From contig PDRY01000016.1 in assembly GCA_002748265.1 (NCBI GenBank), forward strand, positions 62,001 through 126,000: a stretch of 64,000 nucleotides of DNA. The letters run 5' to 3'. Of the stretch, positions 1-64,000 are shown piece by piece (position 1 is the stretch's first letter; every line of letters begins with the position of its first letter). The notes below the pieces were generated by a model. That model was not told the origin of the DNA. It ran no database searches and saw only the letters and a program-made list of their open reading frames with translations. The DNA comes from Rhodobacterales bacterium (GTDB lineage: Bacteria > Pseudomonadota > Alphaproteobacteria > Rhodobacterales > Rhodobacteraceae). Both the position numbers and the translations under genes were made by a program.

Positions 1-189
1 ATTGTGCCATTTCCAGGCGGGCCCACGATGGTCATAGGCGCTCACCTCTTCCATGCGGAACCGGGCGCATTGGCCGAATTCGGGCGGCAGGACGATGACG
101 GGGAAATCGGGATCCAGCGTGTGCGTGAGGTCCACGACCTTCACCGTGCCGCTGGCCAGAGCACCGGCCAGTTGGTTCAGGATACTCAT
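1..189 (-). CDS. Cyclase-family hydrolase, N-terminal part (cut by window edge)
   Basis: The first 63 codons of a gene that runs out of the window on the minus strand. The translation contains VVDLTHTLDPDFPV at residues 17-30 and SAYDHRGPAWKWHN near the edge, a pattern typical of the cyclase family (PF04199; bacterial kynurenine formamidase and related metal-dependent hydrolases). Its ATG overlaps the stop of the DUF35-SDR gene in an ATGA quartet (186-189), so it is probably the next cistron of the aromatic catabolic operon. A ring-hydrolysing or lactone/amide-hydrolysing step is a reasonable inference; the metal-binding His/Asp residues further on cannot be seen. Confidence 0.75.
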   Translation of the reverse strand, partial: MSILNQLAGALASGTVKVVDLTHTLDPDFPVIVLPPEFGQCARFRMEEVSAYDHRGPAWKWHN

Positions 190-1442
190 GCGCCGTCTCC
201 CCCGCCGGTCATTTCACGTTCAAGGATCTTCGGCCCGGCGCGGAACCGCTCGATCAGGTCCTTCGCCACATCGCCGCAATAGACGTCCTCCAGCCCATCG
301 CGGAGCCCTTTGACCACGTCCCGCGCGAGCGCGGCGGGCGGCACCTTTGGCGGCGGCAGTGGCTGATGCCAGTCGTCATCGGTGGGGCCGACAAAGACGT
401 TCATGACGCGCAGCCCGCTGCTTCGGAATTCGCCGCGCAGGGATTGGCTGAGCGACAGGGCCGCAGCGTTGGACGCCGAAAAGCAGCCATAGGCCGGATC
501 CGGTAGCAAGGCATGGGCCGACAGGATGTTGACCCAGGCCACCGCGGCGTTGGTCCCGTCCGCCGTGCGGGCGCACATGCCGGGGCCGAACGCCTGCGCC
601 AGCCGCATCAGGCCGAGATAGTTCACCTCCATCTCCTCGCGCGCGACCCCGCTGTCGCCGCGGCTCAGCGCGCCGCCGGGCCTGATGAGCCGAGCGTTAT
701 TGACCATGATGTCGGTCTTGCCGCCGATCTCGCCCGCAAGCTCCCGCACGCTGGCGGTGTCGGTCACATCGAGCGGCAGAACTTCGACGCCTGGAATGTC
801 CGCCAACGCGCCCTCGTTGGGATCTGGGCGCCAGGTTTCGGACAGGCCGACAAAGATCGTCGTCGCCCCGGCATCGGCAAGCCCCCGGGCGAGCGCGGGC
901 GCATTGGGATTGCGCCCGTCGGTGATCAGGACGCGGCGGAATTTGGGATCAGAGCTCATGGCGCGCAACTGGGGATCGTCCTCCATATGAGGGGTGGCGG
1001 TTTCGGGCATGGCCAGCAAAACGCCCTGGCCCGAGCGGTCGAGCCGGTTTTGCATCACCACGCGCCCGCGCGGCGGGACATCGCCATGCACATGGCAGAT
1101 CACCACCGGCCCGGCATCCAGCTTCACCGATCCGGTGCGCCAGGGCGCGCGTTCGCGAAAGTAGAGATTGGTCGAGATCCGCACCTTGGTCTCCGCCAGA
1201 AGCGTGCCGCCCGGAGCAATGTCCTGCCAGGGCAGGGCGACCGACAAGCACTGGCAACAGGCATCGCGCGGCGGGTATTGCACGGTGCCGCAATCGGCAC
1301 AGACCTGCAGCATGAACCGCCCCTCGGCGGCGGCGGCGGTCAACCCTAGGGCGGCGCGGCTGCGCAAGCTGGGCGGGCTGGTCGGGCTGAGCGTCCGGCG
1401 CTGCGGGTTCTTCTTGGACGGCGGGGTCAGAGGCGTCGTCAT
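186..1442 (-). CDS. DUF35 (zinc ribbon/OB-fold) fused to a degenerate short-chain dehydrogenase
   Basis: 418 aa with two domains. Residues about 44-147 form a rubredoxin-like zinc ribbon (Cys48, Cys51, Cys62/63, Cys65) followed by an OB-fold, the DUF35 architecture of proteins that partner thiolase-like enzymes. Residues about 168-418 look like a Rossmann-fold SDR: DVTD at about 225, VNNAR at 247-251, Asn274, NILSAH at 305-310 and Tyr318. Two hallmarks are missing. The glycine-rich TGxxxGxG turn reads TDGRNPNAP, and the catalytic YxxxK reads YGCFS, with Ser322 in place of Lys. The SDR half may therefore be structural or bind a different ligand. Start and stop both overlap neighbours by ATGA. 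I know DUF35 proteins mostly as stand-alone partners, so the fusion is unusual. A partner role for the preceding thiolase-like gene is inference. Confidence 0.8.
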   Translation of the reverse strand: MTTPLTPPSKKNPQRRTLSPTSPPSLRSRAALGLTAAAAEGRFMLQVCADCGTVQYPPRDACCQCLSVALPWQDIAPGGTLLAETKVRISTNLYFRERAPWRTGSVKLDAGPVVICHVHGDVPPRGRVVMQNRLDRSGQGVLLAMPETATPHMEDDPQLRAMSSDPKFRRVLITDGRNPNAPALARGLADAGATTIFVGLSETWRPDPNEGALADIPGVEVLPLDVTDTASVRELAGEIGGKTDIMVNNARLIRPGGALSRGDSGVAREEMEVNYLGLMRLAQAFGPGMCARTADGTNAAVAWVNILSAHALLPDPAYGCFSASNAAALSLSQSLRGEFRSSGLRVMNVFVGPTDDDWHQPLPPPKVPPAALARDVVKGLRDGLEDVYCGDVAKDLIERFRAGPKILEREMTGGGDGA

Positions 1443-2614
1443 GGCCCGTCTCCTTTCAGGATGGCGGCGCCGGAACAGACACCTCTGTCATAGTTGATCA
1501 TCCCAAATCCCGACACCATCGCGAGGGTCGCTCCGGCGACCTGAGTGGGACCGGCTTGGCCCGTGACCTGGCGGATCGCTTCGACCATGCCGATGAACCC
1601 GCCCGCCGCGCCCGCTTGCCCGGCGGAGAGCTGCCCGCCGGAGGTGTTATGCGGGAAGTCGCCCCCATTGGTCAGATCACGCGTGCGCAGGAATTGCGGC
1701 GCCTCTCCCTTGGCGCAGAACCCCAGGTCTTCGATCTGCATCATCGAGATGACGGGGTAATCGTCATAGGTCTGAAGCAGGTCGATATCCTCGGGCGTGC
1801 AGGCGGCCTGATCGTAGAGCTCGTCGATATCCAGGGTCCAGCCGCCGCGCAGTTGGATCGGGTCCTCCGCATGGGCGTTGTGACGCTCGATCGTGCCGCC
1901 AATGGTGGCATAGGGCAGGGCGCGGCGCTCGGCCTCTTCGACGGTCATCACCAGAAAGGCTTCGGACCCGGCGCAGGGCATGACGCAGTCAAACAGCGCA
2001 ATCGGGTCGGTGATGGGCCGCGCCTCCAGATACTGCTCCAACGTCAGCGGTTTGCGCATCAACGCGCCGGGATTTTGCATGGCATTGGCGCGCTGTGCCA
2101 CGCAGATGCGGCCGAAATCCTCGCGCGTGGCGCCGTATTCCTGCATGTAGCGATCGGTCAGCAGCGCGAAATTTGCGTTCGGCCCGCCCGAGCCATAGGG
2201 GTAGGACGCGTCCATCGCAAAGCGCGAGAAGCTGGAGAGCATCCGCCGGAAGCTGTCGATCTGGTTGGTGTCCCCCGCCACGCAGGCGACGATATCGGCA
2301 TCCCCCGCCTGCACCGCGCGGGCAGCCCGGCGCAGGGCCACAACGCCCGACGCGCCCCCCATCGGGATATGGTCCAGCCAACGCGGGCACAGGCCGAGAT
2401 GCTGGGTCAGCCCGACGGCGGTGTCCGGGAACAGGCTGAAACTGGCCACCGAGAACCCGTCCAGCTCACGCGGGGAGACCCCGGCGGCATCGAGCGAGGC
2501 CTTGAGCGCCCGCGCGATCCACCAATGCGCCGTCTGAATAGAGTAGCGCTCATAGGGCATGGACACGGGCGCGACGAGCGCGACCCCCTCGTAGGATTGG
2601 CGCGCGCGGGTCAT
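1439..2614 (-). CDS. Thiolase-like protein of the SCP-x/lipid-transfer family, without catalytic Cys
   Basis: 391 aa with a thiolase fold (SCP-x type). The nucleophile loop, which carries Cys in degradative thiolases, reads MGGASG (residues 85-90) with no cysteine. The later His motif GHPxGA is replaced by GQAGAAGG. The protein is therefore unlikely to be a classical thiolase. Cys-less SCP-x homologues paired with a DUF35 protein include the Ltp2/ChsH2 retro-aldolases that shorten steroid side chains as CoA thioesters, and the next gene here supplies a DUF35 domain. I infer aldol cleavage of a beta-hydroxyacyl-CoA, or another C-C cleavage. It overlaps the ligase gene upstream and the DUF35-SDR gene downstream by ATGA. 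Confidence 0.85.
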   Translation of the reverse strand: MTRARQSYEGVALVAPVSMPYERYSIQTAHWWIARALKASLDAAGVSPRELDGFSVASFSLFPDTAVGLTQHLGLCPRWLDHIPMGGASGVVALRRAARAVQAGDADIVACVAGDTNQIDSFRRMLSSFSRFAMDASYPYGSGGPNANFALLTDRYMQEYGATREDFGRICVAQRANAMQNPGALMRKPLTLEQYLEARPITDPIALFDCVMPCAGSEAFLVMTVEEAERRALPYATIGGTIERHNAHAEDPIQLRGGWTLDIDELYDQAACTPEDIDLLQTYDDYPVISMMQIEDLGFCAKGEAPQFLRTRDLTNGGDFPHNTSGGQLSAGQAGAAGGFIGMVEAIRQVTGQAGPTQVAGATLAMVSGFGMINYDRGVCSGAAILKGDGP

Positions 2615-4236
2615 GCCACCTGCCTTTTCTTCAGCCGCGTAACATCGACGGTCGCGGGATCGTCCAGCAGCCTCGCGGCCAGAGCCTTGAGCTCCGCCCG
2701 TTGGATCTTCTGGGTCGGTGTCAGCGGGAGGGCATCGACGAAGGCGATATAGCCGGGCACCTTGTAGTAGGCCATCTGGCTCAGCGCCCAGGTGACGATC
2801 TCTTCGGCCTTGCCCGGCTGCGGGTCGCGCACCTGCAGGCAGGCGAACACCTCATCGCCCCGGATCGCATCGGGCACCGGCGCCACGGCGGCGGCGGTCA
2901 CGTCGGGGTGGCGCATCAGGATCGATTCCACCTCGACCGCTGCGATATTCTCGCCCGAGCGGCGGATGACGTTCTTTTTGCGGTCCACGAAGAAGAAGAA
3001 CCCGTCATCGCCCTCGCGCACGATGTCGCCGGTGTGGAACCACCCGCCATCCCAGGCTTCTTCGGTTGCTTCGGCGTTCTTGTAATAGGCGCTGAAGAAC
3101 CCCAGCCGGGGCGCGTCGCCCTTGCGGCGCACCAGCAGCTCTCCGGGCTGGCCGGGGGCGACGGGGGTGCCGTCATCGTCCGTCAGCCGGATATCCAGCC
3201 AGTCGGGCGCACGGCCCAGGGCGGCCTGTCCGATCACGCGGTCTTCGGTATGGTTCGAGATCACCGCCCCGGCGCCGGTTTCGGTCATCGCCCAGGCCTC
3301 CATCAGTGGAAAGCCGAAGCGATCCTCAAAAGCGGCGTGCAGCTTGGGATCGACCCCGGCGCCAAAGCCGAAGCGGACCGAGTGATTGCGGTCCTCGGGC
3401 GATGGCTCGGCGCCCATCAGCATCGACGGCATCACGCCCAGATAATGCAGGCAGGTCGCGCGGCTGTCGCGCACGTCCTGCCACCAGCTCCGGGGGTGGA
3501 AGCGATCCACAGCCGTCAGGCACCCACCCAGAGAGATCATCGCCATGAAGGAATAGGCCATGGCGTTCATGTGAAAGATCGGCAGCGGCGTGATCATCCG
3601 CTCGCCCGCGTCGGTCAAAGACACGATCCCGCCGAGCGTGGAATACCAGCGGCCGACCTCCAGGAAATAGCTGTTGGCCAGCACGCAGCCTTTGGGGTTG
3701 CCGGTCGTCCCGGAGGTGTAGAGCACCGCGGTCTCGCGGTCGAAGGCCGCTGCGGCGGGCGCGGCGATTGCGGCGTTGACGCGCGGGGCGGGCAGAGAGT
3801 CTTCGACCGTGATGGCCCGTGCCTGAACACCTGCCGCATCCGCTGCGGCCTGCAGCTCTACGATACGGCTCGGTATGGAGACGATCAGCGCCGGTTCGGC
3901 GTGGCCGATAAGGTATTCCAGCTCTGCGGCGCGCAGGTCGGGGTTGATCGGCACGACCGAGGCCCCCAGGCGGTTCAGCGCCAGCCAGATCAGGAAAAAA
4001 TCGGGCCGGTTTTCAAGCAGAAGAGCCACACGCATCCCGGCGCCGTAGCCCGCTGCGGTCAGCGCATCCGCCCACTGCGTCACCCGCGCGGCGGCTTGGG
4101 CGTAGGTGATCTCCCCCGCCGTGATCCCGTAAATCTGCGCCGTACCGGGCAGTATGTTGAGCATGGGCCGGTCGCCAAACTGTGCACAGGCGGCGGTAAA
4201 GACGTCGCTGACAGACTGAGTGCGATCCGTAATCAT
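2611..4236 (-). CDS. Acyl-CoA ligase (AMP-forming, ANL superfamily)
   Basis: 541 aa. The P-loop motif YTSGTTGNPKG is at about residue 175 and the adenylate-binding motif AMTETGAG is in the middle. The hinge region holds FHTGDIVREGDDGFFFFVDR, and the C-terminal lid contains TPTQKIQRAEL with the catalytic lysine. The enzyme would activate a carboxylic acid to its CoA thioester with ATP. It sits between the dioxygenase beta subunit and the thiolase-like gene, both joined by ATGA overlaps, so its substrate is probably the product of the dioxygenase or the imported acid. Whether that is an aromatic, arylpropanoid or alicyclic acid cannot be decided here. Confidence 0.93.
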   Translation of the reverse strand: MITDRTQSVSDVFTAACAQFGDRPMLNILPGTAQIYGITAGEITYAQAAARVTQWADALTAAGYGAGMRVALLLENRPDFFLIWLALNRLGASVVPINPDLRAAELEYLIGHAEPALIVSIPSRIVELQAAADAAGVQARAITVEDSLPAPRVNAAIAAPAAAAFDRETAVLYTSGTTGNPKGCVLANSYFLEVGRWYSTLGGIVSLTDAGERMITPLPIFHMNAMAYSFMAMISLGGCLTAVDRFHPRSWWQDVRDSRATCLHYLGVMPSMLMGAEPSPEDRNHSVRFGFGAGVDPKLHAAFEDRFGFPLMEAWAMTETGAGAVISNHTEDRVIGQAALGRAPDWLDIRLTDDDGTPVAPGQPGELLVRRKGDAPRLGFFSAYYKNAEATEEAWDGGWFHTGDIVREGDDGFFFFVDRKKNVIRRSGENIAAVEVESILMRHPDVTAAAVAPVPDAIRGDEVFACLQVRDPQPGKAEEIVTWALSQMAYYKVPGYIAFVDALPLTPTQKIQRAELKALAARLLDDPATVDVTRLKKRQVA

Positions 4237-4712
4237 GGCAGCAACTGGATATTGCCGAAGGCGGCGTCACTGTTGAGCAGATCGACACGCTTGTTCGCGA
4301 TGCGCAGCTTGCCGTCCACCTCTTTCAGCTCGTGCGTCGCGGTCAGGGCCAGAAGGAACTGATCGTCCAGCCGGGTTTCCACGTAGTGCATCGAAGTGTT
4401 TGTTTCGAACACGCCCGCAACGGGGTCGAACTTGTCGATGAAGGGCCGCTGGATCACATGGCTGCACCGGCTTTTCGGCTTCTGGCTGAAGGTGCGTTCT
4501 CCGTTGAGCCGCTCCACCCGGAGCCTGCGCATGAAGTCGTCTTCATAGAGCAAGGATGTGCAGGTCAGCGGATCGCTTTGCTTGTAATCGAGCGGCATCC
4601 AGTAATGCCCCTCGGGCAGCCACAGATCGAGCCATTCGGAAAACCGGCCTTCGTCCAGCATCCGCACCTCTTCGTAGAGGAAGTCGATGATATCGTCGCG
4701 TGTCACGCTCAT
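4233..4712 (-). CDS. Aromatic-ring-hydroxylating dioxygenase, beta (small) subunit
   Basis: 159 aa, the usual size of the alpha/beta-barrel small subunit that structurally supports the Rieske alpha subunit in alpha3beta3 oxygenases. The N-terminus (IIDFLYEEVRMLDEGRFSEW) and the central WMPLDY region are typical of the family. I chose the ATG at 4712, which overlaps the alpha-subunit stop (ATGA, 4709-4712) and follows an AGGAGG Shine-Dalgarno 8 nt upstream. The longer open frame to 4868 lies inside the alpha gene. It is translationally coupled to alpha and to the ligase gene downstream. Confidence 0.92.
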   Translation of the reverse strand: MSVTRDDIIDFLYEEVRMLDEGRFSEWLDLWLPEGHYWMPLDYKQSDPLTCTSLLYEDDFMRRLRVERLNGERTFSQKPKSRCSHVIQRPFIDKFDPVAGVFETNTSMHYVETRLDDQFLLALTATHELKEVDGKLRIANKRVDLLNSDAAFGNIQLLP

Positions 4713-6055
4713 TGTGCGGCCTCCTGTGCGTCCTGGGTCATGGACATCGTGATGAACCGTTTCCAGGCGTCGAACTGATTGCGCATCTGGCGCTCGGTGG
4801 TGCCGTTCTCCACGGCCTCGTCGCTGTAGTCTTCTTCGCCGTGCCAGAGCCGCTGGATATTGATCCATTCCAGCCCGTCGGAATGCAGCCCCTCCTGCGC
4901 GCGCTCGTACATTTCCAGATCGTCATGGCCGACCATCGAGGTGGGCGCATTGATCAGCCGGTTATACATCACGGTCCGCTCAAGCAGGTAATCGGGCGCG
5001 CCGACGAGTCGGTAGATGTAGCTTTCCACCAGGGTCCGGTCAGGGCCGAGCGGGATGAAGTTGCGCAGCTGTTGCACCGGGCCCTTGATCATGATGTTGG
5101 GGAAATAGACCGTGTTGTGCCGGTTCTCGCCCAGGATCTCAGAGGCGCGCTCGCGGCCATGGGCGGCGACCATCGCGTCCCAGTAATCCGGCGACTGGCT
5201 GTAATCCGAATGGATCGAATGATGCACGCCGGTATGGCCGTGACCGTTGGGCCAGGTGCGGATGCCCATTTCCTCGAAGAACTCATAGGGGCTCATGAAG
5301 GGGGCGATGATCTCCATCGCCATGGGTTTGGGTTTGTCCGCGGGCCAGTTTGCCTCCTCGAACAGCTTCACCGCGGTGCCCGCCGAGCTTTCATGGGCCA
5401 CCATTGGGTGGCAGGTGTCGGTCTGGTTGTCGACCAGCATTTTCCAGTTGCAGTTGTGCACATAGCGCAGGGGCGGTCCGGCGACCTCCAGCCGCCCTTC
5501 GGGGGCGCGGTCGACCATATTGTCGAAGGAGCTGAGCGCGCCGCCAAAGAAGTCGTCGAACCCGATGCCGTCCTTTGCGAGCCGCGCAAAGACAAAGCCC
5601 CGGTAGTTCGTCACATCGCCCACGGGTTCGAGCCCGCGATTGGCTTCGCTCTCGTCAAAGCCGGTGTCGGCGTAGCCCTTCTTGAGCGGAATGGCGAGAA
5701 GGCAGCCATTCGTCTTGAAGCTCCAGGCGTGGTAGGGGCAGCGAAAGAACTTGCCCGTATTGCCCGCCCGGTCGATGGCGATCTTGGTGCCTTTATGCGG
5801 ACAGCGGTTGTGCAGGACATAGACCTCTCCATCGGAGTGCCGCACCATGATCACGGGCTGGTCGCCGATCTGGGTGGTGATGTAATCGCCCTTGGTTGGC
5901 ACCTGACTGTCATGCCCCACGAAAACCCACGTGTTGGCAAAGAGATGCTTCATCTCCAGATCGTAGATTTCCTGGTCGATATAGGTGTCGCGGTGGACCT
6001 GATGCTGCTGCACCAGGGCGGCAACGGCAGCCGGATTGTCCTTATATTTCCCCAT
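4709..6055 (-). CDS. Aromatic-ring-hydroxylating dioxygenase, alpha subunit (Rieske/non-haem iron)
   Basis: 448 aa catalytic subunit. The Rieske [2Fe-2S] ligands are Cys85-x-His87 and Cys106-x2-His109 (NRCPHKG and CPYHAW). The mononuclear iron site is visible as DTCHPMVAH, giving the bridging Asp213 and the ligands His216 and His221. It should insert both atoms of O2 into an aromatic ring with electrons from the reductase encoded just upstream. The ATG at 6055 follows GGAGG with correct spacing; an upstream in-frame Met would fall inside the reductase gene. The gap to the reductase stop is 10 nt. The family covers benzoate, cumate, phenylpropionate and similar substrates, and nothing here fixes which one. 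Confidence 0.95.
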   Translation of the reverse strand: MGKYKDNPAAVAALVQQHQVHRDTYIDQEIYDLEMKHLFANTWVFVGHDSQVPTKGDYITTQIGDQPVIMVRHSDGEVYVLHNRCPHKGTKIAIDRAGNTGKFFRCPYHAWSFKTNGCLLAIPLKKGYADTGFDESEANRGLEPVGDVTNYRGFVFARLAKDGIGFDDFFGGALSSFDNMVDRAPEGRLEVAGPPLRYVHNCNWKMLVDNQTDTCHPMVAHESSAGTAVKLFEEANWPADKPKPMAMEIIAPFMSPYEFFEEMGIRTWPNGHGHTGVHHSIHSDYSQSPDYWDAMVAAHGRERASEILGENRHNTVYFPNIMIKGPVQQLRNFIPLGPDRTLVESYIYRLVGAPDYLLERTVMYNRLINAPTSMVGHDDLEMYERAQEGLHSDGLEWINIQRLWHGEEDYSDEAVENGTTERQMRNQFDAWKRFITMSMTQDAQEAAQ

Positions 6056-6065
6056 GATCTCCTCC

Positions 6066-7007
6066 CTAGATATCCAGAACCAGCCGCGCCGATTTGGCCC
6101 GGCTGACACAGATCTGCATGATCTTTCCCGAAGCCCGCTCGGACTCGCTCAGCACCACGTCGCGGTGATCGGGGGTGCCGCTGATGACGTCGGTCTGGCA
6201 GATCCCGCAATCCCCGCGCGCGCAGTCAAACATCACGTCGACACCGGCCTCCTCCAGCACTTCGACGATGGTCTTGTCGGCGGGAATGGTGAACACGCGC
6301 CCGTCGCCGATCTCCACCTCGAAGGGCTGATCGCCCTCGTGGGTGGGGGGCGATGAGAACAGCTCGAAATGCACGTGGTCCTTGTCAAAGCCCGCAGCTT
6401 CGGCCTTTTCGCGCACCGCTTCGATCATCCCCTTGGGGCCGCAGCAATAGAGATGCGTGCCGGGGGCCGCGCCCGCGATCAGGGCGTCCAGCTCGATCAT
6501 CGCGGTATCGTCGAACCAGAGCGTGAGGGCCTCCCCGAACCTCTCCTCCAGCGGCGCGCGAAACGCGCACAGATCGGCGCTGCGCGTGGCGTAGTGAAAC
6601 GCAAACGGCGTACCCCGCGCCTTCAGAGCGGTGGCGAATGAGATGATCGGAGTCACCCCGATCCCGCCTGCGATCAGCAGGGCCGGGGCCGAGCCTTGGT
6701 GAAGGTGAAAATCGTCCTTCGGATCGGATGCGGTGATCGTGTCGCCATCGTTCAGGGCGTGCATCGCGCGGGACCCACCGGTGCCATCGTCTTCGCGTTG
6801 GACGGCCAGGTGATAGGTGTCCGGTGCATCGCCCTGAGGGTCGAGGTCAACCAGCGAATAGGACCGCGTACCCAGATCGCCCAGGTCGATATCCACATGG
6901 GCGCCGGGCGTATAGGCGGGCAGGGCGCCGCCATCGGCATTGACCAGCGTGAACAGGCTGATCCGATCGGTCACCGGCGTGATTGTCTGGACCTTCAATT
7001 GGGTCAT
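6066..7007 (-). CDS. Phthalate-dioxygenase-reductase-type electron transfer protein (flavin, NAD, C-terminal 2Fe-2S)
   Basis: 313 aa. The order is a flavin-binding barrel (RSYSL at 48-52), an NAD(P)-binding domain (LIAGGIGVTPIISF at 111-124 and YCCGPKGM at 187-194), then a plant-type ferredoxin domain with Cys262, Cys267, Cys270 and Cys300. This is the class IA arrangement of phthalate dioxygenase and vanillate demethylase reductases, which pass electrons from NADH to a Rieske oxygenase. It is the first cistron of the oxygenase operon, which has a long leader and a promoter/operator at 7218-7262. No separate ferredoxin gene is present, as expected because the ferredoxin is fused. Confidence 0.94.
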   Translation of the reverse strand: MTQLKVQTITPVTDRISLFTLVNADGGALPAYTPGAHVDIDLGDLGTRSYSLVDLDPQGDAPDTYHLAVQREDDGTGGSRAMHALNDGDTITASDPKDDFHLHQGSAPALLIAGGIGVTPIISFATALKARGTPFAFHYATRSADLCAFRAPLEERFGEALTLWFDDTAMIELDALIAGAAPGTHLYCCGPKGMIEAVREKAEAAGFDKDHVHFELFSSPPTHEGDQPFEVEIGDGRVFTIPADKTIVEVLEEAGVDVMFDCARGDCGICQTDVISGTPDHRDVVLSESERASGKIMQICVSRAKSARLVLDI

Positions 7008-7233
7008 CTGGTGGGGTCCTCCGTTTTTGCCCGAAACTCCGGGCTTTGAGTGTGCGCCTGTCGTTCAGGCGCGCCGTGGTTGCCTTGCCCCGCCGCCTCG
7101 CCCCGGCGGTGCAAAGACTGGAAGTCTGTCGTCTAAGGTCGCGCCGCGCGGGATGTGCTCCGGCATGTGCGCTTGGTGCTCTGTGAAGTCTTGGCCTCCA
7201 ATCCGGCCCCTGAAGTAATATGAATAATCATAT
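7008..7233 (-). promoter_or_regulatory. Long structured leader of the oxygenase operon
   Basis: Between the predicted transcription start (near the operator) and the reductase ATG lies an untranslated stretch of about 210 nt. It has several small hairpins: GCGCCTG/CAGGCGC at 7054-7060 and 7066-7072, GCCCG/CGGGC around 7029-7044, and an AGACT/AGTCT pair near 7110-7130. A 33-codon reading frame is possible in it but has no convincing ribosome site. I do not recognise a known riboswitch. Confidence 0.35.
7218..7233. promoter_or_regulatory. Operator candidate 1, 16-bp inverted repeat
   Basis: Perfect inverted repeat with arms ATATGA and TCATAT and a 4-nt spacer. It sits directly downstream of the -10 box of the oxygenase operon promoter, where a bound repressor would block initiation. 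The same repeat occurs at 10687-10702 before the TRAP operon. The size and AT-rich palindrome fit a MarR-family dimer, and a marR gene lies next to it. Confidence 0.7.
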
Positions 7234-7262
7234 AAATATCCGACCCTTTTGCGCCGTGTCAA
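7234..7262 (-). promoter_or_regulatory. Sigma-70-type promoter of the oxygenase operon
   Basis: On the minus strand a perfect -35 TTGACA (7257-7262) is followed after 17 nt by an ATATTT -10-like box (7234-7239; TATTTA with 18 nt is also possible). The operator begins immediately after it. Confidence 0.6.
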
Positions 7263-7274
7263 AACCAAACCCCG

Positions 7275-7760
7275 CTAGATCGGGTTTTTTCGGATGTTTT
7301 CCAGCATCTTCGCCATGGTGCGCAGCAGCACCGCGCGGTCCTCTGCAGGGATGCCGCGCATCATGCGCTCATTTTGTTCGGCCATGACGGGCCAGATGTC
7401 GGTGCAGAGCGCCGACCCGGCGGGGCTTAGCCGCACGATGCGGGTGCGACTGTCTTCGCTTCCGGCCTGCCGCGTCACGAGCCCCTCGGCCTCCATCTTG
7501 TCAAGCGCGCGGCTCATAGTGGGCTGCTCGGCCACGGCGTAGACGCACAGATCGTTCACCGACAGCTCCTTGAACACGGCCAGCGAAACCAGAACCCGCG
7601 TCGCGACCGTGGTCAGCCCCGACGCCTTGAGCGCATCGCGCATGTTCTTGTTGTAGCGATGCGAGACCCGGATCAGCAGGTAGGACGGGATCTCGGTTAG
7701 CGACTTCACGGGCGGGGTCTTGGCGTTGGTGTCGGTCATCTCAAGCATGGCTGATGTCAC
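7275..7760 (-). CDS. MarR-family transcriptional regulator
   Basis: 161 aa with a winged helix-turn-helix of MarR type: LTTVATRVLVSLAVF, then SVNDLCVYAVAEQPTMSRALDKMEAEGLV as the recognition-helix region, then a wing with RTRIVRLSPAG. These proteins are usually repressors released by aromatic acids or their CoA esters. The GTG at 7760 overlaps the dctM stop as GTGA, so the gene may be translated from the TRAP operon mRNA; ATG codons at 7748 and 7739 are alternative starts. The matching inverted repeats at 7218 and 10687 flank it, and I infer that it controls both the importer (and so itself) and the oxygenase operon. Confidence 0.9.
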   Translation of the reverse strand: MTSAMLEMTDTNAKTPPVKSLTEIPSYLLIRVSHRYNKNMRDALKASGLTTVATRVLVSLAVFKELSVNDLCVYAVAEQPTMSRALDKMEAEGLVTRQAGSEDSRTRIVRLSPAGSALCTDIWPVMAEQNERMMRGIPAEDRAVLLRTMAKMLENIRKNPI

Positions 7761-9070
7761 ATATTCGAGGGCAGGAACAGCACAAGCGACGGTATCAGCA
7801 GCAGCAGGACCAAACGTAGCAGGTCCATGACCCAGAACGGGGTCACACCGCGGAAGATCGTGCCGGTCGACACATCGCCCACCACCCCTTTCAGGATGAA
7901 GACGTTAAGTCCCACAGGCGGTGTGATCAGGCTGATTTCGGTCACGACAACGACGATGATGCCGAACCAGACCGGATCGAACCCCATGCCGGTGACCAGT
8001 GGAAAGAAGATCGGCACCGTCAGCAGCAGCATCGAGAGCGATTCAAACACGCAGCCCAGGGCGATGTAGATCAGGATGATCACGCCCATCACCAGCCACG
8101 GGTAGAGATCGTAGCTCTCCACGAAGCTCCGCAGTCCTTCGGGCAGCCCCGCGTAGTTGACGAAGTTCGAAAACACCCAGGCTCCGATCAGCACCGCAAA
8201 CAGGGATGCGGTGGTCATCGCCGTCTCCGCCAGCACCTCCATCGTGTCGCGCAGGCTCAGGCGGCCACGGCTCAGCGCGATCAGGAAGGCGCCCATTGCG
8301 CCCATGCCAGCGGCCTCGGTCGGAGAGAAGGTCAGGTGCAGCGGCCAGAAATCGAGCGCGCCGTAGAGACCTCCGATGACGAGGAAGAACAGCAGGAGCA
8401 CCGCCCAGACGCCCTTCAGCGCAGCGATCCGCGCGGGCCAGTCGCTGCGCGGCCCGGCGGGGCCGGATTCAGGGCGGCGCATGACCGAATAGCGCACGGC
8501 CAGCAGGTAGAAGAGGATGCCCAGCGTTCCGGGGATGATCCCCGCGATGAAGAGCTTTCCGATCGAGGTTTCGGTGAGCAGCCCATAGATCACCAGGATC
8601 ACCGAGGGCGGGATCAGGATCCCCAGCGTGCCGCCCGCCGCGATGGAGGCCGTCGACAGTCGGTCGTCATAGCCGTAGCGACGCATCTCGGGCATGGCGA
8701 CCTTGGACATGGTGGCCGCCGTGGCCAGGGACGAGCCTGAGATCGCAGCGAAGCCACCGCAGGCCACGATAGTCGCCATCGCCAGACCGCCTTTGAAGTG
8801 ACCGAGAAAGGCGTTCGAGGCGGCGTAAAGCTCACGGCTGATGCCGCCCTTGTTCACGAACAACCCCATGAGGATGAAGAGCGGCACGACCGACAGGCCG
8901 TAATCCTGGCTGGTGTCGATGATCAGCCGCGCCACCATCGAGATGGCGCCGCGAAAGCTGGTCTCCAGCATGTAGCCGATCATGCCCACGAACCCCATCG
9001 CGAAGGCGATAGGCACCCTCAGCAAGACGAGCGCGAGGACGGCGGCGAACCCAATGGCGCCTTCAATCAT
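7757..9070 (-). CDS. dctM: TRAP transporter large permease (DctM)
   Basis: 437 aa, highly hydrophobic, with the DctM signatures GLFVNKGGISRELYAASNAF and GGTLGILIPPSVILVIYG and a C-terminal ITPPVGLNVFILKG. It is the sodium-driven transport subunit. I chose the ATG at 9070, preceded by GGAG, rather than the earlier in-frame start. It overlaps the dctQ stop. The neighbouring oxygenase operon suggests that the cargo is the carboxylic acid degraded by those enzymes. Confidence 0.93.
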   Translation of the reverse strand: MIEGAIGFAAVLALVLLRVPIAFAMGFVGMIGYMLETSFRGAISMVARLIIDTSQDYGLSVVPLFILMGLFVNKGGISRELYAASNAFLGHFKGGLAMATIVACGGFAAISGSSLATAATMSKVAMPEMRRYGYDDRLSTASIAAGGTLGILIPPSVILVIYGLLTETSIGKLFIAGIIPGTLGILFYLLAVRYSVMRRPESGPAGPRSDWPARIAALKGVWAVLLLFFLVIGGLYGALDFWPLHLTFSPTEAAGMGAMGAFLIALSRGRLSLRDTMEVLAETAMTTASLFAVLIGAWVFSNFVNYAGLPEGLRSFVESYDLYPWLVMGVIILIYIALGCVFESLSMLLLTVPIFFPLVTGMGFDPVWFGIIVVVVTEISLITPPVGLNVFILKGVVGDVSTGTIFRGVTPFWVMDLLRLVLLLLIPSLVLFLPSNM

Positions 9071-9581
9071 GAGTTTTCTCCAGCTCGTGCGGCGCAATGA
9101 TGAGCATCACGGCCCGCCATAGAAGGGCCAGTGCGGTCACCATGGTCATCAGCGCGACAAACCATTCCACGTAATGCACCGGCAACTTCAGGTATTCCAT
9201 TCGGTCGCCATAGGACTTGCTGCGCTGCGCCAGATCGTAGACCCGCAGGGCGGGCCAGATCAGGATCCCACCGCAGAAAACCGATACGGCGATGTCCACA
9301 AGGCGGCTGATCCGCAAGCGCGCAAAGATACCGTCCAGAAGGTCAACGCTGATCTGGTTGCCCTGATGCGACAGCAGCGGCATGGCCGAAAAGACGGTGA
9401 TGGCCATCAGCAGGCGTGTCAGGTCGGCGGCGAATTGGATCGGCGCGTTGAGGGTCGAACGCAGCATGACATCGGCGAATGTCAGCAGCATCAGCAGCAA
9501 GAGTGCACCCGAGGCCAAAGCAATGGGCAGGCGGTGCGCCAGCCATCCCGCCCAGGCGGGGAATGAGCGTGCCGTTGTCAT
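9063..9581 (-). CDS. dctQ: TRAP transporter small permease (DctQ)
   Basis: 172 aa with four predicted membrane segments, typical of the DctQ subunit that partners DctM. The ATG at 9581 has a GGAG site 9 nt upstream. It lies between the binding protein and DctM; the 3' end overlaps the dctM start by 8 nt. A hairpin separates it from dctP. Confidence 0.9.
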   Translation of the reverse strand: MTTARSFPAWAGWLAHRLPIALASGALLLLMLLTFADVMLRSTLNAPIQFAADLTRLLMAITVFSAMPLLSHQGNQISVDLLDGIFARLRISRLVDIAVSVFCGGILIWPALRVYDLAQRSKSYGDRMEYLKLPVHYVEWFVALMTMVTALALLWRAVMLIIAPHELEKTHD

Positions 9582-9601
9582 GAAAGGGGCTCCGTTGAGT
9601 T

Positions 9602-9627
9602 CGGCGGGCACGGGAAAGCGCCCGCCG
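9602..9627 (-). promoter_or_regulatory. Intercistronic hairpin between dctP and dctQ
   Basis: Arms CGGCGGGC (9602-9609) and GCCCGCCG (9620-9627) form an 8-bp GC stem with a 10-nt loop and no U-tract. Such hairpins downstream of binding-protein genes commonly protect the upstream message and so give more binding protein than permease. Confidence 0.45.
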
Positions 9628-9638
9628 GGATTGGCGCG

Positions 9639-10655
9639 TCAGTTGGCGGCCATGTCCGTTTTGACCATCTCATAGGCGGCGTTGGCGTCGATGCCAGCAG
9701 CGTCCAGCTCTGCCAGAACCTTGTCGATCACCCGCTGCGCAATGGCGGCGAACTTGGCCTGGTCTTCGTCCGAGGCCGGGATGACCGCATTGTCGGCAGC
9801 CGCTTTGGTCGCGTCATAGCCGATCTGGTCCGACAGGTCCCACGCGGCGCCTGCCATCCGGCTGGCCGGTTCGCCAAACACCTGTTCGTTCAGGGCTGCC
9901 TGGACGTCCTCGGGCAGGCTGTCGAACTTTTCCTGGCTCATGATGATGGCGAAGGATCCGCGATAGAGCCCGCCCGGCATGTCATAGATGTTCCGGGCCA
10001 CCTCGGTCAGTTTGAAGCCGACCCGTTCGCCCACATTCATCGCCACGGCATCCGCCGCACCCGAGGCGAGCGTCTCATAGACCTTCGGCGCCGGGACGTT
10101 GATCCCGATCAGGCCCAGCTCGGCGCCGACATCGCCTGCGACGCCGCCACCGATCCGGGTCTTCAGGCCGCTGAGATCGTCAAGCGTTTCGACATCGGCA
10201 TTGGTCATCATCTGGCCGGGGCCATGCGTCATCAGCGCCACAAGCTTGACGCCGCGATGCTCATCCAGTTGCTGGAGATACGCTTCATGCACGCGCCAAT
10301 AGGCGACGGCGGAGGCCTCCGAGGAGCCCTCATAGCCCGGAAGTTCCGCCAGCTTCGTGCCGACGAACCGGCCCGGCTGGTATCCGTGGAAGATGATCGC
10401 CATGTCAGCGGCGCCGTCCATGACCAGATCCATCTGAGCGGGCGGCGGTGCCAGGCCGAATTTCAGCTCACCGGTAACCTCCCCACCGGTGGCGTCTTCC
10501 ATCATTTCCACGAGGCCCGCGAAAATCTCCGTGTTGATCCCGTGAGTGGGCGGCAACCAGGTCGAAATGTTGAGCTTGGTTTCGGCCATTGCCGCGCCGC
10601 CAAGTGTCATCAGCGACAAGGCCGATGCCGAGACGAGTTTGGTGAAGTGAAACAT
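9639..10655 (-). CDS. dctP: TRAP transporter periplasmic solute-binding protein (DctP family)
   Basis: 338 aa with a clear signal peptide (MFHFTKLVSASALSLMTLGG followed by AAMA and then the mature start ETKLNI). The body has the DctP-type fold: WLPPTHGINTEIFAGL near the N-terminus, LKTRIGGGVAGDVGAELG in the middle (the conserved Arg that binds the ligand carboxylate lies in this motif), and a C-terminal helical tail. I chose the ATG at 10655 because it follows GGGGAGG and begins the signal peptide; the longer frame reaches into the operator. It is the first gene of the import operon. The operator at 10687-10702 lies 32 nt upstream. Confidence 0.93.
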   Translation of the reverse strand: MFHFTKLVSASALSLMTLGGAAMAETKLNISTWLPPTHGINTEIFAGLVEMMEDATGGEVTGELKFGLAPPPAQMDLVMDGAADMAIIFHGYQPGRFVGTKLAELPGYEGSSEASAVAYWRVHEAYLQQLDEHRGVKLVALMTHGPGQMMTNADVETLDDLSGLKTRIGGGVAGDVGAELGLIGINVPAPKVYETLASGAADAVAMNVGERVGFKLTEVARNIYDMPGGLYRGSFAIIMSQEKFDSLPEDVQAALNEQVFGEPASRMAGAAWDLSDQIGYDATKAAADNAVIPASDEDQAKFAAIAQRVIDKVLAELDAAGIDANAAYEMVKTDMAAN

Positions 10656-10686
10656 GAACGTCCTCCCCTGTTCAGGTCTCCGTTCA

Positions 10687-10702
10687 ATATGAAAAATCAT
10701 AT
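10687..10702. promoter_or_regulatory. Operator candidate 2, 16-bp inverted repeat before dctP
   Basis: ATATGA, a 4-nt spacer, TCATAT: the same arms and spacing as the repeat at 7218-7233, and likewise directly downstream of a weak -10-like sequence (TACTTT on the minus strand). The flanking base also matches (T before the arm when read on the minus strand). Confidence 0.7.
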
Positions 10703-10892
10703 AAAGTATTTCCAGAACTATTTTTGGCTGGGTTCGTGCGTGCGTATTTTTGTTTTTTTACAATAAATACATAAGCATGAAGGGCGATGTTTAAGTTTTA
10801 TTGAGGGCAGCCCTCTCGACGGACCTAGATGCATTTGAGGAGAGTGTAGCAAACGCGCGTCGTCGGCCGAAGGACGATTCGGTCAAACTGCT

Positions 10893-10938
10893 GCTTCAAG
10901 CATCAAAATTTTTTCGGAAAATAGTTCATGCTTGAAGC
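10893..10938. promoter_or_regulatory. Paired palindromes GCTTNAAGC, far upstream of dctP
   Basis: GCTTCAAGCAT (10893-10903) and ATGCTTGAAGC (10928-10938) form an 11-bp inverted repeat, and each half is itself a 9-bp palindrome. The centres are 37 bp apart with an AT-rich spacer. This could be a second regulator's paired operator or a hairpin. No matching site was seen elsewhere by eye. Confidence 0.4.
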
Positions 10939-11012
10939 GTTTGCAGATGCCCCTATTTCGCGACCGTGCCGAGGGGCAAAAAATGTCTTGGATTGTGTGG
11001 TCGGATCGTCCC

Positions 11013-11041
11013 GAGCGGCAGCGCCTGGGGCCCCGCCGCTC
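11013..11041 (-). terminator. Possible hairpin downstream of the RND pump gene
   Basis: Arms GAGCGGC (11013-11019) and GCCGCTC (11035-11041) flank a 15-nt GC-rich loop. On the minus strand no U-tract follows, so it is at best a weak or factor-dependent terminator or an RNA-end protector. Confidence 0.25.
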
Positions 11042-11059
11042 AGAGATGTTCAGGGCAAG

Positions 11060-14000
11060 CTACGTAGCGGGCGTCGGGCGTCCCCGAGGCCCGATCAGCT
11101 GGTAGAAGACCGGCGCGGCGATCAGCGTCAGGATCGAGGCGAAGGCCAAACCGCCCATGATGGTCACGGCCATGGACGCAAAGAAGGCGTCCCAGATCAG
11201 CGGCACCATGCCAAGGATCGTCGTTGCTGCCGCCAGCACCACGGGCCGCAGACGCGACGTCGATGCGCGCACGATGGCATCGCGGCGATCCCATTCGGGA
11301 TGTTCCTGGCGGGTCAGGTCGATTTCCTCCACCAGCACGATGCCGTTCTTGATCAACATGCCTGACAGCGACAGCAAGCCGAGAAGCGCGGTGAAGGTGA
11401 AGGGCATGCCGGTGCCCAGCAGGCCCAGCGTCACCCCGTTCACGGCCATCGGAACCAGCAGCCAGATGATCAGCGGTTGGCGCAGCCCGTTGAACAGCAG
11501 GACCGAAATCAAGATCATGATCAGAGCCGATACCGGCAGCTGAGCGCCGAGCGACGCCTGCGCTTTGCTCGAGCTCTCGAATTCGCCGCCCCACTCCATG
11601 TTGTAGCCTGGTGGAAGTGCCATGGCTTCGATCGGTGCGGTGACCTCAGCTTGCACTTGCGCGGCGGTCAGGCCTTTGGTGACATCGGCCCCGACGGTGA
11701 GCGTGAACACCCGGTTGCGGCGGTGGACCAGCGTGTTTTGCGCCTCGTATTCCAGCCCGTTCGTCACCTGGCTGAACGGCACAAAGCTGTTGGTGCCGCT
11801 GACATAGAGCAGCTGATCCGCCAGCGTGAGCGGCCGGTCGGCCGGTTCGCGCACGATCACTGGGATCTGCCGTTCGCCCTCGCGATAGACGCCCGAGCGC
11901 AGCCCCTCCGATGCAAATCGCATCGTGTCGGTGATCATGTCGCGGGTGACCCCGGCCTCTTGGGCGCGATCGGTGGCGTAGATCGGGCGCAGGACCTTTT
12001 CCATCTCACGCCAGTCCTGGCGCGGATCGACGATATCGGGGGAGGCCTCCTGCAGGATCGCGATCGCCTGATCGCCCAGATTGCGCAGCATCTGCGGATC
12101 GGGCCCCGAAAAGCGCACCTCGATCGGATCACCGCCGCCGGGGCCAAAGGCCAGCCGCTTTGCGCGGAATTCGCCTTGGGGCAGGGCGTCTGCGGCGAAA
12201 CCCTCCAGCCGCGCGATGAGACCGGCGATGGTGTCGATGGTCTCGGTCCGCACGATGATATGGCCATAGGACGGGTTCGGGTCTTCGGCCTGATAGGTCA
12301 GCATGAAGCGCGACGCGCCCTGACCGGCATAGGCCGTGGTCGACACGACCTCGGGCTGGTCGATCAGCCAGGCCTCCATCACCTTGAGATCCTCAGACGT
12401 CTGATGGATGGAAGCACCCTGTTCCAGCTTGTAGTGGACAAAGAACAGGGGCGTGTTGCTGTCTGGGAAGAACTGCTGCTTGATCTGGGCGAAACCCATG
12501 AAACACAGCACGGTGACGCCCAGAAGGGCAGGAACCACGATCCACCATAGTTTGATGCACAGCCGCAGCAGAGCCGCATAGGCGCGGAAGATCGGGCCGC
12601 TATAGGCGTCTGCTGCGCCTGCCTCTCCGCGTTTGAAGACATAATGGCCCAAGAGCGGTGTGACGGTGATCGCCAGCACCCAGGACAGCAGGAGCGAAAT
12701 CCCGATCACCGCAAAGAGCGAGAACAGGAATTCGCCGGTCGCATCGGGGCTCAGCCCGATGCCAGCAAATGCCATGATGCCGATGACGGTCGCGCCCAGC
12801 AGGGGGATTTGCGTCTTGCCTGCTGTCTCTTCGGCGGATTCGCGACTGGACTGACCATGGGCCATGCCCACCTGCATACCTTCCGCGACCACCAATGCGT
12901 TATCGACCAGCATCCCCATCGCGATGATCAGCGCCCCGAGCGAGATCCGCTCCATTTCGATGCTGAACAGGCCCATGAAGAACAGGGTGCCAACCACGGT
13001 CAGCAGCAGCGTTCCCCCCACGACGATGGCAGCGCGCGGCCCCATGGCAAGGGCCAGAACGGCGACGACGATGGCGACCGACATGGCGAGGTTCAACAGA
13101 AAGTCGCTGGAGGCCTCGTCCACGACGACATGTTGCTGATAGATCGGGTGCAGCTCAACGCCCAGCGGGATCAGCGGCGCAAGCTGCGCCAGTTTCTCAT
13201 CGGCACGGTTGCCGACTTCGACGATGTTTTCGGTCGAGAGCCCCGCGATGCCGAGCGTGAACGCGTCCTCGCCATTGTGGCGGATCAAGATGGACGGCGT
13301 GGTCTCGCGCTCGCGTTTGACGGTGGCGAAATCGACCAGATTGATCAGGTTGCCGGCGACGCCGATGGTCAGTCCCTGAATTTCCGAAACGCTGTCCCGG
13401 CCATGAGGCGCTTGCAGCAAGATCCGGCCATCTGCGTTTTCATAGGCGCCACCATCGACGACGTTGTTTGCTCCGGCAATGGCCCCTTGGATGGCATATG
13501 GAGGGACGTTCTGGTTCACCACCAAAGCGGGGTCGGGCTCGATATAGATCACCTCGTTGGGCACGCCCGAAACAGAAACATCGGCCACGCCATCGACCGT
13601 CAGCAATTCGCGCCGCAGGAAGGTCGCCATCTGGTAGAGCTCGGCATCGGAATAGCCCGGTGCCGTGACGGCGTAGTAGATGCCGTACACATCTCCGAAA
13701 CTGTCGTTCACAAACGGGTGGCTGGCGCCCGTTGGCAGCCGCGTGTCGTTCACCCGATTGCGCAGCTTGGTCCAGATCTCAGGCAGCTGGTCGCCATCAT
13801 AGATGGACTTCATATTGACCGTAATGCGGCTCTGGCCGGGCTGGTTGACCGATGTGATGAAATCGACCTCGCCCATCTTCTGGATCTGGGATTCCAGCGG
13901 TTCACTGATTTCGCGGGCAACCTGTTCGGCACTGGCGCCGGGGTATTGTGTGACGACGACTGCGGTTTTCAGGGTGAAGGCCGGGTCTTCCAGCCTGCCG

Positions 14001-14095
14001 ACCGAGAGAAACCCCCACAGCCCGCCAAGAATGCAACCGAGGATCAACAGCCATGTGTAGATCGGCCGGTCGATGAAAAGCCTTGCGATGGACAT
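11060..14095 (-). CDS. RND-family efflux pump inner-membrane permease
   Basis: 1011 aa, the normal length for a hydrophobe/amphiphile efflux RND pump. It starts with MSIARLFIDRPIYTWLLIL, an N-terminal TM1, followed by a large periplasmic domain, and has the TM4 segment GALIIAMGMLVDNALVVAEG with the proton-relay Asp. A second periplasmic half and TM8-12 follow. It would export drugs or other hydrophobic compounds using the proton gradient, with the adaptor encoded 12 nt upstream. No outer-membrane channel or dedicated regulator lies beside it, so a TolC-like protein encoded elsewhere is presumably used. Confidence 0.95.
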   Translation of the reverse strand: MSIARLFIDRPIYTWLLILGCILGGLWGFLSVGRLEDPAFTLKTAVVVTQYPGASAEQVAREISEPLESQIQKMGEVDFITSVNQPGQSRITVNMKSIYDGDQLPEIWTKLRNRVNDTRLPTGASHPFVNDSFGDVYGIYYAVTAPGYSDAELYQMATFLRRELLTVDGVADVSVSGVPNEVIYIEPDPALVVNQNVPPYAIQGAIAGANNVVDGGAYENADGRILLQAPHGRDSVSEIQGLTIGVAGNLINLVDFATVKRERETTPSILIRHNGEDAFTLGIAGLSTENIVEVGNRADEKLAQLAPLIPLGVELHPIYQQHVVVDEASSDFLLNLAMSVAIVVAVLALAMGPRAAIVVGGTLLLTVVGTLFFMGLFSIEMERISLGALIIAMGMLVDNALVVAEGMQVGMAHGQSSRESAEETAGKTQIPLLGATVIGIMAFAGIGLSPDATGEFLFSLFAVIGISLLLSWVLAITVTPLLGHYVFKRGEAGAADAYSGPIFRAYAALLRLCIKLWWIVVPALLGVTVLCFMGFAQIKQQFFPDSNTPLFFVHYKLEQGASIHQTSEDLKVMEAWLIDQPEVVSTTAYAGQGASRFMLTYQAEDPNPSYGHIIVRTETIDTIAGLIARLEGFAADALPQGEFRAKRLAFGPGGGDPIEVRFSGPDPQMLRNLGDQAIAILQEASPDIVDPRQDWREMEKVLRPIYATDRAQEAGVTRDMITDTMRFASEGLRSGVYREGERQIPVIVREPADRPLTLADQLLYVSGTNSFVPFSQVTNGLEYEAQNTLVHRRNRVFTLTVGADVTKGLTAAQVQAEVTAPIEAMALPPGYNMEWGGEFESSSKAQASLGAQLPVSALIMILISVLLFNGLRQPLIIWLLVPMAVNGVTLGLLGTGMPFTFTALLGLLSLSGMLIKNGIVLVEEIDLTRQEHPEWDRRDAIVRASTSRLRPVVLAAATTILGMVPLIWDAFFASMAVTIMGGLAFASILTLIAAPVFYQLIGPRGRPTPAT

Positions 14096-14107
14096 GGGTG
14101 ACTCCGC

Positions 14108-15151
14108 TCAGTTCGGAAAGCCGGAAAAGCGGCGCACCTGCTGCCCGTCAGCCAGGCGAGACAGGCCGGACGCGACAACCTGTTGGCCCGCGTCCAGACC
14201 GCTGGTAACCAGCAAACTGCCGTCAGGCGCCGGTGCGATCTCGACCGGATGAAGCTTGACGACGCCCTCATCAGCGGCGTCGGCCGCAGGCTCAAAGAGC
14301 ATCACCTGCGCGGCGCCGTCATTGGCCAGTCGCACGGCGGAGGCGGGCAGGGCGATTTGCGTCTCGCCGATATCGCGATAGACGTGGACCGTGACTGAGG
14401 TGCCCGGCAACAGATTCAAACCCTCAGGCGGGGCCATGCCAAGACTGATGCGGAACGTTTGGCCGACCTGCGATGTCTCGGCATTGAATTCACGCAAGGT
14501 CAGCGGATAGCGTGTCGGGCTGCCGACGAATTCGGCCTCGATGCGGGTTTCGCCCTTTCCGCCGGTTTGCTGGAACAGCACTTCCGGGACGTCGATATTG
14601 ATGCGGATCTCCGACATGTCATGCAGGCGGACGACTGGCGTTCCCGGAGCAATCAATGTGTAATTCGCAACCTTGCGCCGTGCCACAAGCGCATCAAAAG
14701 GCGCCCGCAACGTGGCGTGCTTGAGCGACAATTCGGCATTTCGCAACGCAATGTAGGCCGAGCGGGCGGCGGTTTGGGCATCCTCGATGCTCACCCGACT
14801 GGCGGCATTGCCGCGCAGTTGCTCACGTCGGCTCAGCGTCCGCTGGGCTTGATCGCGCTGCAATTCGGCCTGGTTGAAGGTCAACTGAAAGGGCTCTTGA
14901 TCCAGCTGTGCGATGACTTCGCCCTGGGGGACCGTCTCGCCTTCGATCGCCGGAAAGTCGACGATCTGTCCGCCGACCCGGAAGGCCAGATCAACGGACT
15001 GCCGCGCCGCGACCCGACCGAAGAACTGGCGCTCGATCACACTTTGTGCCGCTTCCGTGGTGACGATCTTCACGTAGGGGGCAGGACTGTCATCCGCTGT
15101 GGCAACGATTGGCGCAAACATACCAAAAATGGCGAACACGATTTTCTTCAT
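14108..15151 (-). CDS. RND efflux periplasmic adaptor (membrane fusion protein)
   Basis: 347 aa with a signal peptide (MKKIVFAIFGMFAPIVATA). The body has the biotinyl-lipoyl-like hairpin halves (FRVGGQIVDFPAIEGETVPQ and LRAPFDALVARRKV) around an alpha-helical hairpin, then a beta-barrel domain. The ATG at 15151 is preceded by AGGA and starts a proper signal sequence. The open frame continues upstream to 15493 but that part has no family character. It forms a two-gene operon with the RND permease. Confidence 0.93.
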   Translation of the reverse strand: MKKIVFAIFGMFAPIVATADDSPAPYVKIVTTEAAQSVIERQFFGRVAARQSVDLAFRVGGQIVDFPAIEGETVPQGEVIAQLDQEPFQLTFNQAELQRDQAQRTLSRREQLRGNAASRVSIEDAQTAARSAYIALRNAELSLKHATLRAPFDALVARRKVANYTLIAPGTPVVRLHDMSEIRINIDVPEVLFQQTGGKGETRIEAEFVGSPTRYPLTLREFNAETSQVGQTFRISLGMAPPEGLNLLPGTSVTVHVYRDIGETQIALPASAVRLANDGAAQVMLFEPAADAADEGVVKLHPVEIAPAPDGSLLVTSGLDAGQQVVASGLSRLADGQQVRRFSGFPN

Positions 15152-15510
15152 AAGGATGTCCTGACCTGAAAGCCTGAGTGCGTTATTGGCATCGCGGGTC
15201 GCAGGCTGGCAACCCCACCGCCGATCATCGAAAGACCTAGGTGCGTCTTTTGATGTTATCTGCAAGGCGCGCGCGGCACAAACGTCGCGTGACTTCAGTA
15301 ACGGGAGCGAGCTGCGTGTTCGATCCGCGGGCACCTGGGCTAGCGCTCCATCGGCCCGCTTTTCTGGAGGGGGCTTAGCGCGAGCGCGGCGACCATTTCG
15401 CAGCGTTCGCTTGGTTGCGCATAGGGCGCTGTCTTGGCAATGAGGCTCAAAATGACGAAAGCGCGGGTGGTGGAGTGCTCCGCAATGCAGCAAGCACCGC
15501 GTCCGAAAGT
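15152..15510. other. Intergenic region between the divergent RND operon and dusA
   Basis: 359 nt without a supported gene. It includes the long inverted repeat at 15227-15254 and the promoters presumably serving both directions. I could not place clear -35/-10 boxes. Confidence 0.6.
15227..15254. promoter_or_regulatory. Inverted-repeat operator candidate upstream of the RND operon
   Basis: Arms ATCGAAAGAC and GTCTTTTGAT (one mismatch in 10) are separated by 8 nt. The site lies about 76 nt upstream of the adaptor ATG, a usual place for a TetR- or LysR-type site. No regulator gene is adjacent. Confidence 0.45.
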
Positions 15511-16497
15511 ATGAACATGACCGCGAAAATGCACATTCAGGAACATGCCAGGTTGTCCGTCGCTCCGATGATGGACTGGACGGACCGCTGGTGCCGTCTG
15601 TTTCATCGCCAGATGAGCCGACACGCGCTGCTCTACACTGAAATGGTGACCGCGCCCGCTTTGGTGCGGGGCGGGGCTGTGCATTTGCTGGATTTTGCGC
15701 CTGCTGAACAGCCCGTTGCGCTCCAGCTGGGCGGGTCCGACCCGGCGGAGCTGCGGGATGCCACAGCCATGGGCGCGGAGCGCGGCTATGGCGAGGTGAA
15801 CCTCAACTGCGGCTGCCCGTCAGACCGGGTGCAATCCGGCACGTTCGGCGCCGTCCTCATGACCCAGCCCGAACTGGTCGGGCGTCTTTGTGCCGCCATG
15901 CAGGGGCAGGGCGCCGAGATCACGGTGAAATGCCGCTTGGGCGTGGACGATCAGGATCCCCAGATCGCCCTGCCGCGCCTTCTGGAGGAGGTCGCGGGCG
16001 CCGGGGTTGAACGGGTCACGATCCACGCGCGAAAAGCGTGGCTCAAGGGATTGAGCCCAAAGGAAAACCGCTCCATCCCACCGCTGGATTATGATCTGGC
16101 GCTTGCGATGAAGGACCGCTTTCCGGGGCTGCATATTTCGCTCAATGGCGGGATCGAGACTCTGGACGCGGTGCGGGCGCAGCTGGCGCGGGGCTTTGAC
16201 GGCGTGATGATCGGGCGCGCGGCCTATCACCAGCCCTACGACATCCTGGCAGAGGCGGACATGGTGTGGGGCGGATCCCCTGCCGCACCGCGCACGGATA
16301 TCGCCCGCGCCATGGAGCCCGCAATCCGCGCGCATCTGGACGAGGGCGGGCGGCTCCACCAGATCACGCGGCATATGCTGGGCCTGTTCGCCGGTCAGCC
16401 GGGGGCCCGCAAGTGGCGCCAGGTGCTCTCCACCAAGGCGACGCGCGACGGCGCGGGCTGGGAGGTGGTCGAGGAGGCTCTGGCAGCGCTCGGCTAG
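15511..16497 (+). CDS. dusA: tRNA-dihydrouridine(20/20a) synthase
   Basis: 328 aa from the ATG at 15511. DusA features are present: [14 protein letters not shown] near the N-terminus (FMN-binding segment), [17 protein letters not shown] with the catalytic cysteine, VKCRLGVDD, and GVMIGRAAY. It reduces uridines 20/20a in the tRNA D-loop with FMN and NADPH. ATGs at 15517 and 15529 are alternative starts and none has a strong ribosome site. Its TAG stop shares the tetranucleotide CTAG with the stop of the convergent cobQ gene. Confidence 0.93.
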
Positions 16498-17939
16498 CGC
16501 GCGGCGTCCAGAAGCGCGTCCACGTCCAGATGCCGCTCCACGTGATCGGCAAGATCATCGAGCGCCTGCTCGACGCCCGCATCGAACCCGCCCTGCGACG
16601 GGGCGCCAAACCCGGCCAGCCACGCGGCGCGGAAGGCGTCATCGCGGAACATGCCGTGCAGGTAGCTTCCCACCACGCGGCCATCGGTGCTGCGCGCGCC
16701 TTCGGCCCGGTCTCCGACATGGGCAAAGGGGCGGGCGCAATCGGGGCCCGAGGTGGTGCCGATATGGATCTCATAGCCGGTGAAATCCGTGCCTGATCCC
16801 GCATGGCGGGCGGCAACATCGCGCAGGCGCTTATGCGGGGTCATTACGGTTTCGACGTCCAGAAGGCCAAGGCCTTCGGTCTCACCCGCCGGGCCTTCGA
16901 TGCCGTCGGGATCGCGGATCATCCGGCCCAGCATCTGATAGCCGCCGCAGATGCCCAGAACATGCCCCCCGCGGCGGTGAAGGGCGGCAAGATCAATGTC
17001 CCAGCCTTGCGCTCGCAGATAGGCCAGATCGCCGCGTGTGGACTTGCTGCCCGGCAGGATCACCAGATCGGCATCTCCGGGGATCGGCTGGCCGGGCGCC
17101 AGCATGGTCAGGCGCAGGCCGGGCTCTTGCGACAGGGGATCAAGGTCATCGAAATTTGCGATCCGAGAGAGGCGCAGGCAGACGACGTGAAACGGCCCGT
17201 CCGAGGGGCTGTGGCCCAGATCGACGGCATCTTCGGCGGGTAGGCGCCAGGCGTCATCGAACCAGGGCACCACGCCAAAGCCGGGCCAGCCGGTGAGCTC
17301 TTCGATCAGCGCGAAGCCGTCGTCAAACAGGCTGGGGTCGCCCCGGAACTTGTTGACGATAAAGCCGCAGATCAGCGCGGCGTCGGCCGGGTCGATCACC
17401 GCCTGTGTGCCCTTGATCTGGGCGATCACGCCGCCCCGGTCGATGTCGCCGCACAGCACCACGGGCACATCGGCGGCGCGGGCAAAGCCCATATTGGCGA
17501 TGTCGCCGGGGCGCAGGTTCACCTCGGCGGGGCTGCCCGCGCCTTCAACCACAACCAGATCATGGGCCGCGCGCAGGCGGGCAAAGCTGTCTTGCACGGG
17601 GGCCATCAGCTTGGGCTTGAGCGCCGCGTAGTCGCGCGCCTGAACCGTTTGCCACCGCTGGCCCTGCACCACGATTTGCGATCCGCGTTCGGTTTCGGGT
17701 TTGAGCAGCACGGGGTTCATGTCCGTATGGGGCGCCAGCCCACAGGCCCGCGCCTGAAGCGCCTGAGCGCGGCCGATCTCTCCGCCATCCTCTGTGACGG
17801 CGGCGTTGTTGGACATGTTCTGTGGCTTGAACGGCGCCACCGATAGCCCGCGGTTGCGCGCGGCGCGGCACAGCCCGGCCACCAGCATCGACTTCCCGAC
17901 ATTGCTGCCGGTGCCCTGAAGCATGAGGGCGCGGCTCAT
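16494..17939 (-). CDS. cobQ: Cobyric acid synthase (adenosylcobyrate amidase)
   Basis: 481 aa. N-terminal dethiobiotin-synthetase-like ATPase domain with P-loop [13 protein letters not shown] at about residues 7-19 and [11 protein letters not shown]-terminal class-I-like glutamine amidotransferase domain with nucleophile region [14 protein letters not shown] and a late GSYLHGMF histidine motif. It amidates four side chains of adenosylcobyrinic a,c-diamide in cobalamin synthesis. The ATG at 17939 overlaps the stop of the upstream amidotransferase gene (ATGA). No other cobalamin gene is in the window. Confidence 0.95.
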
Positions 17940-18619
17940 GTGAGGGACCGGGTTTTGAGAAACCGCGCGATCTCGTCTGCGCTTGCTGCGGTGTCGAGCG
18001 GGCGGGTCATATGGTCCTCGGCCTGCTGCGCCAGATCGGCGGGCAGCCCCGCGCGGCGGTGATGCAAAAGGCCGTCCGTGAAGCTGGCCGAAAACTCGGG
18101 ATGGGGCTGCATCGTATAGGCGCGATCCCCGTAGAGCAGATAGGCGTTGCGGCAAAACTCCGAACTGCCGACGCACGCGGCCCCTTCAGGCGCGCTCGTG
18201 ACCTGATCCTGATGCCAGGCCATCACCTTGCGCGTGCGGCCATCTGCCAGCCGATAGGTCTGATGGCCCAGAGACCAGCCGCCGCCAAACTTCTCGTTCA
18301 CCCCGCCAAGGGCTTGCGCGATGATCTGATGTCCAAAGCAGATCCCGACGAGAGGCCGGTCCGCGGCATAGATCGCGCGCACCAGCTCTTCCAGCCGGGC
18401 GATCCAGTCATGCCCGTCATAGGTTCCGAATTTCGATCCGGTGATGATCCAGCCGTCGTGATCCTCTGGCGACGCGGGAAAGACGTCGTCCACCACCGCA
18501 TAGGTGGTGAAGTCGAACCCGTGCCCCTCCAGCAGCCGATGGAACTGGGCATCCATGTCCCCGAAGTCGGGGCGCATCTCGTCCATGACATGGCCTGCCA
18601 TCAGGATGCCGATCCGCAT
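17936..18619 (-). CDS. Type 1 glutamine amidotransferase (GMP-synthase-GATase-like, stand-alone)
   Basis: 227 aa with an intact class I triad context: [10 protein letters not shown] (nucleophilic Cys), [11 protein letters not shown] (His, Glu). It begins [11 protein letters not shown]. The substrate is unknown; stand-alone members of this group include gamma-glutamyl hydrolases of polyamine or amine catabolism and uncharacterised enzymes. It overlaps cobQ by ATGA, so they are co-translated, but a role in cobalamin synthesis is only suggested by position. Confidence 0.88.
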
Positions 18620-18690
18620 TTTTCGTGATCCCTCGCTTGTCTGACACGCGACGTTTCACAGCGCGCTCGCCGCTGTCAAGCGGGTGCCCG

Positions 18691-18706
18691 GCGTCGCAAG
18701 CGACGC
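18691..18706. promoter_or_regulatory. Inverted repeat in the divergent promoter region 18620-18775
   Basis: GCGTCGC, AA, GCGACGC: perfect 7-bp arms with a 2-nt spacer between the amidotransferase gene (minus) and the FAD oxidoreductase operon (plus). It may be an operator for either direction. No regulator gene is next to it. Confidence 0.35.
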
Positions 18707-18775
18707 AAGGTCGCTTTGCGCTCTGGCTTGAGTTGCAATGCCGCCCCGCGCAACACTCGCTGAAGGGAGAGGATC

Positions 18776-20371
18776 ATGACGAAAGATGGAACCACGATCA
18801 TCGTGGGCGCGGGGCTGGCTGGCCTGACCGCGGCGCTTGAGCTGCTCGACACCGGCGAGCGGATCGTGCTGGTGGATCGCGACAGCCCCGAGGCCGTGGG
18901 CGGTTTGGCGCGGCTCAGCTTTGGCGGGCTGTTCTTTGCGAACACGCCGCTTCAGGCGCGCCACAAAATCACCGACAGCGCGGACGCCGCTTTTGCCGAT
19001 TGGTGCCGCTTCGGAGAGCTCACCGAAGGCGCCGAGGACGCGCTGCCCCGAGCCTGGGCGCAGGCCTATTGCGCGGATAGCGCGGGGCTCTACCACTGGC
19101 TGACCGGGCTGGGGCAGAAGTTCATGCCCGTCCCGCTGTGGGTCGAGCGGGACGGCAACACCGTTCCCCGCTGGCATGTCTGCTGGGGCACCGGGGACGG
19201 GTTGGTGCGCACGATCCTGCGGGCGCTTGAAGCTCATCCCGGCCGTGATCGCCTGACCATCCGGTATGGTATCCGGGTCGATGGACTGAGCACCTCGGGC
19301 GGCGCCGTCACCGGCATCACCGGAGAGGACGAGGCGACCGGCACGCCCGTCGCACTTGATGCGGCGCGGGTCGTGATCGCCACCGGCGGGATCAATGGCG
19401 TGGATGCTCTGATCCGCGAACACTGGCACAAGGATTGGCAGCCCGCACCGCCAGTGATCCTGACCGGCGCGCATCAGTATGGCGATGGCACGATGCACCG
19501 CGCGGCGGCGGGGGCCGGGGCGCAGGTGCACCGGCTCGACCGCAACTGGAACTACGCGGGCGGGATCCATCACTGGAACCCGACCAAGCCGAACCATGGG
19601 CTCTCTACTGTGCCCGCGCGCTCGGCGCTGTGGGTGAACGGGCAGGGCGCCCGTATCATGCCCCCGATGGTGAGCGGTTTTGACACCCGCGATCTGTTCA
19701 CGCAGCTGTGCCGTCAGCCTGCGGGCTATGGCTGGCAGGTGATGAACCGCAAGATCGCGCTCAAGGAACTGGCTGTGTCGGGCGCGGAAATGAACCCGGC
19801 GGTGCGCGATCACAAGATGCTGAGCTTTGCCGCGCAGATCCTGTTCGGCAACCGCTGGCTGTATGACACGCTCACGCAGAACTGCGTGGATGTGGTGGTG
19901 GCGGACGATCTGCCGTCGCTGGTGAACAAGATGAACGCGCTGTCGGTCGGGGGCGTTGAGATGCGCGAAGACACGCTGCGCGCCGCGCTTTCCGCTTGGG
20001 ATGCGGAGATCGCGAAGGGGAATGGCTCGAGCGATCCGCAGATGCAGGCGCTTACCACGCTGCGCCAGTGGAAGGCCGACAAGCTGCGCCTCACGCGCGG
20101 GGTGAAGGTGCTTGACCCGAAAGCGGGGCCCTTGGTGGCCATCCGCACCTTCCCCATCGCGCGCAAATCGCTGGGCGGGATCGTCACCGATCTGGCCAGC
20201 CGGGTTCTTACCCCGCAGGGCGACGCGATCCCCGGCCTCTATGCCGTTGGGGAGGCAGCGGGATTTGGCGGCGGCAATATGAACGGGATCCGCGGGCTTG
20301 AAGGCACCTTCCTGGGCGGCGCGCTTTACACCGCGCGGCGGCTGGGCGCCGCGGCAAGGGAGGGCGCGTGA
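18776..20371 (+). CDS. FAD-dependent oxidoreductase of the fumarate reductase/KstD superfamily
   Basis: 531 aa. The FAD dinucleotide-binding motif VGAGLAGLTAALELLD is at residues 9-24. The C-terminal FAD-binding segment contains GLYAVGEAAGFGGGNMNG. It resembles the predicted FAD-binding dehydrogenases (COG3573 type), whose substrates are not known. The RBS GGGAGAGG precedes the ATG. Its stop overlaps the start of the next gene (GTGATG), so it forms an operon with the ThDP enzyme and the aldehyde dehydrogenase. It may desaturate or oxidise a substrate for the downstream decarboxylation. Confidence 0.88.
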   Translation: MTKDGTTIIVGAGLAGLTAALELLDTGERIVLVDRDSPEAVGGLARLSFGGLFFANTPLQARHKITDSADAAFADWCRFGELTEGAEDALPRAWAQAYCADSAGLYHWLTGLGQKFMPVPLWVERDGNTVPRWHVCWGTGDGLVRTILRALEAHPGRDRLTIRYGIRVDGLSTSGGAVTGITGEDEATGTPVALDAARVVIATGGINGVDALIREHWHKDWQPAPPVILTGAHQYGDGTMHRAAAGAGAQVHRLDRNWNYAGGIHHWNPTKPNHGLSTVPARSALWVNGQGARIMPPMVSGFDTRDLFTQLCRQPAGYGWQVMNRKIALKELAVSGAEMNPAVRDHKMLSFAAQILFGNRWLYDTLTQNCVDVVVADDLPSLVNKMNALSVGGVEMREDTLRAALSAWDAEIAKGNGSSDPQMQALTTLRQWKADKLRLTRGVKVLDPKAGPLVAIRTFPIARKSLGGIVTDLASRVLTPQGDAIPGLYAVGEAAGFGGGNMNGIRGLEGTFLGGALYTARRLGAAAREGA

Positions 20372-22119
20372 TGCCAAAACGGAAGACAGCGGCGCAGGTC
20401 GCGCTGCAAACGCTGACAGAGCTGGGCATTCGCCAGACTTTCGGCATCCCCGGTGTGCACAATACCGAACTCTACGACACGTTTGCGCGCTCCAACCAGC
20501 TTCGCCCGATACTGGTCACCCATGAGGGCGGCGGCGCCTTCATGGCGGATGGTGTCTCGCGCGCCTCCGACAGCGGAGAGGTCGGCTGCCTGCTCACCGT
20601 GCCCGCTGCCGGGTTCACCCACGCCATGAGCGGGATCGGAGAGGCGTTCCTCGATGGCATCCCGATGCTGGTCATCACCGGTGGGATCCGCACGGACACG
20701 CCCTGGCAGCACAAGCTGCACCAGGTCGACCAGATGGAGCTGGCGAAGGGCATCACCAAGGCCGCGTTCCGCGTTGACAAGGTGGAGGACGTCGCGCCGA
20801 TCCTGCGCGAGGCGCACCGGATCGCGACCAGCGGCCAGCCCGGTCCGGTCTTGGTCGAAATCCCCACGAACCTTCAGCTCTTTGATGATGCGGTCGAAGA
20901 GCCCGCGCCGTGGACCGCGCCGCCGGTGCCTCCATTGCCCGATCCGGGGCTGATGGAAGAGGCCGCGCAGTTGCTGGCCCAGGCCAAGCATCCGGTGATC
21001 TTTGTCGGCTGGGGCGCGCGCCGCGCGGTGACGGATGTGATCGCCCTAGCGGAACACCTTCAGGCGCCGGTCTTCACGACGCTTCAGGGGCTGGCGAGCT
21101 TTCCGGCGTCGCATCCGCTCCATGCTTGCTTCGGGCTGGGCGCGGCGGCCGTGCCCGCCGGGCGCAACGCCTATGAAGGGTGCGATGCGCTGTTGACCAT
21201 CGGCGCCCGGTTCGGAGAGATCCCGACCGGCAGTTTCTCGGCCAAGGTACCCCCGGCCCATGTCCATATCGACATTGACCCCTCCGCCATCGGGCTGAAC
21301 TACCCCGCCAAGGTCGGGCTGGTCGGCGACGCCACCGCTGTCGCCCCCGCGCTGCTGGAGGCACTGCGCAAGGCCGCGCCGCCCGCGCCGGAGCGGAGCG
21401 ATTTGCAGGCGCAGATCGCGAAGGACAAGGCGGCCTATCGTGCGGCGTGGCACGCCCATGAGCCGCCCGCAGGCCGGATCAACCCCATCACCGTCTTCGA
21501 CGCCCTGCGCGCGGCCTACCCGCAGGAGGCCACCATGGTGCTCGATGACGGCAACCACACCTTCCTGGCGGCAGAGCTGTTCCCGGTCGGCGCGGGGGGC
21601 AAGGTGCTGACCCCGACCGATTTCAACGCCATGGGATACGCGGTGCCCGCCGCGATCGGCGCGCGGCTGGCTGATCCCCAGCGTGAGCTGTTCGCCGTTG
21701 TCGGGGATGGCTGCTTCACCATGACGGGGATGGAGCTGCTGACCGCCACCCATAACGGGGTCGGGCTCGCGGTTTTCGTGTTCAACGACGGCACGCTCAG
21801 CCAGATCGCGCAGGCGCAGCGCAAACCCTACGGGGCGGAGACCTGCACCCACCTCCCACGTGCGGATTTCGGCGGGCTCGCGCGGGCGGTCGGGGCGCGC
21901 TACATCGTGCTCACCGATCCGGCCAAGACCAGCGACACCGTCACCGCTGCACGCGATCTCGCGCGGGCGGGCAAGGTGGTCGTGGTCGATGTGGCCATCG
22001 ACTATTCGCGCCCGACCCATTTCACGACCTCGGTCTTCAAGGCCAATTTTTCGTCCTTCCCGCTGCGCCAGAAGGCGCGGCTGGCCTCCCGCAGCCTCAG
22101 CCGAAAGTTTCGCCGATGA
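20371..22119 (+). CDS. Thiamine-diphosphate-dependent enzyme (acetolactate synthase/2-oxoacid decarboxylase family)
   Basis: 582 aa with the three-domain ThDP-enzyme layout. The catalytic glutamate that activates the cofactor is Glu52 in THEGGGAFMADG. The middle domain binds a nucleotide-like cofactor, and the C-terminal ThDP/Mg motif runs from GDGCFTMTGMELL to VFVFNDG. The N-terminal FGIPGVHNTELYD resembles AruI-type 2-oxoacid decarboxylases more than true acetolactate synthases, and no small regulatory subunit is present. I chose the ATG at 20371, after GGGAGGG; GTG at 20368 is the alternative. An aldehyde product would feed the next gene. Confidence 0.87.
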   Translation: MPKRKTAAQVALQTLTELGIRQTFGIPGVHNTELYDTFARSNQLRPILVTHEGGGAFMADGVSRASDSGEVGCLLTVPAAGFTHAMSGIGEAFLDGIPMLVITGGIRTDTPWQHKLHQVDQMELAKGITKAAFRVDKVEDVAPILREAHRIATSGQPGPVLVEIPTNLQLFDDAVEEPAPWTAPPVPPLPDPGLMEEAAQLLAQAKHPVIFVGWGARRAVTDVIALAEHLQAPVFTTLQGLASFPASHPLHACFGLGAAAVPAGRNAYEGCDALLTIGARFGEIPTGSFSAKVPPAHVHIDIDPSAIGLNYPAKVGLVGDATAVAPALLEALRKAAPPAPERSDLQAQIAKDKAAYRAAWHAHEPPAGRINPITVFDALRAAYPQEATMVLDDGNHTFLAAELFPVGAGGKVLTPTDFNAMGYAVPAAIGARLADPQRELFAVVGDGCFTMTGMELLTATHNGVGLAVFVFNDGTLSQIAQAQRKPYGAETCTHLPRADFGGLARAVGARYIVLTDPAKTSDTVTAARDLARAGKVVVVDVAIDYSRPTHFTTSVFKANFSSFPLRQKARLASRSLSRKFRR

Positions 22120-23570
22120 TGATGCCAGACACCTGGGATACGATTGAAACCCTGGACGCCCGCTTCGCTGCGGCGCGGGACGCCGCGCGCGCGGAGCCCG
22201 ATGCCCCTTGGAGCCTGCGCAAGGACCGGCTGGAACGGCTCGCCCGCATGCTGCGCGAGGATGAAGACGGCGTAGTAGCGGCGATCTCGTCTGATTTCGG
22301 GCAGCGCGCGGCGGCTGATACCCAGCTTGCCGAAGTCTTCCCGACCTATGCGGAAATCAGCCATGCGCTGCGCCATGGGCGCGGCTGGATGAAACCCCGC
22401 CGGGTGCCCACGGCGATGTGGTTCTGGCTCGGACGCTCCCGGATTGTGCCGCAGCCCAAAGGGCTGGTGGGGATCATCGGCCCATGGAACTACCCGTTGT
22501 TTCTGCTGACCGGCCCTCTGGCGGGGGCCTTTGCGGCGGGCAACCGTGCCATCGTGAAGACATCCGAATATGCGCCGCATTTCGCCAATTGGTTCACGCA
22601 GGCCGCAGCCCGCCACTTTGCCCCCGAAGAGCTAAGCGTGATCCGCGGCGGGCCCGAGATCGGCGCGGCCTTTGCGGCGCTGCCCTTCGATCACCTGTTC
22701 TTCACCGGCAATGGAGAGGTCGGCAAGAAGGTCATGGCCGCCGCCGCCCCGAACCTCACCCCCGTGACGCTGGAGCTCGGCGGGAAATCCCCTGTGATCG
22801 TCACCGCCAAGGCCGATCTGGATCGGGCCGTTGCGCGGGTGATGACGGGCAAGATGCTCAATGCCGGGCAGACCTGCGTGGCGCCCGATTACGTGATGAT
22901 CGACCGCGCCCTGATGACGCCTTTCATTGAAAAGGCGCAGGGCTGGGTGTCAAAGCACTACCCCGATCTGGCGGTGAATCCCGATTTCACGCGGATCATT
23001 GACGATCGCCAGTTCACGCGGCTCATGGGGCTGCGCGATGATGCGGTCGGGCGGGGGGCGCAGCTCCACCCGCTGTCCGGGGTCGAGCCGAATGCCAACA
23101 GCCGCCTGTTCCCGCCGGTGATCGTGACCGGAGCACCGATGGATAGCGCCTTGATGACGAACGAGATCTTCGGCCCCGTCCTGCCCGTTGTCCCGATCGA
23201 TGATCCCAAAGAGGCGGTGGCGCATGTAACGGCGCGCGCCCGACCGCTGGCCACCTACTATTTCTCGGAAGACCGGGCAGAGATTGACGCGCTGTCGGCA
23301 CAGATCGTGTCGGGCGGCGCCTGCCACAATGAGACGATCATGCATGTCGCCCAGACCAATCTGCCCTTTGGCGGCGTCGGCGCATCGGGCATGGGCGGGT
23401 ATCACGGCCAGCACGGGTTCGACACGTTCTCGCATCTGCGCGGCACGTTCATCCAGCCCAAGCTAAACGGCATGGGAATGCTCGCGCCGCCCTATGGGCG
23501 ACGCTTCTGGTCGATGATCAAGACGCTCAAGCGGATCGCGCTGCCGCGCGGAGCGCGTCAGGGCAGGTAA
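22116..23570 (+). CDS. Aldehyde dehydrogenase (coniferyl-aldehyde-dehydrogenase-like)
   Basis: 484 aa NAD(P)-dependent aldehyde dehydrogenase of the class 3-like group. It has GIIGPWNYPLFLLTGPLAGA, FTGNGEVGKKVMAAAA, the general-base Glu in ELGGKSPVIV, and the catalytic Cys in NAGQTCVAPDYV. It starts in a run ATGATGATG at 22116-22124, overlapping the ThDP gene stop, so the precise Met is ambiguous. As the third gene of the operon it probably oxidises the aldehyde produced upstream. Its 3' end overlaps the convergent nlpD-like gene by 13 nt. Confidence 0.92.
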   Translation: MMMPDTWDTIETLDARFAAARDAARAEPDAPWSLRKDRLERLARMLREDEDGVVAAISSDFGQRAAADTQLAEVFPTYAEISHALRHGRGWMKPRRVPTAMWFWLGRSRIVPQPKGLVGIIGPWNYPLFLLTGPLAGAFAAGNRAIVKTSEYAPHFANWFTQAAARHFAPEELSVIRGGPEIGAAFAALPFDHLFFTGNGEVGKKVMAAAAPNLTPVTLELGGKSPVIVTAKADLDRAVARVMTGKMLNAGQTCVAPDYVMIDRALMTPFIEKAQGWVSKHYPDLAVNPDFTRIIDDRQFTRLMGLRDDAVGRGAQLHPLSGVEPNANSRLFPPVIVTGAPMDSALMTNEIFGPVLPVVPIDDPKEAVAHVTARARPLATYYFSEDRAEIDALSAQIVSGGACHNETIMHVAQTNLPFGGVGASGMGGYHGQHGFDTFSHLRGTFIQPKLNGMGMLAPPYGRRFWSMIKTLKRIALPRGARQGR

Positions 23571-24712
23571 TCGTTCGGGTCGGCGCTCTCCAGGCCGCGG
23601 CGGACCTCGAAATGCAGCGCGGGCGGATCGCCCGCTGCGACTTTCGCGATGGTCTGGCCGCGGCTGACGCTGCCGCCCTTGGAAATGGTCAGATCGGTGA
23701 CGTTCACATAGACCGTCAGCAGATCGCCCGAGTGTTTGATCACGACGATCTTGGCGCCATTGGTGTTCTCGGTGACGGCGGCGACGGTGCCGGCATCGGC
23801 GGCTTTGACCGCCGTGCCCGCAGAGGCCGAGATGTCGATCCCGTCATTGCGGCCCTTCGCGTAGTCCCGGATGATCGAGCCAGCGACCGGCCGCACCAGC
23901 CGCGCCGAACCGGCGGCGGAGGCTTGGGTCGTCTCGGGCTTGGGCTGCGGGGCCGGGGTCGGTGTCGCCGCGGGGCGCGAGCTTGCGGCCGCCGACGCGG
24001 CGGGGGCAGGCGACGAGGCGGGCAGCGGGGTGACGGAGCTGGGCGGCGTCGGCGTCGAGGAGCCTTCGCCGGGGGCGGTCACCGCTGGAGCCGCTGGCGC
24101 CGGGGCCGTCGTGGCGACGGGGGCCGCAGCACCTGCGACAGGGATCAGGAGCGTCTGACCGTTGCGCACGGCCATGTCGTCGCCCAGCCCGTTCCACTCT
24201 TTCAGGGCGCCGATCGGCACATCGTAGAGCCGCGCGATCGAGTATGCCGTCTCGCCCTGCCGCACGGTGTGGCGCAGCGGCTCTGCGCCGCTGGCCAGGT
24301 TCGGATCGGCCCCGATGGGCTGGCTGGTGACCCCCGGAGCGGTGGACACCCGGCTGGGCAGGGCGAGCACCTCTCCGGGCCGCAGAACCGTGTCGGGCGC
24401 GATCGCGTTGTAGCGGGCCAGAGCGCCTTGATCCACGCCCAGACGGGCGGCGACGCTGGCCACGGTATCGCCGCGCTGCGCGACGGCCACCTGGTAATTC
24501 GGATAGGATATCACGCCGCGGGAATCCGGCTGCGGGCGCGGGGCGAGATTGGCCACGGCCTCCGTGGTGGAGAACCCTTTGCCGAGCCGACGCAGATCAA
24601 TGTCGAAGGGCTTGGAACAGCCGGACAGCGCCAGCAGCGCGCCGCCCGTCAAAAGGGCGATCCGGGGCGCCAAGCGCGCAGGCTGGCGGAGAGATCTGGT
24701 GCGGGAATTCAT
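23558..24712 (-). CDS. NlpD/DipM-like lipoprotein: two LysM repeats and a catalytically degenerate LytM (M23) domain
   Basis: 384 aa. The lipobox LLALSGC puts the lipidated Cys at residue 32. Two LysM repeats bind peptidoglycan (about residues 70-120, and the segment starting HTVRQGETAYSIARLY). A long Ala/Pro/Thr-rich linker follows, then a C-terminal LytM domain. The zinc ligands are missing: the HxGxD position reads NDGID, TVYAH reads TVYVN, and HxH reads ALH. As in E. coli NlpD and EnvC, the domain is therefore probably an amidase activator for cell separation, not a peptidase. The start at 24712 has GAGGAG upstream. It lies downstream of surE-pcm, as in many Gram-negatives. Confidence 0.9.
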   Translation of the reverse strand: MNSRTRSLRQPARLAPRIALLTGGALLALSGCSKPFDIDLRRLGKGFSTTEAVANLAPRPQPDSRGVISYPNYQVAVAQRGDTVASVAARLGVDQGALARYNAIAPDTVLRPGEVLALPSRVSTAPGVTSQPIGADPNLASGAEPLRHTVRQGETAYSIARLYDVPIGALKEWNGLGDDMAVRNGQTLLIPVAGAAAPVATTAPAPAAPAVTAPGEGSSTPTPPSSVTPLPASSPAPAASAAASSRPAATPTPAPQPKPETTQASAAGSARLVRPVAGSIIRDYAKGRNDGIDISASAGTAVKAADAGTVAAVTENTNGAKIVVIKHSGDLLTVYVNVTDLTISKGGSVSRGQTIAKVAAGDPPALHFEVRRGLESADPNDYLP

Positions 24713-24851
24713 GGCTCGGCTCCTCGTCCTCAGTGGTCTCTTTCGGACCTTGGGATCACGTTGATCAACGGGCCGATCACGCACGGCCCTGTTGCGCGCA
24801 AGAATGGCGCGTATGGCATGGATTTGCAATCTTTTGCCGTGTGGGCGGCGA

Positions 24852-25493
24852 TCAGTCGCTGGCCAACCCCTCAACGAGCGGCACGAAGCGGACCGAGCGC
24901 AGCTCGTCATAGTCCAGACCGGTCTCGGTGCGGGTCACTCGGATCAGGGTCTGAACGGCGTCCGACTGCCCCACGGGAAGCACCATGGTCCCGCCGATCT
25001 TGAGCTGCGCCAGCAGCGGGGCCGGGGGATCTTCGGCGGCGGCGGTGACCAGGATGTGATCGAACGGCGCCTGATCGGGAAGGCCGAAACACCCGTCGGA
25101 CACGCTCAGTGTCACATTCGTGATCCCCATGCCCTCAAGCGTGGCGCGGGCGGAGATGACGAGGCGACGGTGACGATCCACCGAATAGACCCGGCGCGCC
25201 AGCCGGGACAGGATCGCCGCCTGGTAGCCGGACCCGGTGCCGACCTCCAGCACCTTGTCGCGCGCGGTGACGCCCAGGGCCTGCGTCATCAGGCCAACGA
25301 CCGAAGGCTGGCTGATGGTCTGACCGCAGGGGATCGGCAGGGGCATATCCTCATAGGCGCGGTCCGCGAAATGGCCTTTGACGAAAGCGGCGCGGTCGAC
25401 GCTTTCCATCGCGCGCAGCACTTCCGCATCGGTGACGCCCTTGCTGCGCAGGGCGAAGACCAGTTGCATCTTGGATTCGGCGTCGAAGCTCAC
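24852..25493 (-). CDS. pcm: Protein-L-isoaspartate O-methyltransferase
   Basis: 213 aa. SAM-binding motif [18 protein letters not shown], the family motif [13 protein letters not shown] and the late GGTMVLPVG. It methylates isoaspartyl residues so that damaged proteins can be repaired. The family usually begins (V/M)xxDxExKMQL, which here starts at a GTG (25493) that overlaps the surE stop as GTGA; ATG 25469 is a shorter alternative. The surE-pcm-nlpD order is conserved in many Proteobacteria. Confidence 0.94.
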
Positions 25494-26275
25494 GACAGCG
25501 CCGCCCCAAGCGCTCCAAGCGCCGCGTGATCGGTCAGATCCGCGCGCATGGGGGTGGCGGCAATCCACCCGTCCAGACACAGCGCGACATCGCTGCCATC
25601 CGCCGTTGGGGCGTGCTGGTCGGATCCGGTGATCCACAGGAACCGGCGGCGGTTCGGCGCCTCCGCCGGGGTCATCCGCATCCGCCCATGGCCGCGATAG
25701 CCCTGGGGTGCGGCGCTCAGGCCCTTGACCTCTGCCGCGGGGCAGGGCGGGAAATTGACGTTCCAGAACAGCCCATACCCGTCGGTATCTTCGGGCCAGG
25801 CGTCCAGGATCTGATGCACGACTTGAGCGCCGTGGGCGGCTGCGGCCTCAAATTGCAGATCGCCGGTCATATTCTTGGGGCCCAGATATTGCGATAGCGC
25901 AATGGCCTTGATCCCCTGAAGCGCGCCCTCCATCGCGCCGCCGAGCGTCCCGGAATAGAGCGCGTTCTCGCCCGCGTTGTTGCCCCGGTTTACGCCGGAC
26001 AGGACCAGATCGGGCGGGGCGTCCCGCATCACGTCATGCAGCCCCGCCAACACGCAATCGGCCGGAGACCCTTCGGCCGCATAGCGGCGCTCGCGCAGTT
26101 TCGCGATCATGGTCGGGCTGGTGTAACTGATGCAATGCCCGACGCCGGACTGTTCGAAGGCCGGTGCAACGGTCCAGACCTCGCCATCGGGTCCGGCAAG
26201 CTCTGTCGCGATGGCCTGAAGAACCTCCAGCCCTGGCGCGTTGATGCCGTCGTCATTGGTGATGAGAATGCGCAT
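25490..26275 (-). CDS. surE: 5'/3'-nucleotidase SurE
   Basis: 261 aa with the family N-terminus [16 protein letters not shown] (metal-binding DD) and [25 protein letters not shown]. It dephosphorylates nucleoside monophosphates and is linked to stationary-phase survival. The RBS AAGGGGG precedes the ATG. It is translationally coupled to pcm. Confidence 0.96.
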
Positions 26276-26389
26276 GGTGCCGCCCCCTTTCGTCCTACCT
26301 ATCTGCGGGGGCGCAGGCGGGCAAGACGTCTGAAGCGCGCGCGGACGTCACGTGGCGCCACTGCGTGAACGCGAGAATGGACAGTGCCC

Positions 26390-26426
26390 ATACCGATCGG
26401 TATCTTTGCCCGTACGGACCCGTATG
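26390..26426. promoter_or_regulatory. Palindromic operator candidates upstream of the TetR gene
   Basis: ATACCGATCGGTAT (26390-26403) is a perfect 14-bp palindrome, and CGTACGGACCCGTATG (26411-26426) is a nearly symmetric second site. They lie 54 and 31 nt upstream of the tetR ATG (26457), where autorepression would be expected. Confidence 0.6.
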
Positions 26427-26456
26427 CTGCGGGTTCGCAAACCCGCTGGAGGAGCC

Positions 26457-26966
26457 ATGACCGAAAAGCTGAGTCGTCAGGACTGGATCGACGCGGGTTT
26501 GCGGCGCTTGGCTTCGCATGGGGCAGATGGGCTCAGCGTGGCCGGTATGGCGCGTGAGCTTGGTGCGACCAAGGGGAGCTTCTATTGGCATTTCAGCGAT
26601 CTGCCTGACTTTCGCCAGGCGCTCCTGACGGCGGTCGAGGACTTGGCCGAAGCTGGTCTGGACGTGCCCGACAACGCTGATCGGCCCATGATTGCGCTGA
26701 TCCGATCCATGGCGCTTCCGGAGGGGGTGGAGCCCGCATTTCGGGCTCTGGCCTTGCATGACCCCGAAACGACCCGGATGCTGGAACGGATCGATCGGCG
26801 CCGGATCGCCGCCTTTGCCTCCGTGCTCGAACGGCTCGGCAAGGACGCGACAAAGATGCCCCATCTGCTCTATGCGGCTTGGCTTGGGGCAGAGCATCTG
26901 GCGGGTCCGGTTGGTATGCCGGTCCACCGCCTGCGCGCCGCCGCGGCACGCATGATTATCCGATGA
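26457..26966 (+). CDS. TetR/AcrR-family regulator
   Basis: 169 aa with an N-terminal HTH: GLRRLASHGADGLSVAGMARELGATKGSFYWHFSDLPDFRQALL. The C-terminal ligand domain is short and Leu/Ala-rich and gives no clue to the ligand. The ATG at 26457 follows GGAGGAG. Palindromes upstream suggest autoregulation. The 3' end overlaps the convergent SDR gene by 11 nt. Its target may be divergent surE-pcm or only itself. Confidence 0.9.
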   Translation: MTEKLSRQDWIDAGLRRLASHGADGLSVAGMARELGATKGSFYWHFSDLPDFRQALLTAVEDLAEAGLDVPDNADRPMIALIRSMALPEGVEPAFRALALHDPETTRMLERIDRRRIAAFASVLERLGKDATKMPHLLYAAWLGAEHLAGPVGMPVHRLRAAAARMIIR

Positions 26967-27594
26967 TTTCGGGCAGCAGCCGCGCGGCTTCATCCTTCGG
27001 GCTTGCAAGGCTGGTCTTGTCCTGAACCGGATAGAACCGCGCCCGCGTGGCGGTGGGCATCTCCTGCGGCTCGCAAATCACCACCTTCGGCCCGATCTTC
27101 GCGCTTTCGGTCTGCCAGCTCTTCGCAAGCGCGATCTGCGCGCCCTTGGTGGCGCCATACCCGCCCCAAAGCGGCTGGCCGTCATGGGGATCGTCGAAGA
27201 ACACGGCCCGACCGTGAGCCCCCAGCAGCGGCGTCAGGTAGCGGATCAGGCGGGCGGTCGCGGCGACATTCACGTCAAGCGCGCGGGTCATGTCCTTTTC
27301 GGAGATGTCCTGAGCCGAGGCCAGCGGCGTGGCATGAACTGCCGTGTGCACCCACAGGTCCAGCTTGTCCCAGCGGTCGTAGATCGCGCGGCAGAGCTGT
27401 TGCATGGCGGCGTCTGTCGTGATGTCGAGCGGCGCCAGAGTGGCTTCGCCGCCCTTGGCACGGATCCGGTCGTCCAGCTCTTCGAGCGCGCCGGTGGTGC
27501 GGGCGACCGCAATGATGTGATGGGTCGGGGCAAGCGCCTCGGCCAGAGCCGCGCCCAGCCCGCGCGAGGCGCCAGTGATCAGAGCGATCTTCAT
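26956..27594 (-). CDS. Short-chain dehydrogenase/reductase
   Basis: 212 aa classical SDR. NAD(P) motif TGASRGLG at residues 7-14; YGATKGA gives the Tyr and Lys of the active site. The usual NNAG turn reads VHTAVHA and the catalytic Ser position (before Tyr) is in VFFDDPHD, where no Ser is evident, so the activity is uncertain. It overlaps purF by ATGA; a purF-SDR pair is a common arrangement in Rhodobacterales, but the substrate is unknown. Confidence 0.88.
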   Translation of the reverse strand: MKIALITGASRGLGAALAEALAPTHHIIAVARTTGALEELDDRIRAKGGEATLAPLDITTDAAMQQLCRAIYDRWDKLDLWVHTAVHATPLASAQDISEKDMTRALDVNVAATARLIRYLTPLLGAHGRAVFFDDPHDGQPLWGGYGATKGAQIALAKSWQTESAKIGPKVVICEPQEMPTATRARFYPVQDKTSLASPKDEAARLLPEIIG

Positions 27595-29126
27595 TCCGCC
27601 GCCTCCGCTTTCAGGGTGAAGCCTTCATCCAGCTTGTCGGACGGGGCGACGGGATAATCGCCCGAGAAACAGGCATCGCAGTATTGAGGGCAGGCGGCCT
27701 TGCGTCCCTCCGGCTCTCCGACAGCGCGGTAGAGCCCGTTGAGCGAGATGAACTCCAGGCTGTCGACGTCCAGATGCGCGCGCATCTCTTCGACGCTCAT
27801 CGTGGCGGCGAGCAGCTTGTCCCGGTCGGGGGTATCGACACCATAGAAGCACGGCCAGGTGGTCGGCGGAGAGGCGATGCGGAAATGGACTTCGGCGGCG
27901 CCGGCGTCCTTGAGCATGTCCTTGATCTTGCGCGAGGTGGTGCCGCGCACCACGCTGTCATCCACCAGAACGATCCGTTTCCCTTTGATCAGAGCGCGGT
28001 TCACGTTCAGCTTAAGGCGCACCCCCATATTGCGGATCTGGTCCGTGGGCTCAATGAAGGTGCGGCCCATATACTGGTTGCGGGTGATGCCCATACCGTA
28101 GGGTATGCCGGACTGCCGGGCAAAGCCGATGGCTGCGGGGGTGCCTCCGTCAGGGACCGGACAGACCAGATCGGCCTCGATCGGGGATTCCTTGGCCAGC
28201 TCCATGCCGATGGCTTCGCGCGCCTCATAGATGGAGCGGCCACCCGCCACGCTGTCCGGGCGCGAGAAGTAGACATATTCGAAGATACACGGGCGCGGAT
28301 CGCGCGGTTTGAACGGGCGAATGCTCTCGATACCCTCCTTTTCGGTGATGACGACCATCTCACCCGGTTCGATCTCGCGGACGAATTCCGCGCCAATGAT
28401 GTCGAGCGCGCAGGTCTCTGACGACAGAACCCAGCCGTCATCGCCGATCTTGCCCAGAACCAGAGGCCGCACGCCCAGCGGATCGCGGCAGCCGATCAGC
28501 TTGGTGCGGGTCATGGCCACGACGGAAAACGCCCCTTCGACGCGGCGCAGCGCGTCTTCCATACGCTCGGGAATGTTGCGCTGAAGCGAACGCGCCATGA
28601 GGTGAATGATGCATTCGCTGTCGGACGACGACTGGAAGATCGACCCGCGCTCAATCAGCTCGCGCCGCAGCGCGTTGGCATTGGTAATGTTCCCGTTATG
28701 GGCAATCGCCGCGCCGCCCATGGAGAATTCGCCAAAGAAGGGCTGCACGTCGCGGATCTGCGCGCCTTTCGATCCGGCGGTGGAATAGCGCACGTGGCCA
28801 ATGGAGAGGCTGCCGGGCAGGGTCTCCATCAGGCTCGCCTTGGTGAAGTTGTCGCGGACATAGCCGAACCGGCGCGCGGAGGTGAATCCTTCCTCCGGGT
28901 CATAGGCGACGATCCCGCCTGCTTCCTGGCCGCGATGCTGCAGGGCGTGCAGGCCAAGCGCGACGAAGTTGGCGGCTTCGCTCACCCCGATCATGCCGAA
29001 AACGCCGCACTCTTCGTGCAGGGTATCGGCGTCGTCAATAGCATCGAAATCGAACGGATGGGCGGGGGGCATCTTGGGCGACGGCGTGGGCGACAAGGGG
29101 CGGCTCCGAATCCGGCTGCGGGACAT
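27591..29126 (-). CDS. purF: Amidophosphoribosyltransferase
   Basis: 511 aa from ATG 29126. The Ntn glutaminase starts at Cys in EECGVFGMIG after a short propeptide that must be cleaved. Further glutaminase motifs are HALQHRGQEAGG and GHVRYSTAGS; the PRTase motif is VLVDDSVVRGTTS. Fe-S cluster cysteines of the Bacillus type are present: Cys in RPCIFEYVYFS, in WPCFYGVD, and CxxC in QYCDACFSGDYP. It makes phosphoribosylamine, the first step of purine synthesis. AGGACAAGG precedes ATG 29126; ATG 29072 lacks a ribosome site. It is translationally coupled to the SDR. Confidence 0.95.
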   Translation of the reverse strand: MSRSRIRSRPLSPTPSPKMPPAHPFDFDAIDDADTLHEECGVFGMIGVSEAANFVALGLHALQHRGQEAGGIVAYDPEEGFTSARRFGYVRDNFTKASLMETLPGSLSIGHVRYSTAGSKGAQIRDVQPFFGEFSMGGAAIAHNGNITNANALRRELIERGSIFQSSSDSECIIHLMARSLQRNIPERMEDALRRVEGAFSVVAMTRTKLIGCRDPLGVRPLVLGKIGDDGWVLSSETCALDIIGAEFVREIEPGEMVVITEKEGIESIRPFKPRDPRPCIFEYVYFSRPDSVAGGRSIYEAREAIGMELAKESPIEADLVCPVPDGGTPAAIGFARQSGIPYGMGITRNQYMGRTFIEPTDQIRNMGVRLKLNVNRALIKGKRIVLVDDSVVRGTTSRKIKDMLKDAGAAEVHFRIASPPTTWPCFYGVDTPDRDKLLAATMSVEEMRAHLDVDSLEFISLNGLYRAVGEPEGRKAACPQYCDACFSGDYPVAPSDKLDEGFTLKAEAAE

Positions 29127-29236
29127 GAACCTTGTCCTAAGGGTGTTCGTCCAAAGTGTCACGAAACTATCATGCTCCGCTGCGGCAGTCTTGGCTCTCG
29201 CCCCACGGGGCGGAACATGGCATCAAGTCTTAAGCG

Positions 29237-30238
29237 GTGCAGGAGCCACCTTTCGCCGGGCATCAGGGGAGCAGGATCATCAGCCTGAGATTACGCGCAT
29301 ATCGGCATTTGGAGCGGGTCGAACGAAGCCACCCCACCGGCCAGATCATTGAGATTGCAATCATTTTGTTGATTGCTGCGAATGTCGTCGCGGTCATACT
29401 GGAGACGGTTCCAAGCTATCACAACGAACACGTCCGTTTCTTTCGCTGGCTCGAAGTGATCTCGGTCGCGGTTTTCACGGTCGAGTATGCCGCGCGGCTT
29501 TGGGTCGCGCCCGAGGCAGAACCCGACTCGCCTCCGGGACCGGTCCGGCGGCGCTATGCGCTCTCTCCGATGGCGCTGATTGATCTGGTGTCGATCCTAC
29601 CGTTCTACCTGGCCTTCCTGATCCCGATCGATCTGCGCATCCTGCGGGTGCTCCGGCTGCTGCGGATTTTCAAGCTCACGCGCTATTCCTCGGCCATGTC
29701 GATCCTCCTGGAGGTGCTGCGGGACGAAGCACGCACCTTGTTCGCGGGGATCTTTATCCTGTTCGTTTTGCTGATGCTGGTGGCTTCAGGTGCCTGGCTG
29801 GCGGAGCACCGCGTGCAGCCCGAGGCGTTCGGCTCCATTCCCGCGGCGATGTGGTGGGCGATGGCGACGCTGACGACAGTGGGCTATGGCGATGTCACGC
29901 CGATCACCATTGCGGGCAAGATCTTCGGGGGGCTGGTCATGCTGATCGGGGTCGGCATGGCGGCGCTGCCTGCGGGTATCTTTGCCTCATCCTTCAACGA
30001 TCACTTGCGCCATCGCCGGGACCGGATGCGGCGCGAATTTGAGAAGGCGCTTGCGGATGGGCATATCGACCTGCACGAAGGCCGCGCCCTCGAGGAGCTG
30101 CGGCGCCAGCTGGGCATCAGCAGGGCGAGCGCAGCAACGCTGTACGAAAAGGCCCGGCGCAAGACCGAAAAAGCCGAGCCCATTCGATGCACCTGCCCGC
30201 ATTGCGGGCAGAGCTTTGAGCAAAAGGTGGAGCGCTAA
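29237..30238 (+). CDS. Voltage-gated-type potassium channel with C-terminal zinc ribbon
   Basis: 333 aa with six TM segments. The S4-like helix (133-148) has regularly spaced arginines: LRILRVLRLLRIFKLT. The selectivity filter is TTVGYGD (213-219). After the pore comes a cytoplasmic helical tail and a Cys4-type zinc ribbon at the end (CTCPHCGQSF; only three Cys visible). The track start is a GTG with a weak ribosome site; TTG further in is an alternative. It lies on the opposite strand between purF and cvpA, interrupting an otherwise common purF-cvpA neighbourhood. Confidence 0.9.
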   Translation: MQEPPFAGHQGSRIISLRLRAYRHLERVERSHPTGQIIEIAIILLIAANVVAVILETVPSYHNEHVRFFRWLEVISVAVFTVEYAARLWVAPEAEPDSPPGPVRRRYALSPMALIDLVSILPFYLAFLIPIDLRILRVLRLLRIFKLTRYSSAMSILLEVLRDEARTLFAGIFILFVLLMLVASGAWLAEHRVQPEAFGSIPAAMWWAMATLTTVGYGDVTPITIAGKIFGGLVMLIGVGMAALPAGIFASSFNDHLRHRRDRMRREFEKALADGHIDLHEGRALEELRRQLGISRASAATLYEKARRKTEKAEPIRCTCPHCGQSFEQKVER

Positions 30239-30241
30239 GCC

Positions 30242-30796
30242 TTATTCGGCGCAGGCGTTGGTGAGCCGCTCGTATTGCTTGGTGACCCAGCCCAAGGCGG
30301 CTTCGGGGTCTTCGTCCTCGTAGCCCGCGATCATGTCGCCAAACACTTTGGCGGACCGGGAGTTGTCCACCATGGGCAGCTCCTGCGCGCCGAGCACGAC
30401 CTTGTAGACAAAGAACGCGACCGCCACGAGCAAGATGCCCCGGGCAATCCCGAACAGGAAGCCAAGCGCCTGATCGGCCCCGCCCAGCACCGAGCGCTGC
30501 ACCAAAGACGAGAACAGCGGCGTGAAGAGCGATGCGATCACCAGGGCGATGGCAAAGACAAGCGCGAAAGAGGCGATGATCGACAGCTCACAGCTGTCAC
30601 CGATCGCATCGCCCACCATGGGGATTTGCTTGACCAGAGGCTGCACCGAAGCGGCGAACATGAAGGCGAGGATCGCGGCGACGATCCAGCCTGCGATGGC
30701 CAGCATTTCGCGGGTCAGGCCGCGCGCATAGGCCAGAAGGCCCGAGATGACGACCACAAGGGCGACGATGCCGTCGATCAGGGTGAAACTGTCCAT
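30242..30796 (-). CDS. cvpA: CvpA family membrane protein
   Basis: 184 aa, four or five predicted membrane segments, with the family pattern DGIVALVVVISGLLAYARGLTREML near the N-terminus and a later GxxxGxxRG-like motif. CvpA family members are needed for colicin V export in E. coli and have envelope roles elsewhere. I chose ATG 30796, after AGGAG. It lies 20 nt from the radA stop on the same strand, so they form an operon. The convergent ion channel ends 4 nt away. Confidence 0.9.
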   Translation of the reverse strand: MDSFTLIDGIVALVVVISGLLAYARGLTREMLAIAGWIVAAILAFMFAASVQPLVKQIPMVGDAIGDSCELSIIASFALVFAIALVIASLFTPLFSSLVQRSVLGGADQALGFLFGIARGILLVAVAFFVYKVVLGAQELPMVDNSRSAKVFGDMIAGYEDEDPEAALGWVTKQYERLTNACAE

Positions 30797-30816
30797 GTTG
30801 GCTCCTAGGCTGCCGA

Positions 30817-32181
30817 TCAAGACCCGGATCGCGGGCCGAAAGTGTCTTCCACAAAGCTGCGCAGGTCCGGGGACTCGCGCAAGGTCAGGCCGCCATCCCC
30901 GGCCCGACGGGCACGCGGCGGGGTCATGGCGGAGCTAAAACCAAGTTTTCGGGCCTCTTTCAACCGATTTTCCGCCTGCACAACCGGACGCAGAGCGCCC
31001 GAGAGGCTGATTTCCCCGAAGATCACGGCGTCCTGAGGCAAAGCGGCGTCTTCCCGCGCACTGACCAGAGCAGCGGCGACGGCCAGATCGGCGGCGGGTT
31101 CCGAAATGCGCAGGCCCCCCGCAACATTCAGGTAGACATCAAGCCCGGCAAAGGCGACGCCGCAGCGGCTCTCCAGTACGGCCAGGATCATGGCCAGCCG
31201 TCCGCCATCCCAGCCCACAACCGACCGGCGCGGCTGCGAATGCGGAGAAGGCGCGACAAGCGCCTGGATCTCGCACAGCACGGGCCGCGATCCTTCGATC
31301 CCGGCAAACACCGCAGACCCCGGCACAGGCGCGCCGCGTTCCGACAGGAACAGGGCCGAGGGGTTTTTGACCTCAACCAGCCCTTTTCCGGTCATTTCGA
31401 ACACGCCGATCTCATCTGCCGGGCCAAAGCGGTTCTTGACCGCGCGGAGCAGGCGAAACGGGTGGCCGCGTTCGCCTTCGAAATAGAGCACGGTGTCGAC
31501 CATATGTTCGACCACGCGCGGGCCGGCCAGCTGGCCTTCCTTGGTGACGTGGCCGACCATGATGCAGGCCATGCCGCGTTTCTTGGCGAAGGTGGTCAGC
31601 TCATGGGCGCAGGCGCGGACCTGGCTGACCCCGCCGGGCGCGCTGTCCACATGGTCGGCCCACATGGTCTGAATGGAGTCGATGATGCACAGATCGGGCG
31701 TGTCCTGATCGAGCGTCGTGAGGATGTCGCGCAGGTTGCTGGCCGCGGCAAGCGCCACGGGGCTTTCCGTCAGCCCCAGCCGCTCGGCCCGCATCTGCAC
31801 CTGGGCCGCGCTTTCCTCGCCCGAGACATAGAGCACCTTGAGCCCGCCGCGCGCGAACCGGGCGGCGGCCTGAAGCAGCAGCGTGGATTTCCCGATCCCC
31901 GGATCGCCTCCGACCAGCAGCGCGGAGGCTTTCACCAATCCGCCGCCCAGCACGCGGTCCAGCTCTCCGACACCCGACAGGGTGCGCGGCGGCTCTGCGC
32001 CTTTGGTGGCCAGATCGGTGAGCGTCAGCCCCGTGCCCAGCCCCGCCTTCATCGCGCCCGGCGCGGGGGCGGCGTCGGCCTCCAGAGTGTTCCACGCCCC
32101 GCAGGAATCGCATTTGCCGCTCCATTTCGGAGAGGTCGCGCCGCAGTCGGAACATCGGTAGAGGGGGGACGATTTGGCCAT
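30817..32181 (-). CDS. radA: DNA repair protein RadA/Sms
   Basis: 454 aa. N-terminal C4 zinc finger (CSDCGATSPKWSGKCDSCGAW), RecA-like ATPase with Walker A GGDPGIGKSTLL, the RadA-specific KNRFG motif, and a C-terminal Lon-like domain. It is a branch-migration helicase in recombination. The start is followed by MAKSS with no overlap with pqiA. Confidence 0.97.
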   Translation of the reverse strand: MAKSSPLYRCSDCGATSPKWSGKCDSCGAWNTLEADAAPAPGAMKAGLGTGLTLTDLATKGAEPPRTLSGVGELDRVLGGGLVKASALLVGGDPGIGKSTLLLQAAARFARGGLKVLYVSGEESAAQVQMRAERLGLTESPVALAAASNLRDILTTLDQDTPDLCIIDSIQTMWADHVDSAPGGVSQVRACAHELTTFAKKRGMACIMVGHVTKEGQLAGPRVVEHMVDTVLYFEGERGHPFRLLRAVKNRFGPADEIGVFEMTGKGLVEVKNPSALFLSERGAPVPGSAVFAGIEGSRPVLCEIQALVAPSPHSQPRRSVVGWDGGRLAMILAVLESRCGVAFAGLDVYLNVAGGLRISEPAADLAVAAALVSAREDAALPQDAVIFGEISLSGALRPVVQAENRLKEARKLGFSSAMTPPRARRAGDGGLTLRESPDLRSFVEDTFGPRSGS

Positions 32182-32232
32182 GGTGTCTTGTCGCGGATTG
32201 CGGGCGGAGGGTCTAGGGGGAAGGCGTCGGCA

Positions 32233-32673
32233 TCACCTGCGTCGCGCCGCGTCCCAAAGCGACAGCGCGAGCGAAGCCAGAACGCAGCCGGTGAACAGCC
32301 ACAGCCCCCAGGCCGTCTCCACCCGGCCGACGCCCACGCCCTTTGCCGCGACGATATACAGCGCGATCAGGAACACATCCGCCATGGCCAGTTTGGACGC
32401 ATAGGCGATTGCGGGGGCGGCGCGCGCAGGCAGCCGGTCAAACTGAAGCGCAATCAGCCCGAGCGTCTTTGTGATCGGTGCGACCATGGCAAAGAGAAAC
32501 ACCAGCAGCGCCAGAAGCGGCGCCTCGTCCCAGAGTGTCATCAGCCCCGACACGATGCTGATCTCGGTGCCGCCGAACCAAGGGAGCAGCCCGGCCCGTA
32601 GCAGGGGGGCGAACCACGCAATGGGAAACGCGATCAGAAGCGCCAGATTTGCGCCAAGGGCAATGCGGTTCAT
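32233..32673 (-). CDS. Paraquat-inducible-protein-A-like membrane protein (single domain)
   Basis: 146 aa with about four membrane segments and the PqiA motif region around ITKTLGLIALQFDRLP. E. coli PqiA has two such repeats; this protein has one. PqiA-type proteins are thought to work with MCE proteins in lipid transfer between membranes. Its start overlaps the stop of the coiled-coil membrane gene (ATGA). Confidence 0.85.
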   Translation of the reverse strand: MNRIALGANLALLIAFPIAWFAPLLRAGLLPWFGGTEISIVSGLMTLWDEAPLLALLVFLFAMVAPITKTLGLIALQFDRLPARAAPAIAYASKLAMADVFLIALYIVAAKGVGVGRVETAWGLWLFTGCVLASLALSLWDAARRR

Positions 32674-33461
32674 TCAGCGGCGTCGCGGGTCGAGGCCACA
32701 TTGCGGGGCGCGGACGGAGCGCTTTGCGACACCACACGCAGGCCCAGCGGGGGCAACACGGCCTCAAGCCGCTCTTGAAGCTGGTTGAGCTGAGAGGCCG
32801 CGATGGATTCTTCGACATCGACCTGCTCGGCCCAGATGCGCAACTCGCTCAGATCGTGCAGCGCGCGGGTCACTTGATCTTGCAGATGCTCGGCCTCCTG
32901 CTGGCGCTGCGTCAGGAAGGCCTTTGCGCGGGCGACCTTCTCGTCGGAATAGACATCCGCCAGCTCGCGGGACTTCTCGGACATCTGCGCCGCCAGTTCG
33001 AGCGCATCGGGTTCGAGCGCGGCAAGGTCGGGGTGATCGCGCAAGAAAGCCAGCCGCTGCCGCACCGCGTCGAATTCGGAGGAGAGGGTGAACACCCCCG
33101 CGCGGTCGGCCGTATGGGCGGCGTAATAGGCGCGGGTGACATCTTCCATGGTGATCCGGAAATCGCGATGCGCGCGCTCCAGCTGCATGATCCGGTTGGC
33201 GGAGGGCATGAAGAACGACAGGAGCGCGATCAGCACCGTCACGGCGATCTGGATGATGGGACCGGCGCCCAGATAAAGCGTGCCGCCGAAATTCACCGAG
33301 GCCTCAAGCCAAGGCGCAAAGCCGAGCCCGCATGCGGCGGTGTAGCCGACGACGGCAAGCGCGAGAGCCGCGAGCATATAGAAGCTGATCGCATGCAAGA
33401 TCCGATAGGCCGTCAGAGCTGCACGGGCCTGGGAAGCGGGTTTGGATAGGCGGGTGGTCAT
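32670..33461 (-). CDS. Membrane protein with C-terminal coiled coil, unknown function
   Basis: 263 aa. Two hydrophobic segments near residues 25-45 and 60-85 anchor the protein; from about residue 95 it is charged and heptad-like and likely a coiled coil (QLERAHRDFRITMEDV, FLTQRQQEAEHLQDQV). Homologues in Rhodobacterales are sometimes labelled DNA repair protein, but nothing in the sequence supports that. It is translationally coupled to the PqiA-like gene and so may act in envelope lipid transport. Confidence 0.75.
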   Translation of the reverse strand: MTTRLSKPASQARAALTAYRILHAISFYMLAALALAVVGYTAACGLGFAPWLEASVNFGGTLYLGAGPIIQIAVTVLIALLSFFMPSANRIMQLERAHRDFRITMEDVTRAYYAAHTADRAGVFTLSSEFDAVRQRLAFLRDHPDLAALEPDALELAAQMSEKSRELADVYSDEKVARAKAFLTQRQQEAEHLQDQVTRALHDLSELRIWAEQVDVEESIAASQLNQLQERLEAVLPPLGLRVVSQSAPSAPRNVASTRDAAE

Positions 33462-33593
33462 GGCAGTGCCCCCGATTGATCGGCAATTTCTCGCTTAGAA
33501 CCATAATGCCGAAAAATGCCGTGATCGCGGGGGAAAAATATATATTTGCAGGCAGATGGACGGCGTTGTTGCCATTCTGCGTCAGCTTCCGGC

Positions 33594-34331
33594 TCAGCTT
33601 GGAGGGCGGATCGGACCTTCGACGGCGCCTGAAATAAACTGTCTCAGATAGGGATCTTCGGCAGTCGTGGCGCTTTGGGCGGGGCCACACCAGCGGATTT
33701 TGCCCGCATGCAGCATGGCGATCCGATCCCCGATGTGATGCGCCGATGTCATATCATGGGTGATGGTCACGGCGGTGACATTCAACTCATCCACGACGGA
33801 GCGAATCAGGCGGTTGATCACTCCGGCCATGATCGGATCGAGCCCGGTAGTGGGCTCATCGAAGAAGATCACCTTCGGATCGGCGGCAATCGCACGGGCC
33901 AGCCCGACGCGCTTTTGCATCCCGCCCGACAGCTCCGCCGGGAGCCGGTCGGCCACATCGGCCTCCAGCCCCACGCGCGCCAGTTTTTCCAGGGCGATGG
34001 CGCGGGCCTCGCCGCGCGGGCGGTCCTGAAGCAGGCGGAAGGCGACATTTTCCCACACGGGCAGGCTGTCGAACAGGGCGGCGCCCTGGAACAGCATCCC
34101 CACCCGCGCCAGCCGGTCCCGGCGGTTCGCCATCGTGGCGGGGGCGCCGTCGAAGGTGATCTCTCCGCTGTCGGGGCTGAGCAGGCCAAGGATGCATTTG
34201 AGCAGAACGGATTTCCCCGCGCCCGATCCGCCGATCACCACCATGGATTCGCCCCGCGCCACGTGCAGGTCCACACCTCGCAGCACCGGGGCCCCTTGGA
34301 AGGTCTTATGCAGGTCACGCACGCGGATCAT
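33594..34331 (-). CDS. mlaF: ABC transporter ATPase of the Mla phospholipid system
   Basis: 245 aa with a full set of ABC motifs: Walker A GGSGAGKS, Q-loop, signature LSGGMQKRVGLARAI, Walker B VIFFDEPTTGLD, and the H-switch THD. The domain order and the MQKRV signature are typical of MlaF/Ttg2A. With MlaE it drives phospholipid trafficking. The start overlaps mlaE (ATGA). No MCE protein (mlaD) follows here. Confidence 0.92.
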   Translation of the reverse strand: MIRVRDLHKTFQGAPVLRGVDLHVARGESMVVIGGSGAGKSVLLKCILGLLSPDSGEITFDGAPATMANRRDRLARVGMLFQGAALFDSLPVWENVAFRLLQDRPRGEARAIALEKLARVGLEADVADRLPAELSGGMQKRVGLARAIAADPKVIFFDEPTTGLDPIMAGVINRLIRSVVDELNVTAVTITHDMTSAHHIGDRIAMLHAGKIRWCGPAQSATTAEDPYLRQFISGAVEGPIRPPS

Positions 34332-35098
34332 GAGGAAAAGAAGGCCTCCGTCAGCAGGAAATTCGCGGCCAGGATCAGCACCGCTGCCGCCACGACGGCG
34401 CCCTTGGTGGCGCGTCCGACGCCCATGGCGCCGCGCCCGGCATCCATGCCGAACCAGCAACCCATCAGCGCCGCGATAAAGCCAAAGGCCGCGCCCTTGG
34501 TCAGGGACGAGGCGATGTCGAGCGGCTCAAGGAAGTTGAGCGTGTTGCGCAGATAGGGCTCGGCGGTGAAGCCCAGCCGTTTGGTCGCGATCAGGAACCC
34601 GCCCAGGATGCCGATGATGTCTCCGATGGCGACCAGAAGCGGCATGACCAGCGTGCCCGCCAGCACCCGCGGCACCACGAGGTAGCGCAGCGGATCGGTG
34701 GACAGGGTCAGCAGCGCGTCGATCTGCTCGGTGACCTTCATCGTGGCGATTTCGGCGGCGATCGACGATGTGACCCGCGCCGCGATCATCAGCCCGACCA
34801 GCACCGGGCCCAGCTCGCGCACCATGCCGATGGCGACGATCTGCGGCACGACCGCTTCGGCGGAAAACCTCTGCCCGCCCGCGTAGATCTGAAGCGCAAG
34901 CGCGCCGCCGGTGAAGAGTGCCGTCAGCCCGACCACGGGCAATGAGTGATACCCGATCTGCCACAGCGACCGGGCGATCTCGCGCAGGTAGAGCGGCGGC
35001 AGGAGCCGGGCCAGAACCGCGCCGGTGAACAGCGCAACCCGCCCGACAAGCGCAAGCGCGGCAAGCGTTGCGGCGCCGATGGCGGTCAGCAGGCTCAT
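34328..35098 (-). CDS. mlaE: ABC transporter permease of the Mla phospholipid system
   Basis: 256 aa, about five membrane helices, with the MlaE segment [27 protein letters not shown]. It forms the membrane part of a lipid ABC transporter. The ATG overlaps the alr stop and its stop overlaps mlaF, so alr-mlaE-mlaF is one translationally coupled operon. Confidence 0.93.
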
Positions 35099-36132
35099 CG
35101 CCCGGTATAGCGCCGCGCATAGCGCGCGCCGAGGCTGGTGAGCACCTCGTAGCCGATGGTTTCAGCCGCTTCCGCAACATCGTCCACGCCCTGTTCGGGG
35201 CCCAGAAGGGTCAGCGCCGAGGGCGTTTCGTCAAGGCGCGTGATGTCCACGGTGATGAGATCCATCGACACCCGTCCGACCACGGGGCAGGGCTCGTCGT
35301 GGTGCCACAGATGGGCGTTGTTGGACAGGATGCGGTGAATGCCGTCGGCATAGCCCGCGCTGACGGTCGCAATGCGCGAGGGGCGCTCCGCCACCCAGGA
35401 ATTGCCGTAGCCGACCGTTTCGCCCGGCTCCAGATCGCGGGTCTGGATCACGGGCAGATCCAGCCGCACGACGGGTTGCGCCTCTGCAAAGGGGAGGCCG
35501 CCGTAGAGCCCGACGCCGGGGCGGGTCAGATCGAAGTGGTAGGCCGGTCCAAGCAGCACGCCGCCCGTGGCCGCGAGGCTGCGCGGGGCGTCGATCCCAT
35601 CGGTCATCTCGCGGAAGGCGCGCAATTGCTGCGCGTTCATCGGGTGGTCCGGCTCATCGGCGCAGGCCAGGTGGGACATGACCAGCCGGGGGCCGAGCGG
35701 CAGAGCGATCTCGCGCAGGGCCGCCCATTCGGCGGGCTCCATCCCGAGCCGGTTCATCCCGCTGTCGAGCTGAATGCCAAAGGGCGCGCCGGGCAGGGCC
35801 TCCACATGCCGCGTGAGCTGCGCGGTGGAGTTGAGCATGGGCACGAGATCGAGGTCTCCGATCATGTCGGTATCGCCCGACATGTGCCCGCCAAACACCA
35901 TGATCGTGGGGCCGGGGCCAAGCGCCTGGCGCAGGGCGGCGCCTTCCTCGGCGACGGCGACAAAGAAGGTGCGCGCGCCCGCCTGGGCAAGCGCCTTGGC
36001 GGCTTTTGCGGCGCCGGTGCCGTAGCCGTCGGCCTTGACGACGGCGGCGGTTTCGACAGCGGTCATGGCGTCAAGCGCGCGCCAGTTGGCGCAAAGCGCG
36101 GCGAGGTCGATGGTAAGAGATGCAGTGGCCAT
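35095..36132 (-). CDS. alr: Alanine racemase
   Basis: 345 aa. The PLP lysine is in [13 protein letters not shown]; the catalytic tyrosine region is [18 protein letters not shown] is present. It supplies D-alanine for peptidoglycan. I chose ATG 36132 since the longer open frame to 36609 lies within the MFS gene. It is coupled to mlaE. Confidence 0.95.
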
Positions 36133-36164
36133 GACAGCCGGTTTGGCGCGCGGCGCGGCGCGGG

Positions 36165-37367
36165 TCAAGCACCGTTGTCGCGCGTGATCCCGTGCGTCAC
36201 CCAAAGCGCCCCCGCGGCAAGCGAAGCGATGCCGAGCGCCAGCGGCAGGGGCGTGCCGTTGAACGCAAGCCCCAGCGGCGCCGCGATCATCACGGCGCCC
36301 ACGGTCGACACGGCCGAGATCACCGAAGCGGCCAGCCCTGCGATATGGCCCATCGGCTCCATGGCGAGCGCGTTCAGGTTGCCGACGGTCAGGCTCATCT
36401 GGAAGAACACGCTGGTGGTCCAGACGACGAAGATCGGGAATTCGACGCTGGCCGGGAGCCCCAGCAGGACGGCAAGCGCCATGATCGAGGACAGCGCGAT
36501 CTGCACGGACAGCATGGCCCGCACCAACGCGCGCATCCCCATCCGCATGACCAGCCGGGCATTGAGCATCGAGCCCGTCGCCGCGACAAGCGCAATGCCG
36601 CCGAACCACATTGGGAACTGATCGCCGCGCCCGTAGGTGTCGTCAAACAGGGGCTGGGTGCTCGAGAGCATCCCGAACAGCATGCCAAAGCATAGCGTCT
36701 GGGCGATCATGGAGCGCAGCACCGTCGGGTGGCTCAGCACCTCTTTCGCAGCAGTGCGCAGCGTGGCCGGGCGGAAGGGGCGGCGCGCCTCGGGCGCGAG
36801 CGTTTCAGGCTGGCGCAGCATGAGCCACCCGGTTGAGACGATGGCAAAGCCCACAAAGGCAGGAAAGATCTGGCGCCAGCCGAACGCGCCCATGATGACC
36901 GCGCCGAGGGTCGGCGCAATGGCGGGGACCAGCGTGAACACCATCATGATGAAAGACATGATGCGGGCCATGCCGCGCCCGGCGTAGAGATCCCGGATCA
37001 GAGCGATCGCAACCACCCGCGCGCCCGCAGCGCCCAGCCCCTGGGTCACCCGCGCGGCGAGCAGCAGCTCCAGCGTGGGGGCATGCCAGGCCAGCAGGGC
37101 GCCCGCCGTGTAGAGCAGCGCGCCCCAGACCACGACAGGCTTGCGCCCGAACGCATCCGAAAGCGGCCCGGTGAACAGCGTGCCCGCCCCGAGCCCCAGC
37201 ACGAAACTGGTGATCACCAACTGCGCGCGGTTGGGATCCGTGGGGCTGAGCGCGCCCGCGATCTCGGGCAGGGCCGGGAGCATTGCGTCGATGGAAAACG
37301 CGGTCGTGGCCATGATCAGGGCGATCATAGCAATGAATTCGACGCGGGAAAGCGGGGTGCGGTTCAT
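36165..37367 (-). CDS. Bcr/CflA-type multidrug MFS transporter
   Basis: 400 aa, 12 predicted membrane helices. The motif [13 protein letters not shown] follows TM2 (motif A), and [25 protein letters not shown] is typical of Bcr/CflA/TcaB proteins. It is a proton-driven exporter of drugs such as bicyclomycin-like compounds. It stands alone, 32 nt after alr on the same strand. Confidence 0.92.
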
Positions 37368-37489
37368 CAGTCGATCCGAGAGACGTGGGGATGCGGGACA
37401 AGAGCCCGTCCGCGCAGGAAGACCCGAACGGCGCGAAAGTGCAAGCGGATCATCCGGATATGCCGCGGCGGTGTCGCCTGGGCGTCAGA

Positions 37490-38137
37490 TCAGCCCGGCT
37501 GGGGCGCGTCTTCTGCGGCCTCGATCTCCGCGATCACCTGCATCCACAGATCGGTCGTCTGGGCCCCCGGCACGGCGTGCTGCCCGGCCACGATGAAGGT
37601 CGGGGTGGAGGTGATGCCCATCTCTCGGGCGGCGGTGTCACGGCTGCGGACAGTGTCGATATCGGCGCTCGATCCCAGCAGGCGCCGGACCATGGCCGCA
37701 TCCATGCCGACCCCGTCCGCGATATCGGCCAGCACGTCCCGGTCGGAAATATCGCGCCCGTCGCGGAAATAGGCTTCGAACAGGCGCTGCACGACAAAGC
37801 TCTGGCATTGCTCCAGCTCGGCCCAGAGGATCAGGCGCTGCGCGTCCAGGCTTGAGGGCGTCTTGGTGATGCGCTCCAGATCCATCGGCAGGCCATCGGC
37901 CTTGGCGTGTTCGATCACCGGGAGGTAGGCGTCCACCGCCTCTTTCTTGCCGCCGAACTTCGCTTCCAGATAGGCGCGCCGGTCCATGCCTTCTGCGGGC
38001 ATGTCGGGGTTCAGCATGAACGGGTGCCAACGGAGCTGGAACGGGTTTCCGGCCCGCTCTAGCGCGCGGTCCAGCCGCGCTTTGCCGATCCAGCACCAGG
38101 GGCAGATCGGGTCCGAGAAGATATCAAGCGTGACCAT
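37490..38137 (-). CDS. DsbA-family oxidoreductase (FrnE-like)
   Basis: 215 aa, cytoplasmic (no signal peptide), with the thioredoxin-fold active site SDPICPWCWIG near residue 8 (CPWC) and the helical insertion of the FrnE/HCCA-isomerase-like group. The late cis-Pro region is TSTPTFIVAG. It overlaps the preceding ligase gene by 14 nt, suggesting co-expression. Substrate unknown. Confidence 0.9.
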   Translation of the reverse strand: MVTLDIFSDPICPWCWIGKARLDRALERAGNPFQLRWHPFMLNPDMPAEGMDRRAYLEAKFGGKKEAVDAYLPVIEHAKADGLPMDLERITKTPSSLDAQRLILWAELEQCQSFVVQRLFEAYFRDGRDISDRDVLADIADGVGMDAAMVRRLLGSSADIDTVRSRDTAAREMGITSTPTFIVAGQHAVPGAQTTDLWMQVIAEIEAAEDAPQPG

Positions 38138-39620
38138 GGTCTTGCTCCCATTGTGCGCGCAGGCTGCGCCTGTCGAGCTTGTTGTTGGCGTTGCGGGGCA
38201 GGGCGTCCATCCGCTCCATCACCCGGGGGCGTTTGTAGGCGGCGAGCCGCGCATCCAGATGGGCACGCAGGTCGTCATCGGGGATTGCGGTCTCTGCCGT
38301 GTAGAATGCGCCGATGATCTCTGTGGCGGGTCCGATGCGCAGCGGGCAGGCGGCGGCCTCACCGATCAGCGGGTGGTCTGTCAGGGCGCGTTCGATCTCC
38401 ACCGGAGAGACGCGCAGCCCGCCCGCATTGATCAGATCGTCATGGCGCCCCTCATAGATCACCGCGCCTTGGGGCGAGAGATGCCCCCAATCCCCGGTGA
38501 GATACCACTCCCCTTGAAACCGCGCGGCGGTCGCTTCGGGCGCGTCCAGATAGCCCAGCATAAGGCCGGGATCGTCGCGGTGGATCGCGATCTGGCCGGA
38601 GCCATCGGTCGGGCCGCGATCATCAACGATGGCGATCCGGCGGCCGGGCTGCGCAAAGCCGAGCGTATCCGCCGGGGCCGGGCGGGCGGGGCTGCCCGAG
38701 ATGAAGGTGGAGCATTCGGACTGGCCGAAGGCTTCGTGAAGCCCGGTCCCGGTCGCGGTGCGCCAGGCGGTGCGCAAAGGCTCCGCCAGCTTCTCTCCGG
38801 CGCAGAGCCCGTGGCGCAGCGCGGGCATCGGCGGAAGGTCGGTGCGCAGGATCTTGCGGATCACGCCGGGCGCGGCGGCGAAGATCGTGGCGCCTTGCGC
38901 CGCCAGAAGGGCGGGCAGCGCCTCGGCCGCAGTGCCGGGGGCCGGGATCAGGGCGGTGGCGCCCACGCTCCACGGGTCGAGAAGCCCGGTGCCCAAGGTG
39001 AACGTCCAGTTGAAAGCCCCCGCATGGAGCAGACGATCCTCGGGGCCGAGCCCTTCCCAGCCCTGATGCATCATACGCCGCGCCCAGATGGCGCGGTGCG
39101 CGTGGCACACAAAGCGCGGCGCGCCCGAGGTGCCGGAGGTCTGGACGATATAGGCCAGCCGGTTTGGATCGCCCATGTCATATTCGTGCGGCGGGAGGGC
39201 ATCCGCCTCCAGCAAAGCGGCTTCCTCCAGCACCGGTGCGGGGTGATCGGGCAGGGCAATGCCGGGCCCCGCGAGGACCAACGCCGGATCGAGCGCGGAC
39301 GCGGCGCGGGTGGCTTCGGGCGCGGTGAGCTGCGGAGAGCTGGGCACCGGCACCCGCCCCGCCGCAATGGCGCCGAGATAGGCCGCCGGAAAGGCCGGGC
39401 CATTGCCCAGACGCATCAGGATCCGATCCCCCGGCGCGCTATGCTGCGCGATCAGGGTGGCGATGCCCTGCACCGTGGCGATCAGCCGGGCGTAGCTCCA
39501 CCACTGCGCATCGGTTTCCGAGAGGATGCCAAGCGCCGGTTTGTCCGGCGTCGCCGCGCCCGCGCGCAGCACATGGGCCGCGAGGTTGAACGGGGCCGGG
39601 CAGGGATCGGTGAGGCTCAT
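38124..39620 (-). CDS. AMP-dependent acyl-CoA ligase, benzoate-CoA-ligase-like
   Basis: 498 aa. P-loop TSGTSGAPRFVCHAHRA, the A5 motif EAFGQSECSTF, the A7/A8 region YLTGDWGHLSPQGAVIYEGRHDD, and a lid with NANNKLDRRSL. The sequence pattern matches benzoate-CoA ligases and related aromatic acid ligases, but the substrate is not certain. No aromatic genes lie beside it; it is coupled to the frnE-like gene. I chose ATG 39620 with weak ribosome-site support. Confidence 0.85.
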   Translation of the reverse strand: MSLTDPCPAPFNLAAHVLRAGAATPDKPALGILSETDAQWWSYARLIATVQGIATLIAQHSAPGDRILMRLGNGPAFPAAYLGAIAAGRVPVPSSPQLTAPEATRAASALDPALVLAGPGIALPDHPAPVLEEAALLEADALPPHEYDMGDPNRLAYIVQTSGTSGAPRFVCHAHRAIWARRMMHQGWEGLGPEDRLLHAGAFNWTFTLGTGLLDPWSVGATALIPAPGTAAEALPALLAAQGATIFAAAPGVIRKILRTDLPPMPALRHGLCAGEKLAEPLRTAWRTATGTGLHEAFGQSECSTFISGSPARPAPADTLGFAQPGRRIAIVDDRGPTDGSGQIAIHRDDPGLMLGYLDAPEATAARFQGEWYLTGDWGHLSPQGAVIYEGRHDDLINAGGLRVSPVEIERALTDHPLIGEAAACPLRIGPATEIIGAFYTAETAIPDDDLRAHLDARLAAYKRPRVMERMDALPRNANNKLDRRSLRAQWEQDHGHA

Positions 39621-39711
39621 GAAAGTGCGGGTAGGACGGGGCGGGCTGTGATGCAACCCTTGCTGTCGGCTGCGCGCCCCATGGCGCGTCCCTTTGGCGC
39701 AAGGACCGGGA

Positions 39712-40335
39712 TCAGCGGTCGTCGTCTGGCGCGATCAGGCCGAGCCCGCGCAGGTAGATGCCGATCCCGGTCTCCAGAAGATCTTCGGGGGGGAAGGGCG
39801 ATTTGGTGCCGGGGGCGCCGCGCGCAAAGAGCTCCACCACGCCGTGGCTCATTGCCCAGATATGGGCGGAGAACATCTGCGGCGGTGGGCGGCGATCCTC
39901 GGGGAGCCGCTCGGCCAGCCCTTCGGCCGCGCGCTCCAGCACGCCGAGCGCACGGGAGGACGCCGCGGCCAGCTCCGGTGTGCGTTGGATGGAGATCCCG
40001 CTTTCGAACATCGCAACATAGTGGCCGGGATGCTTGCGGGCGAAGGCCAGATAGGCGCGGCCGACCTTTTCGAAGGCCGCAAGCGCAGAGGGTTGCCCGC
40101 CGTCATAGGCGAACTCCATGAGATCGCCAAAGATCTCGAACCCCTGCCGGGCGGCTTCCGCGATCAGGTCATCGCGGCCCTCGAAATGGCGATAGACGGC
40201 AGCCGGGGTCACCCCAGCCTGCTTCGCCGCCTGCGAGAGGGTGAAGCCCGTGGGGCCGTGGCTCTCGATCAGCGCGAGCGCCGCATCCACAAGCGCCTGA
40301 CGCAGGTTGCCGTGATGATAGCCGCGCTTAGGCAT
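39712..40335 (-). CDS. TetR-family regulator
   Basis: 207 aa. [41 protein letters not shown]; the C-terminal TetR_C domain of the WHG type may be present. The ATG is at 40335, just inside the ppk2 3' end (8-nt overlap). It may control the ligase gene that follows or be co-expressed with ppk2. Confidence 0.9.
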
Positions 40336-41200
40336 TCCAGATCCCGGGGCCGCCGCAGATTTTGGGGTCGGGCGCGCAGGCGGCCTTTGCGTCCTTGCGT
40401 GCGTAGTCGATCTGGCTGAGCACGGACCGGATGGCCGCGACGCGGGCACGCTTTTTGTCGTCGGAGCGGATGACCGTCCAGGGCGCATCCTCGGTGTGGG
40501 TGCGCTCAAGCGTCTCCGAGATCGCTTCGGAATAGGCGTCCCACCGTTTCAGCCCCTCCACGTCGATCCAGCTGAGCTTCCACTGTTTGAGCGGGTCGCT
40601 CTCGCGGTCGAGAAACCGGCGGAGCTGTTCGGACCGGCCCACATTGAGCCAGATCTTGAAGAGCTTGATGCCTTCGTCCACCAGCATCTCTTCGAAGGGG
40701 GTGACCTGCGAAAACCAATGGGCGCGCTGTGCGGGTGTGCAGAAATCAAACACATGCTCAACCACGCCCCGATTGTACCAGGAGCGGTCAAAGAACACGA
40801 TCTCTCCGCCGGCGGGGAGGTGTTCGATGTAGCGTTGGAAATACCACTCTGACGCCTCGCGGTCTGTCGGTTTGGACAGGGCCACGACCCGAGCCCCGCG
40901 TGGGTTCAGGTTCTCGCGGAAGCGCTTGATCGTGCCGCCCTTTCCGGCAGCGTCCCGGCCTTCGAACACGATTGCGATCCGCTCTCCGCTCTCGCGCAGA
41001 TGGGCCTGGAGCTTGACCAGCTCGATCTGGAGCGCCGCCATGGCGTCTTCGTAGTCGTCCCTGTCCCACTGATCCTCATAGGGATAGTCGGGGGACATGA
41101 CCTCGCCTTTCTTGCGGGTCTCGATCCGCTTGCGGATCTCTTTCGGGGCCTTGGTTTCGAAGAACTCCGAAATGGCTCCGTCAAATGGCAGATCGCTCAT
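40328..41200 (-). CDS. ppk2: Polyphosphate kinase 2
   Basis: 290 aa class I PPK2. Walker [15 protein letters not shown], lid/Walker [16 protein letters not shown], and the C-terminal [14 protein letters not shown]. It transfers phosphate between polyphosphate and nucleotides. I chose ATG 41200, after AGGAGG. The stop is TAA. Confidence 0.95.
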
Positions 41201-41249
41201 GCTGCGCCTCCTTTTTTCATAATATGGGGGCGAAGGGGCGTCGCAGCAA

Positions 41250-42194
41250 TCAACCCCGCAGATCCGTGCGTTTTTGACCGATCTCCGAGAGGTCGAACGG
41301 GGTGGTCGCGTAGATCTCATTGATCCAGTTGCCATAAAGCAGATGCGCATGGCCCCGCCAGCGGTTCATCGGGTCCAGATCGGGCTTGTCGGCGGGGAAG
41401 TAGTTCACCGGCAGCCGGTCATTGACCCCTTCGGCGGTGTCGCGGCGGTATTCATCGGCCAGGGTGCCGCTGTCATATTCGAGATGGTTGAATATATAGA
41501 GGGCGCGATGCGCCGGATCTTCGACCAGACAGGTGCCGACCTGCACGGAATGGAGCAGCGTGGTGAGCCCCTCGCGGGCGTCGATGTCTTCTTGGCGGAC
41601 TTCGGTCCAGCGGCTGACCGGCACGATCAGATCGTCCGAGAACCCCCGCAGATAGGGCGAGGCGGGCGCCATGTTGGTGTGGCGGTAGCAGCCAAAGGCC
41701 TTTTGTTCGAGCGGTCTCTTGGGCACGCCGTGGAAATAGTTGATCATCGCCATGCCGCCCCAGCACACGCCAAAGGTGGAATGCACATTGGTCTGGGTCC
41801 AGTCGAAGACGCGGGTCAGCTCTGGCCAGTAGGTGACGTCGTTGAACGGCATTTGCTCCACCGGGGCGCCGGTGATGATCAGCCCGTCGAATTTCGCGCC
41901 CGAGGCGTCGATCTCCTCGAAGGGGGCGTAGAAGCTCTCCATGTGATCGGCGGAGGTGTTGCGGCTTTGATGGTCCGACATGCGGATCAGGGTCAGTTCG
42001 ATCTGAAGCGGGCCTGCGCCGATCAGCCGGGCAAACTGGTTCTCCGTCTGGATCTTCTTGGGCATGAGGTTGAGCAGGGCGATCCGCAGCGGCCGGATGT
42101 CCTGAAGCGCGGCGGCATCTTCGTCCATGACAACAACGCCCTCGCGCGAGAGCGTGTCGAAAGCGGGCAGGTTGCGGGGCAACTTGATGGGCAT
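41250..42194 (-). CDS. metA: Homoserine O-acyltransferase (MetA), probably acetyl-CoA-dependent
   Basis: 314 aa. The nucleophile is in [10 protein letters not shown], and the later catalytic His/Glu is in FNHLEYD. The motif at the acyl-CoA pocket is [11 protein letters not shown]: Glu113 aligns with E. coli position 111, where Gly means succinyl-CoA and Glu means acetyl-CoA use. So the enzyme is likely a homoserine acetyltransferase despite its MetA fold. It makes the precursor for methionine. It lies 4 nt downstream of the ATPase gene. Confidence 0.93.
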
Positions 42195-42198
42195 GGGT

Positions 42199-43056
42199 TT
42201 ACTCCTGCGGCAGGGCGGCCGCGATCAGGTCATCGAACTCTTGCGGACAGGTGATGCGGGCCACGTCTTCGGCCGCCACCTTGATGCCCCACCGCGCCAT
42301 GCCCTCATAGAGTGGCTGACGGTGGTGAAGCGCGCGCGCATAGGTGGCGCGGATGAAGTGATCCGGGTCAACATCGTCCGGCTTCACGTTGTTATCGCTC
42401 AGATATTCCCGCCAGCAGGTGGCCAGGAAATCGGGGTGATAATACATCGGCTTGGGCGCCTTGTCGAACCGCGCAATCAGGTTGTCGGTGTGGGCGTCGG
42501 AGCCTTCGATCCAGACCAGAAGCAAGCGCCGGGCCAGATGGTGCAGCACCGGATCGTCGGGATCGGCGGGATCGACCACCTCGCAGATGGAGCCGCCCGT
42601 GTCGCACAGGAAGTGGCCATAGTCATAGAGCTGCTCGGCGCGCTCAATGAAATGGCCGGTATCGAGCAGCGCGGCGATCTCGGCCTGGCGGTGCTGATCC
42701 TGGCGGCGGCGGTATTCGTCAATCGGCAGCCCGCCCTTTGCCGGGGCGCCGGGCTTGCCCAGATAGGTGGAGAGCGGGGTCAGGTTGTCGAAGCTGATAT
42801 TGGAGCCGATATAGATCGAATCCGACATGAGCAATTCTCGCAGCAGGGGCACCTGCATGGCGAGCCGCTTGGCATTGTCCGTGATCGCTTCGCCCATGTA
42901 GCGGGTGCCGATGCGGTAATCGACATTGTAGTGATACCAGTCGCCGCTTTCGCGCAGCATCTTCGCAAGATGGGTCTTACCCAGCCCGGACATTCCGAAC
43001 AGGGCGATGCGTTTATGCGGCGCGGCGCGCCAGTCTGAGGCGGATGCGTAGATCAT
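42199..43056 (-). CDS. P-loop ATPase/kinase-like protein of unknown function
   Basis: 285 aa. Walker [17 protein letters not shown] at about residues 19-34. The rest shows [11 protein letters not shown] and a conserved region [32 protein letters not shown]; no clear Walker B is visible. It stands in one operon with metA (4-nt gap). It could be a small-molecule kinase; function unknown. Confidence 0.75.
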
Positions 43057-43091
43057 GACTTGTCGCTAAGCCCGCTTGCCCCAAAAGAAAA

Positions 43092-43112
43092 GGCCCCGCG
43101 CATGGCGGGGCC
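43092..43112 (-). terminator. Rho-independent terminator of the fadL-like gene
   Basis: Stem GGCCCCGC (43092-43099) and GCGGGGCC (43105-43112) with a 5-nt loop. On the minus strand it is followed by TTTTCTTTTGG. It lies between the fadL-like stop at 43150 and the ATPase gene. Confidence 0.85.
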
Positions 43113-43149
43113 TTCCAGTGTGATCGGAATGCCTGTGATCCGGATTGGC

Positions 43150-44280
43150 TCAGAACTTGTAGGCGATCTTGATTCCGGCGCCGACCAGGCTGTTGTCGTC
43201 GAACTTGGCGTTGATGTCTTCCACGGTCGCGGAGCCGCGCCACTGGTAGGAGACGCCCGCGCTCAGATCGAGATTTTCGCTCAGGGCGAACTTGCCGCCA
43301 AGTGTGATGCTCTTCACACCGTCGGAGGGCGACAGGTTGGTAGCCAATCCGCCCTGCTCGGGTTCCCAACCGAAGGCAATCGAGCCCGCGAAACGATCAG
43401 AGAACTGGCGGCCCACACCGATGGAGTAGGACCAGGCCGCCTCGCTGTAGTCGATGATGTCGGTGGTGACGCCGGGCGCCGGGGTGGGGCCATTCACGTC
43501 GGTCTGCGGCCAGTCGGCCCAGCGAATGTTGGCGAACACGAGCGTGCCGGGGGCGACACCGGTCTGAAGGTCGATATTGACCGACTGCGGAAGATCATAG
43601 GCAACCTTGCCCGCGAACGGGACGGCCACGCCGAGTGCATCGACATAGGCGGTGCCGGTGGCGTCATGTTCCATCTCGATGGCGGAGCTATAGGTTATAG
43701 CAGCGCGCAGCGCAATCTCCGGGCGCTCATAGGCGGCGCCGACCACGAAGCCGGTACCCGAGCCGCGCTCCACATCAAGGGTATATTTGGTCAAGCCAGA
43801 AGCCACTTGGGTCAGGTCGGCTTCGGCGGAGACCAGGCGCAGACCGCCATGGACCGAGAAGTTGTCGTTGATCTTGTAGCGCAGGAGCGACGTGATGCCG
43901 GTGCTGGTCACGTTGGCGATGGTGCCGGTGAGCGGATAGAGCGGGCTGCCCTCGGTGTAGCTGACTTTGGCGCCAAAGGGCTGGTCGTAGATGACCGCCA
44001 TCGACAGTTGCGGCGACAGGTCCCATTTGATGGCGGCGCCGACCTGATAGTAAGACGGAGCCATGTCGCCAGACGACGCGGTCGCGCCCGCGATCGGCGT
44101 GCCCGGCGGGTACGTGAAGGTGCCGGACTGGTTGGGGTTGACCCGACCGATGCTCATTTCGGCGTAACCGCCGTCCTGGAAGATCACGTCGACCGGTTGG
44201 TCCGAACGATCAAGTCCGGCGGCGTAAGCCAGCGACGTCGTGGAAAGCAGCGCCGCAGCGCCGGTTAGAAGGTGTTTCAT
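43150..44280 (-). CDS. Outer-membrane porin of the OmpP1/FadL family
   Basis: 376 aa with a signal peptide (MKHLLTGAAALLSTTSLAYA) and a beta-barrel body ending in F. The N-terminal half carries the hatch-like segment and the mature protein starts AGLDRSDQP. FadL-type channels take up long-chain fatty acids or aromatic hydrocarbons. It is monocistronic with its own terminator. Confidence 0.88.
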   Translation of the reverse strand: MKHLLTGAAALLSTTSLAYAAGLDRSDQPVDVIFQDGGYAEMSIGRVNPNQSGTFTYPPGTPIAGATASSGDMAPSYYQVGAAIKWDLSPQLSMAVIYDQPFGAKVSYTEGSPLYPLTGTIANVTSTGITSLLRYKINDNFSVHGGLRLVSAEADLTQVASGLTKYTLDVERGSGTGFVVGAAYERPEIALRAAITYSSAIEMEHDATGTAYVDALGVAVPFAGKVAYDLPQSVNIDLQTGVAPGTLVFANIRWADWPQTDVNGPTPAPGVTTDIIDYSEAAWSYSIGVGRQFSDRFAGSIAFGWEPEQGGLATNLSPSDGVKSITLGGKFALSENLDLSAGVSYQWRGSATVEDINAKFDDNSLVGAGIKIAYKF

Positions 44281-44351
44281 GTCTCATCCCTGCCATGAAA
44301 AGTTAATGTGGTGCGATACGGTAAGAAGTGAGCTCTCAATCGGTCAATCAC

Positions 44352-44364
44352 TGACGAAGCGTCA
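44352..44364. promoter_or_regulatory. Inverted repeat TGACG-N3-CGTCA upstream of the fadL-like gene
   Basis: A 5-bp perfect inverted repeat with AAG spacer, 72 nt upstream of the fadL ATG. It may be an operator; also close to the end of the DMT gene, which lies upstream on the same strand. Confidence 0.3.
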
Positions 44365-44391
44365 CTTTTACCTCATCGTGATTCGTCGCAT

Positions 44392-45258
44392 TTACGCACC
44401 ACGGAGATTGGACCTATCACGCAGGTTGATGAGATTTCCGATAACGATTAAAGCGCCGCCTGCGAAAACCATCGGATCGAGCGCCTCGGCGTAGAGCAAA
44501 CTGGCCACGATCGCGATGAGCGGCAGGCGCAGGTAATCAATGGGCATGATGGTTGCGGCGGGCGCCAGAGACAACGCCGTTGTCAGGCAAAAATGCGCTC
44601 CGAGCGCTGCAAAGGCGATGATCAGCAGCCATGGGGCTGTCGCGCTGTCGGGGCGCGCGATATCTCCATCTATCCCTGCGCATAGCAGGGCAAAGCCGAT
44701 CTGAGTGAGCGTCATCCAGAACAGGATATCGGTAATCCCGGTGTGGCGGGTCAGCTTGCGGGTGAATAGGGCAGACAAGGCGAAGCCGATGCCACAAAAG
44801 GCCGCCGCCAGCAGCCCGGGGGACAGGGCCGCCGTGCCGGGGCGGGCAATCACGACGATCCCCGCAAATCCCAGAGCGGCGGCGATCAGCCCGCGTCTGT
44901 GGATGGCCTCACCCAGCACCAGCGGAGCCAGTAGCAGGGCCCAGATCGGGGTGAGAAACTCAAGTGAGAAGACCTGAGCCAGCGGGATCGTGGCGACGGC
45001 AAAGAACCAAAGGTTCTGGCCGGTGAAATGCGCAACGCTCCGAATCAGGTGCAGATCGAGCCGACGTGCAGTCACGTCCGACAGGCGCCCGCTGATGGCG
45101 GCGGCGATGACCACAACACAGAGCCCGACAATGCTGCGGTAGAGCATGATTTCGAACGTATCGAGCGCGAAACTGACTTCGCGCCCGGCAATGGCCATCG
45201 TTGAGAAACAGGCGACCGCGCCCAGCATCCAGGTCGCGGCGCGGGCTCTGTCGGACAT
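44392..45258 (-). CDS. DMT-superfamily (EamA) transporter
   Basis: 288 aa, ten predicted membrane helices, two EamA repeats (first ends IPLAQVFSLEFLTPIWALLLAPLVLGE). Such proteins export metabolites such as amino acids; substrate unknown. I chose ATG 45258, preceded by GAGGAA. The small zinc-ribbon gene ends 14 nt upstream. Confidence 0.9.
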   Translation of the reverse strand: MSDRARAATWMLGAVACFSTMAIAGREVSFALDTFEIMLYRSIVGLCVVVIAAAISGRLSDVTARRLDLHLIRSVAHFTGQNLWFFAVATIPLAQVFSLEFLTPIWALLLAPLVLGEAIHRRGLIAAALGFAGIVVIARPGTAALSPGLLAAAFCGIGFALSALFTRKLTRHTGITDILFWMTLTQIGFALLCAGIDGDIARPDSATAPWLLIIAFAALGAHFCLTTALSLAPAATIMPIDYLRLPLIAIVASLLYAEALDPMVFAGGALIVIGNLINLRDRSNLRGA

Positions 45259-45272
45259 TGGGTTCCTCGCGA

Positions 45273-45440
45273 TCAGGTGGTCAGGATGAGCAGAAGGCCA
45301 AGCCCGACTATGATCGCGATTGCGATGACAATCCAGAACTCCACACGTTGGGGGAAGGGTTTGTATTGCGAACAGTATCCGCATTGTGCGCCCTGTAGCC
45401 GCATACAGTGCCCGCAGGCCGAGCATCTAAAAAGGCGCAT
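45273..45440 (-). CDS. Small zinc-ribbon membrane protein
   Basis: 55 aa from ATG 45440. The N-terminal part has CxxCxxC and CxxC (CSACGHC, CGYC) and the C-terminal part is a membrane helix (FWIVIAIAIIVGLGLLLIL). The open frame continues upstream to 45539 but that part is poor. Co-transcribed with the DMT gene. Function unknown. Confidence 0.6.
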   Translation of the reverse strand: MRLFRCSACGHCMRLQGAQCGYCSQYKPFPQRVEFWIVIAIAIIVGLGLLLILTT

Positions 45441-45540
45441 GATAGCCCCGTCTAAAAGTGTCGCATGAAGTGACTCAGGAACAACGAACCTACTGCCCGC
45501 ACCGTAGCTGCGCGGGTGGACGAAATCCATGAGGACCATG

Positions 45541-45556
45541 CTGTCCTTAAGGACAG
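45541..45556. terminator. Palindrome downstream of guaA
   Basis: CTGTCCTTAAGGACAG, a perfect 16-bp palindrome, 25 nt after the guaA stop. The hairpin has a TTAA loop and no U-tract, so a terminator role is weak; an operator for the small zinc-ribbon gene is another option. Confidence 0.3.
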
Positions 45557-45580
45557 GAAGACAGGTTGGACGCCGCTACG

Positions 45581-47146
45581 TCACTCCCATTCGATGGTTC
45601 CCGGCGGCTTCGACGTGACATCGTAGGTGACGCGGTTGATGCCGCGCACTTCGTTGATGATCCGCGTGGCCGTTTCACCCAGGAATTCGTGGCTGAACGG
45701 GTAGTAATCCGCCGTCATCCCGTCGACCGAAGTCACCGCGCGCAGGGCGCAGGCATAGTCATAGGTGCGCCCGTCGCCCATCACGCCCACGGTGCGGACC
45801 GGCAGGATCGCGACGAAGGCCTGCCAGATCTCGTCATAGAGCCCGTGCTTGCGGATCTGATCGATATAGACGGCATCGGCCTTGCGCAGGATCTCCAGCT
45901 TCTCGCGGGTGATCTCTCCGGGGCAGCGGATCGCAAGGCCGGGGCCGGGGAAGGGGTGTCGCCCGATGAAGTGATCGGGCAGGCCCAGCTCACGGCCAAG
46001 CGCGCGGACCTCGTCCTTGAACAGCTCGCGCAGCGGCTCGACCAGCTTGAGCCCCATCTTTTCGGGGAGCCCGCCGACATTGTGGTGCGACTTGATCGTC
46101 ACCGAAGGCCCGCCCGAGAAGCTGACCGATTCGATCACGTCGGGATAGAGCGTGCCCTGGGCCAGGAATTCGGCGCCTTCGATCTCATTGGCGTATTTCT
46201 GGAAGACGTCGATGAACAGCTTACCGATGATCTTGCGCTTTGTTTCCGGATCGGAAACGCCATCCAGTTCGCCCAGGAACAGCTCGGTTTCATCGGCGTG
46301 GATGACCTGCAGGTTCATGTGGTCGCGGAACATGCCGACGACCTCTTGCGCCTCGTTCAGGCGCAGCAGGCCATGATCCACGAACACGCAGGTGAGCTGG
46401 TCCCCGATGGCCTCGTGCAGCAGCGCGGCGGCAACAGAGCTGTCCACCCCGCCAGAGAGGGCGCAGATCACGTTCTTGTCCCCGACCTGCGCGCGGATCT
46501 TTTCAATCGCTTCTTCGCGGTAGGCGCCCATCGTCCAGTCGCCGGTGAAGCCCGCGATCCGCACGAAGTTTTCGAACAGTTTGCGCCCGTTGGGGGTGTG
46601 GTGCACTTCGGGGTGGAACTGCACAGCGTAGAAATGGCGATTGACGTCCGCCGTGATCGCGAAAGGTGCATTCGGGGAGGTGCCGTAAACCTCAAAACCC
46701 GGAGCGATTTCAGCGACGTGATCGCCGTGGCTCATCCAAACCTGCTCGCGGTCTCCTTCGAACCAACCGGTCAGGGCCTCGGCCTTATGGGCGGTCTCCG
46801 TCACATAGGCGCGGCCAAATTCGGCGGTGCCGTCGCCGCGTTCAATGCGGCCGCCCAGCATGTGCATCATGACCTGCTGACCGTAGCAGATGCCCAGCAC
46901 GGGCACGCCCATCTCGAACACCATTTCCGGGGGGCGAGGGCTGCCTTCGTCCAGCACGCCGGCCGGGCTTCCCGACAAGATCACGGCGCGGGGCGCCATT
47001 TCCGTCAGCAACTGCGGCGTCACATTCTGGAACGGGTGAATTTCAGCGTAGACGTTGAGCTCGCGCAGGCGGCGCGCGATCAGCTGGGTCACCTGGGACC
47101 CGAAATCCACGATCAGGAGGCGGTCATGTTGGGCGATGTCACTCAT
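45581..47146 (-). CDS. guaA: GMP synthase (glutamine-hydrolysing)
   Basis: 521 aa. N-terminal amidotransferase with nucleophile GICYGQQ and a later HPE; ATP pyrophosphatase domain with the PP-loop [10 protein letters not shown]-terminal dimerisation domain ending GTIEWE. It converts XMP to GMP. The ATG at 47146 starts [18 protein letters not shown]. Confidence 0.97.
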
Positions 47147-47281
47147 GATTGCGGGTTACGGCGCGGCGCGGGCTCGCGCAAGCCCCGCCGATGTCGTTTT
47201 CGCGCGCAAGATGGCGCAAACTCACCCTCGCGCGGGGGCTTGGGGCGGTAAAACACCGATCACCCTACCGGAGAATCCGCC

Positions 47282-48838
47282 ATGACCGATCAGCCCAGCC
47301 CCAGTGCCCGCCGCCGCGGCCGCGCAGGTGGAGGACGTGCCGCCCGCCATGCCGCCCACAGCGATGTGCGCGTTGAAACGGCGCGGTTCATCACCCGCAA
47401 CGTGCCGAACCTTGAGATGCTCAACGACGAGGCGCTTGAGCTGATCGAATACAACGCGGAGACCGTTCTGGAGGAAATCGGCGTCAATTTCGTCGAGAAC
47501 CCGGGCGCCCTGGATCGCTGGCGCGAGGCCGGGGCCGACGTGGAGGGTGAGCGGGTGCGCATCCCGCGCGGCCTGGCCCGAAAGCTTTGCGCAACGGCGC
47601 CCAGCCAGTTCACCCAGCACGCGCGCAACCCCGCCAAATCGGTCGAGATCGGCAGGAAAAATCTCGTGCTGGCCCCGGTTTACGGCCCACCCTTCGTGCG
47701 CGATCTGGACGGCGGACGCCGCTATGCGACGATTGAGGATTTCCGCAACTTCGTGCGTCTCGGCACAATGTCGAAATACCTGCACCATTCCGGCGGCACC
47801 GTCTGCGAGCCCACCGACATTGCGGTGAACAAGCGCCATTTCGACATGCTGCTGGCCCATATGGAACTGTCGGACAAGCCCTTCATGGGCTCCGTCACCG
47901 AACCCATTCGCGCGCAGCATTCGCTTGAGATGGCCGGGCTTCTCTTTGGTGAAGACTTCGTGCGCGAGAACACGGTGATGACCTCGCTCATCAATATCAA
48001 CTCGCCCCTGACCTTTGATCCGATCATGGTCGGCGCGCTTGAAACCTACGCGGCGTCGATGCAGGCCTGCATCGTGTCCCCCTTCATCGTCGGGGGTGCC
48101 ATGGCGCCGGTGACGGTGGCGGGCACGTTGACGCAGGTTCTGGCGGAAGTGCTGGCGGGCGTGGCCTACAGCCAACTGGTCCGGCCCGGCGCGCCGGTGA
48201 TTTTCGGCACCTTCGTGACCTCGATCGACATGAACAGCGGCGCCCCCACCTTCGGCACGCCCGAGGCCAGCCAGGTGACCTATGGCGCCGGGCAGTTGGC
48301 GCGGCGTCTGGGCTTGCCCTATCGCTCTGCCGGGGCGTTCACGGGCTCCAAGCTGCCGGATGCGCAGGCGGGCTATGAGACCGCGAACAGCCTCCAGATG
48401 GGGCTGCTGTCGGGTGTGAACTTCATGCTGCACGCGGCGGGGTGGCTCGAAGGGGGGCTGGTGTCCTCCTACGAGAAATTCGTGTTGGATGCTGACCAAC
48501 TGGGTGCGATCCACCAGTTCGCCAGGGGGATCAACACCGATGAGGCTGGGCAGGCCATGGATGCGATCCGCGAGGTCGGGCCGGGCGGGCACTTCCTGGG
48601 CTGCGCGCATACACAGGCCCTGTTCAAGGAAGCCTTCTGGCGCTCGGACGTGCTGGATTACAAGCCGTTCGAGCAGTGGGACGAAGAGGGCGCGCGCGAC
48701 AGCCAGATGATCGCGCAGGCCCGCGTGCAGAAGATGCTCGGTGATTTCGAAGCACCGCCGCTTGATCCCGGCATTCTTGAGTCGCTCAAGGACTACGTGG
48801 TGCGCAAGAAGGCCGAAGAGAAGGACGCCTTCGGCTAG
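47282..48838 (+). CDS. MttB-like methyltransferase (non-pyrrolysine, trimethylamine methyltransferase family)
   Basis: 518 aa matching the MttB/MtgB superfamily: LEMLNDEALELIEYNAETVLEEIGVNF near the N-terminus and the TIM barrel regions KPFMGSVTEP and GGTVCEPTDIAVN. No in-frame TAG, so there is no pyrrolysine, which places it with the glycine-betaine-type family. It would move a methyl group from a quaternary amine to a corrinoid protein. Neither a corrinoid protein nor its reactivase gene is adjacent. Its TAG stop shares CTAG with the convergent DUF6477 gene. Confidence 0.9.
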   Translation: MTDQPSPSARRRGRAGGGRAARHAAHSDVRVETARFITRNVPNLEMLNDEALELIEYNAETVLEEIGVNFVENPGALDRWREAGADVEGERVRIPRGLARKLCATAPSQFTQHARNPAKSVEIGRKNLVLAPVYGPPFVRDLDGGRRYATIEDFRNFVRLGTMSKYLHHSGGTVCEPTDIAVNKRHFDMLLAHMELSDKPFMGSVTEPIRAQHSLEMAGLLFGEDFVRENTVMTSLININSPLTFDPIMVGALETYAASMQACIVSPFIVGGAMAPVTVAGTLTQVLAEVLAGVAYSQLVRPGAPVIFGTFVTSIDMNSGAPTFGTPEASQVTYGAGQLARRLGLPYRSAGAFTGSKLPDAQAGYETANSLQMGLLSGVNFMLHAAGWLEGGLVSSYEKFVLDADQLGAIHQFARGINTDEAGQAMDAIREVGPGGHFLGCAHTQALFKEAFWRSDVLDYKPFEQWDEEGARDSQMIAQARVQKMLGDFEAPPLDPGILESLKDYVVRKKAEEKDAFG

Positions 48839-49113
48839 GCGCCCATAGCGTTCGCTTCGGCCAGAAGCGCAATCATCAGGTCAAGATGGCGCAGGGGGGT
48901 GTAGCTCGCATCCCCCGCTTTGCGCTTGGCGTTCTGTTCGGCCTCCAGCTCAAGCAGGATCATGACGGATTCGGCGGGGCTCGGAAGGCTGGGCCGGATC
49001 AGCAACCGTTTCAGATGCCGCTCGCGGCGGAACTCGGGCATCCCCGTTCGTGCAGCGTCTATCAGGATGCGTGGGCGGCGCAGAGCGCGAAGGCGGGTGT
49101 GGATGTCCTGCAT
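48835..49113 (-). CDS. DUF6477 family small protein
   Basis: 92 aa, basic: the N-terminus LRALRRPRILIDAARTGMPEFRRERHLKRLL is followed by EAEQNAKRKAGDASYTPLRHLDLMIALLAEA. This resembles the DUF6477 proteins of Rhodobacterales. Function unknown. The ribosome site is weak. Confidence 0.7.
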   Translation of the reverse strand: MQDIHTRLRALRRPRILIDAARTGMPEFRRERHLKRLLIRPSLPSPAESVMILLELEAEQNAKRKAGDASYTPLRHLDLMIALLAEANAMGA

Positions 49114-49303
49114 GACGATTGATCCCCAGAATGTGACAGACCGGAGATTGGTAGCACAACCTCTAGTGGTGTTGCGTCACGGTGGGTGATCGTTCGCTGT
49201 GGCAATTATTGTTTATTATTTAGAAACAAATATGGCCGAAACGGAAACAGTTAACCTGTAAACTGCGGGAGTTCAGGGCCTTATGGTGCATTTCGTCTCA
49301 AAT

Positions 49304-49399
49304 ATGGAAACAATTAGGTCTCCCATCTCGGGCTGGCCGACCTGGCTTCCGACGGCGGCGCGGCACTATCTCGATCATACCGAAGCGGGGCGCCGGTGA
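49304..49399 (+). pseudogene. Short ORF resembling the N-terminus of a DUF6456-type HTH protein
   Basis: 31 codons from ATG 49304 (38 from ATG 49283). The peptide contains WLPTAARHYLDHTEAG, which resembles the start of DUF6456 helix-turn-helix proteins of Rhodobacterales that continue with an HTH. Here it ends in TGA, which falls in the loop of the terminator hairpin. It may be a remnant or a true small peptide. No good ribosome site is visible. Confidence 0.35.
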
Positions 49400-49407
49400 G
49401 GGCGCCC
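49388..49407 (+). terminator. Rho-independent terminator after the short ORF
   Basis: Stem GGGCGCC (49388-49394) and GGCGCCC (49401-49407), loop GGTGAG, followed by TTTCTTGTTTT. Oriented for plus-strand transcription. Confidence 0.75.
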
Positions 49408-49438
49408 TTTCTTGTTTTGCCTTAGCGGTTGCGCCGCA

Positions 49439-50125
49439 TCAGTCGTCCGCGCGCGTCAGGCCCACGGCATTGATCACACCGGCCAGAATGCCGCCAGCAA
49501 GCGGGGCTGCGATGAACACCCAAAGCTGGCTCAGCGCCGCGCCCCCCGCGAACAGCGCCGGCCCGATCGAGCGGGCAGGGTTCACGGAGACGCCGGTCAC
49601 ATTGATCCCGACCAGATGGATTGCGGCCAGCGTCAGGCCGATGGCGAGCCCGGCAAAGGCGGCAGGCGCGCTGTCATGGGTGGCGCCAAGGATCACGGTG
49701 ACGAAGATGAAGGTCGCCACGAATTCAAAGATCAAGGCGGCGCTGAGGTTGTATTCGCCCAAGTAGCCCGCGCCAAAACCGTTCTGGCCCAGCCCATTGG
49801 TGGCCAGATCATACCCGGCAGAGCCATTGGCGATCACGAGGATCACCGCAGCGGCGGCGATGGCGCCTGCGATCTGCGCTACGCTATAGGCCACGGCATC
49901 GGCGGGGGACATACGGCCCGCGGCGACCATCCCAAAACTGACGGCGGGGTTCAGATGCGCGCCGGAAATGGCGCCCAGGCCATAGGCCGCCGCGACGATA
50001 GAAAGGCCGAAGGCCCAGGCGATGCCGTGCAGCCCAATGGCGTCGCCCATGAACACGGCCGCACCACAGCCGAAAAACACCAGGATGAAAGTGCCGATCA
50101 GCTCGGCTACGAGTTTCTTGGTCAT
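49439..50125 (-). CDS. aqpZ: Aquaporin Z
   Basis: 228 aa, six membrane helices and two NPA boxes ([18 protein letters not shown]). The Arg after the second NPA is present, as is the water-selective pattern. ATG 50125 follows GGAGACAG; the longer frame is not coding. Confidence 0.95.
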
Positions 50126-50334
50126 GTCACTGTCTCCAAAAGCCCGTTTCGCTGGGCAGATGTGCCTATCTGGCAGGTTTTCCCGGCTCCATGTCAGGGG
50201 AACTTTCGACAACGGCACACCTCGCGAGGCTTGCGCAGGGTGCGGATCGGCCTTGCATCGGTGCGCAGGTTCTGATTGCAGCGATTGGACAAGTCCGGCT
50301 GTCCGTCTTAGGTGATAAGGATAAGGAGAACGCC

Positions 50335-51291
50335 ATGGCCCCTCGTGATCTGAAAATCCCATCCGAACGCCATCCGGAGAAAGCGCACCGCCCGGACAAT
50401 GCGCCCCTGCGCAAACCGTCCTGGATCCGCGTCAAGGCGCCGGTGGGCGATGGATATCGCGAGACGCACAAGATCATGCGCGAACATGGGCTCTCCACGG
50501 TCTGCGAAGAGGCGGGCTGCCCCAATGTGGGCGAATGCTGGAGCCAGGGTCACGCCACCATGATGATCATGGGCGAGATCTGCACGCGTGGCTGTACCTT
50601 CTGCAATGTCGCAACCGGCAAGCCCAACGCTCTGGACGTGTTCGAACCTGGGCGGGTCGCCGATGCCGTTCAGAAACTGGGGCTATCTCATGTGGTCATC
50701 ACGTCCGTGGACCGCGACGATGTCGAAGATGGCGGGGCCGAGCATTTTGCCCAGACCATCCGCGCCGTGCGGCACCGGTGCCCGGACACGACGATTGAAA
50801 TCCTCACCCCGGACTTCCTGAAATCGAAACCGGGCAGCCTTGAAATCGTGGTCGAAGCGCGGCCCGACGTGTTCAACCACAATCTGGAGACGGTGCCGGG
50901 GCTTTATCCTTCGGTCCGCCCAGGCGCGCGCTATTTCCATTCGCTGCGTCTGCTTCAGCGGGTCAAAGAGCTGGACCCGGCGATGTTCACCAAATCCGGG
51001 ATCATGGTGGGGCTGGGCGAGGATCGCCAATCCGTCATGCAGGTCATGGATGACATGCGGGCCGCCGATATCGATTTTCTGACCATCGGTCAGTATCTGC
51101 AGCCGACGCCCAAGCACCACGCGGTGGATCGGTTCGTCACGCCCGAAGAGTTCGCCTCCTATGAGAAAGCCGCCTATGGCAAGGGCTTCTTGATGGTGTC
51201 GGCCACGCCGCTGACCCGCTCAAGCTATCACGCCGGGGACGATTTCGCGCAGCTGCGCGCGGCGCGGCTCAAGAAGCTGGCACAGGCCTGA
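50335..51291 (+). CDS. lipA: Lipoyl synthase
   Basis: 318 aa. Auxiliary Fe-S cluster [12 protein letters not shown] (Cx4Cx5C) and radical SAM cluster CTRGCTFC (Cx3Cx2C), plus a C-terminal SSYHAGDDF with the conserved Ser. It inserts two sulfurs into octanoyl-lipoyl domains. ATG 50335 follows AAGGAG. Its TGA overlaps the ATG of the 57-aa gene. Confidence 0.97.
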
Positions 51292-51464
51292 TGCCCGCGC
51301 TTATTCGCATTGCCATTATGCTGGGCGCGGCGGTGATCGCGCTCGGTGTCATGGGCCGGATCGAAGATCCTATGACCGGGCAGATCGTGGCGGTGGTGAT
51401 CGCTCTGGCCGGGGTGATCGTCAGTCGGCTTGTCTACGCAAAGCTCATGCAGGGGCGAGAGTAA
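51291..51464 (+). CDS. Small two-helix membrane protein downstream of lipA
   Basis: 57 aa, starting in TGATG (ATG overlaps the lipA stop by 1 nt). Two hydrophobic segments: LIRIAIMLGAAVIALGVMG and IVAVVIALAGVIVSRLV. Too short for most ORF lists. Translational coupling to lipA is likely. Function unknown. Confidence 0.6.
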   Translation: MPALIRIAIMLGAAVIALGVMGRIEDPMTGQIVAVVIALAGVIVSRLVYAKLMQGRE

Positions 51465-51482
51465 CCCGCCCCCTAAGCAGAC

Positions 51483-52139
51483 TTACACGGACTCGCCGCC
51501 CAGAGCCGTCCGGCACCGTTCAACAGCGCGCTGATAAGCCGGGCGGGCATGGATCCGCTCAAGCCAGTCCCGCGTGGCCGGGCGCGCCGCAACATCGGCG
51601 CGGCTTTGCGCCGCTTCGACGGGGAAGGACATCATGACATCGGCGGCCGAGAACTCCGCCCCGCCGAACCAGCCGTTTTGCGCCAGCGTGTCTTCCCAAA
51701 ATGCCGTGAGCCGCTGCAAATGCGGACCGTGATAGGCGGCCTTGGTGCCCTTGGCGATCTGGCGGGCGAGGGGGCGCACAAACCACGGCGCCTTTTCTGC
51801 GGCACTGTCGAAGACGAGCGTCATCACCAGCGGCGGCATCGCGCTGCCTTCGGCGTGGTGGAGCCAGTAGCGGATGCGCGCGCGCTGCGCAGGGGGCAGC
51901 AGGCTGTCTTGGCCTTCCAGAAGATGCTCAAAGATCGCGCCGGTTTCGGCAAAGATCTGGCCGTCCTCCTCGATCAGCGGCGCGGTTCCGGTCGGATGCA
52001 GGGCGCGGAGCTCGGGACCGGCCAGCTGCGTCTTGGGATCGCGCCGATGCGGGGTGATGCGGTAGGGGCGCCCCAGCTCTTCGAGCAGCCAGACAACGCG
52101 CAGCGAACGGGACCGTTCGAGGTGGTGAACCGTGATCAT
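51483..52139 (-). CDS. Glutathione S-transferase family protein
   Basis: 218 aa. N-terminal thioredoxin-like domain (MITVHHLERSRSLRVVWLLEELG, then the glutathione-binding TGTAPLIEEDG and ETGAIFEHL), then an all-helical C-terminal domain. Specific reaction unknown. Confidence 0.92.
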   Translation of the reverse strand: MITVHHLERSRSLRVVWLLEELGRPYRITPHRRDPKTQLAGPELRALHPTGTAPLIEEDGQIFAETGAIFEHLLEGQDSLLPPAQRARIRYWLHHAEGSAMPPLVMTLVFDSAAEKAPWFVRPLARQIAKGTKAAYHGPHLQRLTAFWEDTLAQNGWFGGAEFSAADVMMSFPVEAAQSRADVAARPATRDWLERIHARPAYQRAVERCRTALGGESV

Positions 52140-52147
52140 GAAAAATC

Positions 52148-52324
52148 CTATGGAAGTCGCGGGACGCGCGGGGCGCGGGTTGTGCTTAGGGCCTCGGGCC
52201 AGCCGAAGAAATGCTCATAGCCCGCAAGCAGCGCGACGATGGCGATAATGGCCAGCATGAACTTCACGCGCTTCATGGAAGGCGGGTTGCGGGCCCATTG
52301 GGACATTCGGAGAAACCAAAGCAT
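52148..52324 (-). CDS. Small single-helix membrane protein
   Basis: 58 aa from ATG 52324. N-terminus MLWFLRMSQWARNPPSMKR is followed by a membrane helix (VKFMLAIIAIVALLAGYEHF) and FGWPEAL. Similar short proteins with this RNPPS motif occur near coq10/lipA genes in Rhodobacterales as I recall. No strong ribosome site. It is only 8 nt upstream of the GST gene on the same strand. Confidence 0.6.
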   Translation of the reverse strand: MLWFLRMSQWARNPPSMKRVKFMLAIIAIVALLAGYEHFFGWPEALSTTRAPRVPRLP

Positions 52325-52411
52325 ATGGCGAAGCTAGGCGTCATGGGTTGCGGCTTCAAGCGGGGTTGCGATTTGGCGGCGTCTGTCGGACATGGGGGCA
52401 GGAGGCCTGAC

Positions 52412-52855
52412 ATGACGAAACACGCCGAAACCCGCGTTCTGCCTTACAGCCCGCAGCAGATGTATGATCTGGTCGCGGATGTGGCGCGTTACCCTGAGTT
52501 CCTGCCCTGGACTGCGGCGGCCCGGATCCGGTCTGTCACCGAAAAGGACGGGCATCTGGAGATGCTCGCGGATCTGGTGGTGTCGTTCAAAGTGTTCCGC
52601 GAGCGGTTCGGATCGAAGGTCTGGCTGTATCCCGACGAGATGCGCATTGATACCGCCTATGTGGACGGCCCCTTCAAGCACATGGAGAGCCGCTGGATGT
52701 TTGGCGATCATCCGCAGGGCTGCGAGGTGAGGTTTTCGGTCGATTTCGAATTCAAGAACCGGCTGCTGCAGGGCGCGGCGGGCATGTTCTTTGACGATGC
52801 CATGCGGCGGATCGTGGGCGCCTTCGAAACCCGGGCGAACGCGCTGTACGGTTAG
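52412..52855 (+). CDS. Coq10/RatA-like START-domain protein
   Basis: 147 aa. The family N-terminus HAETRVLPYSPQQMYDLVADVARYPEFLPW and later FEFKNRLLQGAAGMFF match ubiquinone-binding Coq10/RatA proteins. The role is probably ubiquinone handling in respiration. ATG 52412 follows GGAGG. Confidence 0.9.
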   Translation: MTKHAETRVLPYSPQQMYDLVADVARYPEFLPWTAAARIRSVTEKDGHLEMLADLVVSFKVFRERFGSKVWLYPDEMRIDTAYVDGPFKHMESRWMFGDHPQGCEVRFSVDFEFKNRLLQGAAGMFFDDAMRRIVGAFETRANALYG

Positions 52856-52861
52856 GGCTTT

Positions 52862-52920
52862 GGGGGCTCTGCCCCCGTCCCTGCGGGACTCCCCCGAGGT
52901 ATTTGCCACAAATAAGAAGA
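52862..52920 (+). repeat. Rhodobacterales-type intergenic element, copy 1
   Basis: GGGGGCTCTGCCCCC hairpin, then a second short GC hairpin (GTCCCTGCGGGAC), then CCCGAGGTATTTG and CAAATAAGAAG. Lies between the convergent coq10-like and amtB genes. A second copy in the reverse orientation is at 61582-61624. Elements like this are common in roseobacter intergenic regions, usually after convergent genes. Confidence 0.65.
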
Positions 52921-52942
52921 GGGGCGCCGATGCGGGCGCCCC
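52921..52942 (-). terminator. Rho-independent terminator of amtB
   Basis: Stem GGGGCGCC (52921-52928) and GGCGCCCC (52935-52942) with a 6-nt loop; on the minus strand TCTTCTTATTT follows. The tail belongs to the intergenic element, so element and terminator overlap. Confidence 0.75.
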
Positions 52943-52951
52943 CCCGTTGTT

Positions 52952-54142
<1,191 letters not shown>

Positions 54143-54290
54143 GGGGCTCCCCTTGTTGCGTGTCGCGGGCAGGAAACGCATCAGGGGCGCTGCGAAAAGC
54201 ATCACCTTGCGGGCGGGGTGCTTAAAAAACGGGCCAGACAGAGCATGCCAGTTTTTTAGGCATGTTTTGGGGGCGGTGCCGCTTTGTGCG

Positions 54291-54872
54291 TCACTGCGCG
54301 GCGCGCAGCACGGCGCGGATCGCCAGCGGCGGAGACGTGAGCACCGGCAGCCCGGTTGAGGCCAGCAGAGGCGCGGCCAAGGCCATGGAGGCCTGAGCCA
54401 GGATGATTGCGTCATGCGCGCTCAGCGCCGCCCTGATGTCCGTGGCGATGGCTGCGGCGTAGGCGGCGGTATCGCCGCTCAGGAAGGCGTCCCAGCCGGG
54501 GCAGAGCCGGTAATCGGCGCGCGCGCCTTCCTCGTCCATCAGGGCCTGCGTGGGCGCGCGGGTGCTCTCGACGCAGTAGGCAATCAGCGGGCGGGTGCGC
54601 TGTGCGGCGGCTTGGGCGAGGGGCCGGTCGATGCGGACCATACCTGCGGCCTCGGCCAGAGGGCCAAGGGTTGAGCAGGTGCACAGCACGGCGTTGCAGT
54701 CACTGAGCGCCTTGAGCGCCGGAGCGAGATCGGGTCGGGCGCCGCTTTGCGCCTGTGCCAGAAGCTGCGGATCGGTGTGGTGCCGGGCCTGCGCCTGCGG
54801 CGCGGCTTGGGTCAGCAATCGCTCAAAAGTGGCTTCGTGCAGCGCGGCGGTATGCAGGAAGCCGATTTTCAC
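54291..54872 (-). CDS. Asp/Glu racemase-family protein (racemase-like)
   Basis: 193 aa of the aspartate/glutamate/hydantoin racemase superfamily. The first catalytic Cys site is AVLCTCSTLGPLAE. The usual second Cys is replaced: the matching region is IILAQASMAL. With one Cys it may be a decarboxylase or isomerase rather than a racemase. It is translationally coupled to pncC. Confidence 0.7.
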   Translation of the reverse strand: MKIGFLHTAALHEATFERLLTQAAPQAQARHHTDPQLLAQAQSGARPDLAPALKALSDCNAVLCTCSTLGPLAEAAGMVRIDRPLAQAAAQRTRPLIAYCVESTRAPTQALMDEEGARADYRLCPGWDAFLSGDTAAYAAAIATDIRAALSAHDAIILAQASMALAAPLLASTGLPVLTSPPLAIRAVLRAAQ

Positions 54873-55333
54873 GCGCCGAGCGCCGCGGCCAGAATGCGAA
54901 GCGCATGGTCTTGGGCTGCCGCGCGAACCTGGGCACGGCCGAGGGCGCCATACTCCACCGTATGGGCGGTGGTGCCATCCGCCGTGGCGAGCCCAAAGCA
55001 GACCCGTCCTTCGGGCTTGTGCTCGGACCCGCCGGGGCCGGCGATGCCAGTGATCGACACGGCGATCTGCGCGGCGCTGCGGGTGAGCATGCCCTGCGCC
55101 ATCTCGCGCGCGACCTCTTCCGAGACAGCGCCATGGGCGGCGAGGGTCGCGTGGCTCACCCCCAGAAGGTCCTGCTTGGCGGCGTTGGAGTAGGTCACAA
55201 CGCCCCGGTCAAACATGTCAGAGCTGCCGGGCAGTTCCGTCAGGGCCGCAGCGAGCAGGCCGCCGGTGCAGCTTTCGGCGCAGGCGAGCTTGACCCCTTG
55301 TACGCGTGCGGCCTCCAGCAGCGCCTGCGTCAT
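54869..55333 (-). CDS. pncC: Nicotinamide-nucleotide amidohydrolase (CinA C-terminal type)
   Basis: 154 aa: CAESCTGGLLAAALTELPGSS (catalytic Ser), GVVTYSNAAKQDLLGV, SITGIAGPGGS. It deamidates NMN in pyridine nucleotide salvage. ATG overlaps the pgpA stop (ATGA). Confidence 0.94.
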   Translation of the reverse strand: MTQALLEAARVQGVKLACAESCTGGLLAAALTELPGSSDMFDRGVVTYSNAAKQDLLGVSHATLAAHGAVSEEVAREMAQGMLTRSAAQIAVSITGIAGPGGSEHKPEGRVCFGLATADGTTAHTVEYGALGRAQVRAAAQDHALRILAAALGA

Positions 55334-55821
55334 CGCATCAGGACCCCGTGGGACAGGGCGGCAAGCGCCACGGTGCCGAGCGCCGCGAAGAGACCGGCCC
55401 ACAGATCGTCCTCAAGAACGCCCCAAGCGGTGCCCTTGGCATCGGCGCGGCCGACCAACCAGGGCTTCCAGATGTCGAACAGTCGAAACAGCACGAAGGC
55501 CGACACCCAGCCCGGCCAGAGTGCCATGGCAGGCGCGCCCACATGCCAGGCCCCGATGGAGACCGGCAGCAGGGCCAGCCACTGACCGGCGGCTTCGTCG
55601 ATCACGACTTCGGACGGGTCCTTGTGGCCGGTGGCATTGATATGGGCCGCGATTGCGCGCGGGGAAAAAGCGATCGTTACAGCGAGCGCGATGGCAATCC
55701 CAACGGGGCCCACGACAATGTGGAGCCCATAGGCGATCAGCACCGCCGCCACAGATCCCCAGGTGCCGGGGGCAGGGCGCAGGTGGCCGATGCCCAGCAT
55801 GGTGGTGAAGGCCTGGGTCAT
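55330..55821 (-). CDS. pgpA: Phosphatidylglycerophosphatase A
   Basis: 163 aa membrane enzyme: LRPAPGTWGSVAAV near the start, DPSEVVIDEAAGQW (catalytic acidic cluster), FRLFDIWKPWLVGRAD. It makes phosphatidylglycerol. ATGs at 55821 and overlaps with thiE and pncC indicate one operon. Confidence 0.94.
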   Translation of the reverse strand: MTQAFTTMLGIGHLRPAPGTWGSVAAVLIAYGLHIVVGPVGIAIALAVTIAFSPRAIAAHINATGHKDPSEVVIDEAAGQWLALLPVSIGAWHVGAPAMALWPGWVSAFVLFRLFDIWKPWLVGRADAKGTAWGVLEDDLWAGLFAALGTVALAALSHGVLMR

Positions 55822-56447
55822 TGGGCGGCCTCGCGGATCAGCGCATGCAGATCCTGCAGGGCGCGGGCGGGGTCTTCGGCGTGCCAGATCTCGTCTCCGA
55901 TGGCGAAGAAATCGGTAACCGGGGCGAGCGCTCGGATCGCATCCGGGGTGAGCCCACCTTCGGCCACGACGGGCAGCTCGATCATCTGGCTCCACCAGGC
56001 GAAGAGGTCCGGCTCGGCCAGAGTGCCGCTGCCCAGCCCTTGATCGGTGACGGGACCGAAGGTCACGTAATCGGCGCCGCGTTCTCCGGCACTCATGCCA
56101 TCATGGGTGGAGGCCTCGCAAAAGGCGCCGACGATGGCGTCCTCGCCCAGCTCCTTGCGGGCGGCAGCGACGGAGCGGGCGCCGTCCAGCAGGTGCACAC
56201 CGTCAAGCCCCAGCGAGGCGGCGAGCCGTGTGTGGGTGTCGATGACAAGCGCGATGTCGCGCTCATGGGCCAGCGGGCGGATCAGATCGGCGCTGCGCGC
56301 GATCACGGCCGGATCCTGGCTGGACTGGCGCAGGCGCAGGCAGGCCACGGGCACCGCATCGAGCGCGGCGGCGAGCCGGGTGCAGAGCGTGTCGGTTGCG
56401 GGCTCCGCCGGGGTGATGAGCGTGATCTGGGGGATCGTGTCGGTCAT
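55818..56447 (-). CDS. Thiamine-phosphate-synthase-like protein
   Basis: 209 aa TIM barrel of the ThiE/TenI family: LRLRQSS near the start (usual QLRxK is altered), DGVHLLDGARS, GADYVTFGPVTDQG, VVAEGGLTPD. The Lys of the QLRxK motif is missing, so it could be a TenI-type paralogue. First gene of the thiE-pgpA-pncC-racemase operon. Confidence 0.85.
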   Translation of the reverse strand: MTDTIPQITLITPAEPATDTLCTRLAAALDAVPVACLRLRQSSQDPAVIARSADLIRPLAHERDIALVIDTHTRLAASLGLDGVHLLDGARSVAAARKELGEDAIVGAFCEASTHDGMSAGERGADYVTFGPVTDQGLGSGTLAEPDLFAWWSQMIELPVVAEGGLTPDAIRALAPVTDFFAIGDEIWHAEDPARALQDLHALIREAAQ

Positions 56448-56599
56448 GAAGTGCGGCCTTTCAGATCGGGTCCGGCGGTCTATAGCGCGCGCAGCGGGCT
56501 TTGACCATCGGGGCTGATCCCATGGAACCACTGGCGCTGTGCTTGAAGGGACGGGCGGGGCGCGATACCAGCTGCGGGTCGCTGAGAGGAGCTTTCCCC

Positions 56600-57331
56600 A
56601 TGTCCGTTGATCCTGCCTTCATCCTGGTGCGCCCGCAGATGGGTGAGAATATCGGCGCGGCGGCGCGGGCGATGTGGAATTTCGGGCTCGACCGGATGCG
56701 GGTCGTGGCGGCGCGCGACGGCTGGCCCAATGAGCGCGCTGTCGCTCTGGCCAGCGGCGCCGGGCGGGTGTTGGACGGGGCGGTGCATTACGGCGATCTG
56801 GCGGAGGCGGTCGCCGATTGCGCCCATGTCTACGCCACCACCGCGCGTCCCCGAGAGCTGACCATGCCGGTGATGACCCCGGCGGAGGCGATGGCCGACG
56901 CGCAGGCGCGCATCGCGCGGGGGGAGCGCGTGGCCGTCATGTTCGGCGCAGAGCGCACGGGGCTGGAAAACAGCGAGCTTGCCCTTGCCAATACCGTTGT
57001 GTCGGTGCCGGTGAACCCGGCGTTTCCGTCCCTGAACCTGGCGCAATGCGTGCTGCTGACCGCTTATGAATGGCGCCAGGTGGCCGGGGACGGCGTGCAG
57101 ACCGCCGTGACCGGAGAGAGCGAGACCGCCAGCCAGGCGGAGGTCGAGGCCCTTGCGCGGCACTATGAGGAGCGCATGGACGCGGCGGGGTTCTTTTTCC
57201 CCGAAACCAAGGCCGAAGGGATGCGGATCAACCTGCGCAATCTTTGGAGCCGGATGCCCCTGACCCGTGCCGATGTGCAGATGCTGCATGGTGTGCTGCG
57301 GCAGATGGTCCGCTGGAAAGAACGCGGCTAG
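56600..57331 (+). CDS. trmJ: tRNA (cytidine/uridine-2'-O)-methyltransferase, TrmJ-like
   Basis: 243 aa SPOUT methyltransferase: FILVRPQMGENIGAAARAMWNFG, VMFGAERTGLENSEL, VNPAFPSLNLAQCVLL, ending in a C-terminal extension typical of TrmJ. It methylates position 32 of tRNA. ATG 56600 follows GAGGAG. Its TAG shares CTAG with the convergent ion channel. Confidence 0.93.
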   Translation: MSVDPAFILVRPQMGENIGAAARAMWNFGLDRMRVVAARDGWPNERAVALASGAGRVLDGAVHYGDLAEAVADCAHVYATTARPRELTMPVMTPAEAMADAQARIARGERVAVMFGAERTGLENSELALANTVVSVPVNPAFPSLNLAQCVLLTAYEWRQVAGDGVQTAVTGESETASQAEVEALARHYEERMDAAGFFFPETKAEGMRINLRNLWSRMPLTRADVQMLHGVLRQMVRWKERG

Positions 57332-58098
57332 ACGTCACCTTCGGTGCGGATGTGGATCGTGGTGCCGCAATGCTTGCAGTGCACCGCGTCGGCATCATGC
57401 AGCACCAATCCGCAGGTCTGGCATTCCTGGCGCACCTTGGGCGGGCGGAACAGCACCTGAAGCAGCCGCAAGAACAGCGTGACCCCGAAGATCATGACAA
57501 AGACCGACAGCATCCGCCCGCCTGAACCGGTGAGCGTGATGTCTCCGAATCCAGTGGTGGTCAGGGTCGTGATCGTGAAATAGAGCGCGTCCGCGTAGTT
57601 GTTGATCTGCGGGTTGCTGGCCTCTTGCAGGGCGTAGATCAGCCCGGTCATCACAAAGAGGAAGACCGACAGGTTGACCGTGGCCAGCACGATGTCTTCG
57701 TGTTCGCGGAACCAGCGGAAATCCTGCCTAAGGCGCTCCATCATGTGATAGGTCTGCAGCAATCTCAGCGTGCGCAGGATCCGCAGGAAACCAAGCCCTT
57801 CACCGGCCACGGGTGCCAGAAACGACGCAACAGCAAGCGCGTCGGTCCAGGTGCTCATGCGGGTGAGCAGCTCGCCCTTTTCCGGGGTCAGCCAGAGCCG
57901 GATCAGGAAATCCGTCAGGATCACCACGCCGAACAACGCGTCGATCAATTCGATCAGCGGGGTGTGCGGGAAGAACGAGGTGACGATCACGAAGGCGATC
58001 GTTGTCACATCGAACACCAGCACCCCGTAGCGGAAGCGGTGCGCGCGGGGCGTGTCCCCCTCATAGAGGATGCGCAGGTCTTGCTTCAGGGTGCTCAT
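57328..58098 (-). CDS. Ion channel (voltage-gated K+ channel family) with C-terminal zinc ribbon
   Basis: 256 aa, about six membrane helices: S4-like GFLRILRTLRLLQTYHMMERL has fewer positive charges; the pore motif is TTTGFGD (a TVGYGD variant). The C-terminal tail has a complete Cys4 zinc ribbon (CQTCG, CKHCG). It overlaps the penicillin acylase gene by 4 nt (ATGA). The ion selectivity is likely K+ but the filter is not canonical. Confidence 0.88.
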   Translation of the reverse strand: MSTLKQDLRILYEGDTPRAHRFRYGVLVFDVTTIAFVIVTSFFPHTPLIELIDALFGVVILTDFLIRLWLTPEKGELLTRMSTWTDALAVASFLAPVAGEGLGFLRILRTLRLLQTYHMMERLRQDFRWFREHEDIVLATVNLSVFLFVMTGLIYALQEASNPQINNYADALYFTITTLTTTGFGDITLTGSGGRMLSVFVMIFGVTLFLRLLQVLFRPPKVRQECQTCGLVLHDADAVHCKHCGTTIHIRTEGDV

Positions 58099-60566
58099 GG
58101 TGCGGCTGGTTCCAGATGGGTGATCCCCACAGCGGCCGCGCGGGCCAGAGCCGGGTCCAACGACATCTGAAGATATTCGCCCCGGCGCCAGAGCGTGCCC
58201 AGATCGTCATAATGCCGCGAGAGCGGGTGCCCGGACTGCCCGGTCGAGATGATGAACACCGACGCCTCAGGGTCCGCGAAATCATAGACCCCGCGATAGC
58301 CCGCGCCGTGGACATTCAGGAACGCCTGCGGGCCTTCGCCGCCTTCGGTGCGCCCGCGCAAAAGCGTGTTGTCCCCACCCGAGGTGCTTTGGCGGATGTT
58401 CACGATCCAGCTCAGGATCGGCACATCGCCCAGCACCGGGTGATCATGGGTGGCCTGGTGGGCATCGCCCCAGCGGAGGCTTTCGAGAGAGGTGCCCCAA
58501 TCCTCCGCGATCTCGACAAGCGCATCGTCAAGCGCGACCTTGGCGATCTGCGCGCAGGTTTCCACTGGAGCCGATTGCCGGACATCGCACCACGCGCCCG
58601 CGCCGTTGTAGTTGCGGAACACCCGCTCAATGAAGAGCGGCTCAACATGGGTGAACTCATCCGCCAGCGGGCCCAGATCGTCCCGGATCAGCCGGTTTTG
58701 AAGGGCGCGGAGCCAGTAGGCATAGATCATCGGCTCGGGCAGATGTTCGTTCATCTCTCCGTTCCAGTCCGCAAGCAGCTCAAGCGCGATCTGGCGGCGG
58801 CGTTCGGGCGTGCCTTTGGGCGCCGGATCGCCGGTAAACCACAGATCGGCGCCGATCAGAGGCAGCAGCACGCGGGCGGTAAAGCTGACTGTGTCGAGCT
58901 GGGCGGAGATGAAGCTCTCGCGGGTGTGGACCTCGCGCTCCTGCATCAGCTTGCGCCAGCGGTGCACGCGCTGCGTGTCGCCATAGTGGAACGAGACATG
59001 GCGCGGGAAGGGGCGGTTCACCAGCTTGTTGTTGGTGTTGCCCAGGATGCCGCCTTCCGGGTCCACGAAAACGGGGTTCTCTGCGAACGGGAAATATCCC
59101 TGCCAGCGGTTGCGCTCGATATAGCCAAAGGTGGGCAGACGGCCCTGGCTTTGGTGCTGAGGGTCGCGTTTGGGCATCGCACCGATGGTGGCGATGGCAA
59201 TGTGGTTGCGATCCGCCAGCGTGATGTTCTGGGCCGGGGTGACGTAGTTTTCGGCGGCCCGCAGGGCCTCTTGCACGGTCTGGGCGCGCATGATGTCCAT
59301 GGCCGCCGTCAGCGACGTGTCGTCTCCGCGCGTGGCGGGCCAGGCCAGGGACACAACATGCCCCGGCTTGCGGATCGTGCCCAGATCGAAATCCTCATCC
59401 CCCAGCACCGGGCCGTTTTCCGTCCATTGCAGTTTCACGGTGACGGCGGGGGCATCCTTGACCGTGACAATGCTGTCGCGGGTGCGGAAGGGGGCCCAGC
59501 CGTCCTGGGTGCGGTAAAGCGTGGCGTCTTCGGAATTGACCTCTTCGAGGTAGAGATCCTGATCGTCCATATAGGCGGTCGTCAGCCCCCAGCCGAGCGC
59601 GGCGTTGCGCCCGATCAGCACAGCCGGGATCCCGGGCACCGTGCCTCCGATGACCCCGCCCGAAGACAGCTCTAGCCGCGCCAGATACCAGATGGTGGGG
59701 GCGGTGAAGCCCAGATGCGGATCGCTCGCCAGAAGGGTCGATCCCGACGTCGAGCGGCTCGCATCCGCGGCCCAGGCGTTCGAGGCCCCCGCAAGCGCGC
59801 GCGGTTTGACCGGAGAGAGCGGCGAGAAGGGCGGACGCGTGTTCGCCATGTAGCGCGGCACGCCGGGCACCAGATCGGCATAGCGCGGCAGCGCGCCGAT
59901 GCCGGGCCCCGGCGCGTCGGGCAGCAGATCCTGAAGCCGGATATCGGCGTCCAGATACAGCGACAGGCGCGCGCGCAGCACTTCTTCTTCCAGATGCGAG
60001 GAGAGCTGCAACGCCATCAGCTTGGTAATGGCGAGGCTGTCTGCCTCGGACCAGGGGGCGATCGGGTGGTTGAAGAGCCACATCTCGGGCGCTCCGCGCC
60101 CCTTTGCGCCATCGCGCACCTCTTCCAGCCAGGCGTTGACCCCGGCGGCATAGGCGGTCAGGGCGGCGCGGGTGGCGGGGGACTGGTCGTCCAGGCTTTC
60201 ACGCGCGGCGGTGTAGAGATCCAGCCGCCGAAGCAGGACGTCGGTTTGCAGCGTGTCGGTGCCAAACAGTTCGGACAGCCGGCCCTGCACCGCACGGCGC
60301 ATGAAGGTCATCTGCCACATCCGGTCCTGTGCATGGGCATAGCCCAGGCCAAAGAACACGTCCTCGTCGGTCTCTCCGAAGATATGCGGGACGTTGGCAT
60401 TGTCGCGCACGATTTCGACGGGGGCCGATATCCCGGAAACCTCTTGCGTCGCGTCATAGTCCGGCAGCGACCGCGCCGCGAACCAATAGATCAGCAGGAT
60501 CGTCAGGGTGGTGAGCGCCACCAACCCGGCGGCAATACGGAACAGCCAGCGAAACAGGGTCGGCAT
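58095..60566 (-). CDS. Penicillin acylase family protein (Ntn hydrolase)
   Basis: 823 aa, a single precursor with an N-terminal membrane helix (residues 7-32). The alpha part runs to about 261; the self-cleavage and nucleophile is Ser262 in LAGASNAWAADAS. The beta part follows. Penicillin acylases and relatives (e.g. acyl-homoserine-lactone acylases) hydrolyse amides such as N-acyl groups. ATG 60566; the longer frame to 61349 overlaps the garR-like gene. It overlaps the ion channel gene. Confidence 0.93.
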   Translation of the reverse strand: MPTLFRWLFRIAAGLVALTTLTILLIYWFAARSLPDYDATQEVSGISAPVEIVRDNANVPHIFGETDEDVFFGLGYAHAQDRMWQMTFMRRAVQGRLSELFGTDTLQTDVLLRRLDLYTAARESLDDQSPATRAALTAYAAGVNAWLEEVRDGAKGRGAPEMWLFNHPIAPWSEADSLAITKLMALQLSSHLEEEVLRARLSLYLDADIRLQDLLPDAPGPGIGALPRYADLVPGVPRYMANTRPPFSPLSPVKPRALAGASNAWAADASRSTSGSTLLASDPHLGFTAPTIWYLARLELSSGGVIGGTVPGIPAVLIGRNAALGWGLTTAYMDDQDLYLEEVNSEDATLYRTQDGWAPFRTRDSIVTVKDAPAVTVKLQWTENGPVLGDEDFDLGTIRKPGHVVSLAWPATRGDDTSLTAAMDIMRAQTVQEALRAAENYVTPAQNITLADRNHIAIATIGAMPKRDPQHQSQGRLPTFGYIERNRWQGYFPFAENPVFVDPEGGILGNTNNKLVNRPFPRHVSFHYGDTQRVHRWRKLMQEREVHTRESFISAQLDTVSFTARVLLPLIGADLWFTGDPAPKGTPERRRQIALELLADWNGEMNEHLPEPMIYAYWLRALQNRLIRDDLGPLADEFTHVEPLFIERVFRNYNGAGAWCDVRQSAPVETCAQIAKVALDDALVEIAEDWGTSLESLRWGDAHQATHDHPVLGDVPILSWIVNIRQSTSGGDNTLLRGRTEGGEGPQAFLNVHGAGYRGVYDFADPEASVFIISTGQSGHPLSRHYDDLGTLWRRGEYLQMSLDPALARAAAVGITHLEPAAP

Positions 60567-60656
60567 GGGGCAGGGGGCCTCTTGTGGGTTGCGGCGGCGT
60601 GAAGGTAGGCTCCGACCAAGGGTTTGACAAGCAACGCAAGACAGCAAGGAGCCGCA

Positions 60657-61532
60657 ATGGCGAAAGTCGCATTTCTGGGATTGGGCGTGATGGGCTATCC
60701 GATGGCGGGCCATCTTGAAGCCGCAGGCCACGAGGTCACCGTCTATAACCGCACCGCCGACAAGGCGCGCAAATGGGTCAAACAGCATGGCTGCACCATG
60801 GCCGAGACCCCGCTGGAAGCCGCGCGCGGGGCCGAATTCGTCATGGCCTGCGTGGGCAATGACGATGATCTGCGCGCCGTGTGCCTTGGATCGGATGGGG
60901 CCTTCGCAGGGATGGAGCCAGGCGCGATCTTCGTCGATCACACGACCGTGTCGGCGCAGGTCACGCGCGAGCTTTACGCCGCCGCGAAAGAGCGCGGCAT
61001 CTCCTTCGTGGATGCGCCTGTCTCGGGCGGCCAGGCGGGCGCGGAAAATGGCGCATTGTCGGTGATGTGCGGCGGCGATGAGCCCGCCTATGCAAGCGCC
61101 GAGCCGGTCATCGAGGCCTACGCCAAAATCTGCCGCCGCCTCGGGGACAGCGGCGCCGGGCAAATGACCAAGATGTGCAACCAGATCGCCATCGCGGGCC
61201 TCGTGCAGGGCCTGTCTGAGGCGCTGCATTTCTCCGAGAAAGCCGGGCTGGACGGTTCCGCCGTGGTTGAGGTGATCTCCCAGGGCGCGGCTGGAAGCTG
61301 GCAGATGGCGAACCGCTATAAGACCATGCTGGACGGAGATTTCGATCACGGCTTCGCCGTCGACTGGATGCGCAAGGATCTCGGCATCTGTCTGGACGCG
61401 GCTGATGAGCTGGGCGCGAGCCTGCCGGTCACCGCTCTGGTCGATCAGTTCTACAAGGATGTGCAGGCCATGGGCGGCGGCCGTTGGGACACGTCCAGCC
61501 TGTTCGCAAGGCTGCGCAAGCTGGCCGACTGA
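60657..61532 (+). CDS. NAD(P)-dependent beta-hydroxyacid dehydrogenase (GarR/MmsB-like)
   Basis: 291 aa. N-terminal Rossmann motif GLGVMGYPMAGHL; substrate motif DAPVSGGQAGAENGALSVMCGG; catalytic Lys in GAGQMTKMCNQ. Substrates may be 3-hydroxyisobutyrate, tartronate semialdehyde or related. ATG 60657 follows AAGGAG. Divergent from the acylase gene. Confidence 0.93.
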   Translation: MAKVAFLGLGVMGYPMAGHLEAAGHEVTVYNRTADKARKWVKQHGCTMAETPLEAARGAEFVMACVGNDDDLRAVCLGSDGAFAGMEPGAIFVDHTTVSAQVTRELYAAAKERGISFVDAPVSGGQAGAENGALSVMCGGDEPAYASAEPVIEAYAKICRRLGDSGAGQMTKMCNQIAIAGLVQGLSEALHFSEKAGLDGSAVVEVISQGAAGSWQMANRYKTMLDGDFDHGFAVDWMRKDLGICLDAADELGASLPVTALVDQFYKDVQAMGGGRWDTSSLFARLRKLAD

Positions 61533-61557
61533 CGGGCGACCTCCCCCACAACGAACA

Positions 61558-61580
61558 GGGAGGGCTCACCCGGCCCTCCC
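61558..61580 (+). terminator. Rho-independent terminator of the beta-hydroxyacid dehydrogenase
   Basis: Stem GGGAGGG (61558-61564) and CCCTCCC (61574-61580), 9-nt loop, followed by TTCTTATTTG. Confidence 0.8.
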
Positions 61581-61581
61581 T

Positions 61582-61624
61582 TCTTATTTGTCCAAATATC
61601 TCGGGGTCTGGGGCAGAGCCCCAG
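61582..61624 (-). repeat. Rhodobacterales-type intergenic element, copy 2 (reverse)
   Basis: Read on the minus strand: GGGGCTCTGCCCC, CCCGAGATATTTG, CAAATAAGAAG. Matches copy 1 at 52862-52920 in the opposite orientation, with a shorter middle hairpin. It lies between convergent garR-like and livM genes. Confidence 0.65.
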
Positions 61625-61627
61625 TCC

Positions 61628-62947
61628 TCACCGCTCAGGCAGCAACCCACGCGGGGCGAAGCGCAGCACCACCAGAAGCACAACCCCCATGGTCAGCAGC
61701 CGCATATGCGCAACCGAATCCATGAGATGCTCCTTCAGCCACGATCCTTCAGCCATGCCCGCGGTCACGCCCTGCATGATCGACAGCCCGATCGGTTCGA
61801 CCTGGACCCAGAGGAACCAGATCAGGAACCCGCCCAGCACCGAGCCCAGGTTGTTCCCGGATCCGCCCACGATCACCATCACCCAGATCAGGAAGGTGAA
61901 GCGCAGCGGCTGATAGGAGGAGGGCACAAGCTGGCTGTCCAGCGTCGTCATCATCGCGCCCGCGATCCCGCAGATGGCGGAGCCCAGGATGAAGATCTGA
62001 AGATGGCGCCCGGTGACGTCCTTGCCCATCGCTTCAGCTGCGTCTTCATTGTCGCGGATCGCGCGCATCATGCGGCCCCAGGGGCTCTTGAGCGCGAGCT
62101 GCGCCAGCACCAGCAGCAGCACCAGAACAACGGTGAAGAGCAGCGTGTAGTTGAGCTTCACGAAGAGGGTGGAGGCCTCGGTGGCCTCCAGCCCGAACCC
62201 GGCGGCGCGCTCCACAAAGGCGGGATCGGCCTGAAGGTCAATCTCGTAGGGCACGGGGCGGGGCAGGCCGATCACGTTCTTCACGCCGCGCGACAGCCAG
62301 TCTTCGTTCTTCATGATCGCAATGACGATCTCCGCGATGCCGAGCGTGGCAATCGCCAGATAGTCGGACCGCAGCCCCAAAGCCGTCTTGCCGATCACCC
62401 AGGCCGCTCCGGCGGCCAGCAGCGCACCGACCGGCCAGGACAGCAGAACCGGCAAGCCCAGCCCGCCCAGATAGCCCGACAGCGCCGGGTTCACGGATTC
62501 GACTGCTTCGACGCCCGGATCGAACACGCCGCGATAGAGGAAAAAGCCGCCAATCAGGATCGCCAGAATGCCAAGGCTGCGGGCCTTGCCGCTGAGCCGC
62601 TTGGCGGCGATCACGGCGGCGGCTATCACGCCGACTCCGATGGCAAGCCCGGCCAGAATGCGGGGGCCGCCCGCGGCCCAGGCCTCACCCACCGGCGCGG
62701 CAGAGGTCAGCACCACCGCCAGCCCGCCAAGCGCGACAAAGCCCATCACGCCGATATTGAACAGCCCTGCAAACCCCCATTGCAGGTTCACGCCAAGCGC
62801 CATGATGGCCGAGATCAGCGCCATGTTCAGGATCGACAGGGACGCGTTCCACGACCCCGAGAAGAACCAGAAATTCGTTGTCCCTTCGAGCAGGAACAGG
62901 ACCGCGACGAGACTGAAGAGCAGGACGGAACGGGCAGAGGCGCTCAT
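61628..62947 (-). CDS. livM: Branched-chain amino acid ABC permease, LivM type
   Basis: 439 aa, about ten membrane helices. LQWGFAGLFNIGVMGFVALGG (the LivM-type loop) and YLAIATLGIAEIVIAIMKN are family motifs. Longer than E. coli LivM partners in this system; a 60-residue insertion precedes the YLAIATLG motif. With LivH it forms the channel of a Liv-type (branched-chain amino acid or other amide) importer. Confidence 0.92.
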   Translation of the reverse strand: MSASARSVLLFSLVAVLFLLEGTTNFWFFSGSWNASLSILNMALISAIMALGVNLQWGFAGLFNIGVMGFVALGGLAVVLTSAAPVGEAWAAGGPRILAGLAIGVGVIAAAVIAAKRLSGKARSLGILAILIGGFFLYRGVFDPGVEAVESVNPALSGYLGGLGLPVLLSWPVGALLAAGAAWVIGKTALGLRSDYLAIATLGIAEIVIAIMKNEDWLSRGVKNVIGLPRPVPYEIDLQADPAFVERAAGFGLEATEASTLFVKLNYTLLFTVVLVLLLVLAQLALKSPWGRMMRAIRDNEDAAEAMGKDVTGRHLQIFILGSAICGIAGAMMTTLDSQLVPSSYQPLRFTFLIWVMVIVGGSGNNLGSVLGGFLIWFLWVQVEPIGLSIMQGVTAGMAEGSWLKEHLMDSVAHMRLLTMGVVLLVVLRFAPRGLLPER

Positions 62948-63954
62948 AGTGCTTTCCCCTTGAACAGGCCGGTGGGCCTAAACAGCAAGACGATGATGAG
63001 GATGACGAAGCTCACCGCGAATTTGTAATCGGTGGACAAAAGCTGCACGAGCCCGTCCGGGGCGAGACTGTCGGGCAGGGCATAGCCCAGAACCTTTTTC
63101 CACGCATAGGTGATCGTCACCTCCGAAAAGGCGATCACGAACCCCCCGGTGATGGCCCCCAACGGAGAGCCCAGCCCCCCGACAATCGCAGAGGCGAAGA
63201 TCGGCAGCAGAAGCTGGAAATAGGTGAAGGGCTTGAAGCTCTTGTCGAGCCCGTAAAGCACCCCGGCAATGGTCGCGAGCGCCGCCACGATGATCCAGGT
63301 GACCAGCACGACCCGTTCGGGGTTGATGCCCGAGAGCAGCGCCAGGTCTTCGTTGTCCGAATAGGCGCGCATGGATTTTCCGGTGCGGGTGCGGTTCAGG
63401 AACCAAAACAGCAGGGCCACGACGATCACGGCGGTGACAATGGTGATCCCTTGCGTGGTCTTGAACGCGAGCCCTTCGCGCAGGCCGGTCATCTCCTTGA
63501 AGGTGCGGGCCGAAATGATGAAACGCTCTCCATCCGCGAAGCGCTGATCGTCCGGGCCGATGATAATGCGCACAACGCCATTATAGACGAACATGACCCC
63601 CATCGACACGATGACGAGGATCACCGGTACGACCCGTTGCGCCCGGTAGAACCGATAGACCACCTTGTCCGTCAGCAGAACCAGCCCGACCGCGCCCAGG
63701 ATGCCGATGGGCAGCGCCAGCAGCGCCGTGGGCAGGGGGCCAAAGCTGACCCCGGCCGCTTGCAGGCCCCAGGTCGCCAGCACCGTGACCATGGTGCCAA
63801 AGGCCATCGTGTCGCCATGGGCGAAGTTCGAGAACCGCAAGATGCCGTAGATCAGGGTCACCCCAAGCGCCCCAAGCGCAAGCTGCGCACCGTAAGCGGT
63901 GGCGGGGATGATGACGAAATTGGCCAGGGCGACCATAGCGTTCAGGATATCCAT
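62944..63954 (-). CDS. livH: Branched-chain amino acid ABC permease, LivH type
   Basis: 336 aa, about eight membrane helices: YGILRFSNFAHGDTMAFGTMV and MRAYSDNEDLALLSGINPERV are LivH motifs. ATG 63954 or GTG 63957 overlap the stop of the upstream gene. It is coupled to livM by ATGA (62944-62947). Confidence 0.92.
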   Translation of the reverse strand: MDILNAMVALANFVIIPATAYGAQLALGALGVTLIYGILRFSNFAHGDTMAFGTMVTVLATWGLQAAGVSFGPLPTALLALPIGILGAVGLVLLTDKVVYRFYRAQRVVPVILVIVSMGVMFVYNGVVRIIIGPDDQRFADGERFIISARTFKEMTGLREGLAFKTTQGITIVTAVIVVALLFWFLNRTRTGKSMRAYSDNEDLALLSGINPERVVLVTWIIVAALATIAGVLYGLDKSFKPFTYFQLLLPIFASAIVGGLGSPLGAITGGFVIAFSEVTITYAWKKVLGYALPDSLAPDGLVQLLSTDYKFAVSFVILIIVLLFRPTGLFKGKAL

Positions 63955-64000
63955 CACTCGATCTCCTCACAGATGCCCAGATAGGTGATCGCCATGGGCA
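63954..64000 (-). CDS. 3' end of an upstream gene, probably a Liv ABC ATPase (cut by window edge)
   Basis: The last 14 residues (PMAITYLGICEEIE) and the TGA overlap the livH start. The xxYLG pattern near the C-terminus is seen in LivG-type ATPases, and the position fits. Too short to be sure. Confidence 0.45.
   Translation of the reverse strand, partial: PMAITYLGICEEIE

Follow-up and report, generated by a model that had tools for sequence, protein, structure and literature searches.

Closest described systems

When bacteria remove auxin, they influence how roots grow. One route, the iad pathway, has been moved into other root bacteria; in Variovorax, according to a preprint, it converts indole-3-acetic acid to anthranilate (PMC12633357). 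According to the same preprint, IadCDE together with IadJ convert indole-3-acetic acid to dioxindole-3-acetic acid (DOAA), deletion of iadCDE, F, G, H, I or J cuts anthranilate in each case in V. paradoxus, and a compound of formula C10H9NO4 (DOAA) piles up in the deletions of F, G, H and I alike (PMC12633357). Thus, loss of iadH resembles loss of iadG, and, given that the iadI deletion too builds up DOAA, this accumulation does not single out these two genes. A second compound, C8H7NO2 (isatin plus two hydrogens), builds up when iadI is absent, both in the deletion of this gene and in a strain that expresses iadCDEFGH_JK2; the preprint interprets it as reductive side-chain removal by IadF, IadG and IadH, and labels IadG a 'ketothiolase' and IadH an 'alcohol dehydrogenase' (PMC12633357). 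Dioxindole was detected in cultures in an earlier paper as well. In those parts of the published iad literature that were available, no biochemical test of IadG or IadH was found.

Two aldolases with DUF35 partners are relevant for comparison. TcLtp2-ChsH2(DUF35), the steroid C3 side-chain aldolase (6ok1), cleaves a tertiary beta-hydroxyacyl-CoA. In ChsH2, the DUF35 domain is fused to a non-catalytic enzyme-fold domain (MaoC), comparable to the SDR domain of IadH. Ltp2 releases propionyl-CoA. CtSal-CtShy(DUF35) (9myr by residue numbering; PMC12329534) is a bile acid side-chain aldolase; among solved structures, its two chains score best against IadG and against the DUF35 half of IadH, respectively. 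It splits a beta-hydroxyacyl-CoA into acetyl-CoA and a carbonyl compound.

An iad operon in a Rhodobacterales bacterium

The window analysed here is a stretch of 64,000 nt from a Rhodobacterales bacterium (GCA_002748265.1, contig PDRY01000016.1, positions 62,001-126,000 of the forward strand), with the following genes at one end:

186..1442, minus strand: iadH, DUF35 (zinc ribbon and OB) fused to an SDR-fold domain, 418 aa (ORF, Pfam, homologues)
1439..2614, minus strand: iadG, Cys-less thiolase-fold protein, 391 aa, predicted retro-aldolase
2611..4236, minus strand: iadF, AMP-forming acyl-CoA ligase, operon position as in the preprint (PMC12633357)
4233..4712, minus strand: iadE, Rieske oxygenase beta subunit (start at 4712 picked by eye; the ORF extends to 4868)
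4709..6109, minus strand: iadD, Rieske oxygenase alpha subunit (true start probably 6055, by eye)
6066..7007, minus strand: iadC, flavin/2Fe-2S oxygenase reductase
7275..7760, minus strand: MarR-like regulator upstream of iadC, candidate iadR

The genes run in the order C-D-E-F-G-H inside the window, with I and J just below it, and iadH and iadG overlap by 4 bp (ATGA). IadD matches PDB 9o71, the code given for Variovorax IadDE, at E 1.8e-171, and the order C-D-E-F-G-H-I-J is also that of the genome nearest to Variovorax by IadD (89% identity to 9o71 over 102 aa). Because gene order and IadD identity fit, the fusion and the thiolase-like protein are IadH and IadG of the auxin-degradation operon iadCDEFGHIJ, that is, the same genes as iadG and iadH of V. 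paradoxus CL014 (PMC12633357). An anaerobic iaa-type or iac-type locus was rejected on the fit of IadD, gene order and IadI to iad, the comparison having been made with the iad side. The MarR-like gene is possibly iadR; its best NCBIfam match is HpaR, at 49.5 bits, under the cut-off of 121.2. In 77 other sequences, among which is the flank of the window itself, the window's pair of a TPP enzyme and an aldehyde dehydrogenase (ALDH) was not found at E 1e-30; there were weak matches to the ALDH in three (28%) and to the TPP enzyme in one (26%).

The two genes and their architecture are already known; the assignment of the pair as a retro-aldolase is the reading put forward here. With a probability of about 0.8, we infer that IadG, in a complex with the DUF35 domain of IadH, acts as a retro-aldolase that converts DOAA-CoA to isatin and acetyl-CoA, and that the SDR half of IadH, no longer an enzyme, has been retained for a structural role. 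The first-pass annotation, which was made from the DNA alone, had recognised the DUF35-SDR fusion and the adjacent thiolase-like gene, and both ORFs, on the minus strand, and their Pfam domains (Thiolase_C_1 in the 1439-2614 ORF) bear this out; it missed the auxin pathway context, which is the source of the substrate and the product.

IadG, a thiolase fold with a predicted aldolase active site

In the PDB, IadG scores best against 9myr_A, 4u4e and 6ok1_A; residue numbers of 9myr_A match CtSal with an offset of 24 (Tyr302, Cys304, Gln347 and Gln352; hand count). The positions compared are:

2345..2365, minus strand: IadG 84-90, PMGGASG, with Gly87 in the column of the thiolase nucleophile Cys
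1757..1768, minus strand: IadG 283-286, YDDY, with Tyr283 in the column of the base Tyr302 (CtSal) or Tyr294 (TcLtp2) and Asp285 in the Cys304/His296 column
1613..1639, minus strand: IadG 326-334, with Gln328 and Gln333 in the columns of CtSal Gln347 and Gln352

The columns of Gly87, Tyr283, Asp285, Gln328 and Gln333 are each invariant in the 92 distinct IadGs, the window included, that remain from 102 rows. The motif Y283-D-D-Y is present in 92/92 IadGs and in 0/28 paralogue loci, the latter being the rest of the 30 matches listed, with near copies among them. The loss of the nucleophilic Cys and of the catalytic His, read earlier from MGGASG (residues 85-90) and GQAGA (332-336), is as described: with Gly87 and Gln333 in these columns, IadG lacks the defining residues of a thiolase (EC 2.3.1.16). 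The same two substitutions, in all 92 IadGs, stand against the ketothiolase label of the preprint, as does the chemistry: the hydroxyl of DOAA-CoA is tertiary, which precludes oxidation to a beta-keto thioester and leaves no substrate for a thiolase.

What marks an aldolase of the Ltp2/Sal kind at the level of sequence is present, namely, the lack of a nucleophilic Cys, the Tyr of a YDxx motif and a DUF35 partner with a zinc ribbon. IadG shares with CtSal the catalytic Tyr, both Gln and the missing Cys but differs from Sal proper (the YDCY clade) in the third motif position, which is Asp285, not Cys, in 92/92. With TcLtp2, it shares the YD-motif Tyr (Tyr294) and the DUF35 partner but, compared with Ltp2 proper (the YDHF clade), has Asp for His and Gln for the second catalytic residue, Tyr344. 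The initial proposal of an Ltp2-like retro-aldolase is supported in part, by the Sal/Ltp2-like Cys-less fold and the DUF35 partner; the Gln in the Tyr344 column is as in Sal. In a quick tree of 34 rows, the IadGs form a clade of their own, grouped with two YDCY rows. Judging from these motifs, the Cys-less IadG with its DUF35 partner most likely carries out retro-aldol cleavage.

In CtSal, replacement of Cys304 by Ala, Ser or His abolishes activity (PMC12329534), and the presence of Asp285 at this position of IadG is a point against the aldolase reading.

IadH, a DUF35 domain fused to a degenerate SDR

The two halves of IadH and the lost SDR motifs map as follows:

1242..1337, minus strand: IadH 36-67, zf-ChsH2 zinc ribbon (Pfam)
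1068..1229, minus strand: IadH 72-125, OB_ChsH2_C fold (Pfam)
363..902, minus strand: IadH 181-360, SDR (adh_short), catalytically degenerate (Pfam, alignments)
897..923, minus strand: residues 174-182, TDGRNPNAP, lost cofactor loop (TGxxxGxG in active SDRs)
468..482, minus strand: Phe321 to Asn325, FSASN, lost YxxxK (alignments)

For IadH 1-160, the two highest-ranked PDB matches are 9myr_B and 6ok1_B, the chains that partner these aldolases; their E-values are weak. Cys48, Cys51, Cys62 and Cys65 of the zinc ribbon are invariant in 53/53 aligned IadHs, a C4 arrangement in contrast to C3H1 in CtSal-CtShy, where the DUF35 domain is fused to a MaoC hydratase and not to an SDR fold. Across these 53 sequences (window included), Pfam finds zf-ChsH2 and adh_short in all and the OB domain in 52; because the zinc ribbon and the SDR domain are kept throughout, a frameshift or assembly artefact was rejected. 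The sole PF01796 match in the window's genome (88% complete) sits in IadH. The statement that such aldolases 'need' DUF35 was too strong: according to one paper, DUF35 is seemingly not important for the activity of Ltp2 (PMC11321319), which counts as evidence against the present reading.

Of the features of a classical SDR oxidoreductase, the fold is present by sequence (53/53), and the cofactor loop and YxxxK are missing. In alignments with IadJ and with two solved SDRs, CFSASN falls on the YSASK stretch, which puts Phe321 in the Tyr column and Asn325 in the Lys column, so that both dyad residues are lost. The first reading was right about the lost cofactor turn and about the degeneracy of the SDR half in general, and was out of register in assigning the lost Lys to YGCFS. 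A broader set of IadHs comprised 105 rows (window included), reduced to 95 distinct sequences, 94 besides the window and without the V. paradoxus CL014 IadH; some of the genome searches for homologues scored 4 to 6 candidates per genome, and the window's own genome is counted among the hits of two of them. The complete TGxxxGxG occurs in none of the 92 homologues that are readable there (two more are gapped), its first Gly being Asp in 88 and Asn in 4, and Tyr and Lys occur together in 3/94. Because the homologues share these losses, they are not a sequencing accident. Among solved structures, the SDR half scores best against 5u4s, a putative short chain dehydrogenase. Its YxxxK column likewise holds a residue other than Tyr (Leu is aligned there), and it has a PPPK stretch in common with IadH; it differs in being a 245-residue SDR chain without DUF35 and in keeping the Lys.

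The SDR half is under purifying selection, with dN/dS of 0.02-0.19 in 19 of 20 pairs (one pair is saturated, and two more have dS above 1); a decaying SDR half was rejected on these values. From its motifs, the dehydrogenase part of IadH appears to have lost its own activity.

The three homologues with both Tyr and Lys (L118, L122 and L126) lie near the Variovorax-like branch, and the Variovorax-like L120 retains the Lys; these residues count against a dead SDR. They are compatible with a variant of our reading in which IadG and DUF35 perform the retro-aldol step, and in some lineages, such as the Variovorax-like one, the SDR half still reduces isatin, poorly or in a specialised way, with dioxindole as a side product. 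C8H7NO2, described for Variovorax, and the purifying selection would also agree with this variant, but the glycine loop of the same three sequences is incomplete, with the Asp, L120 has Phe in the Tyr column, and parsimony on a quick tree, from which two of 95 rows (330 aa or shorter) were dropped, gives 36 changes of state in the Tyr and Lys columns. We consider such a retained reductase unlikely.

Predicted reaction and the isatin step

Under the retro-aldolase reading, IadF would make the CoA thioester of DOAA, a beta-hydroxyacyl-CoA that IadG, held by the DUF35 half of IadH, would cleave by a retro-aldol reaction. Tyr283 would take the proton of the C3-hydroxyl, the C-C bond would break to give isatin, and the acetyl-CoA enolate would receive a proton, the probable donor being Asp285, close to which lie Gln328 and Gln333. 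The SDR half may dimerise, stabilise or tether the complex. IadI would open isatin to isatinate, pulling the reversible step, and anthranilate would follow. The difference between DOAA and isatin is acetic acid. The predicted products, acetyl-CoA and a carbonyl compound, are those of the CtSal-CtShy reaction, and the tertiary beta-hydroxyacyl-CoA is as in TcLtp2-ChsH2, whereas the predicted substrate is an oxindole, unlike the bile acid of CtSal-CtShy.

The next gene supports isatin as the product. Its protein, IadI, is a relative of isatin hydrolase A (E 1.3e-158), and its HTGTHFDAPCH fits the metal motif of isatin hydrolases, HxG[T/A]HxDxPxH. The gene after iadH in Roseibium aggregatum IAM 12614 encodes a protein identical in 257/257 residues to 5nnb, isatin hydrolase A. 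The source of 5nnb is given as Labrenzia aggregata, which we take to be the older name of R. aggregatum. This crystallised enzyme (5nna/5nnb; PMC6117287) represents the next step of the pathway, not the IadG-IadH pair itself. Assignment of IadI as a kynurenine formamidase was rejected on the same match.

The preprint's reading combines a ketothiolase (IadG) and an active alcohol dehydrogenase (IadH), which with IadF would reductively remove the side chain to give C8H7NO2, the dioxindole formula, with IadI as a broad amidase. The reported build-up of this compound in the two strains lacking iadI, the dioxindole in cultures and the Tyr-Lys pair of three IadHs speak for this scheme; apart from the thiolase residues and the tertiary alcohol discussed above, it has to contend with 91/94 IadHs without the pair, the absence of a full glycine motif and the membership of IadI with isatin hydrolase A, and we regard it as decidedly improbable.

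The dioxindole mass of C8H7NO2 argues partly against the retro-aldolase reading, which requires that, in Variovorax, isatin is reduced by other enzymes or IadH has a reductase role.

If the retro-aldolase reading is true, the side-chain removal step of iad, which bears labels (ketothiolase, alcohol dehydrogenase) at odds with the active sites, gains a mechanism, with isatin as the direct product. The accumulation of DOAA common to the iadG and iadH deletions would fit, and the reversibility of an aldol reaction would offer a reason why the iadI deletion backs up to DOAA. This kind of aldolase would be extended from steroids to indoles, and IadH would clearly exemplify a pseudoenzyme of the SDR fold that is kept alongside its enzyme partner. 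More tentatively, and with the balance somewhat against it, IadGH may constitute a new clade of DUF35-associated retro-aldolases, to our knowledge the first for an indole-derived substrate, that use Tyr-Asp where the others have Tyr-Cys or Tyr-Tyr, and in which the SDR pseudoenzyme, with freely drifting catalytic residues, is a platform that couples IadG to IadI and drives the reversible cleavage forward; the missing C-C cleavage step of this auxin pathway would then be directly testable.

Distribution and gene neighbourhood

In 90/90 testable loci, iadG and iadH are adjacent, and iadI is next door in 89/92 loci, compared with 45/69 testable loci for iadD. Several loci lack iadCDE and iadJ, iadD is not near in 24 of the 69, and, among 10 chosen genomes, IadD was not found at E 1e-40 in 5. 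These loci would suit a pair that acts on another beta-hydroxyacyl-CoA, for example, of a ring-substituted or non-indole acid, with its place in the iad operon secondary. With iadI next door almost throughout, however, the product should stay isatin-like, and the other 5 chosen genomes do have an IadD relative, in one case a distant one (42% identity); the probability of a different substrate appears very low.

The architecture, at first taken to be new, is widespread in the databases, and a new, rare fusion was rejected: one scan returned 54 relatives of the fusion, 52 of which matched over nearly its whole length. That the fusion might turn out to be widespread and already characterised had been named at the outset as an outcome that would count against the aldolase proposal; widespread it is, and its characterisation, in the accessible part of the iad literature, is partial, through gene deletion only. 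The fusion is also present in 35 plasmid records, 34 of which cover at least 80% of the query.

The fusion gene and its neighbour belong to the iad operon

The open reading frames and their Pfam domains confirm that, as pointed out in the first-pass annotation, a DUF35-SDR fusion is encoded beside a Cys-less thiolase. The key features are the following:

186-1442 (-): iadH, fusion protein of 418 aa, zf-ChsH2, OB_ChsH2_C and adh_short (Pfam)
1439-2614 (-): iadG, thiolase-like protein of 391 aa, Thiolase_C_1 (Pfam)
7757-9097 (-): large ORF, putative TRAP permease (by eye only)

The first two genes share four bases (ATGA). On the same strand and upstream of them, Pfam identifies an acyl-CoA ligase, the beta and alpha subunits of a Rieske oxygenase and a reductase; further genes upstream in this direction encode a MarR-like regulator and the solute-binding component of a TRAP transporter. 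Past iadH, beyond the window end, the contig encodes a cyclase-family hydrolase and an SDR, again in the same direction. At 7275-10700 (-), the TRAP transporter genes and the MarR-like regulator lead into iadC, with a 4-bp overlap at 7757-7760 and a sigma-70-like site at 7262-7235; they may correspond to the IAA uptake system and to IadR.

The IadD of the window matches 9o71 with an E-value of 1.8e-171 and 7yls/8h2t with 2.5e-169; a preprint (PMC12633357) assigns 9O71 to IadDE from Variovorax paradoxus CL014. A genome whose IadD shares 89% identity with 9o71 across 102 residues displays the order C-D-E-F-G-H-I-J, which is also found in Ruegeria pomeroyi DSS-3, Sulfitobacter indolifex DSM 14862 and Roseibium aggregatum ZYF703, where the annotation of G, H and I goes no further than thiolase, SDR and cyclase family. 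The match of IadD to 9o71 and the conserved gene order thus identify the pair as iadG and iadH. The operon to which they belong is a known one, and the architecture, considered new at first pass, is common in databases although, as far as could be seen, undescribed in the literature searched. The passage of PMC10374108 on IadG and IadH treats them solely as constructs for cloning; PMC11630574 and PMC8383072 are further sources. A DUF6537 domain (indolepyruvate oxidoreductase-like, the hallmark of iadB) is encoded on the same contig, about 19 kb below the window (G000:C27:42730-43356), and iadB-like genes were detected in 23 sequences (including the query's own) out of 78 searched.

Among 94 loci with distinct IadH (denominators are testable loci), iadG adjoins iadH in 90 of 90 and iadI does so in 89 of 92; iadF and iadJ are adjoining in 58 of 69 and 38 of 68, respectively, and iadD is found no more than 9 kb away, in either direction, in 45 of 69. 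The four-base IadG/IadH overlap recurs in 71 of 82 loci (69 ATG, 1 GTG, 1 CTG). Ten genomes were chosen in which the pair is present with iadD non-adjacent or divergent, and five of these encode an IadD relative at E<=1e-40, one of them only 42% identical. The Rhizobium and Neorhizobium loci L043, L045-L052 and L054 retain F, G, H and I, with C, D, E and J not nearby; in L048, an OsmC-like gene (6389-6826) is located between F and G, and no IadD relative was detected at E 1e-40 in the genomes of L048 and L045. Relatives of IadH (E<=1e-30) are represented in 8 of 398 Pseudomonadota genomes and 27 of 295 genomes of the window's family, in both cases counting the window's own genome, and in 13 of 399 genomes of the Bordetella order; one match in each of the latter two sets covers the SDR half only.

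IadG is a distinct relative of the Ltp2 and Sal aldolases

The best PDB relatives of IadG are 9myr_A (taken as CtSal from its residue numbering; 173 bits), 4u4e (164) and 6ok1_A (TcLtp2; 144), followed by 7yvy (124), which reads as a true thiolase from its CASG and HD motifs. The numbering of 9myr_A fits the CtSal residues Tyr302, Cys304, Gln347 and Gln352 (PMC12329534) with a uniform shift of 24 positions (manual count). For CtSal, the catalytic residues reported there are Tyr302 and Cys304; for TcLtp2, they are Tyr294 and Tyr344. In the CtSal columns, IadG contains Tyr283, Asp285, Gln328 and Gln333, all four invariant in 92 of 92 distinct sequences; the nucleophile column is Gly. Thus, the Tyr and both Gln columns are shared with CtSal, whereas Cys304 is replaced by Asp285. 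As a point against an aldolase role, replacement of Cys304 by Ala, Ser or His destroys CtSal activity (PMC12329534), so the Asp must work differently.

For comparison, 28 other SCP2-thiolase-like loci (L139-L166) were taken from 150 Pseudomonadota genomes searched. None of the 28 contains YDDY; two contain YDCY, two YDHF, and the nucleophile position is Cys in a single one (L160). A quick tree of 34 rows places IadG in one clade (SH-aLRT 100) that joins the two YDCY rows (SH-aLRT 96). No second IadG copy was found in its own genome at E 1e-5. By sequence, the IadG-IadH pair very likely works like Ltp2 and Sal; the Ltp2-type assignment made at first pass holds to this extent, with the amendment that IadG is a clade of its own.

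IadH combines a DUF35 domain with a degenerate SDR fold

The best PDB matches of IadH residues 1-160 are the DUF35 chains 9myr_B (E 2.2e-4) and 6ok1_B (4.1e-4), which are the partner chains of IadG's own relatives. All four zinc Cys are invariant (53 of 53). The SDR half best matches 5u4s (E 2.1e-23), which, like IadH, lacks Tyr in the YxxxK column, so that the loss of this Tyr may predate the fusion.

Early remarks on the degraded SDR motifs stand after one correction of register. Among 94 distinct homologues besides the window, none has all three glycines of TGxxxGxG, the first being replaced by Asp in 88 and Asn in 4, with a gap in 2. Ser308 is conserved in 84 homologues, the Tyr of YxxxK in 15 and its Lys in 12, with Tyr and Lys together in only 3. 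A quick tree of 93 rows requires 36 parsimony changes over 26 Tyr/Lys state classes, against a minimum of 25, and therefore the dyad drifted repeatedly. IadJ, the other SDR of the operon, has intact TGGSKGIG and YSASK. For 19 of 20 chosen pairs (the other is saturated), simple Nei-Gojobori counts give dN/dS ranges of 0.02-0.19 (SDR half) and 0.04-0.20 (DUF35 half). The SDR fold probably plays a structural role, and IadH is of interest as a conserved SDR pseudoenzyme; ChsH2, in which DUF35 is fused to a non-catalytic enzyme fold, offers a parallel (PMC11321319).

A proposed retro-aldol route to isatin

Variovorax strains deleted for iadCDE, F, G, H, I or J show reduced anthranilate; formation of C10H9NO4 (dioxindole-3-acetic acid, DOAA) is assigned to IadJ, and this compound accumulates when F, G, H or I is deleted (PMC12633357). 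By the authors' own account, the functions given to F, G, H and I derive from annotation, in which IadG is labelled "ketothiolase" and IadH "alcohol dehydrogenase".

The product is indicated above all by IadI, which matches isatin hydrolase A with an E-value of 1.3e-158; in Roseibium aggregatum IAM 12614, the protein encoded straight after IadH is identical over 257 of 257 residues to 5nnb, the crystallised isatin hydrolase A (PMC6117287). By mass, DOAA minus acetic acid is isatin. The hydroxyl-bearing carbon of DOAA-CoA carries no hydrogen, and therefore this compound cannot yield a beta-keto thioester; an equivalent argument applies to the tertiary alcohol in the second degradation round of the steroid side chain (PMC11321319). 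We propose that IadF would produce DOAA-CoA, which IadG, with its DUF35 partner, would cleave to isatin by a retro-aldol reaction, Asp285 presumably serving as the acid. With the beta-keto thioester excluded and IadI pointing to isatin, it is retro-aldol cleavage that accounts for substrate, product, active site and partner together. It would correct the central step of a plant-relevant pathway; no such proposal for the iad step was found in the literature searched, mostly at the abstract level and with few subscription journals.

Speaking against this route, Variovorax without iadI accumulates C8H7NO2 (PMC12633357), that is, isatin plus two hydrogens. Were this a true intermediate, a reductase would be required, and IadH is the published candidate. 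However, L120, a locus with a Variovorax-like IadH, has Phe in place of the Tyr and a glycine loop that is incomplete, so the reduction of isatin is more likely due to other enzymes. Since L120 keeps the Lys and is a relative distinct from the CL014 protein, and three IadHs close to it retain both Tyr and Lys, IadH may have a partial reductase role in this branch. DUF35 is apparently unimportant for Ltp2 activity (PMC11321319), so the iadH deletion may act through complex stability or through the SDR half. The build-up of DOAA upon iadI deletion fits a reversible retro-aldol step, short of proof.

Other genes near the operon

At 18776-23570 (+), genes for an FAD-dependent dehydrogenase, a TPP enzyme (20368-22119) and an aldehyde dehydrogenase (22116-23570) overlap head to tail. 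The top NCBIfam match of the latter is benzaldehyde dehydrogenase MdlD (321 bits, cut-off 550). This set, not seen beside iad in the other sequences searched, might convert isatinate to 2-aminobenzaldehyde and anthranilate. Just below the window (5348-7568 of the extracted locus L002), a lumazine synthase (RibH) gene adjoins those for a luciferase-like flavin monooxygenase and a RutF-like flavin reductase, the latter two with family matches under the cut-off; the whole group is near the iad operon.
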